Assembly: GCA_900111695.1 (NCBI GenBank)
Contig: FOHD01000003.1
Span: forward strand, 214,275-278,274
Reading direction: 5' to 3'
Length of the DNA: 64,000 nt
Source of the DNA: Olsenella sp. KH3B4
Lineage (GTDB): Bacteria; Actinomycetota; Coriobacteriia; Coriobacteriales; Atopobiaceae
Shown here: positions 1 through 64,000 of the stretch, one piece after another
Layout: each line of letters begins with the position of its first letter
Numbering within the stretch: position 1 is the stretch's first letter
Notes under the pieces: model-generated
What the model was told of the DNA's origin: nothing
What the model saw: only the letters and a program-made list of their open reading frames with translations
The model's database searches: none
Program-made: the position numbers and the translations under genes

Positions 1-1
1 T

Positions 2-793
2 GACGTGCCATCGAAAAGTATCGAGGAAGCCAAACTTTTCAAGGCTGCGGGTGGCCGCACGATTGTGGACATGACGCCTCTGGCGTATGGTCGCAACCCT
101 GAAGCTCTCCGCTTTATTTCCCAACACGCTGGTATCAATGTACTGTGCATCACGGGGTTTCACAAGGATTTGTGGCTTCCTCGTTGGTTTGATAACTTAT
201 CTGATGAAGAAATCTCGTGTGAGCTTACGCGTGAGATTGAAGATGGAATAGGCTTCTCAAAGGTCAAGCCCTCTGCAGTGAAGATCGGTACTTCCCTGGG
301 TAAAGTAACGGAGCGGGAGAAGCGTGCAATTAGAATTGCTACTCCGGTTGCCCTGAGGCACCACCTACCAATCATTACGCACTGTGACAAGGGTACGATG
401 GGCCTTGAGCAGCTCGATTTGCTCGAAGCTCAGGGTATGGATTTGTCTCATGTATGTCTCTCGCACACAGATCTCACCTTGGATTCTGCCTATATGAAAT
501 CCCTCATGAGCAGGGGGGCGTTCCTCTCTTTCGATCACGTCGGAAGGGACCTTAGCGCACGCGATGCTAATCGCGTGCGGATATTAAAGGACCTCATCAC
601 TTCAGGATTCGGAGACCAAATCTGTCTGGCGGGAGACATGGGCAAGAAGAACTATTTCAAGTCGTATGGTGGTGCACCTGGCCTCGATTACATCCTCACA
701 GACTTGAAAGAGTATCTCCTGGATGAGATTGGCGAAGAGGACTATTGGAAGATGTTGATAGACAACCCCCGGAATGTCCTCGATTGGTCCTAA
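2..793 (+). CDS. Phosphotriesterase-family metal-dependent hydrolase, 5' end missing
   Basis: About 263 C-terminal residues of a TIM-barrel amidohydrolase of the phosphotriesterase (PTE) family. The frame is open to the window edge, and the N-terminal metal-binding HxH of the family is absent, so the gene starts before the window; the GTG at 5 is not a convincing start. Visible family features are GGRTIVDMT near the N end, a barrel lysine region (SAVKIGTS), the metal histidines in PIITHCDKG and CLSHTDLTL, and the late aspartate in CLAGDMG. Members hydrolyse lactones, phosphoesters or related small molecules. A sugar-acid dehydratase-like gene follows 62 bp downstream, so lactone hydrolysis in sugar-acid catabolism is a reasonable inference, not shown. 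Its base composition is less GC-rich than the genes from 8 kb onward. Confidence 0.8.
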   Translation, partial: DVPSKSIEEAKLFKAAGGRTIVDMTPLAYGRNPEALRFISQHAGINVLCITGFHKDLWLPRWFDNLSDEEISCELTREIEDGIGFSKVKPSAVKIGTSLGKVTEREKRAIRIATPVALRHHLPIITHCDKGTMGLEQLDLLEAQGMDLSHVCLSHTDLTLDSAYMKSLMSRGAFLSFDHVGRDLSARDANRVRILKDLITSGFGDQICLAGDMGKKNYFKSYGGAPGLDYILTDLKEYLLDEIGEEDYWKMLIDNPRNVLDWS

Positions 794-855
794 CGAAATT
801 GGATAGGGGAATTTAGACCTCTATCCTTACCACACAACAGGAAAGGCAATACACT

Positions 856-2496
856 ATGCAACGCAAGATCGATCAGCTCGAGCCCTTCCAGCGCGCCATC
901 TCAAAGGCACACCTTGCAGCTGCGGGCATTTCTATTGATTCGCTCGAGGATCCGAACAAGCCGCTTATTGCGATTGCAAACAGCTGGAATGAGGTTTGCC
1001 CCGGCCACGAGCCGCTCCGACAGCTTGCCGCGGAAGCTAAGAAGGGCGTGCTTGAGGCCGGTGGAGAGCCTATAGAGTTCAACACTATCGGAATGTGCGA
1101 TGGAGTTGCCCAGGGCCATCCCGGCATGAGGTACTGCCTGCCGCATCGTGATCTCATTACCGATTCTTGCGAGGCCATGATCGTCGGCGAGGGGGTCTTT
1201 GACGGCGTGGTCTACATGGGCTCGTGCGACAAGATTATCCCTGGCATGCTCAATGCCGCCGCACGAATCAATCTTCCCTCGGCAATTGTCACCGCTGGCC
1301 CCTGCTATGACGAGATAAAGCCCTCTGAATCCAAGGCGCTTCGTGCGGCGTTCTTGCGCGGGGAAGCAACAGAACGCGATGTAATCGAGGGAACGCTCAG
1401 ATACTACACGGGCCCAGGCATCTGCCCGTTTTTGGGTACCGCAAACACCATGGGATGCATCCCGGAGGCTCTCGGCATGATGCTTCCATATGGTGCCCTC
1501 TGGCCAAGCTCTACTAGCCAGCGAAGGTTCAGCGCTCGACAGACCGGCGCACGCGTCGTTGACCTTGTCCGCAGGGGAATCCGGCCCTCTGATATCATGA
1601 CCCAAGCGGCACTTGACAACGCGGTAACGCTCCTTGCCTCTATCGGCGGTTCACTCAATGCCTTGGTGCATCTTCCTGCCCTTGCGCACGAACTCGGCCT
1701 TGAGGTCACTTGGGATAAAGTTGCCGATATCACCAGCCACACTCCTGTTGTTTGCAATGTGGTGCCCAATGGTGATATCAGCTGCATCAATCTCTATAAG
1801 GCAGGCGGTGTTCCTGCTGTGCTCAAGACTATTGAGGGCGATCTTGACACCACGGTCATGACTGTGACGGGGCAGACTCTCGGCGAGAACCTAGACAAGG
1901 ACGTACCTGTCGACCGCTCCGTCATCCGAACTCAAGATGACCCTGGCTCGGTCTGCAACGGAATACAAGTGCTCTACGGAAATCTCGCTCCCGAGGGGGC
2001 TCTTGTCAAGACGAGTGCCGTTCCAGCCGAGCAGCATGTTTGGACGGGAAAGGCCCAGGTCTTCGAATCCGAAGAGGAAGCATTTGCTGCTTATAACGCG
2101 CACACAATCAAACCTGGAACTGGCGTTGTAGTGCGCTACGAGGGCCCCAAGGGAGGCCCGGGCATGAAGGAGCTACACCGAGTCACCGAGATCATGAAGG
2201 GCATTCCCAACTCGGCAGTCATTACGGATGGCCGTTTCTCTGGTGCGTCGGGTGGACTTTCCGTAGGATATCTCTGCCCCGAGGCGTTCGAGGGTGGCGC
2301 GATTGCTCTCGTAAAGAATGGCGATGAGATTCACGTTGACCTAACCAAGAACCTCATTGAGCTGCACGTCTCTGATGCGGAGCTCGAGAAGCGTCGTGCT
2401 TCGTGGAAGCCGGTCATTCACGAGAATGGAGGACACCTGCTTGAGCGTTATTCGAAGCAGGTGGCTTCTGCAAAGACTGGTGCCGTGTTGAGCTAA
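856..2496 (+). CDS. IlvD/Edd family dehydratase (dihydroxy-acid or sugar-acid dehydratase)
   Basis: 546 residues, full length for the IlvD/Edd family of Fe-S dehydratases. The three expected cluster cysteines are visible: C48 (NEVCPGH), C124 (GSCDKIIPGM) and C190 (GICPFLGTANTMG). D82, D125 and the following Lys match the Mg-binding site with its carbamylated lysine. The C-terminal ITDGRFSGASGG motif is also present. The enzyme removes water from 2,3-dihydroxy acids to give 2-keto acids. In branched-chain amino acid synthesis this is ilvD, but no ilv gene is nearby and the upstream neighbour is a PTE-family hydrolase, so an aldonate dehydratase role (sugar-acid catabolism) is at least as likely. 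An AGGAAAGG ribosome-binding site lies about 10 bp before the ATG. Confidence 0.85.
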   Translation: MQRKIDQLEPFQRAISKAHLAAAGISIDSLEDPNKPLIAIANSWNEVCPGHEPLRQLAAEAKKGVLEAGGEPIEFNTIGMCDGVAQGHPGMRYCLPHRDLITDSCEAMIVGEGVFDGVVYMGSCDKIIPGMLNAAARINLPSAIVTAGPCYDEIKPSESKALRAAFLRGEATERDVIEGTLRYYTGPGICPFLGTANTMGCIPEALGMMLPYGALWPSSTSQRRFSARQTGARVVDLVRRGIRPSDIMTQAALDNAVTLLASIGGSLNALVHLPALAHELGLEVTWDKVADITSHTPVVCNVVPNGDISCINLYKAGGVPAVLKTIEGDLDTTVMTVTGQTLGENLDKDVPVDRSVIRTQDDPGSVCNGIQVLYGNLAPEGALVKTSAVPAEQHVWTGKAQVFESEEEAFAAYNAHTIKPGTGVVVRYEGPKGGPGMKELHRVTEIMKGIPNSAVITDGRFSGASGGLSVGYLCPEAFEGGAIALVKNGDEIHVDLTKNLIELHVSDAELEKRRASWKPVIHENGGHLLERYSKQVASAKTGAVLS

Positions 2497-2504
2497 CTAT
2501 CGCG

Positions 2505-2528
2505 ATTCCCAGCTGGGAATTCCTTTTT
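2505..2528 (+). terminator. Probable terminator after the dehydratase gene
   Basis: A perfect 16-bp palindrome, ATTCCCAGCTGGGAAT (2505-2520), sits 8 bp after the dehydratase stop and is followed by a five-T run (2524-2528). The stem would close over the central AGCT. Position and T-run suggest rho-independent termination, although the loop is very short. Confidence 0.55.
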
Positions 2529-2588
2529 GGGCACCGCTCGGCTCTTTGTTCCGTCCGGTGCCCTCATTATTAAACCAAGGATTTCAGT

Positions 2589-2625
2589 GCCACGCCTTCT
2601 CTGACGTTCTCAGGGAAGGCGTGGC
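2589..2625. repeat. 11-bp inverted repeat with 15-bp loop
   Basis: GCCACGCCTTC (2589-2599) and GAAGGCGTGGC (2615-2625) are exact reverse complements separated by 15 bp. They could form a stable hairpin about 90 bp after the dehydratase stop. There is no T-run, so a terminator call is weak. Confidence 0.6.
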
Positions 2626-3052
2626 TGCAGATGTTCGTCGTGTTGGCGACCCTACTGTTGTCGACACGCTCGTTAGTGCCTGTTGCTCCGGAAGTGGGAC
2701 CCACCGTCGTCAACGGGAAGTAGTGGTTGAGAGGGTCTTGTCAAACCCTAGAGCTGCGAGGAGCCGTGCCTGCCTGTACATATTGCAGGTGGCGGGTTTA
2801 ACATCCGGGGAGGCGATGCGTGCCTACCGCCACGAGTCGACGTACTCGGCAAGCGTGAGGCTAGGCGTGTCCCGCGTGGCCTTCCGGTACAGTTTGGCCT
2901 CGTGCTTATCCGTAATCCGTCCTCGCACCAGTCATCGGTCCCGGTGCGGTACGTGCGAGCGAGTACTAATAATTGTCGGCGTTGGGGTTCATCCCAATCT
3001 CGAAGCACCTGTGCAGCCGTCTCCCGCTGCGCATGCGAATAGTGCTTGCGTT

Positions 3053-3085
3053 GCGGGATTGAGTTGCCGGGCAACTCAATCCCGC
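3053..3085. repeat. 33-bp palindrome, left copy of repeat family 1
   Basis: Two 16-bp arms, GCGGGATTGAGTTGCC (3053-3068) and its exact reverse complement (3070-3085), around one central base. A copy differing at a single base lies at 8084-8116, just after the c-di-GMP gene. A partial copy (GGCAACTCAGTCCCGCG) is at about 3224-3240. The shape resembles REP-type interspersed palindromes. Confidence 0.85.
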
Positions 3086-3096
3086 GGTGGCAAAAG

Positions 3097-3174
3097 CGCA
3101 CACGAAAACAATCCCTGGCACTTCTCGGCGGCGTTTTCCCAGGAAGTCGCTGACACCCATCGTTTTCGCGTGCG
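3097..3174. repeat. Wide inverted repeat, 13-bp arms
   Basis: CGCACACGAAAAC (3097-3109) and GTTTTCGCGTGCG (3162-3174) are complementary at 12 of 13 positions and lie 52 bp apart. The spacing is like the inverted repeats at 22054-22121 and 53180-53280. It could fold as one long RNA hairpin upstream of the c-di-GMP gene. Function unknown. Confidence 0.5.
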
Positions 3175-3374
3175 TTTTTCCCGAGAAACGCGCGCACTAC
3201 CCTTTCATGCAACTTTTCTGCCCGGCAACTCAGTCCCGCGAACCCCGCGGCGATGACCCCGCAGCGTGTCCATACCCCCATCGATAGCAATGAAGCTGAA
3301 ATGGAGAAGACCTAGTATGGTTTCGCGTTTCTGATTTGGTTGGAATGGCAAAACGGTAAGGGCGTGGTTGAGAG

Positions 3375-6300
3375 ATGGCTAATACCCTGGGGTCTCAAAA
3401 GGACCACATCCAGGCGCAGCTCAGGCAGTGCTATGACCTGCTCGATGGAGGGGTCTGCTTCGTTCTTGCCGACGGAACCGAGCGAATCGCCTTCGCCAAC
3501 AAGGAGGTGGCGTCTCTCTACGGGTGTGAGAGCGTGCAGGACTTCCTGCATGTTTGCTCCTCAAGTTATCAGAACATGATGGAGGCGGAGGACTACACGC
3601 CTCTCGCGGAGATTTCCGCCGAGAACTCCGAGCACTTCCCCATCGCGTTCCACTATCGGACAAAGGCGGGACACTTCCGAAAGGTGCAGGGCTCGGGCAC
3701 GCTCAGGGACACCCCCCTCGGGCGGGCCTACGTTCTCACGATCTTCTCGGCCGAGCAGGTCTCCAGCGACCTGAGGGGGAAAGACATCACGGGCGTGCTG
3801 GGCATGCACGACTTCTTTCGGGAGGCCCTGCATCAGGCGCAAGACCGGCTGGCGCAACCGAGGGTGCGCGCCTTGTACCCGGTCTGCTTTGACCTCACCA
3901 ACTTCGCGGAATACAACCGACTGTACGGTATGCATCGGGGAGATGAGTGCCTGAAGAGAATCGCCGATGTCATCACCGAATACTTCCCGGGGACATTAGT
4001 CGGCCACCTCACCGCCGACCACTTCGTGGCGCTCCTGCCATCGGCAGGCATTGAGCCGAAGCTCGAGCAGGTCACCAATGAGGTGAGCCGCTTTATTGAT
4101 GACGATGGAATCCAGCTCAAGGTTGGCATATACCGGCCGTCGGAGGAAGATACGCTGGATGACCTGCGTCATGGCTTTGACTTTGCGAAGATGGCATGCG
4201 ACAGCATCAAGTCGGATAGCAATCGGAGTATTGCCGTCTATCACCCCTCAATGGGGGAGACCATCGCCAACAAGGCCTATGTCCTGCGCCATTTCAGCGA
4301 AGCACTGGAGAAGCACTACCTCAAGGTGTACTACCAGCCGGTGATTCGCACGCTGACGGGGAAGCTGAGCGGGTTCGAGGCTCTGGTGCGCTGGGAAGAC
4401 CCCGCACTCGGCTTGGTCTACCCGAACGTTTTCATTCCAGTGCTCGAAGAGGCCCAGCTCATCAGCCGTCTCGATCGGTACGTCCTGGAACAGGTTGCGC
4501 GGCTGATTCGAGATCGTATGGACAACGGCCTGCCTCTGGTTCCCGTCTCCGTGAACCTCTCGGCGTATGACTTCGATGGGGCAGGCCCGCTTGACTCGAT
4601 CGAGAAGACGGTACAGCGCTACCGGATTCCAAGGACTGTGCTGTGCTTCGAGATTACAGAGAGGGTCATGATTCGGAACCATCTGACCATGTCGAAGATG
4701 GTCCACGAGTTCCAGCACGCTGGCTACCAGGTGTGGATGGATGACTTCGGGAGCGAATACTCGTCGCTGAACTCGCTTCATAACTATAACTTCGACGTGA
4801 TTAAGATTGACATGGGCTTCTTCAGTCACTTTGACGATAGGAGCCGGCAAATCATCACCTCGGTGGTGACAATGGCCAGGATGCTCGGCGTGCAGACGCT
4901 GGCCGAGGGGGTAGAGACGCAGGAGCAGGTCTCCTTCCTGAAGAAAATTGGCTGCGGGCGCATCCAGGGGTACTACTACGGACGCCCGATGATGTACGAG
5001 GGCACGCTTTCCCTCATGCACAGCAAGGGCTTTCAGCTGGAAACGCCAGAGGAAGCCCACATGATGGATGCCGCGGAGGACATCAACGTTGCCTCTGATG
5101 CCCCCACGGCTATCTTCAGATTTGACGGGAAGAACATCACGCTTCTCCTTGAGAATGACGCCTACAAGAGGGAGCTGAGAACCACTGGAACGCAGGATAT
5201 GGCCGAGGCAAATGCTAACCTCGGGGCGGAGGGATACCCGTTCCGTGGCAGGTTCCAGCAGCTTTTGACTGACGCGTCAAGGTCGAGGGCATGGGAGACC
5301 CTGACATATGCGGATAATGGCCAGTACATTCGGGTGAGCGTCCATTGGATTGCTGGGGACGAGAAAGACTGGGTCGGCGAGGCGCACCTCTACAACATCA
5401 GCAACGACTCGGCAATTCAACAGGCGAAGACGCTTGACAATACGCTGCGCAATATCTTTCAGCTTTACGAGGGCTTCTATCTTCTCGACCGCGGCAAGGG
5501 TGAGGTTAAGGTCCTGAGGTCTAGCCATTCGGAGGTGAACCAGCGGAAGGTTCCCCAAGCCGTCCAGGCGTTCATCGAGTACTTCACCGCGAACCTGGTA
5601 TATCCGGATGACAGGGCACGCTTTCGGGCATTTATCGGCTCCGAGGACGTGGGGTCGAGTGTCGAGGCCGGAAGAGGCTCTATACGGGCCGAGCTCGTGC
5701 GTATTCGAAAGGCAGACGGCACCTATCGGTGGACGGTGTTCGAGGCACTCGCGATGTACAAGAGCGCCACTAAGAACGTCCTTCTCTGCGAGCGGGATGA
5801 CATCTGGGAAGGGAAGGATGATAGAGACACCCTCCTTCCCGTGTTCTGCCGTTCTTTCGGAGTCTTTGGAGCCGGTGCCGTGCGGCCGGAGACCCTGGAA
5901 GAGAGTAGTCTCTTCCGCTCGCTCTGCAATGACTCTCCATACCCGTTCTTCTGGGAAGACAAGGAAGGTCGAATCCTTGGGGTAAGCAAGGGCTTCCTCA
6001 AGGGCGGGGGGTTCCGCGACGCATCGCCGTTTCTGGGGAAGACCGAGGAGGAACTCGGAGGCAACTTTGACCTGCCGAAGATGAGCCACTCTGGAGATGG
6101 ACAGCCGAGTGACGGGAAATATGACACCGAGGCACGGGAGCTGACGTTGATGAACGGCAGGCTCCAGGAAGTCCGCATTTCTCGCTCGCCCTGGTACCAG
6201 GAAAAGGAAATTGCGGGAACGCTGGGCATGATTAGTGCCCCTGGACCGGAAGGTGATGACGAGGAATCTCGTCTGGGCCTTGTCGATCCCGAGACAGGGT

Positions 6301-8084
6301 TTCTCAGCTTCCGGGGTTCAATCGAGGCCGGCCTGCTGTATGCAGACCAGTATCGCCTGAGGAGGCTTGAGTACGTCGGCCTTCTCATGGACGTTCCCGC
6401 CTTTGCGGAGGTGATGCGTGACAGTGCCGAGAATGCGAAGGCTATATTGACAGAGCTATCGACAACGCTTCGGAAGGCCTTGACTCCTGGGTGGGCCGTT
6501 GCGCGAATTGGGCTTTGCTGCTTTCTCTGCTTCTGCCAGAGGGACAACGCCGGAAAGATCGAGGAGCGGCTAGGGGAGGTCTCGGAAATCCTTCCGCAGC
6601 TGTGGAGACGTCTTGGAGTCCGGACGGTCCCCACGCTCGCGCACGCGGTGGCGTATAGCTCGGAGGTGAGAAGCCTTGACGAGATGTTCCAGCTTCTGAC
6701 AAGAAGGCTGAGCAGCGCGGAGAAGGAGGTATATGGAGACAAGCCCTATACGGACGATCGCCTGTTCGTGAGGCGAGAGGTGCTGGATGGCATGCCGGAA
6801 CGCGTTGTCATCAGCGATCCTAAGACGTATGAGCTCGTCTATATGAACCAAGCTGCGCGGAGGGATGTTGGGATTAGCCAGGACGACAGCCTCAAGGGTC
6901 GCTTCTGCTACAGAGTGCTGGAAGGCTTCGATGCCCCATGCAGGGACTGCCCGAACATGATGCTGCGGATGGACCGTGCATTCTGTACGTCCCACATGAG
7001 CCACAAGACCGGAGAAAGCTTGATTGTCCGCTCGTTCCTCACGTCGTGGGAGAGGCGGTCGCTCAAAGTTACCATCGCCTTCAACCTGAACGAGTATCTG
7101 GATACGCTCGCAAAGGATCGTGGTCTTTTCTACCAGGAGATGCGCGCAAACGAGGCGATATCCCGCGGCATGATGGAGGCAGATCCGGAAAAGGGAATTG
7201 AGCAGACGATTGCGTGCATAGCCGAGAACATGCAACCGGAGCGGTTCCTTATATTCGAGGAGCGAGACGACAATACGGTCAGCGCGACCTACGAATGGAG
7301 GGCTCCGGGCGTGGTCGCGCTGAAGGACGAGCTCCAGAGCATTCCGAGGACGGGTCTGACGGCCCTGTATGAGGGATTTTCCTCGAATAGGCTGGTCATG
7401 GTTAGTGACATGGAAGCGTTCCAGAAGGAGCACCCAAACTTTTCGCTTCGCATCCATGGGGTGCATGGCTTCATCTCGGGACAGCTGCTGCTCCAGAACC
7501 AGCGAGAGGGCTTTACGCTGGTCATCAACCCATCGGAAGAGAGCTTCCAGACGGGCAGCATCTTGTACTCAACGCTCACCGACTTCATCGCGGTGATGGT
7601 TCGTAACAGAAACAGCCTGCACGAGCTGGAGAAGCAGAGCATGATTGACCAGCTCACCGGTGCCGGCAACAGACGTGCGCTGGAGCGCCGGATTCGGGAG
7701 TGGCAGGGCGATGGCGTGCTGGGCGTGATTTCAATCGACCTTAACGGATTGAAGAACACGAATGACACGCAGGGCCACCATGCTGGCGACGTGCTGATTC
7801 GCGAGACCGCGCGCGTCCTCGAGGAGTGCGCTGGTGAGGACTGCGTTTTCCGGACCGGTGGAGACGAATATGTCGTTGTGACTGAGGACCTTGAGGAGCG
7901 AGATATTCGGCTGCTGATTCAGCACATGCGAAAGAGCGCGGTGAACAACGGCATCAGCATGGCAATTGGATATTCGTGCATTCGGGGGAAGCTCACGGAC
8001 TTCGATGCGCTGCTTACGAAGGCAGACTTCAACATGTACCAGGACAAGGGGCACAGCTTCCGCAGGAGGCGCGGGGATCGCTAG
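3375..8084 (+). CDS. Multidomain PAS/GAF/EAL/GGDEF cyclic-di-GMP protein
   Basis: 1569 residues with no evident membrane segment. Order seen: PAS-like (about 15-115), degenerate GGDEF-like (160-295, TADHF where GGDEF is expected), EAL phosphodiesterase (305-545), further PAS-like segments (about 560-960), a second degenerate GGDEF-like domain (about 968-1115, starting DPETGF), a Cys-containing PAS (1140-1240), a GAF-like segment (1255-1415) and a C-terminal GGDEF with intact GGDEY (about 1495). The EAL domain keeps FEALVRWE, NLSAYDF, FEITER, MDDFGSEYSS, IKIDMGFF, AEGVET and QGY, so it should cleave c-di-GMP; the last GGDEF should make it. The start has only a weak ribosome-binding site. Signals sensed are unknown. 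Confidence 0.9.
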   Translation: MANTLGSQKDHIQAQLRQCYDLLDGGVCFVLADGTERIAFANKEVASLYGCESVQDFLHVCSSSYQNMMEAEDYTPLAEISAENSEHFPIAFHYRTKAGHFRKVQGSGTLRDTPLGRAYVLTIFSAEQVSSDLRGKDITGVLGMHDFFREALHQAQDRLAQPRVRALYPVCFDLTNFAEYNRLYGMHRGDECLKRIADVITEYFPGTLVGHLTADHFVALLPSAGIEPKLEQVTNEVSRFIDDDGIQLKVGIYRPSEEDTLDDLRHGFDFAKMACDSIKSDSNRSIAVYHPSMGETIANKAYVLRHFSEALEKHYLKVYYQPVIRTLTGKLSGFEALVRWEDPALGLVYPNVFIPVLEEAQLISRLDRYVLEQVARLIRDRMDNGLPLVPVSVNLSAYDFDGAGPLDSIEKTVQRYRIPRTVLCFEITERVMIRNHLTMSKMVHEFQHAGYQVWMDDFGSEYSSLNSLHNYNFDVIKIDMGFFSHFDDRSRQIITSVVTMARMLGVQTLAEGVETQEQVSFLKKIGCGRIQGYYYGRPMMYEGTLSLMHSKGFQLETPEEAHMMDAAEDINVASDAPTAIFRFDGKNITLLLENDAYKRELRTTGTQDMAEANANLGAEGYPFRGRFQQLLTDASRSRAWETLTYADNGQYIRVSVHWIAGDEKDWVGEAHLYNISNDSAIQQAKTLDNTLRNIFQLYEGFYLLDRGKGEVKVLRSSHSEVNQRKVPQAVQAFIEYFTANLVYPDDRARFRAFIGSEDVGSSVEAGRGSIRAELVRIRKADGTYRWTVFEALAMYKSATKNVLLCERDDIWEGKDDRDTLLPVFCRSFGVFGAGAVRPETLEESSLFRSLCNDSPYPFFWEDKEGRILGVSKGFLKGGGFRDASPFLGKTEEELGGNFDLPKMSHSGDGQPSDGKYDTEARELTLMNGRLQEVRISRSPWYQEKEIAGTLGMISAPGPEGDDEESRLGLVDPETGFLSFRGSIEAGLLYADQYRLRRLEYVGLLMDVPAFAEVMRDSAENAKAILTELSTTLRKALTPGWAVARIGLCCFLCFCQRDNAGKIEERLGEVSEILPQLWRRLGVRTVPTLAHAVAYSSEVRSLDEMFQLLTRRLSSAEKEVYGDKPYTDDRLFVRREVLDGMPERVVISDPKTYELVYMNQAARRDVGISQDDSLKGRFCYRVLEGFDAPCRDCPNMMLRMDRAFCTSHMSHKTGESLIVRSFLTSWERRSLKVTIAFNLNEYLDTLAKDRGLFYQEMRANEAISRGMMEADPEKGIEQTIACIAENMQPERFLIFEERDDNTVSATYEWRAPGVVALKDELQSIPRTGLTALYEGFSSNRLVMVSDMEAFQKEHPNFSLRIHGVHGFISGQLLLQNQREGFTLVINPSEESFQTGSILYSTLTDFIAVMVRNRNSLHELEKQSMIDQLTGAGNRRALERRIREWQGDGVLGVISIDLNGLKNTNDTQGHHAGDVLIRETARVLEECAGEDCVFRTGGDEYVVVTEDLEERDIRLLIQHMRKSAVNNGISMAIGYSCIRGKLTDFDALLTKADFNMYQDKGHSFRRRRGDR

Positions 8085-8116
8085 CGGGATTGAGTTCCCG
8101 GGCAACTCAATCCCGC
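8084..8116. repeat. 33-bp palindrome, right copy of repeat family 1
   Basis: Same 33-bp palindrome as at 3053-3085 with one base changed; arms GCGGGATTGAGTT (8084-8096) and AACTCAATCCCGC (8104-8116). Its first base is the last base of the c-di-GMP gene's stop codon. It lies between convergent genes, where it could work as a bidirectional terminator-like hairpin. Confidence 0.85.
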
Positions 8117-8132
8117 GGCGGGCATGCAATCG

Positions 8133-8168
8133 AGTTCCCTGGCAATGGAATCCCATTGCCAGGGAACT
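8133..8168. repeat. 16-bp-arm palindrome overlapping the end of the threonine aldolase gene
   Basis: AGTTCCCTGGCAATGG (8133-8148) and CCATTGCCAGGGAACT (8153-8168) are perfect reverse complements around AATC. The sequence is related to the neighbouring 33-bp palindrome (GAGTTCCC, GGCAA, then ATCCCGCGGG). The stop codon of the minus-strand aldolase (8167-8169) overlaps the right arm. Confidence 0.85.
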
Positions 8169-9216
8169 AAATCCCGCGGGCAAGCGCCACGAACGCGTCA
8201 ACGTCCTCGTCGGAGCTCGCCCAGCTCGTTGCCAGCCGCACCACCGTTCTGCCGTCGGCCAAGCGTTCCCAGAAGCTCATCTCGACGCGCTCCGAAAGGT
8301 GCACGTACTGCTTCTCGTCCAGCGCGACAAACACCTGGTTGGTCTGCTGCGGATACATAAGCTCGCAACCGGGGTCATCGAATGCTCGCGCGATTCGCCC
8401 AGCCTGCACAATTGCCCTCTGGCCAATCTGCTGGTAGAGGCCATCGGAGAAGAGCGTCTCAAACTGAATGCCCGTAATCATTCCCTTGGCGAGAAGAGCT
8501 CCGCGTCGCTTAACAAGCGTGAAGAAGTGGGGGCACGTCTCCGGCCTGGGAAAGACCACCGCCTCGCCGAGAAGTGCCCCGCATTTGGTGCCGCCAACGT
8601 AGAAGGCGTCGGCAAGGCGGGCCAGGTCGGCAAGAGCCACGTCGTTTGCCGGCGCTGCAAGAGCGTACGCCAGCCGCGCACCGTCAACGTAGAGCCGCAT
8701 GTCGTGCTTGTCGCACGTTGTCCGCAACGCGCTAAGCTCGCGCAGCGAGTAGAGCGTGCCGTATTCGGTTGGCTGGGAGATGTACACCAGCCCCGGCATG
8801 ACCATGTGCTCGCGGTTCTCGTCCTGCTCCCACGACTTTGCCAGGGCATCCACGTTGGCGGCTCCCAGCTTGCCGTCTCTCTCGGGCAGTTGGATGACCT
8901 TGTGCCCGCAGGCCTCAATTGCCCCCGCCTCGTGGACGCTCACGTGGCCCGAGCTCGCCGCGACGACGCCTTGCCACGGCGCGAGGAGCGCATCAATCGT
9001 GACGGCATTCGCCTGCGTGCCTCCAACCAGGAAGTGGACCTCCGCCTGCGGCGCACTGCAGGCATCGCGGATGAGCTTGCGTGCGTGCTCGCTGTGGGCG
9101 TCCATCCCATATCCGGCGTTGGCCTCCATGTTCGCGGCGACCAGGCGCTCGAGGACGCGCGGGTGCGCGCCCTGCTGATAGTCGGATGCAAACGGCAGTC
9201 TCTTCTCGGTGTGCAT
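8167..9216 (-). CDS. ltaE: Low-specificity L-threonine aldolase / beta-eliminating lyase family
   Basis: 349 residues, usual length for PLP-dependent threonine aldolases, which split L-threonine or allo-threonine into glycine and acetaldehyde. Visible features: GGTQANAV near the N end, the aspartate in RLYVDGARLAYAL and the PLP lysine in YVGGTKCGALLGE. I chose ATG 9216 (MHTEKRLPFAS) because GGAAGGAA lies just upstream; an in-frame codon at 9240 lacks such a site. The gene stands alone on the minus strand, convergent with the c-di-GMP gene. Its last codons and stop fall in a palindromic repeat. Related aminotransferase-fold lyases cannot be told apart with certainty, so substrate is inferred. 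Confidence 0.85.
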   Translation of the reverse strand: MHTEKRLPFASDYQQGAHPRVLERLVAANMEANAGYGMDAHSEHARKLIRDACSAPQAEVHFLVGGTQANAVTIDALLAPWQGVVAASSGHVSVHEAGAIEACGHKVIQLPERDGKLGAANVDALAKSWEQDENREHMVMPGLVYISQPTEYGTLYSLRELSALRTTCDKHDMRLYVDGARLAYALAAPANDVALADLARLADAFYVGGTKCGALLGEAVVFPRPETCPHFFTLVKRRGALLAKGMITGIQFETLFSDGLYQQIGQRAIVQAGRIARAFDDPGCELMYPQQTNQVFVALDEKQYVHLSERVEMSFWERLADGRTVVRLATSWASSDEDVDAFVALARGI

Positions 9217-9358
9217 CGTAATTCCTTCCTGCAAGGTCAACCGGACCCATGGGGTGGTGTGTCAAGTCCAATACAGTGCTGCGGTACCGCGTTGGGACCT
9301 GACCCTGATATGCTCTATTGAGGTTACCTAATACAGGCGACAAGCAAAGGAGCTCCTC

Positions 9359-10252
9359 ATGGCCATGATCGTACTTATCGTCATCATTGCGGTTCTCGTG
9401 CTCTCGACGGGCTACGTCGTGCGCCAGCAGCACGTCGCCGTTATCGAGCGCCTGGGCAAGTTCCACGGGTTTGCCGGACCGGGCTTTCACGTGAAGTTTC
9501 CCTTTATTGACGTCACGCGCGACGTAAGTCTCATGACCGAGGACGAGCACATGACCTTTGATGCCAAGACCTCGGATAACGTGACTATCGAGCTGGACGT
9601 CTCTATCCAGTACCATGTGGATTACGGCGACGTCGAGAAGGGCGCGGATTCGGGCGTCTATCGCAGCTTCTATACGCTGCAAGATCCCGTGGGGCAGATG
9701 CAGGACTACCTGGCCGACGCGCTGCGCTCGCAGATCCCCGCGCGCACGCTTGACGAGGTCTTCTCCGAGAAGGACGCCATTGCCCACGCGATCGACGAGG
9801 TCGTTGCCGCCAAGATGCTCGACTACGGCTACGTGCTGGTGACCACCCTCATCACGCGAATTAAGCTCCCCAAGGAGGTTCAGGAGTCGATGAACCACAT
9901 CATCGCCTCGAAGAACAACCTCGAGAGCGCGACCAACGACGCCAACGCCGCTAAGGCAAAGACCGTCATTGCGGCGCAGGCCAAAGCCGAGGCAATGGCA
10001 GCCGAGGGCAAGGGCATCGCCGACCAGCGCGTTGCCATCGCGCGGGGCATCAAGGACTCCATCGACACCATCCGCGAGTCCGGCGTGACCGAGGAGGAGG
10101 CCAACCGCCTCTTCGAGTTCACGCAGTGGACGGACATGATGAACAACTATGCCGCAAGTGGTAAGGCTACTACGGTGCTGCTGCCCGAGGACTTCGACCA
10201 AAGCGGCGTCTTCAAGAGCATCGTCGCTGGTAAGAAGGCCGGGGAGAAGTAG
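9359..10252 (+). CDS. SPFH/Band 7 domain membrane protein
   Basis: 297 residues. One N-terminal membrane segment (IVLIVIIAVLVLSTGYVV) is followed by a Band 7 domain (QQHVAVIERLGKFHGFAGPG, about residues 25-190) and an Ala/Lys-rich helical region (about 195-225) typical of stomatin/HflK-like proteins. Family members form membrane-associated scaffolds and often control proteases or membrane microdomains. No NfeD-type partner or FtsH-type protease gene is adjacent, so its job here is unknown. A strong AAGGAG site lies 7 bp before the ATG. It is transcribed away from the aldolase gene, and the 142-bp gap should hold both promoters. Confidence 0.85.
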   Translation: MAMIVLIVIIAVLVLSTGYVVRQQHVAVIERLGKFHGFAGPGFHVKFPFIDVTRDVSLMTEDEHMTFDAKTSDNVTIELDVSIQYHVDYGDVEKGADSGVYRSFYTLQDPVGQMQDYLADALRSQIPARTLDEVFSEKDAIAHAIDEVVAAKMLDYGYVLVTTLITRIKLPKEVQESMNHIIASKNNLESATNDANAAKAKTVIAAQAKAEAMAAEGKGIADQRVAIARGIKDSIDTIRESGVTEEEANRLFEFTQWTDMMNNYAASGKATTVLLPEDFDQSGVFKSIVAGKKAGEK

Positions 10253-10266
10253 GCAGAAGGCCGCTG

Positions 10267-10302
10267 GCAGCGGGCGTCGCAGCGGGCGTTGCGGCGGGCG
10301 GA
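10267..10302. repeat. 12-bp tandem repeat, three copies
   Basis: Three consecutive 12-bp units (GCAGCGGGCGTC, GCAGCGGGCGTT, GCGGCGGGCGGA) start 14 bp after the SPFH stop, in a GC-rich spacer between convergent genes. The rest of the spacer to 10376 is GC-rich with short hairpins (CGGGGTTCCCCG) but no gene. Confidence 0.6.
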
Positions 10303-10376
10303 GGACTCGGGCGGCGGGCTTGGGCGCAGCCGGGTGCCGCCGGGGTTCCCCGCCGCTGCCTGGCGGCTTCGGAACC

Positions 10377-11027
10377 TTAGCCCTGCCTCAATCGGCGCTC
10401 CAGGCGTTTGCTCACGGCGACAAGTGCCATCACGATTACGTAATAGATGACGGCGACGGCGATGAACGGCTCAAACGCTCGGTACGTAAGAGCCTGCACG
10501 CTCTGTGCCGCACGCATCATGTCCATAAGGCCGATGGTCGCCACGAGCGAAGAGCTCTTGAGTACCGTAATGACCTCGTTGACCAGAGCGGGGGCTACCG
10601 AACGCAGCGCCTGCGGAATGATGATCTCCCACATCATGAGGTGATAGGGGAGGCCCAAGGCTCGTGCGGCGTCGTATTGGCCGCGGTCCACCCCCTCGAT
10701 GCCCCCACGCACGGTCTCGGAGACGGTGGCCGACCCATTGAGCCCCAGCGTGAATACCGAGGCAGCAAACATCGAGATCTTGTACCCCGTGAGCTGCGGC
10801 GTCGCGAAGTACGCAATGAAGAGCAGCACGATGAGGGGAATCCCACGGAAGATAGACGTGTAGAAGTCAAGCACCGCCCGGAGCGGCTTGCACGGCAGCA
10901 CCTTGAGCACGGCGATAAGGAAGCCCAGCGCAAAGGCCAATACCAGGGCGGCTGCCGTCACCTCTAGGGTGACGGCGAGGCCGCTCAGGAACATGGGAGC
11001 ATATGGTTCGATGACCGAGAAGTTCAT
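10377..11027 (-). CDS. Polar amino acid ABC transporter permease (HisM/GlnP family)
   Basis: 216 residues, typical for His/Glu/Lys-type ABC permeases. Five or so hydrophobic segments are seen, with the family cytoplasmic loop EAARALG-type motif as YDAARALGLPYHLMMWEIIIPQALR (about residues 118-143), which contacts the ATPase. The start is 12 bp downstream of the substrate-binding lipoprotein stop, so the two form one operon. No ATPase gene lies in this operon; the ATPase must be encoded elsewhere or shared. It imports an amino acid that cannot be named from sequence. Confidence 0.9.
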   Translation of the reverse strand: MNFSVIEPYAPMFLSGLAVTLEVTAAALVLAFALGFLIAVLKVLPCKPLRAVLDFYTSIFRGIPLIVLLFIAYFATPQLTGYKISMFAASVFTLGLNGSATVSETVRGGIEGVDRGQYDAARALGLPYHLMMWEIIIPQALRSVAPALVNEVITVLKSSSLVATIGLMDMMRAAQSVQALTYRAFEPFIAVAVIYYVIVMALVAVSKRLERRLRQG

Positions 11028-11039
11028 GCCACTCTTTCG

Positions 11040-11972
11040 CTAGTTGGCGCTGGATGAACCCACACCCTCGGTTGCAGAGCCAGATGCCGAGAAGTCACCG
11101 CCCCATTCGAAGTCGGGGCCAACGTAGGTGCCAATGAACTGGTCGATGGTTCCGTCCTCGAGCATCTCGCCGACGCATTGGTCGAAGGCGGCCATGAACG
11201 CTGCGCCCTTCGTGGCCATGACGCGGTAGACGCCCACGTAGTCCTTGGTCTCGTTTCGGTCGAGAAGGCCTAGCACCAGGCCGTCGTTGGCGTCGCGCAT
11301 GGACTGGCCCTCGGCGCCGTCGCACACGTAGGCGTCGATGCGGCCGGCGAGAACCTCTTGCAGGCACTGATCGCCGCCGTCGTAGGTGTGGATGTCGGCG
11401 TCGGGCAGGACAGCAGCAACAAACTTGTTCTGTACCGTGCCCGTGGTGCAGGCAATGCTCTTGCCTGCCAGGCCGTCGATGCTTGTGATGGGGTCGCCGC
11501 CCAGCGTGAGCACGCCAACGAGCGGCTGGTAGTAGCCGCGGGTGAAGTCATAGGTCTGCTCGCGCTCCGCGTTCGAAGACATGGCCATCGTGAAGGACGT
11601 GTCGCTTGCCTGGACGGAGGCAAGCGTTGCGGCAAACTCCTGCGGCTCGAAGTCGTAGGTGAAGCCAAGGCGGCTGGCTATCTCGTCTGCTACGGCGATA
11701 TCCAGGCCAACGACCTTCTGGGTGCCGTCTGACTGCATCTCGATGTAGCGGTACGGCGCAAAGGCATCGTCGCCCACGAAGGTGAGGTGCTGGCCAGAGA
11801 GGTCATTTGTCGCGGAACCACTTGTGGCTGACGTGTCCGTGGCACTACTCGTGCCATCGCCCTGCTGCGTGCCGCCACATCCCGCAAGAGCCAGCGGCGC
11901 AAGGGCTGCTCCTGCTGCCATCACGCCGAGAAAAGATCTGCGATCCATAGAGCCAGAGAAGTCGGTGCTCAT
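11040..11972 (-). CDS. Amino acid ABC transporter substrate-binding lipoprotein
   Basis: About 310 residues, family 3 extracellular solute-binding protein. The N terminus has DRRSFLG, a hydrophobic stretch and a lipobox (LALAGC), so it should be a lipid-anchored protein; the RR could also suggest Tat export. A Ser/Thr-rich linker follows, then the bilobed domain beginning LTFVGDDAFAPYRYIE. I chose ATG 11972 (MSTDFSGSMD) because GGGGGGAT lies a few bases upstream; the longer frame to 12008 has no better site. Followed by its permease gene 12 bp on. Ligand probably a polar amino acid. Confidence 0.88.
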   Translation of the reverse strand: MSTDFSGSMDRRSFLGVMAAGAALAPLALAGCGGTQQGDGTSSATDTSATSGSATNDLSGQHLTFVGDDAFAPYRYIEMQSDGTQKVVGLDIAVADEIASRLGFTYDFEPQEFAATLASVQASDTSFTMAMSSNAEREQTYDFTRGYYQPLVGVLTLGGDPITSIDGLAGKSIACTTGTVQNKFVAAVLPDADIHTYDGGDQCLQEVLAGRIDAYVCDGAEGQSMRDANDGLVLGLLDRNETKDYVGVYRVMATKGAAFMAAFDQCVGEMLEDGTIDQFIGTYVGPDFEWGGDFSASGSATEGVGSSSAN

Positions 11973-12006
11973 AACTATCCCCCCATTTCCGACTGTAGTG
12001 CCAGCC

Positions 12007-12043
12007 ATTGTATCCCACTAAAATCCTAGTTGTTAGGTAGGAT
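12007..12043 (-). promoter_or_regulatory. Candidate promoter and operator of the amino acid importer
   Basis: On the minus strand a TACAAT -10-like hexamer (12007-12012) lies 35 bp before the lipoprotein start. The -35 position reads TAACAA, a poor match. It is overlapped by an inverted repeat ATCCTA-N9-TAGGAT (12023-12028 and 12038-12043), which could bind a repressor. Weak evidence only. Confidence 0.35.
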
Positions 12044-12276
12044 ACATACTGGTAGCTTTCGCGGCCGTGTGGAGCCAAGTGAAGCTTACGGTGCTCGGCT
12101 GTTTGCCGTCGAAGCGTTCCGGTAACGGGCCTTGGGGCCCAGTTCTGATATGCCGCAGCGGCGGATGGGCTGGAAGACGGCGGCTCGTCTCGCTAGCGGT
12201 ATTGTCGCACAGATTTCAGACGAAATTGCGAACAAACGTTCGCCCTCAATATTCGGCCGTTTGCCGATAGGGAACT

Positions 12277-12292
12277 GACCAACATGTTGGTC
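12277..12292. promoter_or_regulatory. Palindromic operator before the toxin-antitoxin operon
   Basis: GACCAACATGTTGGTC is a perfect 16-bp palindrome 40 bp before the antitoxin start. Type II toxin-antitoxin operons are normally repressed by the antitoxin, or its complex, binding such a palindrome over the promoter. Its sole placement here supports that role; the protein that binds is inferred. Confidence 0.65.
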
Positions 12293-12331
12293 ATATGAGA
12301 CGCTCTATGTGCGGCGAGGGAGGAGAAGTCT

Positions 12332-12625
12332 ATGGCGTACATAGAGATCAGTCTTGAGGGAGCTCGTCACGTTGGTCTTGCCGAGGCCAAGGCTGGGCTT
12401 AGCGGGATTGTCGTTGGGGCAGAGTCTGCTGGGGAGATATGTGTCATCGAGCGCTACGGGAGGCCGGCGGCACTGGTGGTTCCCTATCCGCATGCTGTCT
12501 CAGGGTCCGAGCGCGCTAGGGGCTCGCTCAAGGAATTTGCCAGTCCAGAAAAACGTATACAGGAGTGCGGCGCCTTTGCAGAGGCTATGGAAGTGAAGCA
12601 TGTCGGAGAAACCCGTGCTTCTTGA
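12332..12625 (+). CDS. Phd/YefM-like antitoxin
   Basis: 97 residues. The N-terminal half (VGLAEAKAGLSGIV, then CVIERYGRPAALVVPY) has the pattern of Phd/YefM antitoxins, whose N domain binds DNA and whose C-terminal tail wraps the toxin. GGGAGGAGAAG precedes the ATG. The 3' end overlaps the PIN toxin start by 26 bp, the usual translationally coupled antitoxin-first order. It probably represses its own operon at the palindrome 12277-12292. Confidence 0.75.
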   Translation: MAYIEISLEGARHVGLAEAKAGLSGIVVGAESAGEICVIERYGRPAALVVPYPHAVSGSERARGSLKEFASPEKRIQECGAFAEAMEVKHVGETRAS

Positions 12626-12977
12626 TGCGAATGCAGCCCTTCGCTACTTGCTCGAAGACAATGACGAGCAAACCGAGGAGGTTTGTCGGGCGGTTGCATC
12701 GGGAGCGGAGGTCACGCTGGAAGTGCTTGCAGAATGCGTCTACGTGCTCTCGTACGTGTATGAAGTGCCCAGGTCACGTGTGGCCGAGAGCCTCGGCCTT
12801 CTTCTCGATGACGTTGCGTGCCAGCGACGAGGCATAGCCCTGGCAGCGCTGGGGCTCTGGTCGGGTAGCACTTATGACTTCGTCGACTGCGTGCTTGCGG
12901 CTGAGCATTCCGAGTTGGGCAGAGACGTCCTGACCTTCGACAGGAAGCTTCTCTGCCTGCTTGCAACGGTCGGATAG
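12600..12977 (+). CDS. PIN-domain toxin ribonuclease
   Basis: 125 residues, a stand-alone PIN domain. The acidic metal-binding residues are visible: D9 (VLLDANAALRYLL), E45 (LAECVYVL), D93 and D96 (YDFVDCVLAA) and D114 (LTFDRKL). PIN toxins of the VapC type cut tRNA or other RNA when freed from the antitoxin. It overlaps the upstream antitoxin gene. All acidic positions are intact, so it should be active; the RNA target is unknown. Confidence 0.85.
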   Translation: MSEKPVLLDANAALRYLLEDNDEQTEEVCRAVASGAEVTLEVLAECVYVLSYVYEVPRSRVAESLGLLLDDVACQRRGIALAALGLWSGSTYDFVDCVLAAEHSELGRDVLTFDRKLLCLLATVG

Positions 12978-12987
12978 CTGCGTGCAC

Positions 12988-13018
12988 AAAAACGGCGCCC
13001 GGCCAAAGCCGGACGCCG
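12988..13018 (-). terminator. Rho-independent terminator of the pepF gene
   Basis: Arms CGGCGCCCGGC (12993-13003) and GCCGGACGCCG (13008-13018) pair with one mismatch around CAAA. On the minus strand the hairpin is followed directly by five Ts (complement of 12988-12992), about 50 bp after the pepF stop. It may also stop readthrough from the toxin operon. Confidence 0.8.
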
Positions 13019-13069
13019 CCTGGGGTGACGCAATGGCGAGGGTCCTCGCCGTGATGCGCTGTGCTTGCC

Positions 13070-14860
13070 CTAGAGTTCGTCTCGAAGCTGGTCAACAAGC
13101 TGGGAGAAGTACGTCAGCGCGTCTTCGACCGGCTTGCTTGTGGCCATGTCCACGCCGGCGCCTCGCAGGAGCTCGATGGGAGGCTTGCTCGAGCCGCCCT
13201 TGAGGCAGCCCAGGTAGTCCTTCACCGCAGGCGCACCCTCGGCAAGGATGCGGTTCGAGATGGCGATGGCGGCAGCGTAGCTCGTCGCGTACTGGTAGAC
13301 GTAATAGCCGTAGTAGAAGTGCGGGATGCGTGCCCACTCCAGGCGTATCCCGTCATCCACGGTCACCGCGTCGCCAAAGTACTGCGCGTTGAGCTCGCCC
13401 CAGCGCTCGCAGAGGGCGTCAGCCGTGACACCACGGCCATCAGCGTTCATCTCGTTCACGTCGCGCTCGAACTCGGCGAACATGCACTGGCGGTAGAGCG
13501 TCGCGCGGAAGGACTCCACAAAGTTGTTGAGCACGTAGGCGTGGGTGGCAGGGTCCGTGGTGTGCTCGAGCAGGTAGTGCGAGAGCAGTGCCTCGTTGCA
13601 GGTGGAGGCAACCTCGGCCACGAAGATGGGATAGTCGCTGTAGGTAGGTGATTGCGTATGGCACGAGAGGTATGTGTGCACGGAGTGGCCCATCTCGTGC
13701 GCGAGCGTGAAGACGTCGTCGAGGCTCCCGTCAAAGCTCGTGAGGATTACGGGGTTGGTGCCGTAGGAACCTGCGGAGTAGGCGCCGGAGCGCTTGCCGG
13801 GGGTCTCGTACACGTCGATCCAGCGCTCCTCGAGGCCCTGACGCACGATGGCCAGGTAGTCCTCGCCAAGCGGCTCGAGCGCCTTGAGGATGAGGTTCCA
13901 GGCCTCCTCGTAGGTGAAGGTGAGGTCCACGGAGTCGACGAGGGGCACGTACATGTCCCAGAAGTGCAGCTCGTCCACGCCCAGGACGTCCTTGCGCAGG
14001 CTTGCGTAGTTGTGGAGCGCGCCGAGGTTCTTGTGCACCGCGTCCACGAGGTTGTCGTAGACCGAGGCGGGAACCTCGTTGGCATCGAGACAGTACTCGA
14101 GGGCGTCCTTGTAGCGTCGCGAGTCCGCAAAGAACTTGAGCTGCTTGACCTGGGCGGCGAGAAGCCCGGCGCAGGTGTTGCGGTGCGCGCCGTAGCTCGC
14201 GTAGACCGAGTCGAAGGCGGACTTGCGCAGCACACGGTCGTGATTGCGCTCGAGGCCGATGAAGCTGCCGTGGCTCACGGGGTGCTTCTCGCCCTTTGCG
14301 TCCGTGGCGTCCGCAAAGGTGAGGTCGGCATCGTTGAGCTGCGAGAACACGCGCTCGGGCTGGGCGGCTGCGTCACCGGCGCGTGCGAGGATGTCCTCCT
14401 CTGCCGCCGAGAGGCGGTGCGGGCGCATGCGCAGCTCGCGCTCGATCGCGCGGCGGTAGTGCTCGAGGTCTGGCTCCTCGGCAAAGAAGGCGGCAAGCTT
14501 CTCGTCCGCCATGCCAAGAAGCTCTGCCGAGAACCACGAGCATGCTCCCTGCGTCTCCACCTCCAGGCCCATGACCTGGTCGGAGTAGACTTGGTAGCGT
14601 GCCACACGGGTGTCGACGTCGGCGCAGCGGTCGGCGTAGTTGCCCAGGCGACTGAGGGTGACGTTTGCCTCGTCCGAGAGGCGAAGGTAGGCGAGAAGGT
14701 CTGCCGCCGAGGCGCTCACACGCCCCTTGTAGGCCGCGAGCTTGCCGGGGAGGGCCTTGGCGTCCTCGAACTGACGCTCGAAGTCCTTGTCGTCCACGCA
14801 CATGGACGAGAGGTCCCAACGGTACTTCTCGGGAATCTGGTCGCGCGACTGGTATTGCAT
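13070..14860 (-). CDS. pepF: Oligoendopeptidase F (M3 family metallopeptidase)
   Basis: 596 residues, the normal PepF length. The zinc-binding HExxH motif is seen in FTLAHEMGHSVHTYLS (about residue 390), and the distal part carries the M3 pattern HFYYGYYVYQYATSYAAA. PepF cleaves short peptides in the cytoplasm, for peptide recycling. No signal peptide. GGAG lies 6 bp before the ATG (MQYQSRDQIPEKYRW). It ends at a clear terminator. Monocistronic, about 100 bp downstream of a YbhB-like gene on the same strand. Confidence 0.93.
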   Translation of the reverse strand: MQYQSRDQIPEKYRWDLSSMCVDDKDFERQFEDAKALPGKLAAYKGRVSASAADLLAYLRLSDEANVTLSRLGNYADRCADVDTRVARYQVYSDQVMGLEVETQGACSWFSAELLGMADEKLAAFFAEEPDLEHYRRAIERELRMRPHRLSAAEEDILARAGDAAAQPERVFSQLNDADLTFADATDAKGEKHPVSHGSFIGLERNHDRVLRKSAFDSVYASYGAHRNTCAGLLAAQVKQLKFFADSRRYKDALEYCLDANEVPASVYDNLVDAVHKNLGALHNYASLRKDVLGVDELHFWDMYVPLVDSVDLTFTYEEAWNLILKALEPLGEDYLAIVRQGLEERWIDVYETPGKRSGAYSAGSYGTNPVILTSFDGSLDDVFTLAHEMGHSVHTYLSCHTQSPTYSDYPIFVAEVASTCNEALLSHYLLEHTTDPATHAYVLNNFVESFRATLYRQCMFAEFERDVNEMNADGRGVTADALCERWGELNAQYFGDAVTVDDGIRLEWARIPHFYYGYYVYQYATSYAAAIAISNRILAEGAPAVKDYLGCLKGGSSKPPIELLRGAGVDMATSKPVEDALTYFSQLVDQLRDEL

Positions 14861-14960
14861 ACGTGCTCCTTAGGGTGGAGTTCTTTCAGACTTTCCCATG
14901 GTACACGCTGGGGCGCGCGGCGGGCGAGACGCAGGGCGGTATGGTCGCCGGATGGTTTGG

Positions 14961-15473
14961 CTACGCGCGGGCGGGAAGCTGCGCCACGGCCTCGGCAAGG
15001 ACGTGGCCCTCCATGGCGTGGAGCAGCTCGTTGAGCCAGAATCCCTCCCTGAGCTGCGGAGCATTGTCCAGCGCATACACGCGCAACGTGTAGGTGTGGT
15101 CACGGTCGGGCGGCTGAGGTCCGTTGTAGCGGCAGGTGAGGAGCGGATCGCGACTGCCTACCAGGCGCGACGCCGACGAGTTTTTGCCTTGGATCATTCC
15201 GCCAAAGCGCCGATTGGAGGCATCCTCAGGGAACTCGGTTGCGCTTGCGGGAATGTCGCAGGCGCACCAGTGAATCCAGGGGAAGCCGCACACGGGGATG
15301 GAGTCGACGTCGTAGAAGACCACGGCCAGCGTTGCAGCGCCCGTGGGTACGCCCGTGACCTCGAGGGGGAACGATCGCGTTGGCGTGCCGGCATACAGGC
15401 CGGCTGGGTCGGCAAACTTCGCGTAGGCGTCGGGGATGTAGCCGTTCTCGTCGAGCTTCACATGCACGTCCAT
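14961..15473 (-). CDS. YbhB/YbcL family Raf-kinase-inhibitor-like protein
   Basis: 170 residues of the phosphatidylethanolamine-binding-protein fold seen in bacterial YbhB/YbcL. Visible motifs are TRSFPLEVTG, VVFYDVDSIP, GFPWIHWCACDIP and YNGPQPPDRDHTYTLRVYALD (the family PP.G.HrY pattern). Cellular function of bacterial members is poorly known. I chose ATG 15473 because AGGAGG lies 7 bp upstream; the longer frame to 15500 has none. It probably shares no operon with pepF, as 100 bp separate them. Confidence 0.85.
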   Translation of the reverse strand: MDVHVKLDENGYIPDAYAKFADPAGLYAGTPTRSFPLEVTGVPTGAATLAVVFYDVDSIPVCGFPWIHWCACDIPASATEFPEDASNRRFGGMIQGKNSSASRLVGSRDPLLTCRYNGPQPPDRDHTYTLRVYALDNAPQLREGFWLNELLHAMEGHVLAEAVAQLPARA

Positions 15474-15633
15474 GGTTGCCTCCTGAGGTTGGGATGCCAC
15501 GTGCCTCTCGTCAGTATTGTATTCGGCGCCAAGCTTCTTCGGTCATCGGGCGCGCCCCTTCGTGCTACCGCTACCACCAGCCGGGCTGCTGCCGCCCCGC
15601 CCCGGGCTCCGACGGGCGGGCGGTCCTGCATGC

Positions 15634-15707
15634 TAGAATTACCTCGCCTGACGCGAGGCCAACTTTCGGCCGGACGAAAGGTTCCGCGCTCGGCCGCGCG
15701 TGCGGCC
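15634..15707 (+). promoter_or_regulatory. Candidate promoter and three-hairpin leader of the ABC importer
   Basis: A TAGAAT -10-like hexamer (15634-15639) is followed by three hairpins in a row: CCTCGC/GCGAGG (15642-15658), AACTTTCG/CGAAAGGTT with a one-base bulge (15661-15683) and GGCCGC/GCGGCC (15692-15707). The lipoprotein start is 58 bp further. The arrangement suggests an RNA element or operator controlling the importer. It does not match a riboswitch class that I can confirm. Confidence 0.45.
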
Positions 15708-15764
15708 ACACCACAGACGAGAGGCGCCCATCCAGTGACGCCGACAACATGTGAGGAGAAATCC

Positions 15765-16859
15765 ATGCTCAAGAGCACCAACATCACCCGTCGCCAGGCG
15801 CTTGCCGCACTCGGCTCCATCACCGCCGGGCTTGCGCTCGCTGCCTGCGGCACCGGTCAAACAGAGTCCACGGATGCGCCCTCTTCCAGCGATGCCTCGT
15901 CCTCGTCGGAAGCCTCCACCGCCTCCGAGGACGTGACCGTCCGCGTGGCATCCCTCAAGGGCCCCACCACCATTGGCCTGGTCTCGATGATGGATACCAC
16001 CTCCGGCGTCCCCACCGAGGATGCCCCCACCGAGCCCGCCGAAGGCTCCACGGGCATCACCTACTCCTACACGATCTCCGGTGCGGCCGACCAGGTCCTA
16101 CCGCTGGTCATCCAGGGCGAGGCGGACATTGCCCTCGTGCCCTCCAACGTGGCCTCGGTCCTCTACAACAAGACCCAGGGCGGCATCCGCGTGATCGACG
16201 TCAACACGCTGGGCGTGCTCTCCGTGGTCACCGGGGACGCCTTCGTCGAGCAGTTCGAGGATCTCGCCGGCCACATCGTCTACCTCTCCGGTCAGGGAGC
16301 CACCCCCGAGTACACGCTCAACTACTTGCTTGACCAGGCCGGGATCAGGGATCAGGTGACCATCGAGTTCAAGAGCGAGCACAGCGAGTGTGCGGCCGCC
16401 ATCCAGGCAGACCCTACCGCCGTCGCCATCCTGCCCGAGCCCTTCACCACGGCAACGCTGGCCAAGGACTCCTCGCTCTCTGCGCCCGTGAGCCTTACCG
16501 ACGTCTGGGACCGCTACGCCGGCGGCTCGGGTAGCCAGTTCGTGATGGGAGCGACCATTGCTCGCTCCGAGTTTGTGGACGAGCATCCCGCAGCCATTGC
16601 GGACTTCCTCTCGCGCCACGCCGAGTCCGTCGACACCGTGAACGGCGATCCCGCCGCTGCGGCGCCACTCGTGGCGAAGGCTGGTATCGTGGCTAGCGAG
16701 GCCATCGCCGAGAAGGCCATTCCCAAGTGCAACATCGTGTGCACTACGGGCGAGGACATGCGCTCCGCGCTCTCCGGTTATCTGCAGGTCCTCTATGATG
16801 CCGACGCCTCCTCGGTGGGCGGTGCGCTCCCCGGCGACGACTTCTACTACGAGGCCTAG
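15765..16859 (+). CDS. ABC transporter substrate-binding lipoprotein, NMT1/SsuA-like
   Basis: 364 residues. RRQALAALGS, a hydrophobic core and lipobox LAAC give a lipid-anchored (possibly Tat-exported) protein, followed by a Ser-rich linker (residues 35-60). The body matches the NMT1/SsuA/TauA-like solute-binding fold: VRVASLKGPTTIGL, GEADIALVPSNVASVLYNK, AVAILPEPFTTATLAK. Relatives bind taurine, sulfonates, nitrate or thiamine precursors; the ligand here cannot be read. The ATG at 15765 follows GAGGAGAAA. Its transport partner, a fused permease-ATPase, begins 12 bp after the stop. A hairpin-rich leader lies upstream. Confidence 0.88.
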   Translation: MLKSTNITRRQALAALGSITAGLALAACGTGQTESTDAPSSSDASSSSEASTASEDVTVRVASLKGPTTIGLVSMMDTTSGVPTEDAPTEPAEGSTGITYSYTISGAADQVLPLVIQGEADIALVPSNVASVLYNKTQGGIRVIDVNTLGVLSVVTGDAFVEQFEDLAGHIVYLSGQGATPEYTLNYLLDQAGIRDQVTIEFKSEHSECAAAIQADPTAVAILPEPFTTATLAKDSSLSAPVSLTDVWDRYAGGSGSQFVMGATIARSEFVDEHPAAIADFLSRHAESVDTVNGDPAAAAPLVAKAGIVASEAIAEKAIPKCNIVCTTGEDMRSALSGYLQVLYDADASSVGGALPGDDFYYEA

Positions 16860-16871
16860 GCCTCAGCCAGC

Positions 16872-18311
16872 ATGGCAGCCGAGAGTAACAAGCCTGCCGT
16901 GGCTCCGCGCGACGTTCTGCGCCGCGCGGGCGCCGTTGCCTTCTGGCTCCTCGTGTGGCAGCTCGCAAGCATGGCCGTTGGCTCCGATCTTCTGCTTGCC
17001 GGCCCAGTGACGGTGCTTGTGCGCCTGGCACAACTCGTTCCCACGGCAGGTTTCTGGTCCGCAGTTGGCTTCTCGCTTGCGAGAATAGCCGCCGGATTCG
17101 CTGTGGCCTTCCTGCTTGGTCTGGTGCTTGGCCTTCTCGCTCACCGCTGGCACGCGCTGGCGGAGCTTCTCGCCCCGGCAGTGAGCTTCCTTAAGAGCGT
17201 GCCCATCGTCTGCGTGATTGTGCTTTTGCTCATGTGGGTGGGGTCGGTGCGGGTCTCGGCCATCGCTGTCTTTCTCGCCGTATTTCCCGCCATTTACTTC
17301 AGCGTGCTTGAGGGATGCATGGCGGCAGACCCCGGACTGGGAGAGCTGCTCCGCGTGATGGGCGTCCCCGGCTGGCGGCGCTTCCTGGCAGACACCTGGC
17401 AGCAGCTACTCTCGTACCTGGTGGCCACGTGCAGGAACGCCTGCGGCATGGCGTGGAAGGCAGGTGTTGCCGCCGAGCTTATAGGAAGTCCGCGCGGCTC
17501 GATGGGGGAGCGCGTCTACCAGGCAAAGCTCCTGCTCGAGACCGGCGACCTTTTTGCGTGGACCATCGTGGTGGTGGCGCTTTCGTGGGCGTGCGAGAAG
17601 GCCTTTCTGGCACTCCTGCGTTCCACTGGTGGCTGGGCGATTGCGGCAAGCGTACCGCGAGCTGCGGCGCCGCAGCGCCGACAAGCCTCGCCTGCCCCGA
17701 TAGGCATCTCGCTTGAGGACGTGACCCTGGGCTACGACGGCGTGCCGGTTGCTACCTGCAGCCTCGCGCTTGCACCGGGCTCGCGCACGGTGCTCGCCGA
17801 CCCATCCGGCGCGGGAAAGTCCACGCTGGTCAAGGTGGTCTGCGGGCTTCTCGCCCCGCTCGCCGGACTCGTGGAGGCGCCGACTTGGGGTGAGCTCTCG
17901 GTGCAGTTCCAGGACCCGCGCCTGGTCGAGGCAATGACTGCGGAGCAGAACGTGCTGCTCTGCTCGGCGGGCACCCGTTCTGCGGGGGAGGCGCATGCGC
18001 TCCTGGCGGAGCTTCTTCCCGAGGATGCTCTGGGCAGGCCGATTGCGGAGCTCTCCGGCGGGCAACGCCGCCGTGTGGAGCTGGCGCGGGCGCTCGCGCA
18101 TCCTAGCGCGGCGGTTGTTCTCGACGAGCCCTTTGCCTCGCTCGACGCCGACTCGCACAAGGTGGCGGCTGCCTTTGTGGTGCGCCACCTTTGTGGCCGC
18201 ACGCTGCTCGTTGCCTCTCACGCCCCCGGTGACGCCGAGCTTCTCGATGCGCAGCCGGCACGGTTGGGCAACGCAGACGAGAAGGATCGGAAAGAATTCT
18301 CGGAAGAATAA
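16872..18311 (+). CDS. Fused ABC importer permease and ATPase
   Basis: 479 residues. The N-terminal half (about 15-255) is a SsuC/TauC-type permease with about six membrane segments and the loop LGELLRVMGVPGWRRFLADTW. A short linker with APQRRQASPAP leads to an ATPase (about 275-465) with Walker A DPSGAGKST, Q-loop SVQFQDPRL, signature LSGGQRRR, Walker B AVVLDEPF and the switch histidine in VASHAP. These are normally separate proteins; the fusion fixes a 1:1 ratio, and dimerisation would give the complete importer. The start overlaps no strong ribosome-binding site, so coupling to the lipoprotein gene is likely. The ATPase is short of the usual C-terminal tail. Confidence 0.87.
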   Translation: MAAESNKPAVAPRDVLRRAGAVAFWLLVWQLASMAVGSDLLLAGPVTVLVRLAQLVPTAGFWSAVGFSLARIAAGFAVAFLLGLVLGLLAHRWHALAELLAPAVSFLKSVPIVCVIVLLLMWVGSVRVSAIAVFLAVFPAIYFSVLEGCMAADPGLGELLRVMGVPGWRRFLADTWQQLLSYLVATCRNACGMAWKAGVAAELIGSPRGSMGERVYQAKLLLETGDLFAWTIVVVALSWACEKAFLALLRSTGGWAIAASVPRAAAPQRRQASPAPIGISLEDVTLGYDGVPVATCSLALAPGSRTVLADPSGAGKSTLVKVVCGLLAPLAGLVEAPTWGELSVQFQDPRLVEAMTAEQNVLLCSAGTRSAGEAHALLAELLPEDALGRPIAELSGGQRRRVELARALAHPSAAVVLDEPFASLDADSHKVAAAFVVRHLCGRTLLVASHAPGDAELLDAQPARLGNADEKDRKEFSEE

Positions 18312-18350
18312 TTCTTGCGAGAATATTCTAGGACTCTTGCCGAGACGTGC

Positions 18351-18593
18351 CTACTTCGAGTAGGCCGCTCGCACGCTGACGCCGGGGATGGCGCCGATGC
18401 GGCCGGCCAGTGCCGCGATGGTGTCCTGCGGCGCGTCGACGGCGACGGAAATTACGTTCATGTGGCGCTTGGGGTAGGGGATGCCCATGCGGCCGATGAT
18501 GATACTGGCATTCTCGTGCAGCACCTCGTTGAGGCGCGCGACCGATTCCGTGTCCTCGACGATGATTCCCAGCACTGCGACGCGCGTCTCCAT
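18351..18593 (-). CDS. TM1266-family putative iron-only hydrogenase system regulator
   Basis: 80 residues, matching the small ACT/NikR-C-like TM1266 family: METRVAVLGIIVEDTESVARLNEVLHE, then GRMGIPYPKRHMNVISVAVDAP and a C-terminal GVSVRAAYSK. These proteins usually sit near [FeFe]-hydrogenase maturation genes and are thought to be regulatory; none is in this window. GGGAGG lies just before the ATG at 18593. It is the last gene of a minus-strand series, separated from helD by a strong hairpin, so it is probably transcribed on its own. Confidence 0.8.
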   Translation of the reverse strand: METRVAVLGIIVEDTESVARLNEVLHENASIIIGRMGIPYPKRHMNVISVAVDAPQDTIAALAGRIGAIPGVSVRAAYSK

Positions 18594-18640
18594 GACTGCC
18601 TCCCGTGACCTGCGGTTCCTCGGCTTCAAGCGACAGAATA

Positions 18641-18675
18641 CGCCCTTGTGGCGCCAAAACGGCGCCACAAGGGCG
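18641..18675 (-). terminator. Strong hairpin terminator after helD
   Basis: Perfect 15-bp arms CGCCCTTGTGGCGCC (18641-18655) and GGCGCCACAAGGGCG (18661-18675) around AAAAC, 65 bp after the helD stop. The T-run on the minus strand is poor (TATTCTG), so it may act as a stem without full U-tract, but the position between two same-strand genes supports termination. Confidence 0.7.
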
Positions 18676-18739
18676 TTCCCGCAGCAACTGCGTACGAAAC
18701 CCTCGCTGCGCCGCCGAGCCTTCCGGCGCGCACCGCGCC

Positions 18740-20860
18740 CTACCGCGCGAGAAGCGGCGTCAGCTCGCCCTGCGAGACGATCGTGACCTCGTGCATCGCG
18801 CGGCTGATGGCGGTGTAGAGCCGCCGCCGCGAGATCGGCGTGTCCGGGTAGACCCCTGCCTGCGCGTCGGGCACCACCACGTGGTCGAACTCGAGGCCCT
18901 TCGCCAGCCGCAGGTCCATGACCACCACGCCACTCGCCGGCATGAGGGTGTCGCGGCTCACAAGGCGCACGCAATCGCCCAGCTGCTTCGCAAGCCAGTT
19001 GGCGCGTGCGGCGTCGGCGGCAACGATGGCGGTGAGGCCCTCCTCGTCCGTGGCCTTCTCGGCAATGCGCGCCAGCTCAGCCACGTAACGTCCCGGGTCG
19101 CCGTCCGCCACCTCCACAACGCGCGGTGGCGTGCCAGCCCGTTGCACCGAGGTGAGACGCGCGCGCTCGTCAAGCGGCAAGAGGCTCGTGAACAGCTCTG
19201 TGATCTCGGGGCTCGAGCGGTAGCTGGTGAGAAGCTCGCAGGTCTCGACCTCGCCATGCGTCGCCGAGAAGATCTGTCGCACCTGGTCGAAGCTCGCCGT
19301 GCCCTCGCGGATGGCCTGGTGCTCGTCGCCAAGCAGCATGAAGTGCGCACGCGGGAAGTAGCGCGCAAGCACCATGAGCTGCGTCACGGTGTAGTCCTGC
19401 ACCTCGTCCACCATCACGTAGCGCGCGGACTTCTCGCCGCCGCCCATCACCAGCAGCTTGAGGTAGACCCACTCTGCCGCCGTGAGCGCGCTCTTGCCCA
19501 GCACGCGCATGCCAATACGGTCAATGCGCAGCCAGTTGCCGCGCTCGATCTCGTCGTGCGCGCCGGCAAAGAGATGGCGCACGTACGTGAGCGCGTAGGC
19601 GGCGCACTCTTCGTCGTCGGCGGGGCTTATCGTCTGGCCAAAGACCTCGACCTGCTCTTCCACGTCGAGGCCCAGCATCTCCTCCCAGACCTCCTCGCTC
19701 TTGGAGAGCGCCGCAAGCTTGCGGTCAAGGCGGTCGTGCAGCTCGTCCTTCACCAGGGCGGTAAGGCGCGGGCCCACGGGAATCTGCGAGAACTTGGCCA
19801 CGGCACCCGCCACCGAGGATGCCTTGAGCATCACGCGTTCGCCGCAGCGGACCTCGCGCAGGTCGTCGGGCTCAAGTGTCATCGTGCGCACGCCCTCCTC
19901 AAGGTGGGCGAGCTCCTCCGGGTCTCCGTCGCGCCCGTCGCCGCGCTCGGAAAGTCCAAGGCTGGCGAGAAACCCGCGCCACGTGAAGATGCGCGGGTTC
20001 TTCTCGCCCATGCTGGGCAGCACGGTGTCGATGTAGTGGCGAAAGACGTCGTTGGGCGTGAAGAGAAAGACCTGGTCTGCCGAGAGGGTCTTGCGCTCCT
20101 GATAGAAGAGGTACGCCACGCGCTGCAGCAGCACCGAGGTCTTGCCCGAGCCGGCGATGCCGCTCACGAGCAGCACCGGGACGTCCTCGTGGCGGATGAC
20201 TGCGTTCTGCTCGCGCTGGATGGTGGCGGTGATGGCCGCGAGCTTCTCGGAGTGGTGCTTCTTGAGCGCACCCAGAAGCAGCGAGTCCTCGATGGCCACG
20301 GTGGTGTCGAAGTACGAGTTGAGCGTGTCGCGCGTGATGTCAAACTGGCGGCGCAGCAGCAGGTTGACGGTGCGCGTGCGGCCGTCTACCTGGTAGGATG
20401 TGGGACCCATCTCCTGGTTGTAGTAGGTCTCGGCCACGGGGCTGCGCCAGTCCACGATGAGCGGGCGCTTGTGCTCGTCGGTCATGCCTGCGGCGCCAAT
20501 GTAGACGTCGCGCGGCGGACGGCCGGGACGCATCTCCAGCGTGACCTTGGCGAAGTAGGGCTGGCGCAGCAGCAGGAGCACGCGCTGGAGCTTCTCGACG
20601 GTGAAGTCGTGGTACTGGTTGTACGTATCGATGACCGAGTTGAGCGTCTCGATGGCGGCCAGCGTCTCCATGGTCTCGTCGGAGCCGCCAAAGTCGGGAC
20701 GAATCTCCTCGCTCATCTCGCGGAGGTCCGCCGCCGCGCCCCTGTGGCTGGTCTCGATCTCCTCCGTGAGGGTGTCGCGCAGGCCGCAGAGCTGGGTGTA
20801 TATCGCGCTCAGGTGGTCCTGCTCCTCACGGAACGTCTTGTCGTGCGTCTCGTCTGCCAT
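18740..20860 (-). CDS. helD: HelD-type superfamily 1 helicase (RNA polymerase recycling)
   Basis: 706 residues. The N-terminal coiled region (about 1-60) precedes LIVDWRSPVAETYYN, the conserved HelD segment, then ATIQREQNAVIR and Walker A SGIAGSGKTSVLLQR (about residue 235). Walker B-like VMVDEVQDYT, the LLGDEHQAI motif and the C-terminal MDLRLAKGLEFDHVVV and LYTAISRAMHEVTIV motifs complete an SF1 helicase. HelD binds stalled RNA polymerase and uses ATP to strip it from DNA and nucleic acid. Upstream on the same strand are a small unknown gene and engB. A strong hairpin follows the stop. Confidence 0.9.
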   Translation of the reverse strand: MADETHDKTFREEQDHLSAIYTQLCGLRDTLTEEIETSHRGAAADLREMSEEIRPDFGGSDETMETLAAIETLNSVIDTYNQYHDFTVEKLQRVLLLLRQPYFAKVTLEMRPGRPPRDVYIGAAGMTDEHKRPLIVDWRSPVAETYYNQEMGPTSYQVDGRTRTVNLLLRRQFDITRDTLNSYFDTTVAIEDSLLLGALKKHHSEKLAAITATIQREQNAVIRHEDVPVLLVSGIAGSGKTSVLLQRVAYLFYQERKTLSADQVFLFTPNDVFRHYIDTVLPSMGEKNPRIFTWRGFLASLGLSERGDGRDGDPEELAHLEEGVRTMTLEPDDLREVRCGERVMLKASSVAGAVAKFSQIPVGPRLTALVKDELHDRLDRKLAALSKSEEVWEEMLGLDVEEQVEVFGQTISPADDEECAAYALTYVRHLFAGAHDEIERGNWLRIDRIGMRVLGKSALTAAEWVYLKLLVMGGGEKSARYVMVDEVQDYTVTQLMVLARYFPRAHFMLLGDEHQAIREGTASFDQVRQIFSATHGEVETCELLTSYRSSPEITELFTSLLPLDERARLTSVQRAGTPPRVVEVADGDPGRYVAELARIAEKATDEEGLTAIVAADAARANWLAKQLGDCVRLVSRDTLMPASGVVVMDLRLAKGLEFDHVVVPDAQAGVYPDTPISRRRLYTAISRAMHEVTIVSQGELTPLLAR

Positions 20861-20939
20861 GCGTCCTCCCCGTGCCCGGCACGAAAGCGTGACGGACTAT
20901 TGTAGCGCGAGACGGGCGCGGGCGAGCAGGACCGCGGGG

Positions 20940-21290
20940 CTACTCTGTCGTGTCTCCGTCTCCCGCGAGCCGCACGGTGCAGGATGGGAAGCCCCCGGCG
21001 TTCGAGTACGTCACGGTGCAGGGAATGCGGTCGGGGAGCGCCTTGGGGTCGAGGCCCGCGCCAAGCGAAAGCGCACCCATCTCCCGGGCGTTGATGCGCC
21101 CTACCAGCTCGCCAAAAACCTGGCAACGCCAGGTGGCGCCAATGCCCAGCGGGCCCTTCTCGCGCACAAACTCGCCGGGTGCCGAGGTGACGGAGTGCTT
21201 TGTCATCTCGAGACCGGCGGCAAGGACCATCGTGGTGTTCTCAAAGACAAACTCCTCGAGCCTCTCGGGCTCGCGCCTACGTGCGGACAT
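20940..21290 (-). CDS. Conserved-looking hypothetical protein
   Basis: 116 residues, no family recognised. GGAGACACAC precedes the ATG at 21290, giving MSARRREPERLEEFVFENTT. The protein seems soluble, has two cysteines (WRCQVFGE and PSCTVRLA) and no membrane segment or signal peptide. It lies between engB (58 bp upstream) and helD (79 bp downstream) on one strand and may be in an operon with engB. Codon use matches its neighbours, so it is probably real. Confidence 0.6.
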   Translation of the reverse strand: MSARRREPERLEEFVFENTTMVLAAGLEMTKHSVTSAPGEFVREKGPLGIGATWRCQVFGELVGRINAREMGALSLGAGLDPKALPDRIPCTVTYSNAGGFPSCTVRLAGDGDTTE

Positions 21291-21348
21291 GTGTGTCTCC
21301 TCGTTGCGACCTTGATGTTCTCGATGCGTGTGCCTCGCAGCGCGCCGC

Positions 21349-21933
21349 CTAGTCGCAGGCCTTCTCGATGCGGCGGCGCAGCTCGTCGATGCCCAGGCCG
21401 GTCTGCGCGGAGGTGAGCAGCATCTGCTCGCGCGGCACGTCGAGCTGGCGCGAGAGAAGTTCAACCTGACGCGCCTGCTTGGGTCGGCTGAGCTTGTCTG
21501 CCTTGGTGAGCGCGACCACAAAGGGAAGCTCGTTCTCGCGGAGGAACGCCAGCATATCCTGGTCGAGCTTCTGCGCCTCCAGGCGCACGTCGACAAGGGC
21601 GATGACCAGGTTGAAGCTGCGTTCCTGCGCAAAGTAGCCAGAGATGAGGTTTGCCCAGCGCTGGCGCTCGGCCATCGAGACGCGCGCGAAGCCGTAGCCA
21701 GGCAGGTCCACAAAGCTAATGCCGTCTGCCTCGAAGAAGTTCACGTTTGCCGTCTTGCCTGGCTGCGACGAGACCTTTGCCAGCGCCTTGCGGCCCAGCA
21801 GCTTGTTGAGAAGCGATGACTTGCCCACGTTGGAGCGGCCGACAAACGCCACCTCGGGTGTGGTGGGGGCGGGGAGCCCGTCGACGGTTCCGTATGAAGC
21901 GATGTAGCGAGCGTTCTGCAGGTTGAGCGCCAT
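21349..21933 (-). CDS. engB: Ribosome biogenesis GTPase EngB/YsxC
   Basis: 194 residues, full length. G1 GRSNVGKSS (32-40), G3 DLPGYGFARV, G4 TKADK and the G5 region LLTSAQTGLG are all present. EngB is an essential GTPase for large ribosomal subunit assembly. The ATG (MALNLQNARYIAS) has AAGAGGAAA upstream. It heads the minus-strand group engB, hypothetical, helD. Confidence 0.93.
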   Translation of the reverse strand: MALNLQNARYIASYGTVDGLPAPTTPEVAFVGRSNVGKSSLLNKLLGRKALAKVSSQPGKTANVNFFEADGISFVDLPGYGFARVSMAERQRWANLISGYFAQERSFNLVIALVDVRLEAQKLDQDMLAFLRENELPFVVALTKADKLSRPKQARQVELLSRQLDVPREQMLLTSAQTGLGIDELRRRIEKACD

Positions 21934-22053
21934 GGTTTCCTCTTTTCGCGATGCCTTTGGGTGACGATTTTACCCGAAGCGAGGCTGCGGCCCCTCGCGG
22001 CGCGGTCCCGCGCTCCGGTGCGTCACCGCGTTCCGGCCCTCATCCGTCATGCA

Positions 22054-22121
22054 CTGTTGAGAAGGATTTCGACATTCTGCGGCCGGCAAACCGAAGATTC
22101 CGTCCAATTTGTTCTCAACAG
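22054..22121. repeat. Wide inverted repeat between engB and a small membrane-protein gene
   Basis: CTGTTGAGAA (22054-22063) and TTCTCAACAG (22112-22121) are exact reverse complements 48 bp apart in the divergent gap between engB and the gene at 22194. The stretch is AT-richer than its surroundings. It could be an operator pair, a small RNA or a hairpin. No T-run follows. Confidence 0.55.
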
Positions 22122-22193
22122 CGACGGGCATAACCATCAGCAGGACCGGTAGAATGTCGCCGTAGTGCAAAGCGGGCAGGGAGGTGCGACAGC

Positions 22194-22328
22194 GTGGACG
22201 AGAAGGACCAAAAACCTGGCGAGCCACCCAAGCGCTCTCTTCTCGTCACGCTCCTCATCGCGGCAGCGATCGCGCTGCTCGCCGGCTTTCTCGCCTGGGG
22301 AGTTCCTGCGCTGCTCGGTGTGAGATAG
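22194..22328 (+). CDS. Small single-pass membrane protein, 44 residues
   Basis: GTG start preceded by AGGGAGGTG about 8 bp upstream, a good ribosome-binding site. The product starts VDEKDQKPGEPPKRS (hydrophilic) and continues as one long hydrophobic helix (LLVTLLIAAAIALLAGFLAW) ending GVPALLGVR. The two-part layout and the site before it support a real gene. No family recognised. The uppP gene lies 180 bp downstream on the same strand; the space between is GC-rich and holds a TTGACA at about 22452 that may be part of the uppP promoter. Confidence 0.55.
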   Translation: MDEKDQKPGEPPKRSLLVTLLIAAAIALLAGFLAWGVPALLGVR

Positions 22329-22509
22329 GTCGAAGCGCCGCCCCCGTCTCCTGCGCGCCGCCCCGTCGCCAGCTGCGCGCCAGCCCTGTCTCTAGTTTTT
22401 CGCTGAATGCACGGCGTCCGCGTGACCCGTTCCGCGCGGCCCCTTCATCATTGACACGTTAACAGGCGCGCGCACCCGCCGTCGGCGGCTGGCGCAAGAA
22501 GGGGGAAAC

Positions 22510-23484
22510 GTGGATCTTCTCGAGCTTCTCAAGGCAGCGGTCTATGGCGTGGTCGAGGGCATCACCGAGTGGCTGCCCATCTCGTCGACGGGGCACATGC
22601 TCCTTCTCGAGCAGGTCATGCCGCTCAGCGTCTCGAAGGACTTCTGGGACATGTTCCTCGTGGTAATCCAGCTCGGCGCCATCATTGCCGTGCTTGTCGC
22701 CTTCTTCCACGAGCTCAACCCGTTCTCGGGCTCCAAGTCGGCCAAAGAGCGCCGCTTCACGTGGACGCTCTGGGGCAAGACCATCGTCGCGTGCATTCCC
22801 GCCGCCGTGATTGGCCTCCCGCTTGACGATTGGATCGAGGACCACCTGGGCAGCCCCTTTGTGATTGCCGCGGCGCTTATCGTCTACGGCATTGCCTTTA
22901 TCATTATCGAGACCCTCCGCGAGCGCCGTGCCCAGCGCCTCGCCGCCCCAGCAGCAGGCTCTACCGCAGCGGTCGGCACGTCTGGTTCCTATCGTCCGCG
23001 TCACTTCTCCGGCTCGGCCGCGCCGCAGCCGCAGCAGGAGCTCGCGGTCTCGCAGCTTGCAGATTCCGAGGCCTGCATCCAGGACATTGGTGACCTCGAC
23101 TGGAAGACCGCCCTGGGCATCGGCCTCTTCCAGGTGCTCTCCATCGTCCCCGGCACCTCGCGCTCCGGCTCCACCATCATCGGCGGCCTCATCCTTGGCT
23201 GCTCGCGCACCGTGGTCGCGCAGTTCACGTTCTACCTGGCCATTCCCGTGATGGTGGGTGCCTCTGGCCTGCGCCTGGTGAAGTACTTCCTCAAGGGCAA
23301 CACCTTCTCCGGCCCCGAGGCGGCAATCCTGCTTACGGGCTGCGCCGTGGCGTTTGTCGTCTCCCTGGCGGCCATCCGCTTCCTTATGGGCTTCGTGAAG
23401 AAGCACGACTTCAAGCCCTTCGGTTGGTACCGCATCGTGCTGGGCATCGCCGTCATTGCGTACTTTGCGCTGGTCGCGGCCTAG
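22510..23484 (+). CDS. uppP: Undecaprenyl-diphosphatase
   Basis: 324 residues, GTG start with AAGGGGGAAA upstream. The two catalytic signatures are present: [15 protein letters not shown] (residues 16-30) and [14 protein letters not shown] in the second half. UppP dephosphorylates undecaprenyl diphosphate to recycle the lipid carrier for peptidoglycan and polysaccharide synthesis, in the membrane; it also gives some bacitracin resistance. It is about 50 residues longer than usual because of a hydrophilic insert (about 140-195, Ala/Pro/Gln-rich) between membrane segments. The last residues are hydrophobic, as usual. Confidence 0.93.
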
Positions 23485-23527
23485 GGGCACGGCGAGAAGA
23501 ACGGGCTGCCGAGAGGAGCGTCGCATC

Positions 23528-24448
23528 ATGGTGCGCGAGCGCGAGGGCTACATTCCGTTTGCGGGATACCAGACCTACTACCGAGTGGCGGGGGAGTGCC
23601 AGCCTGGTAAGCTGCCCCTGCTCGTCCTGCACGGCGGACCCGGTGCCGCCCACTACTACCTGCAGTCTCTCGATGGCATTGCCGAGAAGTACGGTCGCGC
23701 CGTTGTCTACTACGACCAGATCTCCTGCGGCCGCTCCAAGACGCCGCCCCTGCCGGATCTGTGGGGATGCTCTCTCTTTCTCGACGAGCTTGCCTGCGTG
23801 CGGGCGTATCTTGCGACGACCTTTGGCTGGGATCGTCTGCACATCCTGGGCCAGAGCTGGGGCGGCATGCTGGCCATGATGTACGCCATCGGCGAGCCCT
23901 GGCATAGTCACGGACACGACGGCCTGGCCTCCATGGTGGTTGCCAGCTCGCCCGCGAGCATGGACCTGTGGCTTCACGAGGCCATCCGGCTTCGCCACTA
24001 CCTGCCGCAAGAGATGGACGAGGCCCTGGCGCAGGCCGACGTCGACGGTGACTACAGTCGTCCCGAGGTCCGTGCGGCGACGGCCGAGTATTACCGACGC
24101 CACGTCTCCAAGGTGCCGGAGGACGAGAGGCCCGCGCATCTCCACAGTCCCGAGCCGGATCCGGTTGGAGACGAGTGCTACCACTTCATGCAGGGGATGA
24201 GCGAGTTTGTCGTCACGGGCGCTCTCTCGCACTGGAGCGTGGTGGACCAGCTGCCCAAGATTGACGTTCCTACGCTCGTGACCTCGGGTGCGGCTGACGA
24301 GTGCACACCGCTTGTGGCAAAGCAGGTGGCTGACGGCATTCCCGGTGCCCGTTGGGAGCTCTTCGCCGATGGCACGCACTGGGTGCACGGCGAGCAGCCT
24401 GATCGCTATAACGCGGCGGTCGAGCGCTTCCTCGAGGAGCACGAGTAG
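23528..24448 (+). CDS. Proline iminopeptidase-like alpha/beta hydrolase (S33)
   Basis: 306 residues. Features of the S33 prolyl aminopeptidase family: oxyanion HGGPG (LLVLHGGPGAAHYY), YDQISCGRS, nucleophile elbow GQSWGG, the acid in SGAADECTP and the histidine in DGTHWVHGE. It removes N-terminal proline or amino acids from peptides, or acts as an amino acid amidase; the substrate is inferred. GAGAGGAG lies about 7 bp before the ATG at 23528. The gene begins 44 bp after uppP and may be cotranscribed. It ends 22 bp from a convergent gene. Confidence 0.85.
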   Translation: MVREREGYIPFAGYQTYYRVAGECQPGKLPLLVLHGGPGAAHYYLQSLDGIAEKYGRAVVYYDQISCGRSKTPPLPDLWGCSLFLDELACVRAYLATTFGWDRLHILGQSWGGMLAMMYAIGEPWHSHGHDGLASMVVASSPASMDLWLHEAIRLRHYLPQEMDEALAQADVDGDYSRPEVRAATAEYYRRHVSKVPEDERPAHLHSPEPDPVGDECYHFMQGMSEFVVTGALSHWSVVDQLPKIDVPTLVTSGAADECTPLVAKQVADGIPGARWELFADGTHWVHGEQPDRYNAAVERFLEEHE

Positions 24449-24463
24449 GGCGGCTCCGCCGCC
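24449..24463. terminator. Short hairpin between convergent genes
   Basis: GGCGGC (24449-24454) and GCCGCC (24458-24463) pair around TCC in the 22-bp gap between two convergent genes. It may be a minimal bidirectional terminator; there is no T-run. Confidence 0.35.
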
Positions 24464-24470
24464 GTGCCGG

Positions 24471-25514
24471 CTACGACGCCATCTTCGTGAGCGCGTAGAA
24501 CTTGCCCGTCGACGCGTTGGCGAGTGTGTCGGCATCCCAACTCCGGGAGGTCACGTCGCTTGAGGTGGGGTCGTGCACGGTGAAGGTGCCGTCGGAGCCC
24601 TTCTCGACCACAAGAATCCAGTGCTCGTAGGGGGTGAGGCTATCGGCCTTGACCTCCATCGCAACCACGGTTCCCGACGTGACCACCGCCGAGATGTTGT
24701 CGGCCGAGGTGTCGTACGTGTGATAGACCACGCCAAGCGCGTTGGATTCGTTTGTGAAGAAGTCGCCGCTCAAGCTTGAGTCACCGGTGGCGAGCCCGTC
24801 CTTCTCGGCAAGCGTTGCAATGGTCGCGGGCGTGTTGTCGGTCGAACCGGTAAGGCCAATCGTTGCCATGGACATCACCGTGGGACCAGACCCCGTCACC
24901 GCAAGCGCGCTGCCTGCGTAGTCCACCGCACCCCAGCGGGAGTCCCAGTCATAGAGCTGCGGGTAGCTGCCAACCGCCCCCTCCTCGCCGTAGGCCTGCG
25001 CCGTCTTGTCGGACTCCAGGTAGCCGGCGACAAGCGAGATGGCGTCGGGCTCGTTGAGCGCCAGCTCAACCAGGCGCTCGTCGGAGTACTGGTCGGCATT
25101 GCTCGCAATCTGGGCCATCTGATCGTCCTGGTCGAGTCGCGCAGTAAGCGCCTGCGAGAGGTCGTCCGAGATACCCGTGGCAACGCGGGGCTTCTCCTCC
25201 ACCCGTTGCTCCTCCTGGGCGGCGTTGCCCGCCACGCAGCTCGAGATGGCAAAGACGAGAAGCACCACGGCGACAATGCCCAACACCAACGCGGCGACCA
25301 TGCGCGTGTCAAGGCTGCCCGTGCGCCTCCCGCGTCCTGCGCTCGCAAAGCCAATGCTGCGGCTTCGCAGCTCATAGCCCTGGCGTCTGCCACGACTGCG
25401 CGAGCCCGTTCCAAGCGGCCTCTGCTGGCGCGGGCGAGAGGAACCGCCGCGACCCCCGCGCGAACCACCCGCGCGGCGCTGAGATCTCTGGGGCCTGCCG
25501 TCGGAGTACTCCAT
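24471..25514 (-). CDS. C39-like peptidase-fold membrane protein with Ser replacing catalytic Cys
   Basis: 347 residues. The first 70 residues are Arg/Gly/Ser-rich and cytoplasmic, followed by one membrane helix (MVAALVLGIVAVVLLVFAISSCVAG). The outside domain ends in a C39-like papain fold: YPQLYDWDSRWGAVDYAGSALAVTGSGPTVMSM, where family members have a GCGPT motif; here the Cys is Ser. The histidine region (YEHWILVVEKGSDGTFTVHDP) is present. Loss of the nucleophile suggests a non-proteolytic, binding role. GGAGG lies 6 bp before the ATG at 25514. Convergent with the S33 hydrolase gene. Partner unknown. Confidence 0.75.
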   Translation of the reverse strand: MEYSDGRPQRSQRRAGGSRGGRGGSSRPRQQRPLGTGSRSRGRRQGYELRSRSIGFASAGRGRRTGSLDTRMVAALVLGIVAVVLLVFAISSCVAGNAAQEEQRVEEKPRVATGISDDLSQALTARLDQDDQMAQIASNADQYSDERLVELALNEPDAISLVAGYLESDKTAQAYGEEGAVGSYPQLYDWDSRWGAVDYAGSALAVTGSGPTVMSMATIGLTGSTDNTPATIATLAEKDGLATGDSSLSGDFFTNESNALGVVYHTYDTSADNISAVVTSGTVVAMEVKADSLTPYEHWILVVEKGSDGTFTVHDPTSSDVTSRSWDADTLANASTGKFYALTKMAS

Positions 25515-25889
25515 GAAGCCTCCCTGCGTGGTGCGCGCGCCGGGATGCGCGTGCGCGCCAAAAAGTCGATGCAACATTTCGAATGACGCGTGGGCCAGTC
25601 GCCTCGCGAATCTCTGCCCCGCACATCACATATGCACTATAAGACAGTGTTGCGTTTTGCATGCGGGCGACTCCTCCGAGCGGCGCCAGTGCTATGAAAC
25701 GCTGCCTCAAGCGGCGCCGCATTGTCCGCCAAGCAGATGAGACCCTAGCTGAGCTGTTGGTATGGTGCTTGCGTGACCCTGGGAACGAATATGGGTATTG
25801 TTCATTTTTGATACGTATAATCCGATAGAAGTATTCACCCTTGTATGGGGTGGACCAACAGGCTCGGACCGTTAGTTGAGAGGCATCAC
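25515..25889. other. Intergenic region between the C39-like gene and argR
   Basis: 375 bp between divergent genes. It should hold both promoters. I see an AT-richer segment (25790-25830) with a -10-like TATAAT near argR. The rest has no gene, tRNA or strong hairpin that I can support; the short open frames have no ribosome-binding site. Confidence 0.5.
25816..25821 (+). promoter_or_regulatory. Candidate -10 element of argR
   Basis: A consensus TATAAT at 25816-25821, 69 bp before the argR GTG start, in an AT-rich stretch. No good -35 is seen at the usual spacing. The nearby TATTGTTCATTTTTGATACG and GTATTCACC resemble half-sites rich in ATTCA, as in ARG boxes, so autoregulation is possible. 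Confidence 0.45.
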
Positions 25890-26324
25890 GTGGCTAAGCA
25901 GAGAAACGACAGGCAAGAAGCCATCAGGCAAATCATTCGCGACAAGTCCATTCGCACTCAGCGAGCGCTTGTGGAGGAGCTCCAGGCAGAGGGTTTCTCG
26001 TGCACGCAGGCAACGGTCTCGAGAGACATCACCGAGATGGGTCTGCGCAAGCTTCCCGAGGGCATCTACGTGCTCTCCGAGGACCTGCACCTGCAGCGGA
26101 TGCTCTCAGAGTTTGTGGTGGATGTGCTCCGCGCCGAGAACCTCGTGGTGATCAAGTGCCAGCCTGGCACGGCGTCGGGCGTTGCCGCGGCAATCGATGG
26201 GGCGGCGCTCTCGCACGCGCTGGGTTCGGTTGCTGGCAACGACACGGTGCTCGTGGTTGCCATCGACGGCCAGCACGCGGCCGACCTTCAGGCGCTCGTG
26301 AAGAAGCTCGGCAGCTCCAAGTAG
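25890..26324 (+). CDS. argR: Arginine repressor
   Basis: 144 residues, GTG start with GAGAGG 6 bp upstream. The N-terminal winged helix (RQEAIRQIIRDKSIRTQRALVEEL, then CTQATVSRDITEMGL) is typical ArgR, and the C-terminal oligomerisation/arginine-binding domain reads PGTASGVAAAIDG and VAGNDTVLVVA, with Asn in the usual DD pair. It senses arginine and represses biosynthesis or activates catabolism. No arg genes are in the window. The in-frame ATG at 25845 would add 15 residues but is poorly placed. Confidence 0.9.
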   Translation: MAKQRNDRQEAIRQIIRDKSIRTQRALVEELQAEGFSCTQATVSRDITEMGLRKLPEGIYVLSEDLHLQRMLSEFVVDVLRAENLVVIKCQPGTASGVAAAIDGAALSHALGSVAGNDTVLVVAIDGQHAADLQALVKKLGSSK

Positions 26325-26443
26325 GCATTGTGTCAATTGCTGCCGTGCCATACTAGCCGGCGTCGGGCAGACTGATTGCCGCCGCGCCGCGCCAAGGCGC
26401 CGCCAAGACGTGCGAGACGTTCAAACCAACAGGCGAGAAAAGA

Positions 26444-26472
26444 GAGGGCCCCGGCACGCTGCCGGGGCCCTC
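26444..26472 (-). terminator. Rho-independent terminator of the penicillin-binding protein gene
   Basis: Perfect 13-bp arms GAGGGCCCCGGCA (26444-26456) and TGCCGGGGCCCTC (26460-26472) around CGC. On the minus strand CTCTTTTCTCG follows the stem. It lies 48 bp after the PBP stop and also faces argR on the plus strand. Confidence 0.8.
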
Positions 26473-26519
26473 TTGCCATCGATGCAACGGGGTGCGCGCA
26501 AGCCGTTGCCTGTAAGCCG

Positions 26520-28784
26520 CTACTGGCCTTGTGTCCCTCCGGTGTTGGTGCCCGTGTTTGTCCCGGTGTTCTGACCCGTGTTGGTTCCGGTGTTTGAGTT
26601 CTCTCCCGTGTTTGTCCCGGTATTTGTTCCGGTGTTCTGGCCGTTGCCGCCGTTGCCACCGTTGCCATTCCCACCGTTGCCGCCCGTACCGGTACCGGAG
26701 TTGGTCTCGGTGTTGTTGGTGTTTGTCTCGGTCTTCTCGGTAGTGGTGCTGGTCGTGGACTCCGTCCTGGTGGAGTTGCTGGTGGAGTTGTCGGTGACGG
26801 TGTTCCACGACGAACCGGAGTTCGTGGACGCAGAGGTACCCACAAAGCTCCACGAGCTGTTGTCCTTGTAGGTGACGGTCTCGGTGGAGACGGGGAACTC
26901 CTCGCGGTCAACGCCCTTGAGCACGGTGTTCATGTAGTTAGTCCAGATGGGCTGCGCCGTAGTGGGGGTCGAGGCGAGGGCTCCCTTGTAATAGGCCGCC
27001 TGGTTGTTGTCGCGGTTGCCGCACCATACCGTGGTGGTGAGCTGCGGGGTGAAGCCGCAGAACCAGAGGTTGTCGGCCTTGTCGGAGGTACCGGTCTTGC
27101 CGCCCACCGGCTGGTTCGCGGTGAAGTTGGCATGCACGTAGTTGGTGGTGTAGCCCGCCTTGACAACCCCCTCGAGGACCTTGCGCGCATCCTGGGCAAC
27201 GCCCTCGTCGATGACCTGCTTGGGATCGTCCTCGTGCTCATAGACCGTGTTGCCGTTGCGGTCCTCGATCTTGGTGATGGCGATCGCGTCGCGGTGGACG
27301 CCGTTGGTGGCAAAGACGCTGTACGCCTCGCACATCTCGAGCGGGGTGACGCCGGAGGAGCCAAGCACCAGCGAGGGGACGGACGAGAGGTCCGAGTCGA
27401 TGCCCATGAGATGGGCGGTCTCGATGAGCTTGTCAACGCCAACGGCCATCACGACCTGCGCGTATGCGGTGTTGGAGGAGAGCTCTGTCGCGCGCGCGAG
27501 CGATACGTAGCCGTACTGCGCGTTCTCGTAGTTGTGGGGCGTCCAGGTGGATGTGATCTGCATGGGCGAGTTGCAGTTGAGGATGATGGAGGGGTTCATG
27601 CCGTCGATCATCGCCGCCATGAGCATGAACGGCTTGAAGCTGGAGCCAGCCTGCCGCTGGCTGATGGCGAGGTTGATCGAGCTCTGGCCCTGGGTCTCGT
27701 CGTATCCGTAGTTGGTGCCGCCGACCATCGCCACGATGTGGCCGTTGGTGTTGTCGACGGACACGAGCGCGGCGGAGAGCTGGTCGTTGCCGGACTTGGA
27801 GATGAGGTCGTTCACTGCCTCGTCGGCGGCCTGCTGCTTGTCGACCTCGAGTGTGGTGTAGACGCGCAGGCCGCCCTTGAGGATGGTGTCGTTGTCGAAG
27901 TCGTTCTGGAGGAGCTGCTTCACGTAGTCGGTGAAGTAGGGATACGAGCCAGAGACCTCGTCCTGCAGCGAGCCGGGGCTGAGCGTGAGCTCCTCGGCGG
28001 TGGCCTCGTTGTACTCGTCCTGCGTGATGTCGCCCATCTCGAGCATGTTGCCCAGGACCTTGTTGCGCCGCTCGACGCAGGCGTCAGGGTTCACGAACGG
28101 GTCGTAGTAGGAGGGGGAGTTGGGGATGCCCACGAGCGTCGCGGCCTCGGCCAGCGTAAGCTCGCTGGCGTGCTTGTTGAAGTACGTGACGCTTGCTGCC
28201 TCGATGCCGTAGGCGCCCTCGCCGTAGTAGATGGTGTTGAGGTACATGTTGAGGATCTGGTCCTTCGAGTACGTCTTCTCCATCTGGATGGCGATGTAGG
28301 CCTCGCGCACCTTGCGCTTGAGGGTCTGGTCGAACTGCTCTGACGAGAGGACCGTGTTCCTCACGAGCTGCTGGGTGATGGTGGAGGCGCCCTCGGAGCG
28401 GCCGCTGAGCTGGCTGGCGATAGCGCGCAGGATGCCCTGGGGGTCAACGCCGTTGTGCTGGTAGAAGCGCTCGTCCTCGACGTCGACGGTGCCCTTCTTC
28501 ACGTAGTCCGAGATGTCGTCGAGCGTGACGGAGCGGCGGTTCTGGAGGTAGTACTCCGCAATCTCGGTGCCGTCGGCTGCGTAGACGATGGTGGGCTCTG
28601 CCACCAGGTAGGCATCTGCCGACTCGTAGTCGGGCAGGTCCTGGAGCCATGAGTCGACCACGGCGCCCAGGGAGACGGCGAGCGCCAATGCAAAGAGCGC
28701 TATGAAGCCAAACACGCCGGCGATGCCAAATCCGACGGCGTGCGTACTTGCGTGCTTGTGAGCCCTGCGGGTTCTGATGCCCAT
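26520..28784 (-). CDS. Class A penicillin-binding protein (PBP1A-like)
   Basis: 754 residues. A cytoplasmic Arg/His-rich start and membrane helix (about 14-45) precede the glycosyltransferase GT51 domain (EDERFYQHNGVDPQG, GASTITQQLVRN) and the transpeptidase with SxxK (AGSSFKPF), SxN (SSNTAY) and KTG (GGKTGTS). It polymerises and crosslinks peptidoglycan. The ATG at 28784 follows AGGAGG. The last ~125 residues are a low-complexity Ser/Thr/Asn/Gly tail made of repeats like NTGTNTG and GGNGGN, extending from the membrane side of the wall. A terminator follows. Confidence 0.92.
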   Translation of the reverse strand: MGIRTRRAHKHASTHAVGFGIAGVFGFIALFALALAVSLGAVVDSWLQDLPDYESADAYLVAEPTIVYAADGTEIAEYYLQNRRSVTLDDISDYVKKGTVDVEDERFYQHNGVDPQGILRAIASQLSGRSEGASTITQQLVRNTVLSSEQFDQTLKRKVREAYIAIQMEKTYSKDQILNMYLNTIYYGEGAYGIEAASVTYFNKHASELTLAEAATLVGIPNSPSYYDPFVNPDACVERRNKVLGNMLEMGDITQDEYNEATAEELTLSPGSLQDEVSGSYPYFTDYVKQLLQNDFDNDTILKGGLRVYTTLEVDKQQAADEAVNDLISKSGNDQLSAALVSVDNTNGHIVAMVGGTNYGYDETQGQSSINLAISQRQAGSSFKPFMLMAAMIDGMNPSIILNCNSPMQITSTWTPHNYENAQYGYVSLARATELSSNTAYAQVVMAVGVDKLIETAHLMGIDSDLSSVPSLVLGSSGVTPLEMCEAYSVFATNGVHRDAIAITKIEDRNGNTVYEHEDDPKQVIDEGVAQDARKVLEGVVKAGYTTNYVHANFTANQPVGGKTGTSDKADNLWFCGFTPQLTTTVWCGNRDNNQAAYYKGALASTPTTAQPIWTNYMNTVLKGVDREEFPVSTETVTYKDNSSWSFVGTSASTNSGSSWNTVTDNSTSNSTRTESTTSTTTEKTETNTNNTETNSGTGTGGNGGNGNGGNGGNGQNTGTNTGTNTGENSNTGTNTGQNTGTNTGTNTGGTQGQ
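26523..26740 (-). repeat. Coding low-complexity repeats in the PBP tail
   Basis: The 3' end of the PBP gene consists of short repeats encoding TNTG, QNTG and GGNG units, with roughly 6- to 18-bp periodicity (GTGTTGGTTCCGGT and variants). Such arrays change length by slippage. They are part of the gene, not a CRISPR: no constant repeat alternates with unique spacers. Confidence 0.7.
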
Positions 28785-28923
28785 GGAACCTCCTCGTGTG
28801 GACACAATCGCTCACATTATAGGGAATGGGCCTTGTCGGCTTGTGTCCGTTCTGCGTGGACGCGGGACGAGAGGGACGCTAGCAGGCGCCGTGCTGCAGC
28901 GAGCGTGGCGCGGTCCTTGCGGC

Positions 28924-30996
28924 CTAGTCGACTACGTGGTACAGCCGAATGTCCCGGTCCTTGTAGACAAGCTGGAACCCCGGGGTGTTCTCGTCAATGG
29001 ACTCGATGCCCGCCCAGTCTTCCGGGTTATAGGAATCGCTCGACTGTTGGGTTCTCCCCGTGACGTCCATCTGGAGCACCCACCGTATGCCCAGGCGCTC
29101 CGCCTCTGCGCGGACGTCCTCGTTGGTCGCTATCTGGTCGAGGCCGGTGCGCACGAGCTGCGCACCCTCTGTGTCCAGGTGGCCTCGCTCGTTTGCAATT
29201 CCATCGTTCGTCCTGTAGAGCACGTGGATGTCGTTGGCCCCGTAGAGATACAGGCTTTTGTCGTAGGTGGAGTTGGCCACGGTGTCATCCCCCACGATTT
29301 CCTTAATGTCTTGCAGGTCGCTGCGAATCGCCTCGCTGTTGAGGGGGTTCCATCTGCCGTATGCGGCGTCTATTTCGTAGCGGGCATGATTGAGCGCACC
29401 GTAATAATGGACGGGGACAAGCGCCTCGACGGAGACGAGGGCGATGGCGGCAAGCGCCGGGAAGACGGCCATGGCCCTGCGGACTCCTGGGCGCCCGGGA
29501 GACTTCCCCAGTTGCGTCTTGACGAGGCAGCAGATTCCCGAGACGCCTTCTGCGGCAAACATGATGGCGGGGATGACGAGAAACGCGGCGATTCGGTTGG
29601 AGTCCGTGTACCAGAAGCCGGTGAGGAGCTGCCTTGCCAGCCCCTCCGCGGACCCCGCGACAATGCACATGACCTGAACCATCACGTACGAGGCCACCAG
29701 CCCAGGGTGGCGAAGCCTCACGAGGTCGGTAATTACCCCGATGCCCGCAAGGGCAAAGAGGAGCGGCTGACCCTCGTGCAGCTCGTAGAGGTAGCTGCTC
29801 GTGATGAGTAATGCCTGGTTGCGTATGGCTTCTGGGACGCTTTCGTAGGTGCCCCAGTAGTTGCTAACGACACCTCGAAGGAACGGCGCGTTGAAGAGGG
29901 CAACCCAGGCTGCGATTGCCGCTGCTGACACTCCCGCCGCCATTGCGCAGGCGCGTGTGAAGGAGGCGCCGCGGCGGCGCTGTGCGCGAAAGACGTGTAC
30001 CGCAACGGAAGGCGCGGTGAGCACGCCAAGTGAGAAGTCGGCGTTCGGGTGCACAAGAGCAAGGGCGACAACCGTGACGAGGAGGAAGGCTGCGTAGAAC
30101 GCGTGGCTTCCCGTCTCGTCACGCATGAGCCCAAACATCAGCGCTACGCCCAGGGGCAGCAGCGAAAAGGCAAAGAGGTTGGGGTAGAGCGGCCCAAAGA
30201 CGACCAGCGCGTAGGGCATGGCGGGGAAGAGACAGCACGGCACCGCCCCGGCGAGCAGGGCCGTCGCATCGCCCCGGAAGACCTCGGAGATGCAGAACGC
30301 CATCGCGAGGGGAAACACGACGGAGCCCAACACAACAATGGAGGCGTTGATTGCCAAAGGGGCGGAGACCCCCGCCCCGAGGACGGCAAGCGCGCAAAGC
30401 CCGTGGTAGGTGGCAGGGTAGAAGCTGAGGATGGCGCCCGTCTCGCCAAAGGGGTTGGCGACGGCGTCCGCAGCGGTGAGGTAGGCGCTTGCGCGGAGCG
30501 AAGACATGCTCTGCGAATCGGCGAACGCCCGGATGATGCTAAGGTGGGTGTCGTTGTCCCACTGCTGGATGAAGCCTCCTGCGGTGGTGTCTCGAGAGAT
30601 AAAGACGTAGAGGCAGACGGCGGTTCCTGCGGCAACGTAGAGCAGGATGACTTGTGGGGTGAGCCCCTTGCCAACCTCTGACAGCTTGCTGCGTCGGCGT
30701 GCGAGAAGAAACGCCGCAAGCAGGCAGACTGCGGTCAGCGGCACGAACATGGTGAGTGGGTTTGCGGGAATTCCTGTGAGTGCGTATACGACTCCCGCAA
30801 CTCCCAGCCATGCCGTCGAGACGATGGGGGAGAGCGCAAGGGAGGCGCATGCGGGGATTCCCGCGGCGACAAGCGCGATAGATCCGGGTGCGAAGAGCAT
30901 GAGAACCATGACGAGAACGGCGATGAGCATGAAGCTTAACCTCACAGAGCGATAGCTGGTCGATGTTCGTACGCTACCACTGACTGTTGGCTCCAT
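28924..30996 (-). CDS. DUF6541-like multi-pass membrane protein
   Basis: 690 residues with about a dozen hydrophobic segments in the first 520 residues and a soluble C-terminal domain of about 170. The layout and the motif TAGGFIQQWDNDTHLSIIRAFADS (about residue 130) fit the actinobacterial DUF6541 family, which resembles GT-C glycosyltransferases. Likely a lipid-linked sugar transferase or a cell-envelope protein; the acceptor is unknown. I chose ATG 30996 (MEPTVSGSVRTS); upstream in-frame codons continue but without a clear ribosome-binding site. Divergent from an acyltransferase gene, 111 bp away. Confidence 0.7.
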   Translation of the reverse strand: MEPTVSGSVRTSTSYRSVRLSFMLIAVLVMVLMLFAPGSIALVAAGIPACASLALSPIVSTAWLGVAGVVYALTGIPANPLTMFVPLTAVCLLAAFLLARRRSKLSEVGKGLTPQVILLYVAAGTAVCLYVFISRDTTAGGFIQQWDNDTHLSIIRAFADSQSMSSLRASAYLTAADAVANPFGETGAILSFYPATYHGLCALAVLGAGVSAPLAINASIVVLGSVVFPLAMAFCISEVFRGDATALLAGAVPCCLFPAMPYALVVFGPLYPNLFAFSLLPLGVALMFGLMRDETGSHAFYAAFLLVTVVALALVHPNADFSLGVLTAPSVAVHVFRAQRRRGASFTRACAMAAGVSAAAIAAWVALFNAPFLRGVVSNYWGTYESVPEAIRNQALLITSSYLYELHEGQPLLFALAGIGVITDLVRLRHPGLVASYVMVQVMCIVAGSAEGLARQLLTGFWYTDSNRIAAFLVIPAIMFAAEGVSGICCLVKTQLGKSPGRPGVRRAMAVFPALAAIALVSVEALVPVHYYGALNHARYEIDAAYGRWNPLNSEAIRSDLQDIKEIVGDDTVANSTYDKSLYLYGANDIHVLYRTNDGIANERGHLDTEGAQLVRTGLDQIATNEDVRAEAERLGIRWVLQMDVTGRTQQSSDSYNPEDWAGIESIDENTPGFQLVYKDRDIRLYHVVD

Positions 30997-31107
30997 TGCC
31001 AAGCTTTGTCCATGGGGTTGCGTCCGTTCGGTGCTGGGTGCATCATCAGGGACTGCACTTTCAGTTATTCTGTGACAACTTGCTTTATTTCTGTTGAAGG
31101 GCCTACA

Positions 31108-32208
31108 TTGTCCGCATCCGCTTGTACGCGCCTCTATTTCGAGGACGTTCTCAACGTTCTTTCGTGCTTTGCCGTTGTGGCGCTGCACTGCTCGCTCACC
31201 GTCTTTGGCCCAGGCCGCGGGCGCGAGTGGGAGCTCGCGCTCGTGCAGCAGGCGGTCTTCATCTTCGCCGTTCCCGTGTTCATGATGCTGAGCGGGGCAA
31301 ACCTCATGGAGTACCGCAGCCGCTACTCGACTCGCGAGTTCTTCCGCAAGCGAGTTCTCAGGGTGGGCGTGGCGCTTCTCGTGGGAAGCGTTGCCTGCTA
31401 CCTCGCATATTGCCTCTTTCCGGACTCGTTCTGGGGTGCGCGCGACGTCGCGAAGGACTTCTCCCTGCGGGCGTTCGTCCATGGGTTTCTGGGCGACACC
31501 ATCAACAACACCTATTGGTTCTTCTATGCCATTCTCGGCGTCTATTGTGTGGCCCCACTGCTCTCGCTTGCCGCCGACAGGCCCCGCATGCTGCGCGGGC
31601 TTCTGGCGGGAGGGTTCCTCTTCGCGTTTGTGGTGCCAACGCTTACCTGGGCGCATGTCGTGAGGCCTGAGGACGCTAGCGCCGTTCAGGGCTGGCCCCT
31701 CCTTACGAGCACATCCGTCTTCTATTTCCTCCTAGGCTACTATCTTCGCAGGTACGTACCGGACACCAAGGCGGTTCGCGCGGTTGCGGCCATAGCGTTG
31801 GTTGCGTCGCCGGTGCTCATGCATGCCATCGGGCATGCCGTGAACGTTTCGAGGCCCGAGTACGACTCCTTTCCCGTGAACGCGTTCTTCCCGCTTGCAG
31901 CCACCTATGCCGCGGGCCTGTTCTGCGTTGTGCGTGCGCTTGAGCCGCGCCTTCAGGCGATGGGAAAGCGCGCGAGGGGCGCCCTCGTCACGCTCTCCTC
32001 GGCTTCCCTGTACGTGTATCTGTTCCACATCCCCGTGATCAACTGGCTTGGGGCAAACGTCACGCCCGAGCAGGGCGCCCGCTTCTCAAGGCATCCGCTC
32101 TACGAGGCCGTCATAGTGTTTGTCCTTGTCGGCGTGCCGAGCGTTGCGTACGCGCTTGCCAAGCGTGCCGCGAAGCGCCGCTCGAAGGAAGCTGCCAGCG
32201 CGCGGTAA
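31108..32208 (+). CDS. Acyltransferase 3 family membrane protein
   Basis: 366 residues from a TTG start preceded by GAAGGG; an in-frame codon at 31006 would add 34 residues without support. About ten hydrophobic segments in the Acyl_transf_3 pattern: YFEDVLNVLSCFAVVALHCS with the conserved histidine, a following PVFMMLSG and an Arg-rich loop (FFRKRVLRV). Family members add O-acetyl or other acyl groups to surface polysaccharides. Its neighbours are cell-envelope genes, which fits. It ends 120 bp before tyrS. Confidence 0.8.
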   Translation: MSASACTRLYFEDVLNVLSCFAVVALHCSLTVFGPGRGREWELALVQQAVFIFAVPVFMMLSGANLMEYRSRYSTREFFRKRVLRVGVALLVGSVACYLAYCLFPDSFWGARDVAKDFSLRAFVHGFLGDTINNTYWFFYAILGVYCVAPLLSLAADRPRMLRGLLAGGFLFAFVVPTLTWAHVVRPEDASAVQGWPLLTSTSVFYFLLGYYLRRYVPDTKAVRAVAAIALVASPVLMHAIGHAVNVSRPEYDSFPVNAFFPLAATYAAGLFCVVRALEPRLQAMGKRARGALVTLSSASLYVYLFHIPVINWLGANVTPEQGARFSRHPLYEAVIVFVLVGVPSVAYALAKRAAKRRSKEAASAR

Positions 32209-32328
32209 GGTGCTTTGACGTACAGGCTCCTGCGGCAGGCGCGTGGCAGCAACCTGCGCTATCCTTGTGCGTGCGCGGTCGCAGGCGCGATCCGCGAAGA
32301 CACGCGAACATACACGGAGGACAGAGCT

Positions 32329-33546
32329 TTGCTGCCAGTCGAAGAACAGCTGAAGGTCATCACCTCGGGCACCATGCAGATCGTGCCCATGGACGAGCTT
32401 CGCAAGAAGCTTGAGCGCGGGGTGCCGCTCAACGTCAAGCTGGGCGTGGATCCCACCAGCCCCGACCTCCACCTCGGTCACGCCGTCCCCCTGCGCAAGA
32501 TGCGCCAGTTCCAGGACCTGGGCCACAAGGTCACGCTCATCATTGGCAACGGCACGGCGCTTATCGGCGACCCGTCCGGCCGCGACTCCACGCGCCCGCC
32601 CCTCACCGAGGAGCAGGTCGAGGCAAACGCCAAGACCTACGTGGCGCAGGCCATGAAGGTCCTCGACCCCGATAAGACCACCATCGTCCACAACGGAGAC
32701 TGGCTGAAGCCCCTCGACCTCTCCAAGATGCTCAAGCTCATGAGCCAGTTCAACGTGGCACGCATCCTCGAGCGCGAGGACTTCCACAACCGCTATACCA
32801 ACGGCCAGTCCATCGCCCTGCACGAGTTCATCTACCCGGTGCTGCAGGCCTACGATTCTGTCGTGGTGAAGGCGGACGTCGAGATGGGCGGCAACGACCA
32901 GATCTTCAACCTGCTTGCCGGCCGTGACCTCATGCGGGCCATGGGCATGGAGCCGCAGGTTGCCCTCACGGTGCCGCTGCTCGTGGGCACCGACGGCGTC
33001 AAGAAGATGTCCAAGTCCTACAAGAACTACGTTGGCCTCACCGACCCGGCCGATGACATGTACGGCAAGATCATGTCCATCACCGACGAGCTGGTGCCGC
33101 TCTACTTCCGCCTGTGCTCCACGCTGCCGGTGGACCAGATCGACGCCATCGACGCCGAGTTCAAGGCTGGGACGGCCGACCCGTACGCCCTCAAGCGCGA
33201 GCTTGCCCGCAACATCTGCGACCTCTACCACGGTGCCGGTGCCGGCGACGCCGCCCAGGCCGCCTTCGACGCCACGTTCAAGAAGGGAGAGGTCCCCGAG
33301 GACATTGCGGAGTTCCCGCTCTCCACGGTCCAGGTGAACGACGAGGGCAAGGTCTACCTGGCCAAGCTCCTGGTGGACGTCAGAATCGCTAGCGGCACGG
33401 GCGAGGCGCGCCGCCTCATCGACGGCGGCGGCGTCAAGATCGACGGCAAGGCCGTGGCGCCCAAGTGCTACAACGTGGACCCCGCGCTCTTCTCGGCGGG
33501 CACCGTGCTGCAGAGCGGCAAGAAGCGCTGGGCCAAGCTGGTGTAG
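32329..33546 (+). CDS. tyrS: Tyrosyl-tRNA synthetase
   Basis: 405 residues from TTG 32329, with GGAGG 8 bp upstream; longer frames to 32215 lack such a site. Class I signatures HLGH (48-51) and KMSKS (about 225) are present, with the tyrosine pocket motif IYPVLQAYDSV and a C-terminal S4-like RNA-binding domain (RLIDGGGVKIDGKAV). It charges tRNA-Tyr. A clean terminator follows. The 120-bp upstream gap has no T-box that I can recognise. Confidence 0.93.
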   Translation: MLPVEEQLKVITSGTMQIVPMDELRKKLERGVPLNVKLGVDPTSPDLHLGHAVPLRKMRQFQDLGHKVTLIIGNGTALIGDPSGRDSTRPPLTEEQVEANAKTYVAQAMKVLDPDKTTIVHNGDWLKPLDLSKMLKLMSQFNVARILEREDFHNRYTNGQSIALHEFIYPVLQAYDSVVVKADVEMGGNDQIFNLLAGRDLMRAMGMEPQVALTVPLLVGTDGVKKMSKSYKNYVGLTDPADDMYGKIMSITDELVPLYFRLCSTLPVDQIDAIDAEFKAGTADPYALKRELARNICDLYHGAGAGDAAQAAFDATFKKGEVPEDIAEFPLSTVQVNDEGKVYLAKLLVDVRIASGTGEARRLIDGGGVKIDGKAVAPKCYNVDPALFSAGTVLQSGKKRWAKLV

Positions 33547-33577
33547 TGAGGGTTTGCAACCATTTTGATGGCAACCG

Positions 33578-33615
33578 TTTGGGGCCGGCGCTCTCTCGGG
33601 AGTGCCGGCCCCAAA
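33578..33615 (+). terminator. Rho-independent-type hairpin after tyrS
   Basis: TTTGGGGCCGGCGCTC (33578-33593) pairs with GAGTGCCGGCCCCAAA (33600-33615), with one G-U pair and a 6-base loop, 31 bp after the tyrS stop and before the convergent GT-C gene. Either strand carries a T-rich flank (AACTTTCT on plus), so it may be bidirectional. Confidence 0.8.
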
Positions 33616-33653
33616 CAACTTTCTGGGCAAGACGGTCTTTCTCGGGTAGGAGG

Positions 33654-35303
33654 CTATTCTTTCGAATCCAGGCGAGGCGTAGCTTGCCTCCGAGGACGCC
33701 TGACGTGCCACGAGGCGAGCCTCTGTGACGCCTGCCGGTATCCGTACATTCCGAGCAGTACGAAATAGCCGGAATACAGGTAGAGATACCGCGCCCTCGC
33801 CTCAAACGCGAGGAGGAAAAGGAGTATTGCCCCCACGCAATAGGCAATTACGAGCCAAGCGGGCTGAGAAGAGTTACATTCTTTCTCGGTCCAGCCACGA
33901 TGCCTTCTCGGCCGTAGGAGCCCCAGGGGAATTCCAACAAGGCAGACAAGCCAGAGGGCCTGTTCGATGGTGCAGAAGAGCCGATATGGGGCTCCCTCCG
34001 AAGCATTGGCTGGTGGATAGATGTAGCTGTGGAAAAAATTGGAGCTGTCGTCCGAGGCAACGCCGACGGTCTCATGGATGAAGTCTCCCTCGGCGAGCCA
34101 CGCAAAGGTTCCGTCATTGAAACACACGAGCGTTTTTTTCACGAGGTGCCTCGCCAGGCCAAGAGGGCCGTACGTCTCCAGACGTTCCTTGGTGACAGCC
34201 TTGTTTACTTCCTCGCGAGCCTTGACCGTGCTCTGGGTCATTGACAACACGATGTCATCGTAGGAGTAAACCCCATCCGTATCGTCGTTGAGCCCCATCA
34301 TCAGGTAATGGCTTATCGTGAACCGGGGGTTGTCATCCCAGGTAATGTCGAGTTTCTCGGTCGCTGCACGAACCCCTGCGAGTGAGACGACAAAAGCGAG
34401 CAGCATAATCGCAACGTTAGATACTGCCTTGCGGAAGATGGGCGTCTTCAAAGACTCCAATACCCAGACCAGGCAAGCCGAGATAAGCACAAAGATGCAA
34501 GTTGGTTTGATATTATACGCAGCTGCGCTAAGCAGCCCCAGGGCGATGAGCGACAAGGGGTTGTCGACGTGGCACACGAGAAGGTAGAGCATCAGCGTGC
34601 AGAAGAAGAGGCCATACGTGTCTGAGTAAGGAATCATGTACCACGGGGAAAGCCCCACCAGTACAAAGAAGACGATGTCGGCAAGCAGCGAGGTCCTTCC
34701 TTGGCCAAGCAGCTTGGCAGAAACCCTAGTGAACAGGTAGAAGGATAGTGACACCAAGAGCATCGAGATGATGGCAAAAAACACGCCTTCGGCCATCTGT
34801 GGTACCACGGCTGCGCGAATGCGGTCTTGTGCTCGGAGGAGAATCAGCAACAGGAGGTTGTTGGGATAGCGCGAGAAGTACGAGTAGTACGAGCCATCCG
34901 CAGCAAGCGTTTGTGAAAGCGGAGCCGGAAGGATGGAGGCCTCGCGGACGATCCCCGCATCCCATCCGGTGAGAAAACCGACGTTGTAGAAGGAGACGAG
35001 CTGATAGCAATACAGGGCTGCGGTCGCTATGATTGCAACCCTCCTGCCGCTGCCAGCATGTATGGACTCTTTGGTGGTGGTTCTTCTCTGCAAAACAAGC
35101 TTATGGAAGAGAATCACGCCTACGACGGCTATCGCGAGAAGGGCGAGGTTTGGGAGAAGGGGAACGTTATACGAGCGCAGCCTGTAGTCGATATTGCGGT
35201 CAACGAAGACCACAATCGCGCACACCAGTACATAGACGAGAAGTACGGCATTCATCAGACCCCGTGCAAGTCGCCGGCTCCAGGTGTCTGGCGCATTGCT
35301 CAT
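33654..35303 (-). CDS. GT-C type multi-pass glycosyltransferase-like membrane protein
   Basis: 549 residues from ATG 35303 (MSNAPDTWS), 13 bp beyond the GtrA stop; a GTG at 35312 is an alternative. About eleven membrane segments, with an acidic outer loop after the first (FLTGWDAGIVREASIL) and SRYPNNLLLLI, a layout like GT39/ArnT-type GT-C enzymes that use polyprenyl-phosphate sugars. It is the third gene of a GT2-GtrA-GT-C operon, which suggests it moves the flipped sugar to an outside acceptor. Acceptor unknown. Confidence 0.75.
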   Translation of the reverse strand: MSNAPDTWSRRLARGLMNAVLLVYVLVCAIVVFVDRNIDYRLRSYNVPLLPNLALLAIAVVGVILFHKLVLQRRTTTKESIHAGSGRRVAIIATAALYCYQLVSFYNVGFLTGWDAGIVREASILPAPLSQTLAADGSYYSYFSRYPNNLLLLILLRAQDRIRAAVVPQMAEGVFFAIISMLLVSLSFYLFTRVSAKLLGQGRTSLLADIVFFVLVGLSPWYMIPYSDTYGLFFCTLMLYLLVCHVDNPLSLIALGLLSAAAYNIKPTCIFVLISACLVWVLESLKTPIFRKAVSNVAIMLLAFVVSLAGVRAATEKLDITWDDNPRFTISHYLMMGLNDDTDGVYSYDDIVLSMTQSTVKAREEVNKAVTKERLETYGPLGLARHLVKKTLVCFNDGTFAWLAEGDFIHETVGVASDDSSNFFHSYIYPPANASEGAPYRLFCTIEQALWLVCLVGIPLGLLRPRRHRGWTEKECNSSQPAWLVIAYCVGAILLFLLAFEARARYLYLYSGYFVLLGMYGYRQASQRLASWHVRRPRRQATPRLDSKE

Positions 35304-35315
35304 TTGAACCACACC

Positions 35316-35720
35316 CTATTTGCGGTCCGCGTCAAGCCAGTGCTTGCGGGAGAAGAAGTTCCACAGCATCACGATGCCCGTGGCGAGTACCTTTACCAGG
35401 ATATACCAGCGCTCGCCCAGTGCGGCTGTGCCACCCCACATGATGAGCTGGTTGAGGCCCAGCCCGATGAGGGAGAGCACCACAAAGATGATGAACTCGC
35501 GCCCCTTGGAGAGATCCTCCCTATGCCTGAACACAAAGCGCATTGAGGCCAGGTAGTTGAAGACCGTGGAGGTGCAGAACGATATGCCCGAGGAGATGAC
35601 AGGATCGACACCAAATACCTCGGTGAGAAAGATCATGATCCCAAAGTCGATGCCCGTGGCTATTGCGCCCACGATGCCAAACTTCATGAACTGCGTAACG
35701 AGATTCTCGAGTCCGCCCAT
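35316..35720 (-). CDS. GtrA family putative flippase
   Basis: 134 residues with four hydrophobic segments and the GtrA pattern: FMKFGIVGAIATGIDFGIMIFL, then STVFNYLASMRFVFRH and a C-terminal NFFSRKHWLD. GtrA proteins are thought to flip undecaprenyl-phosphate-linked sugars across the membrane. It lies between a GT2 enzyme (10 bp upstream) and a GT-C enzyme (13 bp downstream), the usual three-part sugar-decoration module. Confidence 0.88.
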   Translation of the reverse strand: MGGLENLVTQFMKFGIVGAIATGIDFGIMIFLTEVFGVDPVISSGISFCTSTVFNYLASMRFVFRHREDLSKGREFIIFVVLSLIGLGLNQLIMWGGTAALGERWYILVKVLATGIVMLWNFFSRKHWLDADRK

Positions 35721-35730
35721 GAGCGGGTGC

Positions 35731-36771
35731 CTAATCTAGCTCGACGTCCACGATGTAGCGTGGACGCTGCTTTGTCTCGAGGTACGCCTTGCCCACGTAC
35801 TCACCGGTCACGCCTAGCGAGGTGATGACAAGGCCACCCACCAGCCAGATGGAAACCATGAGGCTGCCCCAGCCGGCAACTGCGTTGCCCGTCGCGCAGC
35901 TCACGATTGTGTAGATGAGCATGATGAGGGCGACGAAGAGGGCAACGACGCCGACGGTCGTCATCACGTGCATGGGCTCAATGGAGAATGACGTGATTCC
36001 CTCGGCTGCGAGGGCGAGCATCTTTGAGAGGGGGTACTTCGACTCGCCTGCCATGCGCTCCTTTCGAGCGTAGTAGACCTCGTCGGACTTGAAGCCAAGG
36101 GAGGGAACCATGCCGCGCAGGAAGAGGTTTGCCTCGCGGTACTGTGCAAGCGCCTTGAGAGTACGCGAACTCATGAGACGGAAGTCCGCGCTGTTGTAGA
36201 CAACCTCAGCTCCCAACTTGTTCATGAGACGGTAGTAAGCCTGGGCGGTGTTGCGCTTGAAGCCGGTGTCTGTGTCGCGATTGTTACGAACGCCATAGAC
36301 TATCTCGGCGCCTGCAACGTACTTGTCGACCATCTCTTCGATTACGCTGACATCATCCTGGAGGTCGGCGTCGATGGAGACCGAAATATCGCAGCCACGG
36401 TCGAGCGCATCCATGAGCCCTGCGTAGAGGGCGCGCTGGTGCCCCTCGTTGTGAGCGAGCTTGATACCAGTGAAGACGCGGTTGCTCTCGTGGAGCGAGC
36501 TGATGATGCTCCACGTTGAGTCCCTGGAGCCATCATCCACAAAGATGATGCGGCTGTCTGACGAGACCTTTCCCTTACTCACGAGGTCTTGGACGGTGCT
36601 CGCAAGGATGTTGCTTGATTGAGGAAGGACTTCCTCTTCGTTGTAGCAGGGAACGACTATGCAGAGTAGTGGTATGTTATCTCGCACGCTCGGGGGGACT
36701 ATATTTAGATGCCTGTCGTTCAAGGCGTTTCTCCCAACGTTGTGACCGTGCTTGGCGATGACGCTAGCCAT
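35731..36771 (-). CDS. Polyprenyl-phosphate glycosyltransferase (GT2, GtrB/DPM-like)
   Basis: 346 residues. GT2 domain with IVVPCYNEEEVLP, FVDDGSRDST, the DXD-like SIDADLQDD and the loop GVRNNRDTDTGFKR, followed by two C-terminal membrane helices, as in GtrB. It charges undecaprenyl phosphate with a hexose inside the cell. First gene of the operon with GtrA and GT-C. ATG 36771 overlaps a TATAAT-like sequence and has no ribosome-binding site; TTG 36723 preceded by GGGAGAA would give a protein starting NDRHLNIVPPSV and may be the real start. Confidence 0.88.
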   Translation of the reverse strand: MASVIAKHGHNVGRNALNDRHLNIVPPSVRDNIPLLCIVVPCYNEEEVLPQSSNILASTVQDLVSKGKVSSDSRIIFVDDGSRDSTWSIISSLHESNRVFTGIKLAHNEGHQRALYAGLMDALDRGCDISVSIDADLQDDVSVIEEMVDKYVAGAEIVYGVRNNRDTDTGFKRNTAQAYYRLMNKLGAEVVYNSADFRLMSSRTLKALAQYREANLFLRGMVPSLGFKSDEVYYARKERMAGESKYPLSKMLALAAEGITSFSIEPMHVMTTVGVVALFVALIMLIYTIVSCATGNAVAGWGSLMVSIWLVGGLVITSLGVTGEYVGKAYLETKQRPRYIVDVELD

Positions 36772-36933
36772 TATATTCGGGCCATTGGGCCCCAAGTAGC
36801 GCCTGGCTCAGAGAATATCTGAATATCTGTGGTTGGCCTCATGTGGAGGGGCGAGCATTTCTATGATTGCAATGCAAGTTTTCTCGGCCGGGGCTGTTCC
36901 TCGCGCCTTATCCAACTGACAGGGAGAACAAGT

Positions 36934-39438
36934 TTGACCACTACAAGGGGCATAGAGCTCCTGGCTCCGGCCGGAGGTCCCGAGGCGTTCAACGCCGCGC
37001 TGGCAGCCGGCGCAAATGCCATCTACTGCGGACTGGGCAACAACTTCAATGCCCGGCGCAGCGCGCACAACTTCACCGACGAGACCTTTGGCGAGGCGTG
37101 CCGCCGTGCGCACCTGGCAGGAGCTCGCGTCTACGTGACGGTGAACATTGCGGTCGCCACGCGTGAGATTCCGCAGGTGCTCGAGCTTATCCGCCGCGCC
37201 TGGCTGCTGGGGGCGGACGCCTTCATCATCCAGGACTGGGGGCTTCTCGCCGAGGTGCGCCGCAGCTGGCCGCAGATCGAGTGCCACGTCTCCACGCAGG
37301 CAAACGTGCACGACGCCCGTGGCACCGCCTGGTGCCGCGAGCTGGGCGTTGCTCGCGTGACGCTCTCGCGCGAGCTCTCGCTGGACGAGATGCGCACCAT
37401 CGCGCGCGAGGGCGTGGAGCTTGAGGCCTTTGGACACGGGGCCCTCTGCTTCTGCTACTCAGGCGTGTGCATGATGAGCTCGCTTGCAGGAGGGCGCTCG
37501 GCCAACCGAGGCCTCTGCGCGCAGCCGTGCCGCCTGCCATACGACCTGGTTGACGAGGACGGCCACGTAATCGAGGCCCCCGGCCGTACGCGCCCCCTCT
37601 GCCCCAAGGACTATTGCGTTGTTGATGACCTTCCGCAGCTGCGTGACGCGGGCGTGGCCTCGCTCAAGGTCGAGGGCCGCATGAAGTCGCCGGACTACGT
37701 GTACTCCGTGATCTCTGCCTACCGCGGGGCGCTCGACGTGCTGGCTGCGGGCGAGAAGGACGAGAAGGCCGTGGCCGCACGCCACCGCACGCTGCGCCGC
37801 GTCTTCAACCGCGACTTCACCGACGCCTACCTCTGGGGCCGCTCCGGCGACGAGATGATGAGCTACGAGCGCTCAAACAACCGCGGCGAGCTGGTGGGCG
37901 AGGTCGTCTCGTCCCGCCGCCTGGAGGACACGCTCGTGCGGCGCGGCGGCTCCGACGGCGGGCGCGAGCGCATGCGGCGCCTCACCCGCGCGGACGTGGG
38001 GATTCGCCTGGACCAGCCGGTGGGGGAGGGCGATCTGCTCGAGCTTAGGCCGGTGGAGGACCCCTCGCAGTTCCTCACGGTGCGCGCCGAGCGCGCGGCA
38101 GCGGCTGGCGAGACGATCACCTGTCGTGCTTCTCGACCCATCCCGGCGGGCGCGGTGGTGCGCGTGATTCGCTCACAGGCGGCGATGGACGCCGCCGCGC
38201 GCGTCTCCGGGCTGGACGTGCCGCGCCGCCGTCCCGTCACCGTGACGGTGCGGGCGCGCCTGGGCGAGCCCTTCTCGGTGACGCTTGCCTGCGCGGACGG
38301 GAGCGCTTCTGCCACGGCGGAGGGCTTTGTGGTCGAGGCTGCCCGGACCAAGGCCGTGACCAGGGAGGACCTCGTCGAGCACGTGGGCCGCATGGGGCAG
38401 AGCCCCTTCGAGCCCGTCTCGTTCGAGGTGGAGATGGACGAGGGCGCGGGCATGGGCTTCTCGGCCGTGCACAAGGTGCGCGCGCGGGCGTGCAGTACCC
38501 TTGAGCAGCAGATTCTTGCTCCGTACGAGATGCGCGGAGAGGGCCTTGCCGTGGCTCCCTCGGCACGCGGCGTGGCCGCGCGCCTGGCAGAGGTGCGCGA
38601 GAAGGACGGCCTTGCCGTGCCGGACGCGTGGGACCGGCCCGCACCGGAGGCCTGCGCGCTTGTCGCTTCTGCCGAGGCAGCGCGTGCCGCGTTCGAGGCC
38701 GGCGCCGCGCGCGTCTACGCGACGTCGGACGCGCTTGAGGATGGTGGCACGTGGCCGGAGGGCGTGATTCCCTGGCTCGACGAGGTGTGCCGCGAGGGCG
38801 ACCACTCACGGCTTGACCCCTGGGTGCGCGCCGGTCAGCCCGTGGGCGTGGGCAACGTCTCTGAGCTGGCGCTTGCCGCCTCGCGCGGGGCGCTGCCCGA
38901 GATTCGCACCTGCATCCCCGTGCACAACGAGAGCTGCCTTGTGGCACTTGAGACGGCGGGCGCCGCGGGCTTCTGGCTCTCACCCGAGCTCACGCTGGAG
39001 GAGGTCTGCGCGCTTGCGGGCGCGGCGTCGGTGCCCGTGGGGCTTGTGGTCTCGGGGCGCGCGCGTGCCATGACCAGCGAACACTGCGTGCTTCAGGCGG
39101 CCGGGCGCTGCATCCACGACTGCCCCAACTGCGAGCTGCGCCGTCGGCGCCTCTCGCTGCGCGACATCGACGGCAACCTCCTGCCGGTGCGAACGGACGT
39201 CCACGGGCGCTCGCGCATTTGGGCGGCGCATCCGCTGGACGCAACGCCGCAGGCAGATGCCCTTGTCGCCGCCGGCGTCACGCGCCTTATGGCCGACGCC
39301 ACGCTCCTCTCGCCCGAGGAGTGCGCGTTTGCCGTCGAGCGCGTGGTGCGCGCGCTTGCCGCCGTGGCCGAGGGGAGGCGGCCTGCTCCTCGTGTGCAGG
39401 GCGCAACCTCCGGGCATCTTTTCTCGGGCATTGGGTAA
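36934..39438 (+). CDS. U32 family peptidase (collagenase-like, RlhA/TrhP-related)
   Basis: 834 residues. TTG 36934 (TTTRGIELLAPAGG) is chosen because GGGAGAAC precedes it; the frame opens earlier at 36829 without support. The U32 core has LLAPAGGPEAFNAALAAGANAIYCG and the cysteine-rich block CFCYSGVCMMSS, NRGLCAQPCRLPY, then LKVEGRMKSPDYVY. A long C-terminal part (about 400-834) fits the larger members with a DUF3656-type insertion. U32 proteins act in tRNA or rRNA hydroxylation (RlhA, TrhP) with an Fe-S cluster; peptidase activity is doubtful. Divergent from the GT2 operon. Confidence 0.85.
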   Translation: MTTTRGIELLAPAGGPEAFNAALAAGANAIYCGLGNNFNARRSAHNFTDETFGEACRRAHLAGARVYVTVNIAVATREIPQVLELIRRAWLLGADAFIIQDWGLLAEVRRSWPQIECHVSTQANVHDARGTAWCRELGVARVTLSRELSLDEMRTIAREGVELEAFGHGALCFCYSGVCMMSSLAGGRSANRGLCAQPCRLPYDLVDEDGHVIEAPGRTRPLCPKDYCVVDDLPQLRDAGVASLKVEGRMKSPDYVYSVISAYRGALDVLAAGEKDEKAVAARHRTLRRVFNRDFTDAYLWGRSGDEMMSYERSNNRGELVGEVVSSRRLEDTLVRRGGSDGGRERMRRLTRADVGIRLDQPVGEGDLLELRPVEDPSQFLTVRAERAAAAGETITCRASRPIPAGAVVRVIRSQAAMDAAARVSGLDVPRRRPVTVTVRARLGEPFSVTLACADGSASATAEGFVVEAARTKAVTREDLVEHVGRMGQSPFEPVSFEVEMDEGAGMGFSAVHKVRARACSTLEQQILAPYEMRGEGLAVAPSARGVAARLAEVREKDGLAVPDAWDRPAPEACALVASAEAARAAFEAGAARVYATSDALEDGGTWPEGVIPWLDEVCREGDHSRLDPWVRAGQPVGVGNVSELALAASRGALPEIRTCIPVHNESCLVALETAGAAGFWLSPELTLEEVCALAGAASVPVGLVVSGRARAMTSEHCVLQAAGRCIHDCPNCELRRRRLSLRDIDGNLLPVRTDVHGRSRIWAAHPLDATPQADALVAAGVTRLMADATLLSPEECAFAVERVVRALAAVAEGRRPAPRVQGATSGHLFSGIG

Positions 39439-39535
39439 TATGTGACCTTGTAACCCATCATTGCGCTAGGAATTCGCACATCGTGAGTTCGCGCGAGACC
39501 ACAGGCGCGGGGGCACCCGCGCGGGAGGAGAGACC

Positions 39536-39844
39536 ATGGCAGAGAACGAGACCCCCAGCACCGAGCAGGTCGCAAACGACCAGGCCAACGAGGCCAACGA
39601 GGCCAAGCCGGTGCTCAACCGCAAGCTTCTGTCCGAGACCATCGACATCATCCGCCAGAGCCTCCAGGCCGACGGCGGCGACCTTGCCCTTGTCGACTGC
39701 ACCGACGACGGCGTGGTGACCCTCGAGATGCAGGGCGCCTGCGCCGGCTGCCCGCTCTCGACCTATGACATGTCCGAGGGCATCGAGCGCATCCTCAAGG
39801 AGCACGTGCCTGGCGTCACCCGCGTGCAGCCTGCGGTTCTCTAG
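39536..39844 (+). CDS. NifU-like C-terminal domain protein
   Basis: 102 residues. An N-terminal Asn/Glu-rich stretch (1-25) is followed by the NifU C-terminal domain: ETIDIIRQSLQADGGDLALVDC and the CxxC in GACAGCPLSTYDM. These proteins carry or deliver Fe-S clusters. GGGAGGAGAGACC precedes the ATG. Located between the U32 gene, itself expected to hold a cluster, and lgt; the gap from U32 is 97 bp. Confidence 0.88.
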   Translation: MAENETPSTEQVANDQANEANEAKPVLNRKLLSETIDIIRQSLQADGGDLALVDCTDDGVVTLEMQGACAGCPLSTYDMSEGIERILKEHVPGVTRVQPAVL

Positions 39845-39859
39845 GCCGGGTGCTGCCCC

Positions 39860-40714
39860 GTGTGGCTGAACGACTTCTACCACTCACTGAATCCCATCGC
39901 GTTCACGCTTGGACCCTTCCAGGTGCGCTGGTATGGCATCGCGTACCTGGCGGGGTTTTTGTGCGCGGGGTTGGTGATCGCGCGCGTGGCCAGGCGCTGG
40001 AAGCTCGACCTTTCCACCGACGACGTGCTCTCGGTGATGATCGACGTCGCCGTGGGCGTCATCGTGGGCGCACGTATCTTCTACGTGGTGTTCTACGGCG
40101 CGGGGTACTACCTCGAGCACCCGCTCGAGATCTTCGCCCTCAACCAGGGCGGCATGAGCTTTCACGGAGGGCTGGTGGGCGCCCTTCTCGGCGGCACCAT
40201 TGCGTGCAGGCGCTGGAAGCTCTCGGTGCTCACGGTTGCCGACCTCGCTGCCATCGGCGCGCCCATCGGGCTCTTCTTTGGCCGCTGCGCCAACTTCGTG
40301 AACGGCGAACTGTGGGGCAAGGAGACCTCGTTGCCGTGGGGCGTGATGTTTCCCAGCGGCGGGGCGGTGTGCCGGCACCCCTCGCAGCTCTACGAGGCCC
40401 TGCTTGAGGGTGTGGTGCTGTTCTGCGTGCTCTTTGCGCTGTCAAGGCGCCGGCCTCCCCGGCCGCAGGGTACGTTCATCGGGACATTTCTCATGCTGTA
40501 CGGCGTGTTCAGGTTCCTCATCGAGTTCGTGCGACTGCCGGACGCGCAGCTGGGATACCTTCTCGGCACTGGCTGGCTCACGATGGGCCAGGTACTGAGC
40601 CTGCCGCTTGTGGCGGCGGGGATTGTGGTGCTGGTGCTGTCCTCGCGGCACGGCCGTCCGCAGGTGGGGCACCTCGATGCCGCGCCGGACGGCGACGCCG
40701 CGGCAGCCAGATAA
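39860..40714 (+). CDS. lgt: Prolipoprotein diacylglyceryl transferase
   Basis: 284 residues from GTG 39860, 15 bp after the NifU-like stop. Lgt motifs are seen: RWYGIAYLAGF, FHGGLVGALLGG (the H in the conserved GG-loop), and the signature GRCANFVNGELWGK, followed by CRHPSQLYEALLEG. Lgt adds diacylglycerol to the lipobox cysteine of lipoproteins such as the two solute-binding proteins here. Its stop codon (40712-40714) is inside the first copy of a 19-bp tandem repeat. Confidence 0.93.
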   Translation: MWLNDFYHSLNPIAFTLGPFQVRWYGIAYLAGFLCAGLVIARVARRWKLDLSTDDVLSVMIDVAVGVIVGARIFYVVFYGAGYYLEHPLEIFALNQGGMSFHGGLVGALLGGTIACRRWKLSVLTVADLAAIGAPIGLFFGRCANFVNGELWGKETSLPWGVMFPSGGAVCRHPSQLYEALLEGVVLFCVLFALSRRRPPRPQGTFIGTFLMLYGVFRFLIEFVRLPDAQLGYLLGTGWLTMGQVLSLPLVAAGIVVLVLSSRHGRPQVGHLDAAPDGDAAAAR

Positions 40715-40759
40715 CGCCGCTGCAGCCAGATAACACCGCTGCCGCAAGATAACGCTGAT
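40703..40759. repeat. 19-bp tandem repeat, three copies, across the lgt stop
   Basis: Three contiguous 19-bp units: GCAGCCAGATAACGCCGCT (40703-40721), GCAGCCAGATAACACCGCT (40722-40740) and a diverged GCCGCAAGATAACGCTGAT (40741-40759). The first contains the lgt stop TAA. It directly abuts the hairpin module that follows, so it may mark the insertion edge of the accessory unit. Confidence 0.75.
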
Positions 40760-40763
40760 TTCC

Positions 40764-40835
40764 GATACACATTCGGACCCGAATCTGTGACGCGCCAAGG
40801 TCGATACACATTCGGATGACGAATGTGTATCGACC
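40764..40835. repeat. Left two-hairpin module (repeat family 2)
   Basis: Outer imperfect hairpin 40764-40791 (GATACACATTCGG against CCGAATCTGTGAC), a 16-bp linker including GTGACGCGCCAAGGTC, and inner hairpin 40799-40835 with perfect 16-bp arms GGTCGATACACATTCG and CGAATGTGTATCGACC around GATGA. The same order, inverted, is seen at 42192-42260 with linker GACCTGGGCGCGTCAC, so the two modules face each other across the gene at 41199. This resembles paired REP hairpins (BIME). Confidence 0.85.
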
Positions 40836-41198
40836 GAGCCATCTGCGGGGGCGCCTTTTGTCCGTGGGCGTCAGCAAGCTCGAGTCCCCGCTAGCCTAAC
40901 CTCGTGTTGAAAAATCCCGTGCGCGCCTGTGACACGGCGGGCACGTCCAGAACGGCAAATCTTTGATGCCCTTCGTATCCACGCGGCCTTCACATTTCGT
41001 ACCCACCTTTACCAGGGGCTTTTCTGAGCCACCCGCATTCGTTGCTGGCGATAATAACCCGCACCTCGCAACCCGCACCCCAAAATTCCTGCGCGAACCT
41101 CTCAAGCTGCAAGAAAGCTGTCAGAAGCGTGCAAGAACCCCGTCGGCCTTTCTCAGAAACTCGGTTAGCCACCCGGCGCCCGTCGATATCCTTTGGGC
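40836..41198. other. Upstream region of the nuclease-like gene
   Basis: About 360 bp with no supported gene or RNA. It contains repeats of AAGCTGCAAG, AAGCTGTCAG and AAGCGTGCAAG (about 41105-41140) and a stretch of CCGCACC motifs. Less GC-rich than its flanks. It should hold the promoter of the downstream gene; no convincing -10/-35 is seen. Open frames on both strands here have no ribosome-binding site. Confidence 0.5.
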
Positions 41199-42161
41199 AT
41201 GGCAATCTACCTGGGACATACCTCGGCACTTGAGTACTGGCGCGGCAACGATTGGCCGCCGCCGGACGCGTCTCGCTCTGTCCGCATCGACCGACTCGGT
41301 GCGAGCTGTTCTGTAGAACGAAAGGCCTTGGCCTTCTCGCCTCCGTTGTCCGAACTCACCCTTCCCCTGGAGGTCCTCGTCAACGGTTCTACCAGGCGCG
41401 CCGCAACAGCTCTCGAGCATCCCCACTACTGGAAGTGGGGCGGGCTCTTCCTGCCGCTCGAGAACAGCGTCTTCGTTGCGTCCCCCGCAGACACGGTCCT
41501 CCAACTGGCACACGATTTCGACCTCCCTGAACTGCTCCTTCTCAGCTATGAGCTTTGTGGCACATATCGTTTCCCGGTGCGCGGAGAAGAGACTGCCTAC
41601 GGGCGTCCCGCCTGCATGATGCCCGAGTCGTTGCGACGTGCCCTGTATGGGCGAGAGGGGATGCATGGCATCAAGAAGATTCGTCTCGTGCTGCGCTATC
41701 TGCTGCCAAAGTCGGGCTCTCCAATGGAGACGGTGCTGGTACTCGTGCTGACGCTGCCTCCGAGGTTGGGCGGGTACGGGCTTCCCACCCCAGTGCTCAA
41801 CGTGCGCTGCTACATCGACGAGAGCGGAATGACGTACTACATCCCCGACCTCTGGTGGCGGGATCGGAACGTCGTTCTGGAGTACTTTGGCGGGCGCGAC
41901 CACACGGAGCTGCACGACATGGTGTTGGACAACCTGCGGAGAAATGACCTTCTCGACAGCGGCCAGCAGGTGCTTGTTGCCGTGTACGAGCACCTCGCGA
42001 ACGGGGCGAGCATGGATCGCCTGGCCGCGCAGCTGTCGCATCAGCTTGGGCTGGGCAAGATCGAGATGAGCAGAGAGGCGCGGGAGCGCCGGCGCGAGCT
42101 GCGGACCAGGCTCCTTCGATGGCGAGGTGGCGTGGAGGGGCGAAACCGCGAGGGCGCATGA
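41199..42161 (+). CDS. Uncharacterised protein with a possible PD-(D/E)XK nuclease-like end
   Basis: 320 residues, family not recognised with confidence. It starts MAIYLGHTSALEYWRGND; there is no clear ribosome-binding site, and TTG 41193 is an alternative. The middle has the AbiEi-like style of transcript-regulator accessory proteins (FLPLENSVFVASPADTVLQLA). Late residues YYIPDLWWRDRNVVLEYFGGRDHTE (about 210-234) look like PD...ExG..H of Vsr/DUF559-like nucleases. The C end is Arg/Glu-rich and basic. It stands alone, bracketed by inverted two-hairpin modules, like a transposable or REP-associated unit. Nuclease function is inferred. Confidence 0.6.
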   Translation: MAIYLGHTSALEYWRGNDWPPPDASRSVRIDRLGASCSVERKALAFSPPLSELTLPLEVLVNGSTRRAATALEHPHYWKWGGLFLPLENSVFVASPADTVLQLAHDFDLPELLLLSYELCGTYRFPVRGEETAYGRPACMMPESLRRALYGREGMHGIKKIRLVLRYLLPKSGSPMETVLVLVLTLPPRLGGYGLPTPVLNVRCYIDESGMTYYIPDLWWRDRNVVLEYFGGRDHTELHDMVLDNLRRNDLLDSGQQVLVAVYEHLANGASMDRLAAQLSHQLGLGKIEMSREARERRRELRTRLLRWRGGVEGRNREGA

Positions 42162-42191
42162 CGACCACCGCCGTGCCGATGTGCCGCTGCT

Positions 42192-42260
42192 GATACACAT
42201 TCGTCCTCCGAATGTGTATCGACCTGGGCGCGTCACACATTCGTGTACAAATGTGTATCG
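42192..42260. repeat. Right two-hairpin module (repeat family 2, inverted)
   Basis: Inner hairpin 42192-42220, perfect arms GATACACATTCG and CGAATGTGTATC around TCCTC; linker GACCTGGGCGCGTCAC (42221-42236); outer hairpin with ACACATT (42235-42241) and AATGTGT (42250-42256). A further GTGTATCGGGCG partial copy follows to 42275. It mirrors the left module; linker identity is 15 of 16 in reverse complement. Confidence 0.85.
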
Positions 42261-42329
42261 GGCGTGTATCGGGCGAGAAGTGCTCCCGCCGCTCTCCGGC
42301 AGCAACAGGCGCTTCTCGTCTATACTTCA

Positions 42330-42474
42330 GGCGACATTCAAACCGAGGGCACGGTTTGGGCAGCTGTGAGGCCTGCAAATGGATCCCGGTTCTACTCCGG
42401 GTCAGCAACCAGAACTGTGCTCAGATGCGCGCGCCACGCTGTTGGCGGCGTTGCGCCGTGAGGCTACCGTCGCC
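42330..42474 (+). promoter_or_regulatory. Cobalamin-riboswitch-like leader
   Basis: After a -10-like TATACT (42321-42326) comes a structured leader closed by GGCGAC (42330-42335) pairing with GTCGCC (42469-42474). Inside are an AAACCG/CGGTTT hairpin, GGATCCCGGTTCTACTCCGGG (compare the riboswitch core GGAA-CCGGT-A-TCCGG), GC and ACTGT, CCACGCTG, and near the 3' end GAGGCTACCGTCGCC (compare the B12 box AGGAnACCnGCC). The order matches the cobalamin riboswitch, but several core bases differ (GGTT not GGTG). The genes downstream fit corrinoid uptake. Needs a covariance-model search. Confidence 0.55.
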
Positions 42475-42533
42475 ACTCGACGGCCCTGCCTGCCCTCGAC
42501 GCTCCCAAGGGAGCAGATCACAGGGAGGCGGGC

Positions 42534-45500
42534 ATGAAACCCACAAAACCCATGGCAGCGTCCGGGACAAACCTGCGGAAGCGCATCCTGGCGGTCACGT
42601 TGTCGCTGGTCACGGCCGCATCGATGGTGCCCACGAGCGCGCTTGCCGAGGCTGCGGCGGAGTCCGCCCCGGCCACGACGTCGGCAGCGGCTGCCGCGAA
42701 CGCATCGGTCAACATCTACTCCACCTACCTCACCACCAGCGAAAGCTCGACAAGCGGCACCTACGCCTACGCCGCCTCGGACACGCTGTGGGCGTGGGCG
42801 CGCGAACGTGGCGCCAGCGCTCCCATCGATGCCTCCACCCTCACGTACCAGTGGCAGGTGAGCTCCGACAACTCTACCTGGGAGGACATCCCCGGCGCCA
42901 TCGCGCAGTCCCTCTCCCTCGCCAACTACGCTGGCCGTTACGTGCATTGCGTGCTCACGACGGCCGACGGCGTCTCCACGCGCACAACGCGCAGCCGCAA
43001 CGCGGTTGCCGCTGCCGGCTCGGTCAACCTCGTAAGCGTGTCGCTGAGCAACACCGGCAAGCTCGCACCCGGCGACACCCTCACCGCAACGGCCAAGGAC
43101 GCAAGCGGCGCCGACGCCACCTCCAATGCCAGCGTTACCTGGTCCTGGTACGCCAGCGACTCGGCGTACGGCACGGGTGAGAAGATCCCCGGCGCCGAGG
43201 GTCCAACCCTCACCGTTACCTCCGACCTCTTGGGCAAGTACCTCTACGCGAGCGCAGACGGTGGCTACGGGGCAACCGAGAGCTCCGCCGCGGGACCCGT
43301 ACAAGAGGCCGGCGCCGTCACCCTGTACAAGGTGACGGTCGACGCGTCCGGCCGCGCGACGGTGGGCCAGACCATCTCGGCCACGTCATACACCGGCCCC
43401 TACACCCAGGCGACCTCCGCAGACGTGGTGCACTACCAGTGGCAGTGGGCTGCAAGCAACTCGACGGACGACACGGCGTTCACCGACATCCCCGGAGCCA
43501 CCGCCGCGACGTTCACCGTTCCCGCGCAGACCGCTGACGGTATGTCGCTTCTCGGCACGTACCTGCGCGTCAAGGCAATGAGCGGCAACTCCGTGGTCTC
43601 CACCAGCGTTCCGTCCTACTACGGAACTACCTCGCAGGCCCCTGTTGGCCCCGTCGCGCTGGCGGGCGCCTACGACGTCTCAAGCGTGAAACTCTCGTCG
43701 TCGGAAACAAACGCGCAGGTGGGGGCCACGCTCACGGCGCAGCCCCAGTACGAGAAAGCCAGCAGCTGGGGCACCTATGAGGCGGATCTGCCCTCGGACG
43801 CCCAGCTCACCTGCACCTGGTACGCGGCGGATGACGCAGCGGGCACCAACGCGCGCGAGCTCACGGCGGCCGACGGCGCAAACGGCACCACGCTCGTGCT
43901 CTCCCCGTCGCTTGAAGGCTCATACGTGTGGGCAAGCTGCAGCGCGCTCATGGCGTCGGCCAGCAGCGAGAAGACCCAGGTCAAGGCCGCAGGCAGCTAC
44001 GACCTCCACCACGCTTTGGTATCGCCTGCGTCGGGCACGCTCGTCACCGGCGACACCGCAACGGCGACGGTCTACGCCGCGCAGCTCTCGGGCAGCAACG
44101 TGGACGTGACCGGCAAGGACGGCGTGAACTTGCAGTGGTACGTTGCCGCAAGCGCCGATGCCCCGTCGGCAGAGTGGCAGCCGCTTGACGGCTGCACGTC
44201 GGCAAGCCTGCAGGTTCCTGCAAGCGCGGCGGGCAAGTACCTCAAGGTCGTGGCAACAAGCGGCGACGCCTCCGTTTCCGCCGCCTTCGACCAGCCCGTC
44301 GCCGACAGCACCACGCTCGCGGGCGCCGTCGCGCGCCTCCAGAACGAGAACTGGCGCCCCTCGCTCACGTACGGCACCGACACCAACGTGAACGACGTGC
44401 TTCTCGCCAAGCTGGCCGAGGAGGGCGTGGACACCACGGGTCTCACCGTGCGCGTCACCAGCGTCGACTTCCAGGACACTGGCGAAAACGCCACCGTGGG
44501 CATCTCCACCGCAGACGCGGACAACGGCACCGTCACGTACTTCTCGTGCGATACCGACAAGGTCTCCAGCTGGAACATGTCCTCGCTTCAGACGGTGAGC
44601 TCGATCGCGTTCACGCTCTCGCGCGGCGACGAGACCGCAACGTACACCCCCAACCGCACGTTCCAGGTGCCCTGGGACGAGGCTGCGGCGCGCGCGGTGC
44701 TCCAGAAGAAAGCCGATGCCATCACGCTGGGCTTTGCCGAGGGCGACTCCGCGGGCTCCGTGACCCAGGCCTTCTCGCTGCCGGTAAGCCTGGGTGGCGC
44801 CACTGCCTCGTGGAGCGCAAGCGACGGCACCGTGAAAGTAACCGGCGAGAGCTGGGACAGCACCCTCACGGCAACGCCCACGCGCGGATTGGTTGATACG
44901 CCGACAACCCTCACGGCAACCGTGTCCTTCACGGGCTACGGCATGCCCAACGTTACGGTGACCAAGGGCTTCCCGGTTACCGTCAAGGCAGACCCCGAGG
45001 CTGTTGCCGCAGCTCAGGCGGAGCTTGCGTCTACGGTCGAGACGGGCTTCACGTACGAGAAGGTAACCGCCTTCTCGACGGGGGACGCCGTCGACCACGA
45101 GGCCATTACCGGAGACTTGCAGCTTCCTACCACTCGCGCGCTGGGTGTGGACGGCAAGGCCTACAGCGTTTCCTATACCAGCGACGATCCTCTCGTCAGC
45201 TTCAACGGCTACCACGCCATCGTGGTGCGGCCCCTGGGCACCGCGCGCACCGTTGCCATTACCTGCACGGTCACGGATAAGGCGAACCCCCAGGTCACAG
45301 CCACCAAGACGCTCGAGTTCACACTCGCTCCCGTAAGCGAGAAGGAAATCGACGAGGCGGTCTCGCTCATGGAGGACGCCAAGGCGGGGTATGCCTTGGC
45401 GCTTCTCGACGGGCAGGGTGCCAGCAACGTGACAGGGAGCCTCCACACGTTCCTGGGCGCCTACCGCGACGCTTCCGGCAACCTGGCATGGGCGCGCAAC

Positions 45501-48251
45501 CGCGACACCCAGTCCGCGCACCCCGGCATCGTGCTGGTTGACCTGCCCGGATACAGCGACATGGGAGGCATGACCTGGCGCACCTTCAAGTCAAGCCGCC
45601 CGGACGTGATCTCCAACGAGCTTCTCGCCTACACCAAGCCCGCCGACAACACGCGGGTTACCGTAATCTCGCGCCTTGCCGACGAGCGCTTCCAGACCTA
45701 CTACGAGTTCTACAAGGATGACCCCACGGTGAGCGACCAGCTCAAGGCCAAGCTGGCGAGCCTTGTGGACCAGGACGTCTCGGCAACGTTTACGGTCGCG
45801 GGCACCTCCGGCCAGGACGCGCCGGCAACCGTTTCGGCAAGTTGCGCGGTCATTGGCCCCAACGCCACCGGCGCGAGTGTCAGCTGGGCGCCTGAGACCT
45901 CGCTTTCCGTCGAGCCGGGCACCACTGCGGCAGACCTCACCAAGCAGGTTCTCGACGCCAACGGCATCACCTATGACGCCGACCTCTACACCTTCGCCAA
46001 GGACGGCACCTTGCTTGGCTACGACGCCGCAACCGGCAAGTGGTGGCAGCTCTTCATCAATGGTGAATCCGCCACGGTGATGGCCTCAAACTACGTCCTC
46101 AAGGAGGGCGACAAGGTCGTCTGGTACTACTCCGCCTGGGGCGACTCGCTTCCGGGCCAGGTCACCGGCTCGGTCAAGGTGATAGGCAAGGACGCCTCGG
46201 GCCTCGACCAGGTCTGGGCGGATACCACGTCGCTCACCCTCGTGGAGGGCTCCACGGCTGCCGACCTCTCCGAGGCGGCGTTTGCCGAGAAGGGCCTCGC
46301 ACACGATTCCGGCACCGCAAGCTGGGGCTGGTACCTCAATACCATCACCTCGCCCGTGGATGGCCGCGTGCTTGGCTGGGACGCCGAGACTAACGCGTAC
46401 TGGCACCTGTTCGTAAACGGAAAGATGTCACAGGTGGGCGCCGGCAGCGTGAACATAGCCAACGGCGACGAGGTCGTGTGGTACTACTGCGCGGACGCTG
46501 ACAACCTTCCCAAGAGCGACGCCCTGGTTGTCGATCCTGCGGCCAAGCGTCCCGTTGACCTGAGCGCTGCCTGGCCCGGCTACAAGGGCGCTGACGAGAC
46601 GGGCGTGGTGCGCGGGCTCTCGACGCCCGTGCCGGGCTCCGGCACCTACGCCAAGCTCGACTGGGCGCAGTCGCGCCTCACCACCGCCATGTACGTCAAC
46701 GCGAGCGACGCGATCATTGTGAACGGCGACGTCTATGACGCCGTACAGACGCAGCTCTATCGTCGCGACGCGTCCACCGGCCTGGTGCTCGACGAGGCGC
46801 ACCTTGCCGCGAGCGTTGACTCCACGGCGCGCCTGCAGTACGCCGACGGCCTCATCCTTGTGCCCCTGCATAGTGCCCGCATACAGGCGCTCACCGCCGA
46901 CACGCTGACCACGGTTTGGGTCTCGGCGGCGTTGCCCAGCTCGACTAGCTCGAGTGGCAAGGCCGTTGACCAGCAGCTTCTCTCGTCCGTTACCGTGCGC
47001 GACGGCAAGGCGTACTTCTCGACCGTAGCCCCCGACGGCAGTGACTCCTGCGGCGGCTACGTGGCCTGCGTGAGCCTGGCGGACGGCAGCATTGCATGGT
47101 CGCACGAGGACACGGATGCGGGCTACTACTGGACGGGAGCCGTGCCAACGTCTGCGGGGGTGCTCACGGCCAACGATGCTGGGCAGGTCTCGCTGCTCGA
47201 TGCGGCGACGGGTCGCGTGCTCTCCTCGGTCGAGCTGGGCACGCGTTGCCGCGCGCAGCTGGCAGTGAGCGGCAACGTGGCATACGCGGTCACGACCGAC
47301 GGCTCGCTGCACAAGCTCTCCCTGGGTTCTGACGGCTCGCTGACGGCTGGCCGCAGCGTGAAGTTTGGCTCGTACTCCACCTCGTCGCCCACCATCTGCG
47401 ACGGTCTGCTTTACGTGGGCGGCTCCTCGTCCGCAGACGTGACGCGCGGCGCGCTCTTTGTGATTGACCTTGCGTCCATGCAGGTGACGCATGAGGCGCT
47501 GGTGCCTGCGACTGCCGTCGAAGGCCAGGTGGGAACCGGCGACGTGAAGAGCACGCCGCTGGTGAGCGTTGCCGCCGACGGTAACACCTACGTGTACTTC
47601 ACCTGCAACGGCATGCCCGGCGGCGTGTACGCCTACCGCCTGGGCGATACGGTCGCCACCACGCTCTACCAGCCCGCGGCCGACCTCTGGCAGTACTGCA
47701 TGAGCTCCATCGCCTGCGACGCAAGCGGCAACCTCTACTTCTTCAACGACTCCGGCACCCTCTTCAAGCTGGACGCAAGCGAGACCACGTCCGTTCCTAA
47801 CGGGGACGAGGCCGAGAACGGCGAGAACAACGGTGGCTCTGCGGATGGCAGCGGCAACGCTGGTACCAGCGGTAATGCGGGCGGCAACACCGTAGGCGGC
47901 GCCTCTGACAATACCGTCTCGACCCCATCCGCCATGACGTCAGCAAAGCCTCGCGTACCCGTCTCTGCCAGCAACGCGTCGACCGGCTCCGTTACAGTTG
48001 ACCCCGCAGCGTCAGATAACGGCTCGCTTCTCGACAGCTACTCGTCAGAGGACGTGACGAGCGTCACCTCCATTGGCGACAAGGACAACACGGTTACCGG
48101 CGAGACGCCCGCAGCTTACGAGGCAACACAGAAAGGCCTCCCCATCTGGCCCATCGTGGGCACCTGCGTGGGTGTGGCACTGTTCGTCATCCTGCTTGCA
48201 ACGCGTCGTCGCCGCAGCGAGGGCGACGCCACCGAGGGGAGGCGCGGCTAG
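42534..48251 (+). CDS. Giant surface protein with Ig-like, DUF4430 and PQQ-propeller domains
   Basis: 1905 residues. Signal peptide (1-40, ending ALAE), then at least five Ig-like repeats of the type TYQWQVSSDNSTWEDIPGA, YQWQWAASNSTDDTAFTDIPGA (about 50-610), two atypical Ig-like segments (about 610-960), two DUF4430 domains (about 1120-1320; ATGKWWQLFINGE, ETNAYWHLFVNGK), a PQQ-like beta-propeller (about 1360-1760, e.g. AYFSTVAPDG, CVSLADGSIAWSHE), a Ser/Gly-rich linker and a C-terminal membrane helix with RRRR (IVGTCVGVALFVILLATRRRR). DUF4430 is related to the vitamin B12-binding transcobalamin beta domain, so corrinoid capture is inferred. GGAGG precedes the ATG. A riboswitch-like leader lies upstream and its ECF genes downstream. 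Confidence 0.85.
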   Translation: MKPTKPMAASGTNLRKRILAVTLSLVTAASMVPTSALAEAAAESAPATTSAAAAANASVNIYSTYLTTSESSTSGTYAYAASDTLWAWARERGASAPIDASTLTYQWQVSSDNSTWEDIPGAIAQSLSLANYAGRYVHCVLTTADGVSTRTTRSRNAVAAAGSVNLVSVSLSNTGKLAPGDTLTATAKDASGADATSNASVTWSWYASDSAYGTGEKIPGAEGPTLTVTSDLLGKYLYASADGGYGATESSAAGPVQEAGAVTLYKVTVDASGRATVGQTISATSYTGPYTQATSADVVHYQWQWAASNSTDDTAFTDIPGATAATFTVPAQTADGMSLLGTYLRVKAMSGNSVVSTSVPSYYGTTSQAPVGPVALAGAYDVSSVKLSSSETNAQVGATLTAQPQYEKASSWGTYEADLPSDAQLTCTWYAADDAAGTNARELTAADGANGTTLVLSPSLEGSYVWASCSALMASASSEKTQVKAAGSYDLHHALVSPASGTLVTGDTATATVYAAQLSGSNVDVTGKDGVNLQWYVAASADAPSAEWQPLDGCTSASLQVPASAAGKYLKVVATSGDASVSAAFDQPVADSTTLAGAVARLQNENWRPSLTYGTDTNVNDVLLAKLAEEGVDTTGLTVRVTSVDFQDTGENATVGISTADADNGTVTYFSCDTDKVSSWNMSSLQTVSSIAFTLSRGDETATYTPNRTFQVPWDEAAARAVLQKKADAITLGFAEGDSAGSVTQAFSLPVSLGGATASWSASDGTVKVTGESWDSTLTATPTRGLVDTPTTLTATVSFTGYGMPNVTVTKGFPVTVKADPEAVAAAQAELASTVETGFTYEKVTAFSTGDAVDHEAITGDLQLPTTRALGVDGKAYSVSYTSDDPLVSFNGYHAIVVRPLGTARTVAITCTVTDKANPQVTATKTLEFTLAPVSEKEIDEAVSLMEDAKAGYALALLDGQGASNVTGSLHTFLGAYRDASGNLAWARNRDTQSAHPGIVLVDLPGYSDMGGMTWRTFKSSRPDVISNELLAYTKPADNTRVTVISRLADERFQTYYEFYKDDPTVSDQLKAKLASLVDQDVSATFTVAGTSGQDAPATVSASCAVIGPNATGASVSWAPETSLSVEPGTTAADLTKQVLDANGITYDADLYTFAKDGTLLGYDAATGKWWQLFINGESATVMASNYVLKEGDKVVWYYSAWGDSLPGQVTGSVKVIGKDASGLDQVWADTTSLTLVEGSTAADLSEAAFAEKGLAHDSGTASWGWYLNTITSPVDGRVLGWDAETNAYWHLFVNGKMSQVGAGSVNIANGDEVVWYYCADADNLPKSDALVVDPAAKRPVDLSAAWPGYKGADETGVVRGLSTPVPGSGTYAKLDWAQSRLTTAMYVNASDAIIVNGDVYDAVQTQLYRRDASTGLVLDEAHLAASVDSTARLQYADGLILVPLHSARIQALTADTLTTVWVSAALPSSTSSSGKAVDQQLLSSVTVRDGKAYFSTVAPDGSDSCGGYVACVSLADGSIAWSHEDTDAGYYWTGAVPTSAGVLTANDAGQVSLLDAATGRVLSSVELGTRCRAQLAVSGNVAYAVTTDGSLHKLSLGSDGSLTAGRSVKFGSYSTSSPTICDGLLYVGGSSSADVTRGALFVIDLASMQVTHEALVPATAVEGQVGTGDVKSTPLVSVAADGNTYVYFTCNGMPGGVYAYRLGDTVATTLYQPAADLWQYCMSSIACDASGNLYFFNDSGTLFKLDASETTSVPNGDEAENGENNGGSADGSGNAGTSGNAGGNTVGGASDNTVSTPSAMTSAKPRVPVSASNASTGSVTVDPAASDNGSLLDSYSSEDVTSVTSIGDKDNTVTGETPAAYEATQKGLPIWPIVGTCVGVALFVILLATRRRRSEGDATEGRRG

Positions 48252-49445
48252 ATGTCAGACAACGACACGCTGTCCAACAGCAAGCAGCCCGCAAGCGGCA
48301 CGCGCACTGCCAGGGTGATCCTTGCGGTTCTCGCCGCCGCCCTCATCGCCTTCTGCGTGTGGGCGATGTCCGTCTACGCGCAGGGTGGCGACCCGCTCGC
48401 GTGGGTTACGGGTTCCGATGCGTTCCAGACCACGGCTGACGAGACGGACCAGGCAGCCGGTCAGGGCGATGACAGCCAGCAGCAAGCATCACAGGCGCTC
48501 ACCGTCACTACGGATGATGTCTACACGGCGCTTGCGTCGCTCCAGTTTGATGGCATGGACGTCTCGCTCGAGAAGGACGCCACCCACGTGGTCCTCTCCG
48601 CGGATGGCATCTGGGTCGAGGAGGCAAGCTCCGCTCCTGCGCCGGACATGGCACTTGCCTGCGCCCAGCGTTCCGCGGCCCTCGCCACCTGGGCATCCGA
48701 GCAGGGCGTGGGCATCCCGAGCGTCACCTGGATCTGCGAGGACGGCGCTGGCGCCGTGCGCATGGCCATCACCATGCCTACGGACGGCGCCCCCACCACG
48801 GGCAGCCTACCTGCGCTCCTCTCGGCAGCAACGGGCTACGGCATCTCCGGCAACGCGTATGCCCGGCTGGACGCAGACGACATCTCGCAGCTTGCGGGCA
48901 CCGCGCCGACGCTTCCGGACGGCACGGCCGTCTCCATAGACGCCGCCGTGACGGCTTCTGGCGAGGACCTCTCCACCACAGATGTCGCAACGCGTCAGAA
49001 GGAGGTCAGCGCCGGGACAGCGGACACCTCCGGTGCCGGTGCCACGTCCGGCTCCAACGTCTCGTCCTCTAGCAACTCCTCGTCGGCAGGCGGCACGCAG
49101 CCCGAAAGCACGTCTGCCAGCCCCGCCCCGCAGGAGTCCAAGGTCCGCGTCACCGTGACCATCGACGCGCGCGCCGACGGAGGGTCCACCAGCTCGTATA
49201 CCGTCTCGCTCGACCCCGGCGCCACGGCATACGACGCCCTGGTGGCAACCGGTGCCAGCGTGAACGCGCGCAGCACGGCCATGGGCGTCTACGTTGCCGC
49301 AATCAACGGGTACGCCGAGAAGGACCAGGGCGGCGAGAGCGGCTGGAAGTATGCGGTCAACGGCAGCTACCCCAACTACTCGGCAGGTGCCTGCACGCTC
49401 TCGGATGGCGATGCGGTGACGTGGGTCTACGTTACGTCGGCATAG
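48252..49445 (+). CDS. Membrane-anchored DUF4430 protein
   Basis: 397 residues; ATG directly abuts the previous stop. An N-terminal anchor (VILAVLAAALIAFCVWAMSVYA, about 20-45) is followed by an unrecognised region with Trp/Cys (VTWICEDGAGAVRMAI), a Ser/Thr-rich linker (about 245-300) and a C-terminal DUF4430 domain (about 305-397) with ESGWKYAVNGSYPNYSAG and a final VTWVYVTSA. It may pass ligand from the large surface protein to the ECF transporter. Same operon. Confidence 0.85.
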   Translation: MSDNDTLSNSKQPASGTRTARVILAVLAAALIAFCVWAMSVYAQGGDPLAWVTGSDAFQTTADETDQAAGQGDDSQQQASQALTVTTDDVYTALASLQFDGMDVSLEKDATHVVLSADGIWVEEASSAPAPDMALACAQRSAALATWASEQGVGIPSVTWICEDGAGAVRMAITMPTDGAPTTGSLPALLSAATGYGISGNAYARLDADDISQLAGTAPTLPDGTAVSIDAAVTASGEDLSTTDVATRQKEVSAGTADTSGAGATSGSNVSSSSNSSSAGGTQPESTSASPAPQESKVRVTVTIDARADGGSTSSYTVSLDPGATAYDALVATGASVNARSTAMGVYVAAINGYAEKDQGGESGWKYAVNGSYPNYSAGACTLSDGDAVTWVYVTSA

Positions 49446-49473
49446 TGCAAGGAAAGTGCGTCATACTCGTCCC

Positions 49474-50349
49474 ATGCTAACCATGCGAGACACACATACC
49501 GCCTTCGACACCTGTCACCCGGCCGTGCCGGCAGCCTACTTCGCCGCCGCCATCCTCATCGCCATCTTCGCGATGCAGCCGGTCTGCGTGGCCATATCGC
49601 TCGCGGGGGCGCTCGCGTTTTCGTTCGCCGCGCGCGGATGGCGCCGCACGCTCAAGGGCCTCCGCTGGCAGCTCCCCATGGTGGCGCTGGTCGCCGTGGC
49701 CAACCCGCTCTTCTCGGCATCTGGCTCCACGCTGGTGGCCCAGCTTGGCCCTATGGCCATCTACCAGGAGAGCATCGCCTACGGTGCCTGCGCGGGAGCC
49801 CTTCTCGTTGCCGTGGTCCTGTGGTTCGAGGACGCTGCCTGCGTGCTCACCCAGGACCGGCTGCTCCAGCTGGGCGCCCGCGCGCTTCCCACGGTGACCC
49901 TCGTGACCTCGATGGCGGCGCAGATGGTGCCACAGCTCTTGGATCGTGCGCAGACCGTGCGCGCAGCGACGCTCGCCACCACGGCTGCCGCGCCGCAGGG
50001 CTCGCGCGACCGCGGCGTGCGCGTGGCAGACCAGCTCATGAGCTGGTCGATGGAGGACTCCATCGAGCGCGCCGACGCCATGCGCGCCCGCGGATGGGGC
50101 GCTACGGACTGCCGCAGCTGCTACCTGCCCGATTCCTTTCGGAGCTCTGACGCGCTCGCGCTTGCGGGCATAGTGCTCCTGGCGGCGGCAAGTGCGCTTC
50201 TCGTCTCTGTGGCCTGCTCGCAGTGGCGCTTCTATCCAACCATGCCTCGCCTGGTTGCCTGGTGGGGCTATGTTCCGTACATGGTGCTGGCGCTTCTCCC
50301 CACCCTGCTTGACCTGGGGCAGCGCATACGGTGGGGGAGGGTCGCATGA
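49474..50349 (+). CDS. ECF transporter T component
   Basis: 291 residues from ATG 49474; GTG 49456 is also in frame and the start is uncertain as no ribosome-binding site is well placed. Hydrophobic segments and the two coupling Ala-Arg-Gly motifs ERADAMRARGWG and AAAPQGSRDRG fit the EcfT/CbiQ family, which links the S component to the ATPases in the membrane. The stop overlaps the ATPase start by 4 bp (ATGA). In an operon with the DUF4430 proteins. Confidence 0.85.
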   Translation: MLTMRDTHTAFDTCHPAVPAAYFAAAILIAIFAMQPVCVAISLAGALAFSFAARGWRRTLKGLRWQLPMVALVAVANPLFSASGSTLVAQLGPMAIYQESIAYGACAGALLVAVVLWFEDAACVLTQDRLLQLGARALPTVTLVTSMAAQMVPQLLDRAQTVRAATLATTAAAPQGSRDRGVRVADQLMSWSMEDSIERADAMRARGWGATDCRSCYLPDSFRSSDALALAGIVLLAAASALLVSVACSQWRFYPTMPRLVAWWGYVPYMVLALLPTLLDLGQRIRWGRVA

Positions 50350-51785
50350 GTGCGCTTGAGTTTGAAAACGTGAGCTTCACCTATCCCGCAACAGACACGG
50401 AGCCGCACCCCGCACCAGTGCTTGAGCATGTCTCGCTTGCGGTGCCCGAGGGCGCGTTTGCGCTGCTCACGGGCAGCACCGGCTCGGGCAAGTCGACGCT
50501 TCTGCGCCTTGCCAAGCCCGAGGTGGCGCCGGTAGGCACGCTTGTCGGCCACGTGCTCGCGTTTGGCAAGGACGTGCGCACGCTCTCGCCGGTGGAGTCC
50601 GCGCAGACCGTGGGGCTCGTCTTCCAGAGCCCCGATAGCCAGATCGTCTGCGACACCGTGTGGCACGAGATGGCCTTTGGTCTGGAGAACCTGGGGACGC
50701 CTGTAGCCGAGATGCGCCGCCGCGTGGCCGAGACCTGCATGTTCTTTGGCATGGAGCCATGGTTTCGCCAAAAGACGGCAAGTCTCTCCGGCGGCCAGCG
50801 CCAGATGCTCGCCCTTGCCGCTACGTTGGCCATGCGTCCGCGCCTGCTGCTTCTGGACGAGCCCACCTCGATGCTCGATCCAGTTGCCGAGAAGGACTTT
50901 CTCGCCATGCTCTTTCGCGCAAACCGCGAGCTTGGGGTCACCGTGGTGGTGGCAACGCACGCGCCGGAGCCCATGCGCGTCGTGGCCACCTGCGCCTTTC
51001 GCGTGGAGGACGGCCACGTGAGCGAGCTCTCGCTCGAAAAGGCCGTTGCCGCCTGCGCCTTTAGGCCGGAGGAGGTGGCGGCAAAAAGCGTGCCTGCCAG
51101 CGGCAAGCCCGCTGCAGGTGGCTTGACACCTGCGCTCTCCCTTCGCGACGCGTGGTTTCGCTACGGACGCGATGCTGACTGGGTTCTGCGCGGGTTGGAT
51201 CTCACGGTGCCCGAGGGCCAGGTCACGGCCATCGTGGGCGGAAACGGCTCGGGCAAGACTACCCTCTTGCAGCTTGCGTGCGGCTCGCTTGCACCGCAGC
51301 GCGGCCGCGTCTCTCGCCCCCATGCGGCGTCCCAGGCGTACCTGCCGCAAAGCCCGCGTGCGATTCTCTCGGCGCAGACCGTGCGCGACGAGCTCATGCT
51401 CTGGTCAAAGGGCGCGGGCTACGGCGATGCCCAGGTCACGGCCATGATGGGGCGCCTGGGTCTTTCAGACGTTGCGGCGAGAAACCCGCTTGACCTCTCC
51501 GGTGGCCAGCAGCAGCTCGTGGCCTTTGCAAAACTGCTGCTTACGAAGCCGGACCTGCTCGTTCTGGACGAGCCCACCAAGGGCCTCGACGCCGCGGCTC
51601 GCACCAAGCTTGCCCGTCTCGTGCAAGAGTTGCGACAGGAGGGGAGAAGCGTCCTTCTTGCCACGCACGACCTTGCGTTTGTCTCTGCGGTGGCAGACTC
51701 CGTGTCGCTGCTCTTCGACGGGGCCGTAACGTGCACAGAAGGACCCGACGAGTTTCTCGCCGGGTCCTGGCTCTACCACGTGTGA
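50346..51785 (+). CDS. ECF transporter A component, two ATPase domains in one chain
   Basis: 479 residues from ATG 50346, preceded by GGGGGAGGG. Two ABC ATPase domains in tandem. First: Walker A GSTGSGKST, Q-loop FQSPDSQ, signature LSGGQRQ, Walker B LLLLDEPTSMLD. Second (about 265 on): Walker A GGNGSGKTT, signature LSGGQQQ, Walker B LLVLDEPTKGLD and switch His in LLATHD. It joins EcfA and EcfA' in one protein and powers uptake. The product ends at 51785 before a small acidic minus-strand gene. Confidence 0.92.
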   Translation: MSALEFENVSFTYPATDTEPHPAPVLEHVSLAVPEGAFALLTGSTGSGKSTLLRLAKPEVAPVGTLVGHVLAFGKDVRTLSPVESAQTVGLVFQSPDSQIVCDTVWHEMAFGLENLGTPVAEMRRRVAETCMFFGMEPWFRQKTASLSGGQRQMLALAATLAMRPRLLLLDEPTSMLDPVAEKDFLAMLFRANRELGVTVVVATHAPEPMRVVATCAFRVEDGHVSELSLEKAVAACAFRPEEVAAKSVPASGKPAAGGLTPALSLRDAWFRYGRDADWVLRGLDLTVPEGQVTAIVGGNGSGKTTLLQLACGSLAPQRGRVSRPHAASQAYLPQSPRAILSAQTVRDELMLWSKGAGYGDAQVTAMMGRLGLSDVAARNPLDLSGGQQQLVAFAKLLLTKPDLLVLDEPTKGLDAAARTKLARLVQELRQEGRSVLLATHDLAFVSAVADSVSLLFDGAVTCTEGPDEFLAGSWLYHV

Positions 51786-51842
51786 GCTGTGGTGCACGAC
51801 GTAGCGCCGTCGGCACGACGACAGCCTGCTGACGGCAATCCG

Positions 51843-52283
51843 CTAGAAGGTGAGGAACGGCTCCTCCATGCCCTCCTCCTCGAGGTCGTCCTCGGTGAGG
51901 TCGTCCAAGTCCTCCATGTCGTCGAGCTCGATTTCGTCGCCGTCGTCCTCGCCCCAGCCGTATGCGCTGGCAGCAAGCTCGTCCACGCTCGTGTCGGGAA
52001 GGGCGCTGGTCACCGAGCACAGGCCGTCGATGGCGGGGACAATCTTTTGCCACTGGGTGATCACCGGCTCCTGCGGCACGCCTTCCAGCTCGACGAGGGA
52101 GTCAAGGTAGATCTCGCTTGCGCCCTCAAGCAGGTCAGACTCGGCGCGAACGCTCGCGAACTTTGACGCAAACTTCTCGAGGGCCTCGTCCGCCGAGTCC
52201 GCCTCAACCACGCACGGCATGAGGCAGTAGTTGTTTGCCTGGTCCTTGTCATCGTTGTAGCTAAAGTTTCCAACGTAGAGCAT
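51843..52283 (-). CDS. Acidic small protein of unknown function
   Basis: 146 residues from ATG 52283, preceded by GGAGGAGG 5 bp upstream. It starts MLYVGNFSYNDDKDQANNYCLMPCVVEADSADEALEKF and ends in a very acidic stretch (GEDDGDEIELDDMEDLDDLTEDDLEEEG, about 115-142). No family recognised. Antisense to the operon and between ECF A and S genes, so it may interrupt the operon or be separately regulated. Ribosome-binding site and codon use support a real gene. Confidence 0.65.
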   Translation of the reverse strand: MLYVGNFSYNDDKDQANNYCLMPCVVEADSADEALEKFASKFASVRAESDLLEGASEIYLDSLVELEGVPQEPVITQWQKIVPAIDGLCSVTSALPDTSVDELAASAYGWGEDDGDEIELDDMEDLDDLTEDDLEEEGMEEPFLTF

Positions 52284-52426
52284 GGGGCCTCCTCCGGTCG
52301 ATGGGTGCGGCACATGCTCATCTTAGGCAATTCGGCGCAGCTTGGGGGCTGGTTCCCGCAAGCGGGCGCTACGCTATGTGGCATAGAGTGTCACATGCTG
52401 GTTTTCTGACGAGAAAGGCAAGGGCC

Positions 52427-53134
52427 ATGGCAACGAGCAGCGCGATCGCAACCTGCCAACGTGTCATCGCTGGCCTCGAGGTGCCGTCGATAGTCGCTGT
52501 TCCCGCGGTTCTCGTTGCCTGCGCCGTGAACGGCGTGCAGGCGGCTGCGGGGCTCTCGCTTCTGGTGGTGGTTCTCTGCGTGGGGCTCTTTCTGGCCAGC
52601 TTCGAGGCCTCGCGGCCTGCGCTCCGACAGGTCATGCCCACGGCCACGCTCGCGGCGCTGGCGGCGGCCGGGCGAATCCTCTTTGCCCCCATTCCCGACG
52701 TCAAGCCCGTCTCGGCGATTGCCATTGTCGCGGGCGCCACGCTGGGCAGACGCGAGGGCTTCATGGTGGGTGCGCTGGCGGCGCTGTTGTCCAACTTCTT
52801 CTTTGGCCAGGGCGTGTGGACGCCCTGGCAGATGTACGCGTGGGGGCTCGTCGGCTACCTCGCGGGCGTGCTGGGTGAGCGCGGTCTTCTTAAGCGCCGC
52901 GGCGCGCTGCTCGCGTACGGGTTTCTCTCGGCTCTCCTTTACGGGGCGATTCTCAACGGCTGGTACGTGGTTGGGTACGTGGAGCCCATCACCTGGCCCA
53001 CCGTGGCCGCAGCGTATGCGGCTGGTCTCCCGTGGGACTGCCTGCACGGAGCCGCCACGGTGGGCTTTCTCGCAGCAATCTGGGTGCCGTGGGGCGTGCG
53101 CATCCGACATGCCGTCGCGAAGTACGGCCTGTAG
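52427..53134 (+). CDS. ECF transporter S component, probably corrinoid-specific
   Basis: 235 residues from ATG 52427. Six or so hydrophobic segments with the S-component pattern GRILFAPIPDVKPVSAIAIVAGATLG, RREGFMVGALAALLSNFFFGQGVWTPWQMYAWGLVGYLAGV. That motif string is common in CbrT-like vitamin S components. It probably binds the transported vitamin; the link to corrinoids comes from the DUF4430 genes and leader upstream. Separated from the A component by the small minus-strand gene, so it has its own promoter or is reached by readthrough. Confidence 0.78.
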   Translation: MATSSAIATCQRVIAGLEVPSIVAVPAVLVACAVNGVQAAAGLSLLVVVLCVGLFLASFEASRPALRQVMPTATLAALAAAGRILFAPIPDVKPVSAIAIVAGATLGRREGFMVGALAALLSNFFFGQGVWTPWQMYAWGLVGYLAGVLGERGLLKRRGALLAYGFLSALLYGAILNGWYVVGYVEPITWPTVAAAYAAGLPWDCLHGAATVGFLAAIWVPWGVRIRHAVAKYGL

Positions 53135-53179
53135 CGGGTCGCCGGGCCGCCGCCGGGCCGTCCCTCCCCTCGAAACGGG

Positions 53180-53280
53180 AAAACTGCGGCTTAATTGCAG
53201 TTCAAGACAGAGGCTGCCGAGAAGAACCGCAGGTAGCGTGCTTGGGCCTTCGTGGCGAGGTGCAATTAAGTCGCAGTTTT
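53180..53280. repeat. Wide inverted repeat, 20-bp arms
   Basis: AAAACTGCGGCTTAATTGCA (53180-53199) and TGCAATTAAGTCGCAGTTTT (53261-53280) are complementary at 19 of 20 positions with a 61-bp interior. Both arms are AT-richer than the region. They could form one long hairpin in RNA, and may be a terminator-like or small-RNA element after the ECF S gene. Confidence 0.75.
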
Positions 53281-53329
53281 GGCGGCTGGGCCGCGTCCGG
53301 GCAGGTTCCGGGCCCCGCCGCCCGTGCCG

Positions 53330-53371
53330 CCCCCGCACCCCGCACCCCGCGCCCGCACGCCCCGCGCCCCC
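53330..53371 (-). other. G-quadruplex-prone C-rich block
   Basis: Seven runs of three to five Cs separated by 1-5 bases on the plus strand (for example CCCCGCACCCCGCACCCCG). The minus strand satisfies the G3+N1-7 quadruplex pattern several times. It lies 230 bp upstream of yebC. Whether it forms is unknown. Confidence 0.45.
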
Positions 53372-53597
53372 ACCAAAAATTGTGAAGAAACCCGGACTTC
53401 CGCCCCGCGCTACGCGCCCCCATGCCCGCTCACCCTTGCGTCAGCGTCAACAGAGAGTAAAATTTCATAGGTTCAATGGGTATCGACCGCGTTCGCAGCC
53501 CCTGTCGCCCCAAGGTGACGCCAGCCGCACGCCCTCGCGCCCGCAGCAAGCAAGAAGCGCGGACGCGTGCCCGCGCGCCGTGTGGATAGGAGACTCA

Positions 53598-54401
53598 ATG
53601 TCCGGACACTCTAAGTGGGCTACCACCAAGCACAAGAAGGCGGCCATCGACGCCAAGCGCTCGTCGCTCTTCTCCAAGCTCTCGCGCAACATCACCGTTG
53701 CCGCCAAGATCGGTGGCGACCCCAACCCGGACAACAACGCCACCCTCGCCGCTGCCGTCCAGCGCGCCCGCATGGTCTCCATGCCCAACGCCAAGATCAA
53801 GGCGGCCATCGACAAGGCCTTCGGCGCCGGCGCCGACGCGGCCGTCTACGAGGAGATCACCTACGAGGGTTACGGCCCCGCAGGCGTTGCCCTCTACGTC
53901 GACTGCCTGACCGACAACAAGAACCGCACCGCCGCAGACGTCCGCTCCGCCTTCACGCACGCTGGCGGCAACCTCGGCACCTCCGGCTCCGTCGCGTTCC
54001 AGTTCGAGCGCAAGGGCTCCATCGCCGTCGAGAAGGTCATCCACAGCGACGAGAAGAAGGTCCCCGACCGCGAGAACGCCGTGGACGAGGACGAGTTCAT
54101 GCTCGCCGTGGCCGAGGCCGGCGGCGAGGACTACGAGGACGCCGGAGACGAGTGGATCGTCTACACCGCCTACGACAAGATGCAGGACGTCCAGAAGGCG
54201 CTCGAGGCCCAGGGCATCGAGGTCAAGGGCTCCGAGCTCACGATGATGCCCACCACCCCCACCGACGTCTCCGTCAACGACGCCAAGAAGGTCCAGCGCC
54301 TCATCGACCGCCTCGACGAGCTGGAGGACGTCCAGAACGTCTACAGCACCATGAACGTCACAGACGAGATCGCCGAGGCCCTCGCAGAAGACGAGGACTA
54401 G
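53598..54401 (+). CDS. yebC: YebC/PmpR family DNA-binding regulatory protein
   Basis: 267 residues. The start MSGHSKWATTKHKKAAIDAKR and the KIGGDPNPDNNATLAAAVQRARMVSMPNAKI block are family-defining (TACO1/YebC fold), with the acidic C-terminal domain. Family members act as transcription regulators or help translation of proline-rich stretches. The ATG follows GGAG. It is slightly longer than usual (about 245-250). Confidence 0.93.
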   Translation: MSGHSKWATTKHKKAAIDAKRSSLFSKLSRNITVAAKIGGDPNPDNNATLAAAVQRARMVSMPNAKIKAAIDKAFGAGADAAVYEEITYEGYGPAGVALYVDCLTDNKNRTAADVRSAFTHAGGNLGTSGSVAFQFERKGSIAVEKVIHSDEKKVPDRENAVDEDEFMLAVAEAGGEDYEDAGDEWIVYTAYDKMQDVQKALEAQGIEVKGSELTMMPTTPTDVSVNDAKKVQRLIDRLDELEDVQNVYSTMNVTDEIAEALAEDED

Positions 54402-54409
54402 CACGCTAC

Positions 54410-54440
54410 CGGCGCCGGCGGCCACAAGGCCCCGGCGCCG
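54410..54440 (+). terminator. Probable terminator after yebC
   Basis: Outer arms CGGCGCCGG (54410-54418) and CCGGCGCCG (54432-54440) enclose an inner GGCC-ACAA-GGCC stem. It lies just after the yebC stop and before the exopolysaccharide operon. The tract CTCTCTTCT follows instead of a pure T-run. Confidence 0.65.
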
Positions 54441-54503
54441 CTCTCTTCTCGGCACCCGTCTGCAAGGCCCCAAAAGCCAAGCTCCCGTCCAAGGGAAAGG
54501 TCA

Positions 54504-55160
54504 ATGACTCTTCTCGAACTCCTCCAGCTGCTGCGCAAGCACCTCAGGCTCGTGGTCCTGCTTCCCGTGGCATTCGCGGTCATTACCGGCGTGTACGCCT
54601 TCTTCCTCCCCAACCAGTACACCGCCAGCACCTCCATGTACGTGCTCTCCAAGTCCAGCAGCCCAGACGGCACCACCGTCACGCAGGGCGACCTCTCGGC
54701 ATCCCAGATGCTCACGAACGACGTGTCCAGCATCATCAAGTCCGACCGCGTGAAGGGCGACGTCGCTACCCAGCTGGGTCTCGACAACCTCAACGCCTAC
54801 AAGATCGACGTCACCAGCTCCACCACCACCCGCGTGATCGACCTCTCCGTCACCGGCACGGACGCCGAGAAGGCCGCGGAGGTCGCAAACGCGTTGGTAA
54901 CGGACGTCTCGAACGTCGCCGCACAGGTCATGAACGTGCAGTCCGTCAACGTGATCGACGCGGCCGTCACGCCCACCACGCCCTCCGGCCCCAAGCGCGC
55001 GCTCTACATGGCGGTCGCGTTTCTCGCCGGGCTCTTCGTGGCCGTCGTGATCGTGGTCGTTGCCGACATGGCCGACACGCGCGTGAGGAACAGCAAGGAC
55101 GCCGAGGAGATCGCGGACCTGCCCGTCGTGGGCCACTTCCCCAAGGTCGAAGGGATGTAG
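54504..55160 (+). CDS. Wzz-family chain-length regulator, CpsC/YveK-like
   Basis: 218 residues. Two membrane helices (about 17-34 and 170-190) flank an outside Wzz domain; LELLQLLRKHLRLVVLLPVAFAVITGVYAFFLPNQYTASTSMYVLS is typical of the N end. It controls polymer length and activates the partner kinase CpsD via its C-terminal tail. GGGAAAGG lies before the ATG. The kinase starts 3 bp after the stop. First gene of the polysaccharide locus. Confidence 0.9.
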   Translation: MTLLELLQLLRKHLRLVVLLPVAFAVITGVYAFFLPNQYTASTSMYVLSKSSSPDGTTVTQGDLSASQMLTNDVSSIIKSDRVKGDVATQLGLDNLNAYKIDVTSSTTTRVIDLSVTGTDAEKAAEVANALVTDVSNVAAQVMNVQSVNVIDAAVTPTTPSGPKRALYMAVAFLAGLFVAVVIVVVADMADTRVRNSKDAEEIADLPVVGHFPKVEGM

Positions 55161-55163
55161 CAG

Positions 55164-56216
55164 ATGCCTAGGAGAAACCAGCGCGCCGAGGAGCAGAGCC
55201 AGGCGGTCTCTAACGCCGCGCAGACCCTCTTCGCCAACATTCGCTTCATGAGCGTCGACAACCCCGTGCACGTCCTTGCCATCACGTCCTCGGTCCCCAA
55301 CGAGGGCAAGACCTTCGTCTCGGTGAACATCGCCTCGGCCATCGCCGCCTCCGGCGCCTCCACGCTCCTCGTCGAGTGCGACATGCGCCGCCGCAGCGTT
55401 GCCACCCGCATTGGCGTGCACGCCCAGACCGGCATCTACTCCGTGATGACCGGTCAGGTCTCGCTCGAGCAGGCCGCCGTGCGCACGCCCACCAAGAACC
55501 TCTACTTCCTGGATGCCGAGCCGCACATTCCCAACCCCTCGAACATCCTCAACTCGCACCACTTCCAGAGCTTCCTGGACAACGCGCGCGGCCGCTTTGA
55601 CTATGTGGTCTTCGACACGCCGCCCGTGACCACCTTCGTGGATGCGGCCGTCCTGGGCACCAAGGTCGATGCCGTGCTGCTCGTCGCGCGCGAGAACTTT
55701 GTCAAGCGGGCGGAGCTCCAGCAGGCCGTGGACCAGCTCCGAGCTTCCAACTGCAACCTCGCCGGCGTGGTCATGAACGGCTGCGACTTTGGCAAGGGCA
55801 ACAGCTACTACTCGTACTACTACGAGAGCGGCGAGGGCGGCCGGCGCAACCGCGCCGAGGAGGAGGCAAGCGCCCCCAAGTTCGTCCCGGCCAAGCCCCA
55901 GCCCCAGAAGGCGCCCGCCTCAAGGCCCGCCAGCAACGGCCACCAGAACGGCTCCGCCTCCCAGACGCCCGTGCCGGCAGGCCCGCCCCCACGCAGGAGC
56001 CAGCCCCAGCAGCAGGCGCGGGCGGCACAGCCCCAGCCCCAGCCGGCCCCGGCGCAGCGCCCTGCCCAGCAGCCCCAGGTGGCAACGCAGCCGCAACTCC
56101 AGCGCACCCACGTGGCCGGCCCCGGCGATACGGCCATGTACCAGCGCCTGGCCGAGCAGTCCCGCGTTGCGCGCGCCGGCCGCAGCTATCCCCGCTATGA
56201 TGACGAGGAATACTAG
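55164..56216 (+). CDS. CpsD/BY-kinase (tyrosine autokinase) with a Pro/Gln-rich tail
   Basis: 350 residues. Walker A SSVPNEGKT (42-50), Walker A' LLVECDMRRR and Walker B VVFDTPPVTT define a bacterial tyrosine kinase. A tyrosine cluster (YYSYYY, about 215-220) is where these proteins autophosphorylate; an extra acidic Tyr end (YPRYDDEEY) closes the protein. Between them lies a Pro/Gln/Ala-rich extension (about 235-335) not common in the family. It pairs with the Wzz protein and the phosphatase that follows to control polysaccharide length. Confidence 0.9.
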   Translation: MPRRNQRAEEQSQAVSNAAQTLFANIRFMSVDNPVHVLAITSSVPNEGKTFVSVNIASAIAASGASTLLVECDMRRRSVATRIGVHAQTGIYSVMTGQVSLEQAAVRTPTKNLYFLDAEPHIPNPSNILNSHHFQSFLDNARGRFDYVVFDTPPVTTFVDAAVLGTKVDAVLLVARENFVKRAELQQAVDQLRASNCNLAGVVMNGCDFGKGNSYYSYYYESGEGGRRNRAEEEASAPKFVPAKPQPQKAPASRPASNGHQNGSASQTPVPAGPPPRRSQPQQQARAAQPQPQPAPAQRPAQQPQVATQPQLQRTHVAGPGDTAMYQRLAEQSRVARAGRSYPRYDDEEY

Positions 56217-56237
56217 CCCACGGTAGGGGAGCGAGGC

Positions 56238-56879
56238 GTGCACGATATTCACTGCCACATACTTCCCAGTGTAGACGACGGCTCCTCCTCCATGGAGGAG
56301 TCGCTTGCTATGCTTGCGGCCGCCAAGGCGGCCGGCGTGACGGAGATAACCTGCACGCCGCACTGCCGAGACCCCTACTTCGACTACGATGCCATGTGGC
56401 AGGCCTTCTACCAGTTCCAGGACGCGGCCGGGGGCTTTCCCCTGCACATGGGCTTCGAGGTCAACCACCACAAGCTCATGGACCTGGGGATGGACTGGGC
56501 GCGCGTGCTCGGCTGCTATGGCACGGCGGACTTCCTGTTGGAGCTCTCGGTCAACGCGTCGCCATCACGCTTTGCGGAGTACGAACGGACCATCTTCGAG
56601 CTGCAGGGGATGGGCTTCAACGTGATCATTGCGCACCCTGAGCGCTATGTGGCAGTGCAGCGGGACGTGGGGCTAGCCCAGGAGCTTGTGGACATGGGCT
56701 GCAGGCTCCAGGCATCTGCGGACTTCATTGCGGGTGGGCGTCTGGGTGCCGAGAAGCGCCCGGCAATAGAGCTCTTGAAGCAGGGGCTCTACACCTTTAT
56801 TGCAAGCGACGCGCACTGCGTGAAGCACTACCAGTACCTTGCCAAGGCGCTGAGAAAGTACGGGAGCTACCTTGCGTAG
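56238..56879 (+). CDS. CpsB/YwqE-type tyrosine phosphatase (PHP family)
   Basis: 213 residues from GTG 56238. PHP metal-binding motifs: HDIHCHILPSVDDG (HxH), CTPHCRD, EVNHHKL, the LIIAHPERY segment and the FIASDAHCVKHY end. It removes phosphate from CpsD and balances kinase activity. Begins 21 bp after the kinase stop, same operon. Acidic and cytoplasmic. It precedes a low-GC gap with the poly-G tract. Confidence 0.9.
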   Translation: MHDIHCHILPSVDDGSSSMEESLAMLAAAKAAGVTEITCTPHCRDPYFDYDAMWQAFYQFQDAAGGFPLHMGFEVNHHKLMDLGMDWARVLGCYGTADFLLELSVNASPSRFAEYERTIFELQGMGFNVIIAHPERYVAVQRDVGLAQELVDMGCRLQASADFIAGGRLGAEKRPAIELLKQGLYTFIASDAHCVKHYQYLAKALRKYGSYLA

Positions 56880-57019
56880 ACCTACAGGCCATGGGCTTGT
56901 TTCGACATACTGATGTGATGATTGTGGCGTGCGGGACTGAATGTCCTTTCCATTGGCCTGAAATGCGACCAAGACATAGAATGGACTTGCACTCAAGGAT
57001 AAAGTGTGTTCCCCGATAA

Positions 57020-57847
57020 TTGTTCGGGGGGGGGGTCTTCGTGGAGCGACAGAGCTGCGAATCATTATACTTGGCCGAAGCCGGTCGAGCATCGAGGGAG
57101 CAGGCGTCGGTACTGCCCACCAAGTCTCGCAAGCCTACCGAGTTCACAACTCTACAGGGCACCAAGGATGCCGACAAACCCTGTCCCGGCTCTGAGGAGT
57201 TCGTCGCCCTCTGCAAGTCCCTTGACTCTAGGTCCTTTGGCTATCGGTTTGTTAAGCGCGCCTTTGATATTGCATTCTCGGGATGTGTGACCATTATCGG
57301 ACTCGTCCCGTGCGTATTGCTGTCCGTTGCGATTGCTGTAGATACCAAGGGGACTCCAATCTACTCGCAGGTGCGTGTGGGCAGGTATGGGAGGCCTTTC
57401 CATATCTATAAGTTTCGTTCCATGGTGGCGGATGCTGACGATGTTGAGAAGTACCTCACACCCGAGCAGCTCGCCGTTTGGAAGCGTGAACGCAAGGTAG
57501 ACAATGATCCGCGTATCACCAAGCTTGGCCGAGTTCTGAGGAAGACCTCTATTGATGAGCTTCCGCAGTTTCTCAATGTGCTGCTTGGCCAAATAAGCGT
57601 CATCGGTCCTCGCCCTATTTCATATGACGAGCTTGAACACTTTGGCGATGATGCCGCGCTGCTCTGCAGCGTTCCGGGGGGCATCACTGGTCTCTGGCAG
57701 TCCTCAAAGCGTAATGACGCCACCTTTGAGACAGGTGAGAGGCAGAAGATTGAGCTGAGGTATGTCAAAGAGGCGAGTCTTGGGCTAGATGCCAAGTGCT
57801 TCATTAATACCTTTAGTGCCATGTTTAGCAAGAGGACTGGTCGATAG
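57020..57847 (+). CDS. Initiating sugar-phosphate transferase (WcaJ-like), reading frame near a G10 tract
   Basis: 276 residues as opened from TTG 57020, but the start is unsure. One membrane anchor (FDIAFSGCVTIIGLVPCVLLSVAIAV, about 85-110) and the bacterial sugar transferase motifs YKFRSMVADAD, TKLGRVLRKTSIDELPQFLNVL and QISVIGPRP are present. It moves the first sugar phosphate to undecaprenyl phosphate. The 10-G tract lies right after the TTG. An AAGGA site (56995-56999) precedes GTG codons at 57004 and 57006, which are out of frame at ten Gs and would join with 9 or 11, respectively. GTG 57041 after the tract is another choice. Lower GC than the rml genes. Confidence 0.8.
   Translation: MFGGGVFVERQSCESLYLAEAGRASREQASVLPTKSRKPTEFTTLQGTKDADKPCPGSEEFVALCKSLDSRSFGYRFVKRAFDIAFSGCVTIIGLVPCVLLSVAIAVDTKGTPIYSQVRVGRYGRPFHIYKFRSMVADADDVEKYLTPEQLAVWKRERKVDNDPRITKLGRVLRKTSIDELPQFLNVLLGQISVIGPRPISYDELEHFGDDAALLCSVPGGITGLWQSSKRNDATFETGERQKIELRYVKEASLGLDAKCFINTFSAMFSKRTGR
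57026..57035. repeat. Homopolymeric G10 tract
   Basis: Ten consecutive Gs just downstream of the candidate starts of the first sugar transferase gene. Such tracts slip during replication and are the classic basis of phase variation. The next bases TCTTCGTG could follow as a spaced ribosome-binding region. An assembly length error is also possible in such a tract. Confidence 0.85.
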
Positions 57848-58728
57848 TGTGCCAGCCTACTATTAGTGTCATTATTCCCACACTCAACGCTGAAAATGAG
57901 ATTGATCAACTGTTGTCTTTGCTAGAACGACAGACTCTCACCCCGAGTGAAATACTCGTGGTAGATTCGTCCTCTGATGACAATACAGCGGCTGAGGTTA
58001 AGAAGCATCCTTCGACTTCCTTGATGGTCATTGATAGAAGCTCGTTCAACCATGGTGGAACGAGGGACCTTGCCTTTCGCAAAACAACAGGTGAGATTGT
58101 TTGCTTTCTTACACAGGATGCAATACCCGAGAACTCCGACTATCTAGAGAAGCTCGTTCGTCCGATTCTTGATAACCCTGAGGTTGCACTTTCAAGCGGA
58201 AGGCAGCTGCCCAAGTCCGATGCTAGACGATTTGAACAGCTAGTCAGGAGCTTTAACTATCCAGATTATGCTTCAGTTCGTGGCAAGGAAGACCTGTCGA
58301 TATATGGCATCAAGACCTTCTTTGCCTCGGACGTGTGCTCTGCCTATCGGCGTAGGGCATACATTGCATGCGGCGGCTTCCCTCAAGTCGTAACAAATGA
58401 AGACATGCTGATGGCTGCGCGTTTCATAGACAACGGTTACAAGGTTGCGTATGTGCCTGCGGCGACAGTTTTCCATTCGCATAACCTCAAGCCAAGCCAA
58501 CAATATGAGCGCAACAAGGCAATTGGCTCTATTCTGGAGTCTCATTCGGATGAGCTAATGGGTGCAAGTGAGATAGGCGAGGGCGGAAAACTTGTTAAAG
58601 CGGTTTCCGCTCAATTGTTACGTGAGGGTCGGGTTGGAGAGTTCTTCCTGTTTGGAATTGATTGTGCCGCCCGCTTTCTTGGCAATCGTGCAGGTCGAGC
58701 AGAGGCTAGAAAGGTAATGAAAAAATGA
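57847..58728 (+). CDS. Family 2 glycosyltransferase, probably rhamnosyltransferase
   Basis: 293 residues from GTG 57847, which overlaps the previous stop. GT2 domain: [29 protein letters not shown], the rhamnosyltransferase-like [13 protein letters not shown], then [18 protein letters not shown] (DXD-like QDA). The C end has no long membrane anchor. Adjacent rml genes supply dTDP-rhamnose, which supports rhamnose transfer. Base composition is lower in GC than the rml genes that overlap it by 4 bp. Confidence 0.85.
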
Positions 58729-59630
58729 AGGGTATTATTCTCGCCGGCGGCTCGGGCACGAGGCTGTATCCGCTGACCACCGTGACCAGCAAGCAGCTCC
58801 TGCCGGTCTACGACAAGCCGATGGTCTACTATCCGCTGTCCACGCTCATGCTGGCAGGCATCAGGGACATCCTCATCATCTCGACGCCCCAGGACGCCCC
58901 CAACTTCGAGAGGCTGCTCGAGGACGGGGAGGACTTCGGCATCCGTCTCTCCTATGCGGTGCAGCCCGAGCCCGACGGCCTGGCGCGCGCCTTCCACTAC
59001 GGGGCGGGCTTCGTGGACGGGGATGCCTGCGCGCTCGTGCTGGGGGACAACATCTTCTACGGCAACGGCCTCTCCCGCCACCTGAGGAGGGCGGCGGAGA
59101 ATGCCGGGAAGGGCCGCGCCACGGTCTTCGGATACCGGGTGGACGACCCCGAGCGCTTCGGCGTCGTGGAGTTCGACAGGGACTACAACGCCGTCTCGAT
59201 CGAGGAGAAGCCGGCACACCCCAAGTCCAGCTACGCCGTGACGGGCCTCTACTTCTACGACAGCAGGGTCACGGAGTATGCGTCCAGGGTCGTGCCCTCG
59301 GCCCGCGGCGAGTACGAGATCACGGACCTCAACAGGATGTATCTCGAGGACGGCACGCTCGACGTCGTGACGCTGGGGCGCGGCTACGCGTGGCTCGACA
59401 CCGGCACCATGGAATCCCTCTACGAGGCGGGGGAGTTCGTGCGCACCGTGGAGCGCGCCCAGGACCTGCCGGTGTCCGTGCCCGAGGAGATAGCCTACGA
59501 GAACGGGTGGATCTCCAGGGACCATCTCCTTGCCTGCGCGGAGCGCTACGGCAAGAGCAACTACGGCAGGCATCTGCGCACGGTGGCGGAGGGCGCCATC
59601 GTGCCGGACGGCAGGAACAGGGAGGACTAG
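58725..59630 (+). CDS. rfbA: Glucose-1-phosphate thymidylyltransferase
   Basis: 301 residues. [11 protein letters not shown] and [18 protein letters not shown] define Rml[10 protein letters not shown]-type metal region is seen as [12 protein letters not shown]. Makes dTDP-glucose from glucose-1-phosphate and dTTP. Overlaps the previous gene by 4 bp (ATGA). Much richer in GC than the two genes before it, so the rml block may have another origin or be under stronger codon selection. Confidence 0.95.
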
Positions 59631-60656
<1,026 letters not shown>

Positions 60657-60666
60657 GGGGAGAGGC

Positions 60667-62139
60667 ATGTCCGACATTCAGTTCGAGAAGGACCTCAGGG
60701 TCGAGGAGACCGGCATAGAGGGGCTCAAGGTGGTGGAGCTCGCCGTCCACGGCGACTCCCGCGGCTGGTTCAAGGAGAACTGGCAGCGAGCCAAGATGGT
60801 GGCGCTCGGGATCCCCGACCTCCATGTCGTGCAGAACAACGTCTCCTTCAACGCGGAGAGGGGCGTGACCCGCGGCATCCATGCGGAGCCCTGGGACAAG
60901 TTCATATCGGTCGCCACGGGCTCGGTCTTCGGGGCCTGGGTGGACCTCAGGGAGGGCTCTGCCACATTCGGGAAGGCCTATACCTGCACCCTCGACCCGT
61001 CGCGCGCGATATACGTCCCCAGGGGCGTCGGCAACTCCTTCCAGGCATTGGAGGACGGCACCGCCTACACCTACCTCGTCGATGCCCACTGGTCGGCGGA
61101 GCTCAAGCGCACCTACACCTTCGTGAACCTGGCGGACCCGGAGCTCGGCATCCAGTGGCCGATTCCCCTCTCGGAGGCCACGCTCTCGGAGGCCGACCTG
61201 CACCATCCGATGCTTGCGGATGTCGTGCCCATGGCGCCGAAGAGGACGCTCGTCACGGGATGCAGGGGCCAGCTGGGACGCGCCGTGAGGCAGCTCGCCG
61301 AGGAGAGGGGCCTTCTTCCCTCCTTCGACTTCTGCGACATAGACACCTTCGACATGGCAGATCCCGAGGCCTACTCGCAGTATGACTGGGACCTCTACGG
61401 AACCGTGATCAACTGCGGCGCCTGGACGGCAGTGGACAGGGCCGAGACCCCCGAGGGACGCATCTCCTGCTGGAAGGCCAATGCCCAGGGCCCGGCGCTC
61501 CTCGCAAGCACCTGCGCGGAGCACGGCATCCGCCTCGTCCACATCTCCTCCGACTACGTCTTCGACGGCACGCAGGAGCTCCACACGGAGGACGAGCCCT
61601 TCGGCCCCCTCTCCGTCTACGGCCAGTCCAAGGCCGCGGGGGACCTCGCCGTCGCGGGATGCCCCAGGCACTATATCCTGCGCTCCTCCTGGGTCATAGG
61701 CGACGGGCGCAACTTCGTGCGCACCATGGTGGGCCTGAGCGACAGGGTCGCCGACCCGGAGGACAGGCTGGACCATGTCACGGTCGTGGACGACCAGCTG
61801 GGCCGCCTCACCTTCACGCGCGACATGGCCGCCGCGATCTTCCACCTGCTCGGCTCCCACGCCCCCTACGGCACCTACGACTGCACGGGCTCCGGCGCGG
61901 TGCGCTCCTGGGCGGACATAGCGAGGGCGTGCTTCGAGGCCGCCAACGGCAACGGGGACGCGGTGGTGCCCGTCTCGACGGCGGAGTACTACGCCGGCGC
62001 CGAGGGGCCGGTCGCCCCGCGTCCCGTCCACTCCGCGCTCGACCTCGCCAAGCTCGAGGCCACGGGGTTCTCCATGCCCGACTGGGAGCAGGAGCTGAGG
62101 GAGTACCTCAATAAACTCGATGGCGAAAACATCTGCTAG
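60667..62139 (+). CDS. Fused dTDP-4-keto-rhamnose 3,5-epimerase / reductase (RmlC-RmlD)
   Basis: 490 residues; GGGAGAGG precedes the ATG. The first ~180 residues are RmlC-like (GDSRGWFKENW, GVTRGIHAEPWDKF, FVPRGVGNSFQ-type as VPRGVGNSFQ), and the rest is RmlD (VTGCRGQLGRAV, SSDYVFDGTQE, YGQSKAAGD with the catalytic YxxxK). The fusion performs both last steps to dTDP-L-rhamnose; such fused forms are known in actinobacteria. It completes the rml set with rfbA and rfbB. Ends at 62139, followed by a truncated acetyltransferase. Confidence 0.92.
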   Translation: MSDIQFEKDLRVEETGIEGLKVVELAVHGDSRGWFKENWQRAKMVALGIPDLHVVQNNVSFNAERGVTRGIHAEPWDKFISVATGSVFGAWVDLREGSATFGKAYTCTLDPSRAIYVPRGVGNSFQALEDGTAYTYLVDAHWSAELKRTYTFVNLADPELGIQWPIPLSEATLSEADLHHPMLADVVPMAPKRTLVTGCRGQLGRAVRQLAEERGLLPSFDFCDIDTFDMADPEAYSQYDWDLYGTVINCGAWTAVDRAETPEGRISCWKANAQGPALLASTCAEHGIRLVHISSDYVFDGTQELHTEDEPFGPLSVYGQSKAAGDLAVAGCPRHYILRSSWVIGDGRNFVRTMVGLSDRVADPEDRLDHVTVVDDQLGRLTFTRDMAAAIFHLLGSHAPYGTYDCTGSGAVRSWADIARACFEAANGNGDAVVPVSTAEYYAGAEGPVAPRPVHSALDLAKLEATGFSMPDWEQELREYLNKLDGENIC

Positions 62140-62152
62140 GTGGTCTTGATTC

Positions 62153-62479
62153 ATGCACGGACAACACGAATTTAGCGAGACTTTCAAGAACGACCGGGCG
62201 CTGTTGTTGACAAGAGTATGGTTTTCTGGTGTATGTCGCGTGGGGTGGCCATCCTATCGCAGAGGAGATAGGAGCCGTTTCTCATGCCGGGGCGGACTTA
62301 CCCTCAGCTATTTTTGTAGGTTCGAGACTGGGCCGAACGGCTCTATCAGAATCGGCGAGAACTGCAAGATTAACGAACACATGCGCATCCCCTCATACGA
62401 CAGCGTGATCATCGGTGACAATGTTCCGATGGCTTCAAAGATATTCATCTCGGATTACAATCTGTATCCCGTCAAGTAA
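62153..62479 (+). pseudogene. Truncated hexapeptide acetyltransferase fragment
   Basis: 108 residues, with a LbH-type sequence in the second half: GPNGSIRIGENCKINEHMRI and DSVIIGDNVPMASKIFISDYN, similar to WbbJ-like acetyltransferases that normally run about 200 residues. The first half is not family-like and Arg-rich, perhaps from a frameshift. The C-terminal half is missing where an IS21-family element begins. Lower GC than the rml genes. Probably an exopolysaccharide O-acetyltransferase broken by the insertion. Confidence 0.75.
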
Positions 62480-62536
62480 AAGTCGACAGTTCGCTCTGTC
62501 GATTTCCCACACTTCGCTCGGGGCATGCCCGCACCC

Positions 62537-63301
62537 CTAGCTTCCGTTACCAGAGAGCATGAGCGCCTGGTCCATGCGGTGGCTCGTCCCGTTGAACTCG
62601 ACCAGCCTGCTGTGGTGGACGACCCGGTCGATCATCGCCGCGGCGAGCTTGTCGTCGCCGAGGACCGTGCCCCACCTCCCGAACTCGATGTTGGTCGTAA
62701 TGACGAGGCTCCTCCTCTCGTAGCAGTCCGACACCACCTGGAACAGCAGCCGCGCACCGGCGACGTCGATCGGGACGTAGCCGAACTCGTCCAGGATCAC
62801 GAGGTCGGCGTTGGTGGCGTCCCTCAGCGCGCCGTCGAGCTTGCCCTCGGCGCTCGCTCGCTCCAGCTGCATCACCAGGCGCGCCGTCGAGTGGAACCGC
62901 ACCGGGCGACCCATCGAGACGGCCCGCACGCCCATCGCCGTCGCGAGGTGGGTCTTGCCCCTCCCGGTCCTGCCGTGGAACACGAAGCCCTCGGCGGTGT
63001 CCAGGAAGGCGAGCGACTCGAGGTCGGCCGGCCCGTAGCCGTCGGGGAAGGCCACCTGCGAGTAGTCGTAGCCCTCGAACGACTTGACCTGCGGGAACCT
63101 GGCCCTGCGCATGAGGCGCTCCCTCCTGTGCACGTCGCGGCTCTCCAGCTCGGCGGACAGGAGCCTGTTGGCCGCGCGGACCTCCGCGGCCGTCGCGCCG
63201 TCCAGGAAGCCCCTCACGACGTCGCCCGACATGAAGAGCCTCCTCGCGTTCGCCGCGAGCTCCCCGTCGATGGTCGACCTTGCCGCCCTACCCATCGGCA
63301 A
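62537..63301 (-). CDS. istB: IS21-family transposition helper ATPase
   Basis: 254 residues. Walker A GRTGRGKTHLATA (about 108-120), Walker B LVILDEFGYVP and sensor ITTNIEFGRW match IstB, the AAA+ protein helping the IstA transposase. Intact. Overlaps the end of the istA remnant by 14 bp, the normal istA-istB coupling. The start could also be ATG 63295. Confidence 0.9.
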   Translation of the reverse strand: MPMGRAARSTIDGELAANARRLFMSGDVVRGFLDGATAAEVRAANRLLSAELESRDVHRRERLMRRARFPQVKSFEGYDYSQVAFPDGYGPADLESLAFLDTAEGFVFHGRTGRGKTHLATAMGVRAVSMGRPVRFHSTARLVMQLERASAEGKLDGALRDATNADLVILDEFGYVPIDVAGARLLFQVVSDCYERRSLVITTNIEFGRWGTVLGDDKLAAAMIDRVVHHSRLVEFNGTSHRMDQALMLSGNGS

Positions 63302-63728
63302 CCACCCCCGCGAGGCGGTCGTACTCGGCGAGGTCGACCGCCTCGTCGTAGGAGACCTCGCCCGTCTCGGCGCGGGATGCGGCCAGGGCGACCGCGGAGG
63401 GGTCTATCCTGCCCGACGCCCTCAGGGAGACCGACGCCGCGCGCACGGTCGCGTCCCACCCGGACAGCGCGCACTGGTCGCGCATGCACCTCACGGCCTC
63501 CCCGAGCCCCCTCCGGTCGAGCGCGTCGATGTGGTCCCGCAGGTCGTCCGGCAGCGCGGCCCTGACCCTGCTCTCCCGCCAGGCGCCGAGCCTGTTCGCG
63601 AGCAGCGGGAGCTGGGACGCGGGGTCCGTGGTGTCGGTGGGCGCGTCGCCGTAGGCGCGCGCGTGCTCCGCGACGACGGCGCCGTCGCCGTCCATCACCG
63701 CGACCCTCGTCGCCCAGAGCCCGACGAC
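63288..63728 (-). pseudogene. istA transposase remnant, C-terminal part
   Basis: About 146 residues of the C-terminal IstA region, from GLWATRVAVMDGDGAVVAEHARAYG to the end (EAVDLAEYDRLAGVVADG), the typical istA tail before istB. The DDE catalytic domain is missing because another IS21-family end (from about 63732) replaces it. Open frame continues across the join to 63944, but those residues are not IstA-like. Confidence 0.8.
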
Positions 63729-63731
63729 CTG

Positions 63732-64000
63732 TGTTTCGTCAAGAGAATTTGAGCAAAAAGAGCATCGGATATTGAGCAGCCTGAGCATCGGAGGCGCGCA
63801 CGCTTTTTGAGCGGCTAGCTCTCCTGCATGAGGGCATGGCGGACGCGGTAGGACTCGCCGCGGAACTGGATGAGCCTCCCGTGGTGGACGATGCGGTCGA
63901 TCACGGCGGCGGCCATCTGGTCGTCCCCGAACACCGACCCCCACCTGCTGAACTCCAGGTTCGTGGTGATTACCACCGACTGCCTCTCGTATGCGTCGGC
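63732..64000 (-). mobile_element. Second IS21-family element, partial
   Basis: Starts near TGTTTCGTCAAG (63732), within the istA of the first element. Repeated GAGCATCGGA (63760-63769 and 63783-63792) are consistent with the multiple terminal binding repeats of IS21. A partial istB lies at 63815-64000; the rest is beyond the window. Confidence 0.7.
63815..64000 (-). CDS. istB: IstB helper ATPase of the second IS21-family element, N-terminal part outside window
   Basis: 62 C-terminal codons: VVITTNLEFSRWGSVFGDD, MAAAVIDRIVHHGRL and IQFRGESYRVRHALMQES, then stop at 63815. Same family as the istB at 62537 but clearly different in sequence (for example QFRGESYR against EFNGTSHR), so this is a different IS21-type element. 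The gene continues past the window end. Confidence 0.85.
   Translation of the reverse strand, partial: ADAYERQSVVITTNLEFSRWGSVFGDDQMAAAVIDRIVHHGRLIQFRGESYRVRHALMQES

Follow-up and report, generated by a model that had tools for sequence, protein, structure and literature searches.

Palindromic Modules beside a Nuclease-like Gene Family of Coriobacteriales: A Possible Counterpart of the REPIN/RAYT Partnership

The Gene at lgt and Its Flanking Modules

The window analysed here is a 64-kb stretch of the genome of Olsenella sp. KH3B4 (G000; 2.38 Mb assembled in 22 contigs), which was compared with seven congeneric genomes (G001–G007). Between lgt, our synteny anchor, and the gene of a very large protein lies a gene whose product we assign to clade A, together with two palindromic modules designated type A:

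39860–40714, + strand: lgt, the upstream neighbour and synteny anchor (Pfam LGT, 5.5e-78)
40695–40755, + strand: 19-bp tandem repeat, three imperfect copies; overlaps lgt at that gene's 3' end
40764–40831, + strand: left type-A module, 68 bp (type-A model R1, E 1.6e-18; the sequence belongs to the set on which the model was trained)
40764–40775, 40780–40791, 40803–40814 and 40820–40831, + strand: half-sites of the left module, with the linker at 40792–40802 (GCGCCAAGGTC)
41199–42161, + strand: gene of the clade-A protein, 320 aa, with orthologues 70–77% identical in five other congeneric genomes
42192–42259, − strand: right type-A module in mirror orientation (model R1, E 2.8e-18; likewise a training sequence)
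42248–42259, 42232–42243, 42209–42220 and 42192–42203, − strand: half-sites of the right module, with the linker at 42221–42231
42534–48251, + strand: the downstream neighbour, a large protein of 1905 aa (Pfam aBig_2, 2.7e-10)

A sequence-only reading of this region had described a pair of hairpins on each side of the gene, the two pairs mirroring one another, and the description is confirmed: positions 40762–40831 and 42192–42261 form a 70-nt inverted repeat, 91% complementary, with 1360 nt between its arms. The linker comparison made in that reading is equally exact, since GTGACGCGCCAAGGTC on the left and the reverse complement of its counterpart on the right are identical at 15 of 16 positions. 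Each type-A module is composed of two palindromes (12-4-12 and 12-5-12) separated by an 11-nt linker, and their half-sites are close to GATACASATTCG. At the window gene the inner hairpins have perfect 12-bp stems and the outer hairpins three mismatches each; as the two modules are oppositely oriented, it is the perfect hairpin with the 5-nt loop that faces the gene from both sides. The 68-bp geometry was imposed in one alignment, and a separate fit that left loops and spacing free recovered loops of 4 and 5 nt in most copies, the exceptions being G006 and some extra hairpins in L065. After removal of one out-of-register row (L065_1540) the collection numbered 34 distinct modules, 32 of which were used to build the covariance model.

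The same reading had placed a 19-bp tandem repeat at the left edge of the presumed element. The repeat is indeed there, in three copies, but it overlaps the end of lgt and has no copy (at up to four mismatches) within about 1.5 kb of five clade-A orthologues, and for these reasons we judge it to be incidental. The large neighbours of the clade-A gene are LGT and a protein with an atrophied bacterial Ig domain (aBig_2; the scan covered its first 1000 of 1905 residues), and no AbiEii nucleotidyltransferase was found to adjoin it.

The clade-A gene is located at lgt in six of the eight congeneric genomes, one copy in each, and modules flank it on both sides in all six (the window and L037–L041); a gene without hairpins at this place throughout the relatives, which the sequence-only reading had envisaged as evidence against itself, is thus not what these genomes contain, and neither do they bear out its other counter-case, hairpins that are ordinary terminators scattered at random between genes. 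The five orthologues, from Olsenella sp. kh2p3, Tractidigestivibacter scatoligenes SK9K4, Olsenella sp. Marseille-P4559 and two MAGs, have between one and four modules per side, and their lgt-side flanks can be aligned with that of the window. In L040 (G004, contig C8) the gene contains an early in-frame stop, and the modules are nevertheless retained. The variation in presence or absence at lgt for which the earlier reading had suggested looking does exist: in G001 and G003 lgt was found and the clade-A gene was absent. In the lgt spacer of these two genomes a type-E module adjoins a fragment that is similar to the outer half of the type-A module on the right, and a clade-E gene is present in each genome (L050 and L056). 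Because this type-A-like fragment persists in the spacer, the clade-A gene has probably been lost from this locus in G001 and G003.

Left and right type-A modules of the same genome differ by 5–9% (closest pair) and those of more distant genomes by 15–20%, in a comparison of five genomes made without G006, whose modules are out of register. In G002, G005 and G007, modules on the same side (2–9% different) are as alike as left and right modules within a genome, and consequently no concerted change is demonstrated for these three.

Dispersal of the Type-A Module

The pattern CGAATGTGTATC, with at most one mismatch allowed, occurs 20 times in the G000 genome, versus twice for a reversed control pattern. 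With the covariance model (E <= 1e-3; up to 150 candidates scored per genome), the genomes G000 to G007 gave at least 13, 39, 54, 42, 70, 92, 40 and 85 type-A matches, respectively, which sum to at least 435. Modules isolated from the gene, for which the sequence-only reading had also suggested looking, do occur: at least 39 and 42 matches are present in the gene-less G001 and G003. These totals do not track the gene, as gene-bearing G000 has at least 13. For the same series of genomes the perfect type-A hairpins number 4, 0, 4, 2, 4, 9, 1 and 5, and the reversed control pattern has none; the gene-less G001 and G003 have 0 and 2, and the six gene-bearing genomes from 1 to 9. With eight genomes, a correspondence between the number of perfect hairpins and the presence of the clade-A gene is no more than suggestive.

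None of the 30 type-A loci, some of which come from one array, falls within a coding-like ORF as defined by our own codon-GC rule, versus 56 of 120 control positions; this extragenic test covered type A. The claim that the entire unit of about 1.5 kb is mobile is unsupported, because the gene keeps its place at lgt in six genomes and the next-best matches to the clade-A protein in the gene-bearing genomes are at most 35% identical (its paralogues in G000, 28–35%). What is dispersed is the module and not the whole unit. At L034 (positions 3225–4052; G000, contig C9) a pair of genes, the second with a DUF4160 domain, lies between two type-A modules that point the same way at a distance of 760 bp, and contig C24 of G005 has two module matches at the same 760-bp spacing.

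The Protein Family

The window protein has no match in Pfam, PADLOC or NCBIfam. Among 22 congeneric members of its family, at E <= 1, DUF559 is matched by seven (best 6.5e-7) and REase_MTES_1575 by eight (best 0.0037), and AbiEi_4 is absent; the family's Pfam matches include no transposase domain, Y1 HUH (IS200/IS605-related) among those. The best PDB match, the endonuclease-like protein 3hrl, is not significant (E 0.027). S174, E177, D217, R247 and G255 are the same in all of 16 diverse members compared, and G157, E228 and H235 in nearly all. When we follow the sequence-only reading in calling the window protein nuclease-like, it is on the strength of its relatives' DUF559 and MTES_1575 matches and of these conserved residues, the protein itself lacking a Pfam match. 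Both AbiEi_4 and DUF559 score over the cut-off in L304 and L305, two distant relatives from the Actinomycetota (ten proteins scanned), and palindromes adjoin both of their genes.

A Palindrome for Each Branch

A profile of the 22 members matches the genomes G000 to G007 at 10, 4, 8, 5, 12, 12, 7 and 11 places, respectively, where two matches are sometimes pieces of a single gene (G000 has nine genes). The best inverted-repeat score within 800 bp is at least 18 for 36 of the 64 congeneric family genes and at least 16 for 44, a count that includes contig-end genes with short flanks (L052, L058, L164 and L174) and the broken L155 and L178 (score 0). Control positions with the same flanks reach 18 in 3 of 112 cases and 16 in 13 of 112 in the window, and in 21 and about 31–32 of 286 on a G005 contig; these positions overlap one another, and gene-less modules were left in on the G005 contig. 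Dinucleotide shuffles of the flanks of the first 33 genes never attained a score of 16 (0 of 990). The evidence for an association of genes and modules is strong.

The arms of the palindromes have a sequence that is common within a branch of the family and different between branches: ACGGTTGGTGGCAGT in C, AAAGTGAACACG in J, CTGCGGSTTAATWGCA in K, CCTCACACGTGATRTTTCT in F, TTGTTACCGGC in H and AATTATTGCGCG in I. Modules flank the gene on either side in A, C, D, F, G, I, J and K; B, E and L have them downstream, H and M upstream; and the branch formed by L030, L051 and L061 has no convincing module. Types B2, E, G, K and L likewise have modules remote from any known family gene. In the fetched part of the genomes, types D, F and J have none away from genes, and type I has a lone half-site.

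Of 61 genomes sampled from 35 genera of the window's bacterial family, 53 genomes, representing 32 genera, contain members of the gene family. Nineteen of 27 genes from 17 other genera of that family score at least 16 and 13 score at least 20, as do, at the threshold of 16, four of seven genes from other families of Coriobacteriales. In a sample of the phylum the profile matches 22 of 149 genomes (E <= 1e-10), comprising 10 of the 11 Coriobacteriales genomes listed, in which the match is mostly full-length, and 12 from outside the order, in which it mostly covers the C-terminal half. Outside the order, scores of at least 16 were found for 3 of 10 distant relatives, 5 of 13 DUF559 genes of two-domain size and 1 of 9 small DUF559 genes, so that palindromes near such genes are less common there. 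DUF559-like genes with palindromes on both sides are nevertheless encountered in other actinomycetotal families (L274, L275, L304 and L305), and L275 has four palindrome copies, about 40 bp apart, on either side. A small DUF559 gene, L290 (G205), has copies of ATGTTTCACGTGAAACA on both sides, a sequence that may resemble the parS site of ParB.

The Centre of the Module

Where the interior of the module has a fixed length, its middle carries a recurrent short motif. This motif was spotted by eye and then tested, and the profiles described below are the one test trained by position and not from a selected motif; module centres were extracted with the distance between the arms fixed or bounded. 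Allowing one mismatch, CAACTGGG is found in 4 of 6 modules of type F, 11 of 17 of H, 3 of 4 of I, 16 of 19 of J, the single M and 1 of 3 of D, and AACCGCAGGT in 2 of 3 of B1, 2 of 2 of B2, 0 of 2 of B3, 6 of 6 of C and 6 of 6 of K; types G and L are largely without either. The CWGG within the J-type and CCGCAGGT centres is, we presume, close to the Vsr site CTWGG.

A position-trained profile of the middle 14 nt of type J recurs in F, H, I, M and K (0 of 500 shuffles in each), more weakly in D (12 of 500), G (12 of 500) and C (13 of 500, with one of six C matches central), and is not significant in B1, B2, B3 or L. The corresponding profile of type C recurs in B1, B2, K and I (0 of 500 in each, yet in I one of four matches is central), in B3 (4 of 500) and more weakly in H (11 of 500), and is not significant in F, J, M, D, G or L. 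A single centre for all branches is upheld only in part. In a leave-one-out test, for which the starting motif had been picked after the data were seen, types A, D and L failed (shuffles at least as high in 200, 11 and 24 of 200, respectively), and a seed-free Gibbs search did not single out the centre motif. By eye the type-A linker (CGCGCAGGTC) is like the second class of centre, but type A is among those that failed this test.

Turnover of Modules and Change of Arms

For type C, 124 of the 143 listed half-sites form inverted pairs at a spacing of 112–115 nt, and the 27 distinct copies in the fetched loci, extracted under the same constraint on arm distance, have conserved arms and a variable interior. 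In two genomes the clade-C gene is flanked by arms of 158 and 159 nt, with 2 and 0 mismatches. Type-C half-sites are most numerous in G006 (34 + 36; G005 has 7 + 5), where their loci include L183–L187, and no clade-C gene was found in G005 or G006 (the broken G006 gene L178 lies outside the tree).

In clade B the arms are of three kinds: G000, G001 and G007 share one, G002 and G005 another, and G003 and G004 the last, all at an identical site downstream of the gene. The two arms change jointly and their pairing is kept, with 0, 1, 4, 2, 0, 0 and 2 mismatches in G000, G001, G007, G005, G002, G003 and G004; the interval between them is alike in the first five of these.

A difference of module type is seen at an intergenic site of the window 12 kb from the first locus:

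53180–53280, no strand assigned: type-K module without a gene, arms 53180–53199 and 53261–53280 (AAAACTGCGGCTTAATTGCA / TGCAATTAAGTCGCAGTTTT, one mismatch), centre GAACCGCAGGTAG

This site is occupied by type K in the window and by type A in four relatives, and the clade-K gene of G000 sits elsewhere (L180; contig C14, 13.8–14.8 kb). A type-H cluster at 51.8 kb on contig C12 of G005 is larger than its counterpart in G002. Among the differences in presence or absence, none amounts to the clean insertion of a module alone, with an empty site or a target duplication, and no junction is clean enough for an insertion to be delimited.

Interpretation and Alternatives

The analogy drawn by the sequence-only reading, with REP/BIME hairpins and a RAYT protein but with another type of enzyme, holds well: the modules are dispersed and extragenic, and the gene that they flank is single-copy and at a conserved place. 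We consider it somewhat more probable than otherwise that the palindromic module and an unrelated Vsr-type nuclease form a REPIN/RAYT-like partnership, the binding, cutting and movement in which we infer. The clade-A protein would be a DNA-acting protein of two parts, an N-terminal one that may read DNA, as its AbiEi-like counterpart in two distant relatives suggests, and a C-terminal nuclease domain of Vsr type (DUF559/MTES_1575-like), with the palindromic module as its proposed partner. The N-terminal part would recognise the branch-specific arms, and the nuclease domain would act at or near the module centre. Its activity might copy, convert or preserve modules, the sequence being unable to distinguish among copying, gene conversion and pure maintenance, and a vertically inherited gene could in this way sustain a population of small repeats, as a RAYT does for REPINs. 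That the protein binds its own module is plausible in view of the AbiEi precedent. Counting against the partnership, the presence of the gene and that of the repeats sometimes disagree, as for type C in G006 and type A in G001 and G003; one branch has no convincing module, types D, F and J were not met away from genes in the fetched part of the genomes, and no insertion is clean.

The strongest competitor, which we regard as unlikely though worth serious attention, is that the modules are operators through which an AbiEi-like N-terminal part controls its own gene and, by way of the dispersed copies, others, without any mobility. PMC7319586 describes how AbiEi antitoxins attach to inverted repeats of 23 bp within their own promoters, and neither of the two tested there bound the other's repeats; the near-fixed geometry of the modules and the conjunction of AbiEi_4 with DUF559 in L304 and L305 agree with such a role. 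Modules of types B, E and L, however, lie downstream of their gene, the 22 congeneric members show no AbiEi_4 match at E <= 1, and a mirrored copy behind the gene, tandem arrays and up to at least 92 matches in a genome are more than an operator requires.

Decidedly less probable is a role for the modules at the RNA level, in which a long stem, conserved at its top, would be bound or cut by the protein and serve as antitoxin RNA or guide. The long stems of types F, K and M and the joint change of the clade-B arms would suit it, but in types C and J RNAalifold backs the outer arms only, the type-A modules are mirrored on both sides of the gene, and no Rfam family reaches its cut-off in 40000–54500, where a weak mir-10 match overlies the right module (23.8 bits; cut-off 47.5). 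An RNA helix is not favoured for type A in particular, its pairing showing covariation no higher than in shuffles. We give slightly less credence still to a defence nuclease for which the modules would be marks of self or decoys. The restriction-like nuclease domain of the relatives and the many divergent paralogues per genome fit that role; the conserved place at lgt and the want of a PADLOC match for the window protein speak against it.

A conventional transposon with terminal inverted repeats is improbable. It would account for repeats mirrored at both ends and for the long, nearly perfect arms around the clade-C gene of two genomes, but target duplication was not found and the family matches include no transposase domain; as a reading of the whole unit it is not favoured, since the clade-A gene occurs once per genome and at lgt in all six. 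Finally, chance or ordinary terminators, suggested by the frequency of short hairpins between genes (a score of at least 13 at 26 of 112 window control positions), can be dismissed, for there is no terminator-like site in 40600–42600, which rejects terminators at the window gene, the best inverted-repeat score there is 52 against a maximum of 18 at 113 control positions in the window, and the CGAATGTGTATC counts in G000, the type-A matches and the scores of the 64 genes beside their controls and shuffles point the same way.

For the REPIN/RAYT-like partnership we would go further, with a confidence just short of even, and propose a new class of repeat-enzyme replicators across Coriobacteriales, in which diversified AbiEi/Vsr-type nucleases would each recognise, and spread or conserve, the palindrome of their own branch, with recognition switching in the course of evolution. 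The open-licence literature, which excludes preprints and most subscription journals, yielded no description of this link between gene and repeat. If the proposal is true, the REPIN/RAYT system is not singular: throughout an order of bacteria, enzymes of an unrelated class have come to be paired with short palindromes in a similar way. Nature would then also have provided many pairs of enzyme and site, and since the palindrome of one branch differs between species, the rules of recognition might be read by comparison. A possible function is thereby offered for proteins that remain unnamed in the family libraries searched (Pfam, PADLOC and NCBIfam).

Comparison with Known Systems

With MITEs and insertion sequences the modules share their shortness and inverted ends, but the gene here is not multiplied, and we came upon no parent transposase that shares these ends; unlike insertion sequences and transposons with terminal inverted repeats, there are no near-identical complete copies, the G000 paralogues having the low identities given above. 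The Vsr, DUF559 and MTES_1575 nucleases resemble the C-terminal domain through the matches of the relatives and the conserved D, E, H and R; no paper on a repeat partner for them was found in the open-licence literature, apart from preprints and most subscription journals. The type IV toxin-antitoxin protein AbiEi, which binds cognate inverted repeats (PMC7319586), has a counterpart in the AbiEi_4 N-terminus of the distant L304 and L305. It differs in that here the N-terminal part is fused to a nuclease domain, the repeats are dispersed and lie on both sides of the gene, and there is no AbiEii-like large neighbour.

REP palindromes carry a GTAG/CGTC tag at one end. The modules described here have branch-specific arms and often a centre motif, their movement is conjectural, and their enzyme family matches DUF559/MTES_1575, with no Y1/HUH transposase match. 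The likenesses to REPINs are more numerous. In PMC3116915, REPINs are palindromes that flank a gene present once per genome, each distinct gene having its own palindrome class, and their copies are dispersed and extragenic, with conserved ends and a variable middle. Here, type-A palindromes flank the clade-A gene in six of six genomes, types A and C exist in many dispersed copies (extragenic for A), the enzyme is single-copy at a stable inherited place (in clade A only), each branch has its own palindrome class, and the ends of type C are conserved and its middle variable.
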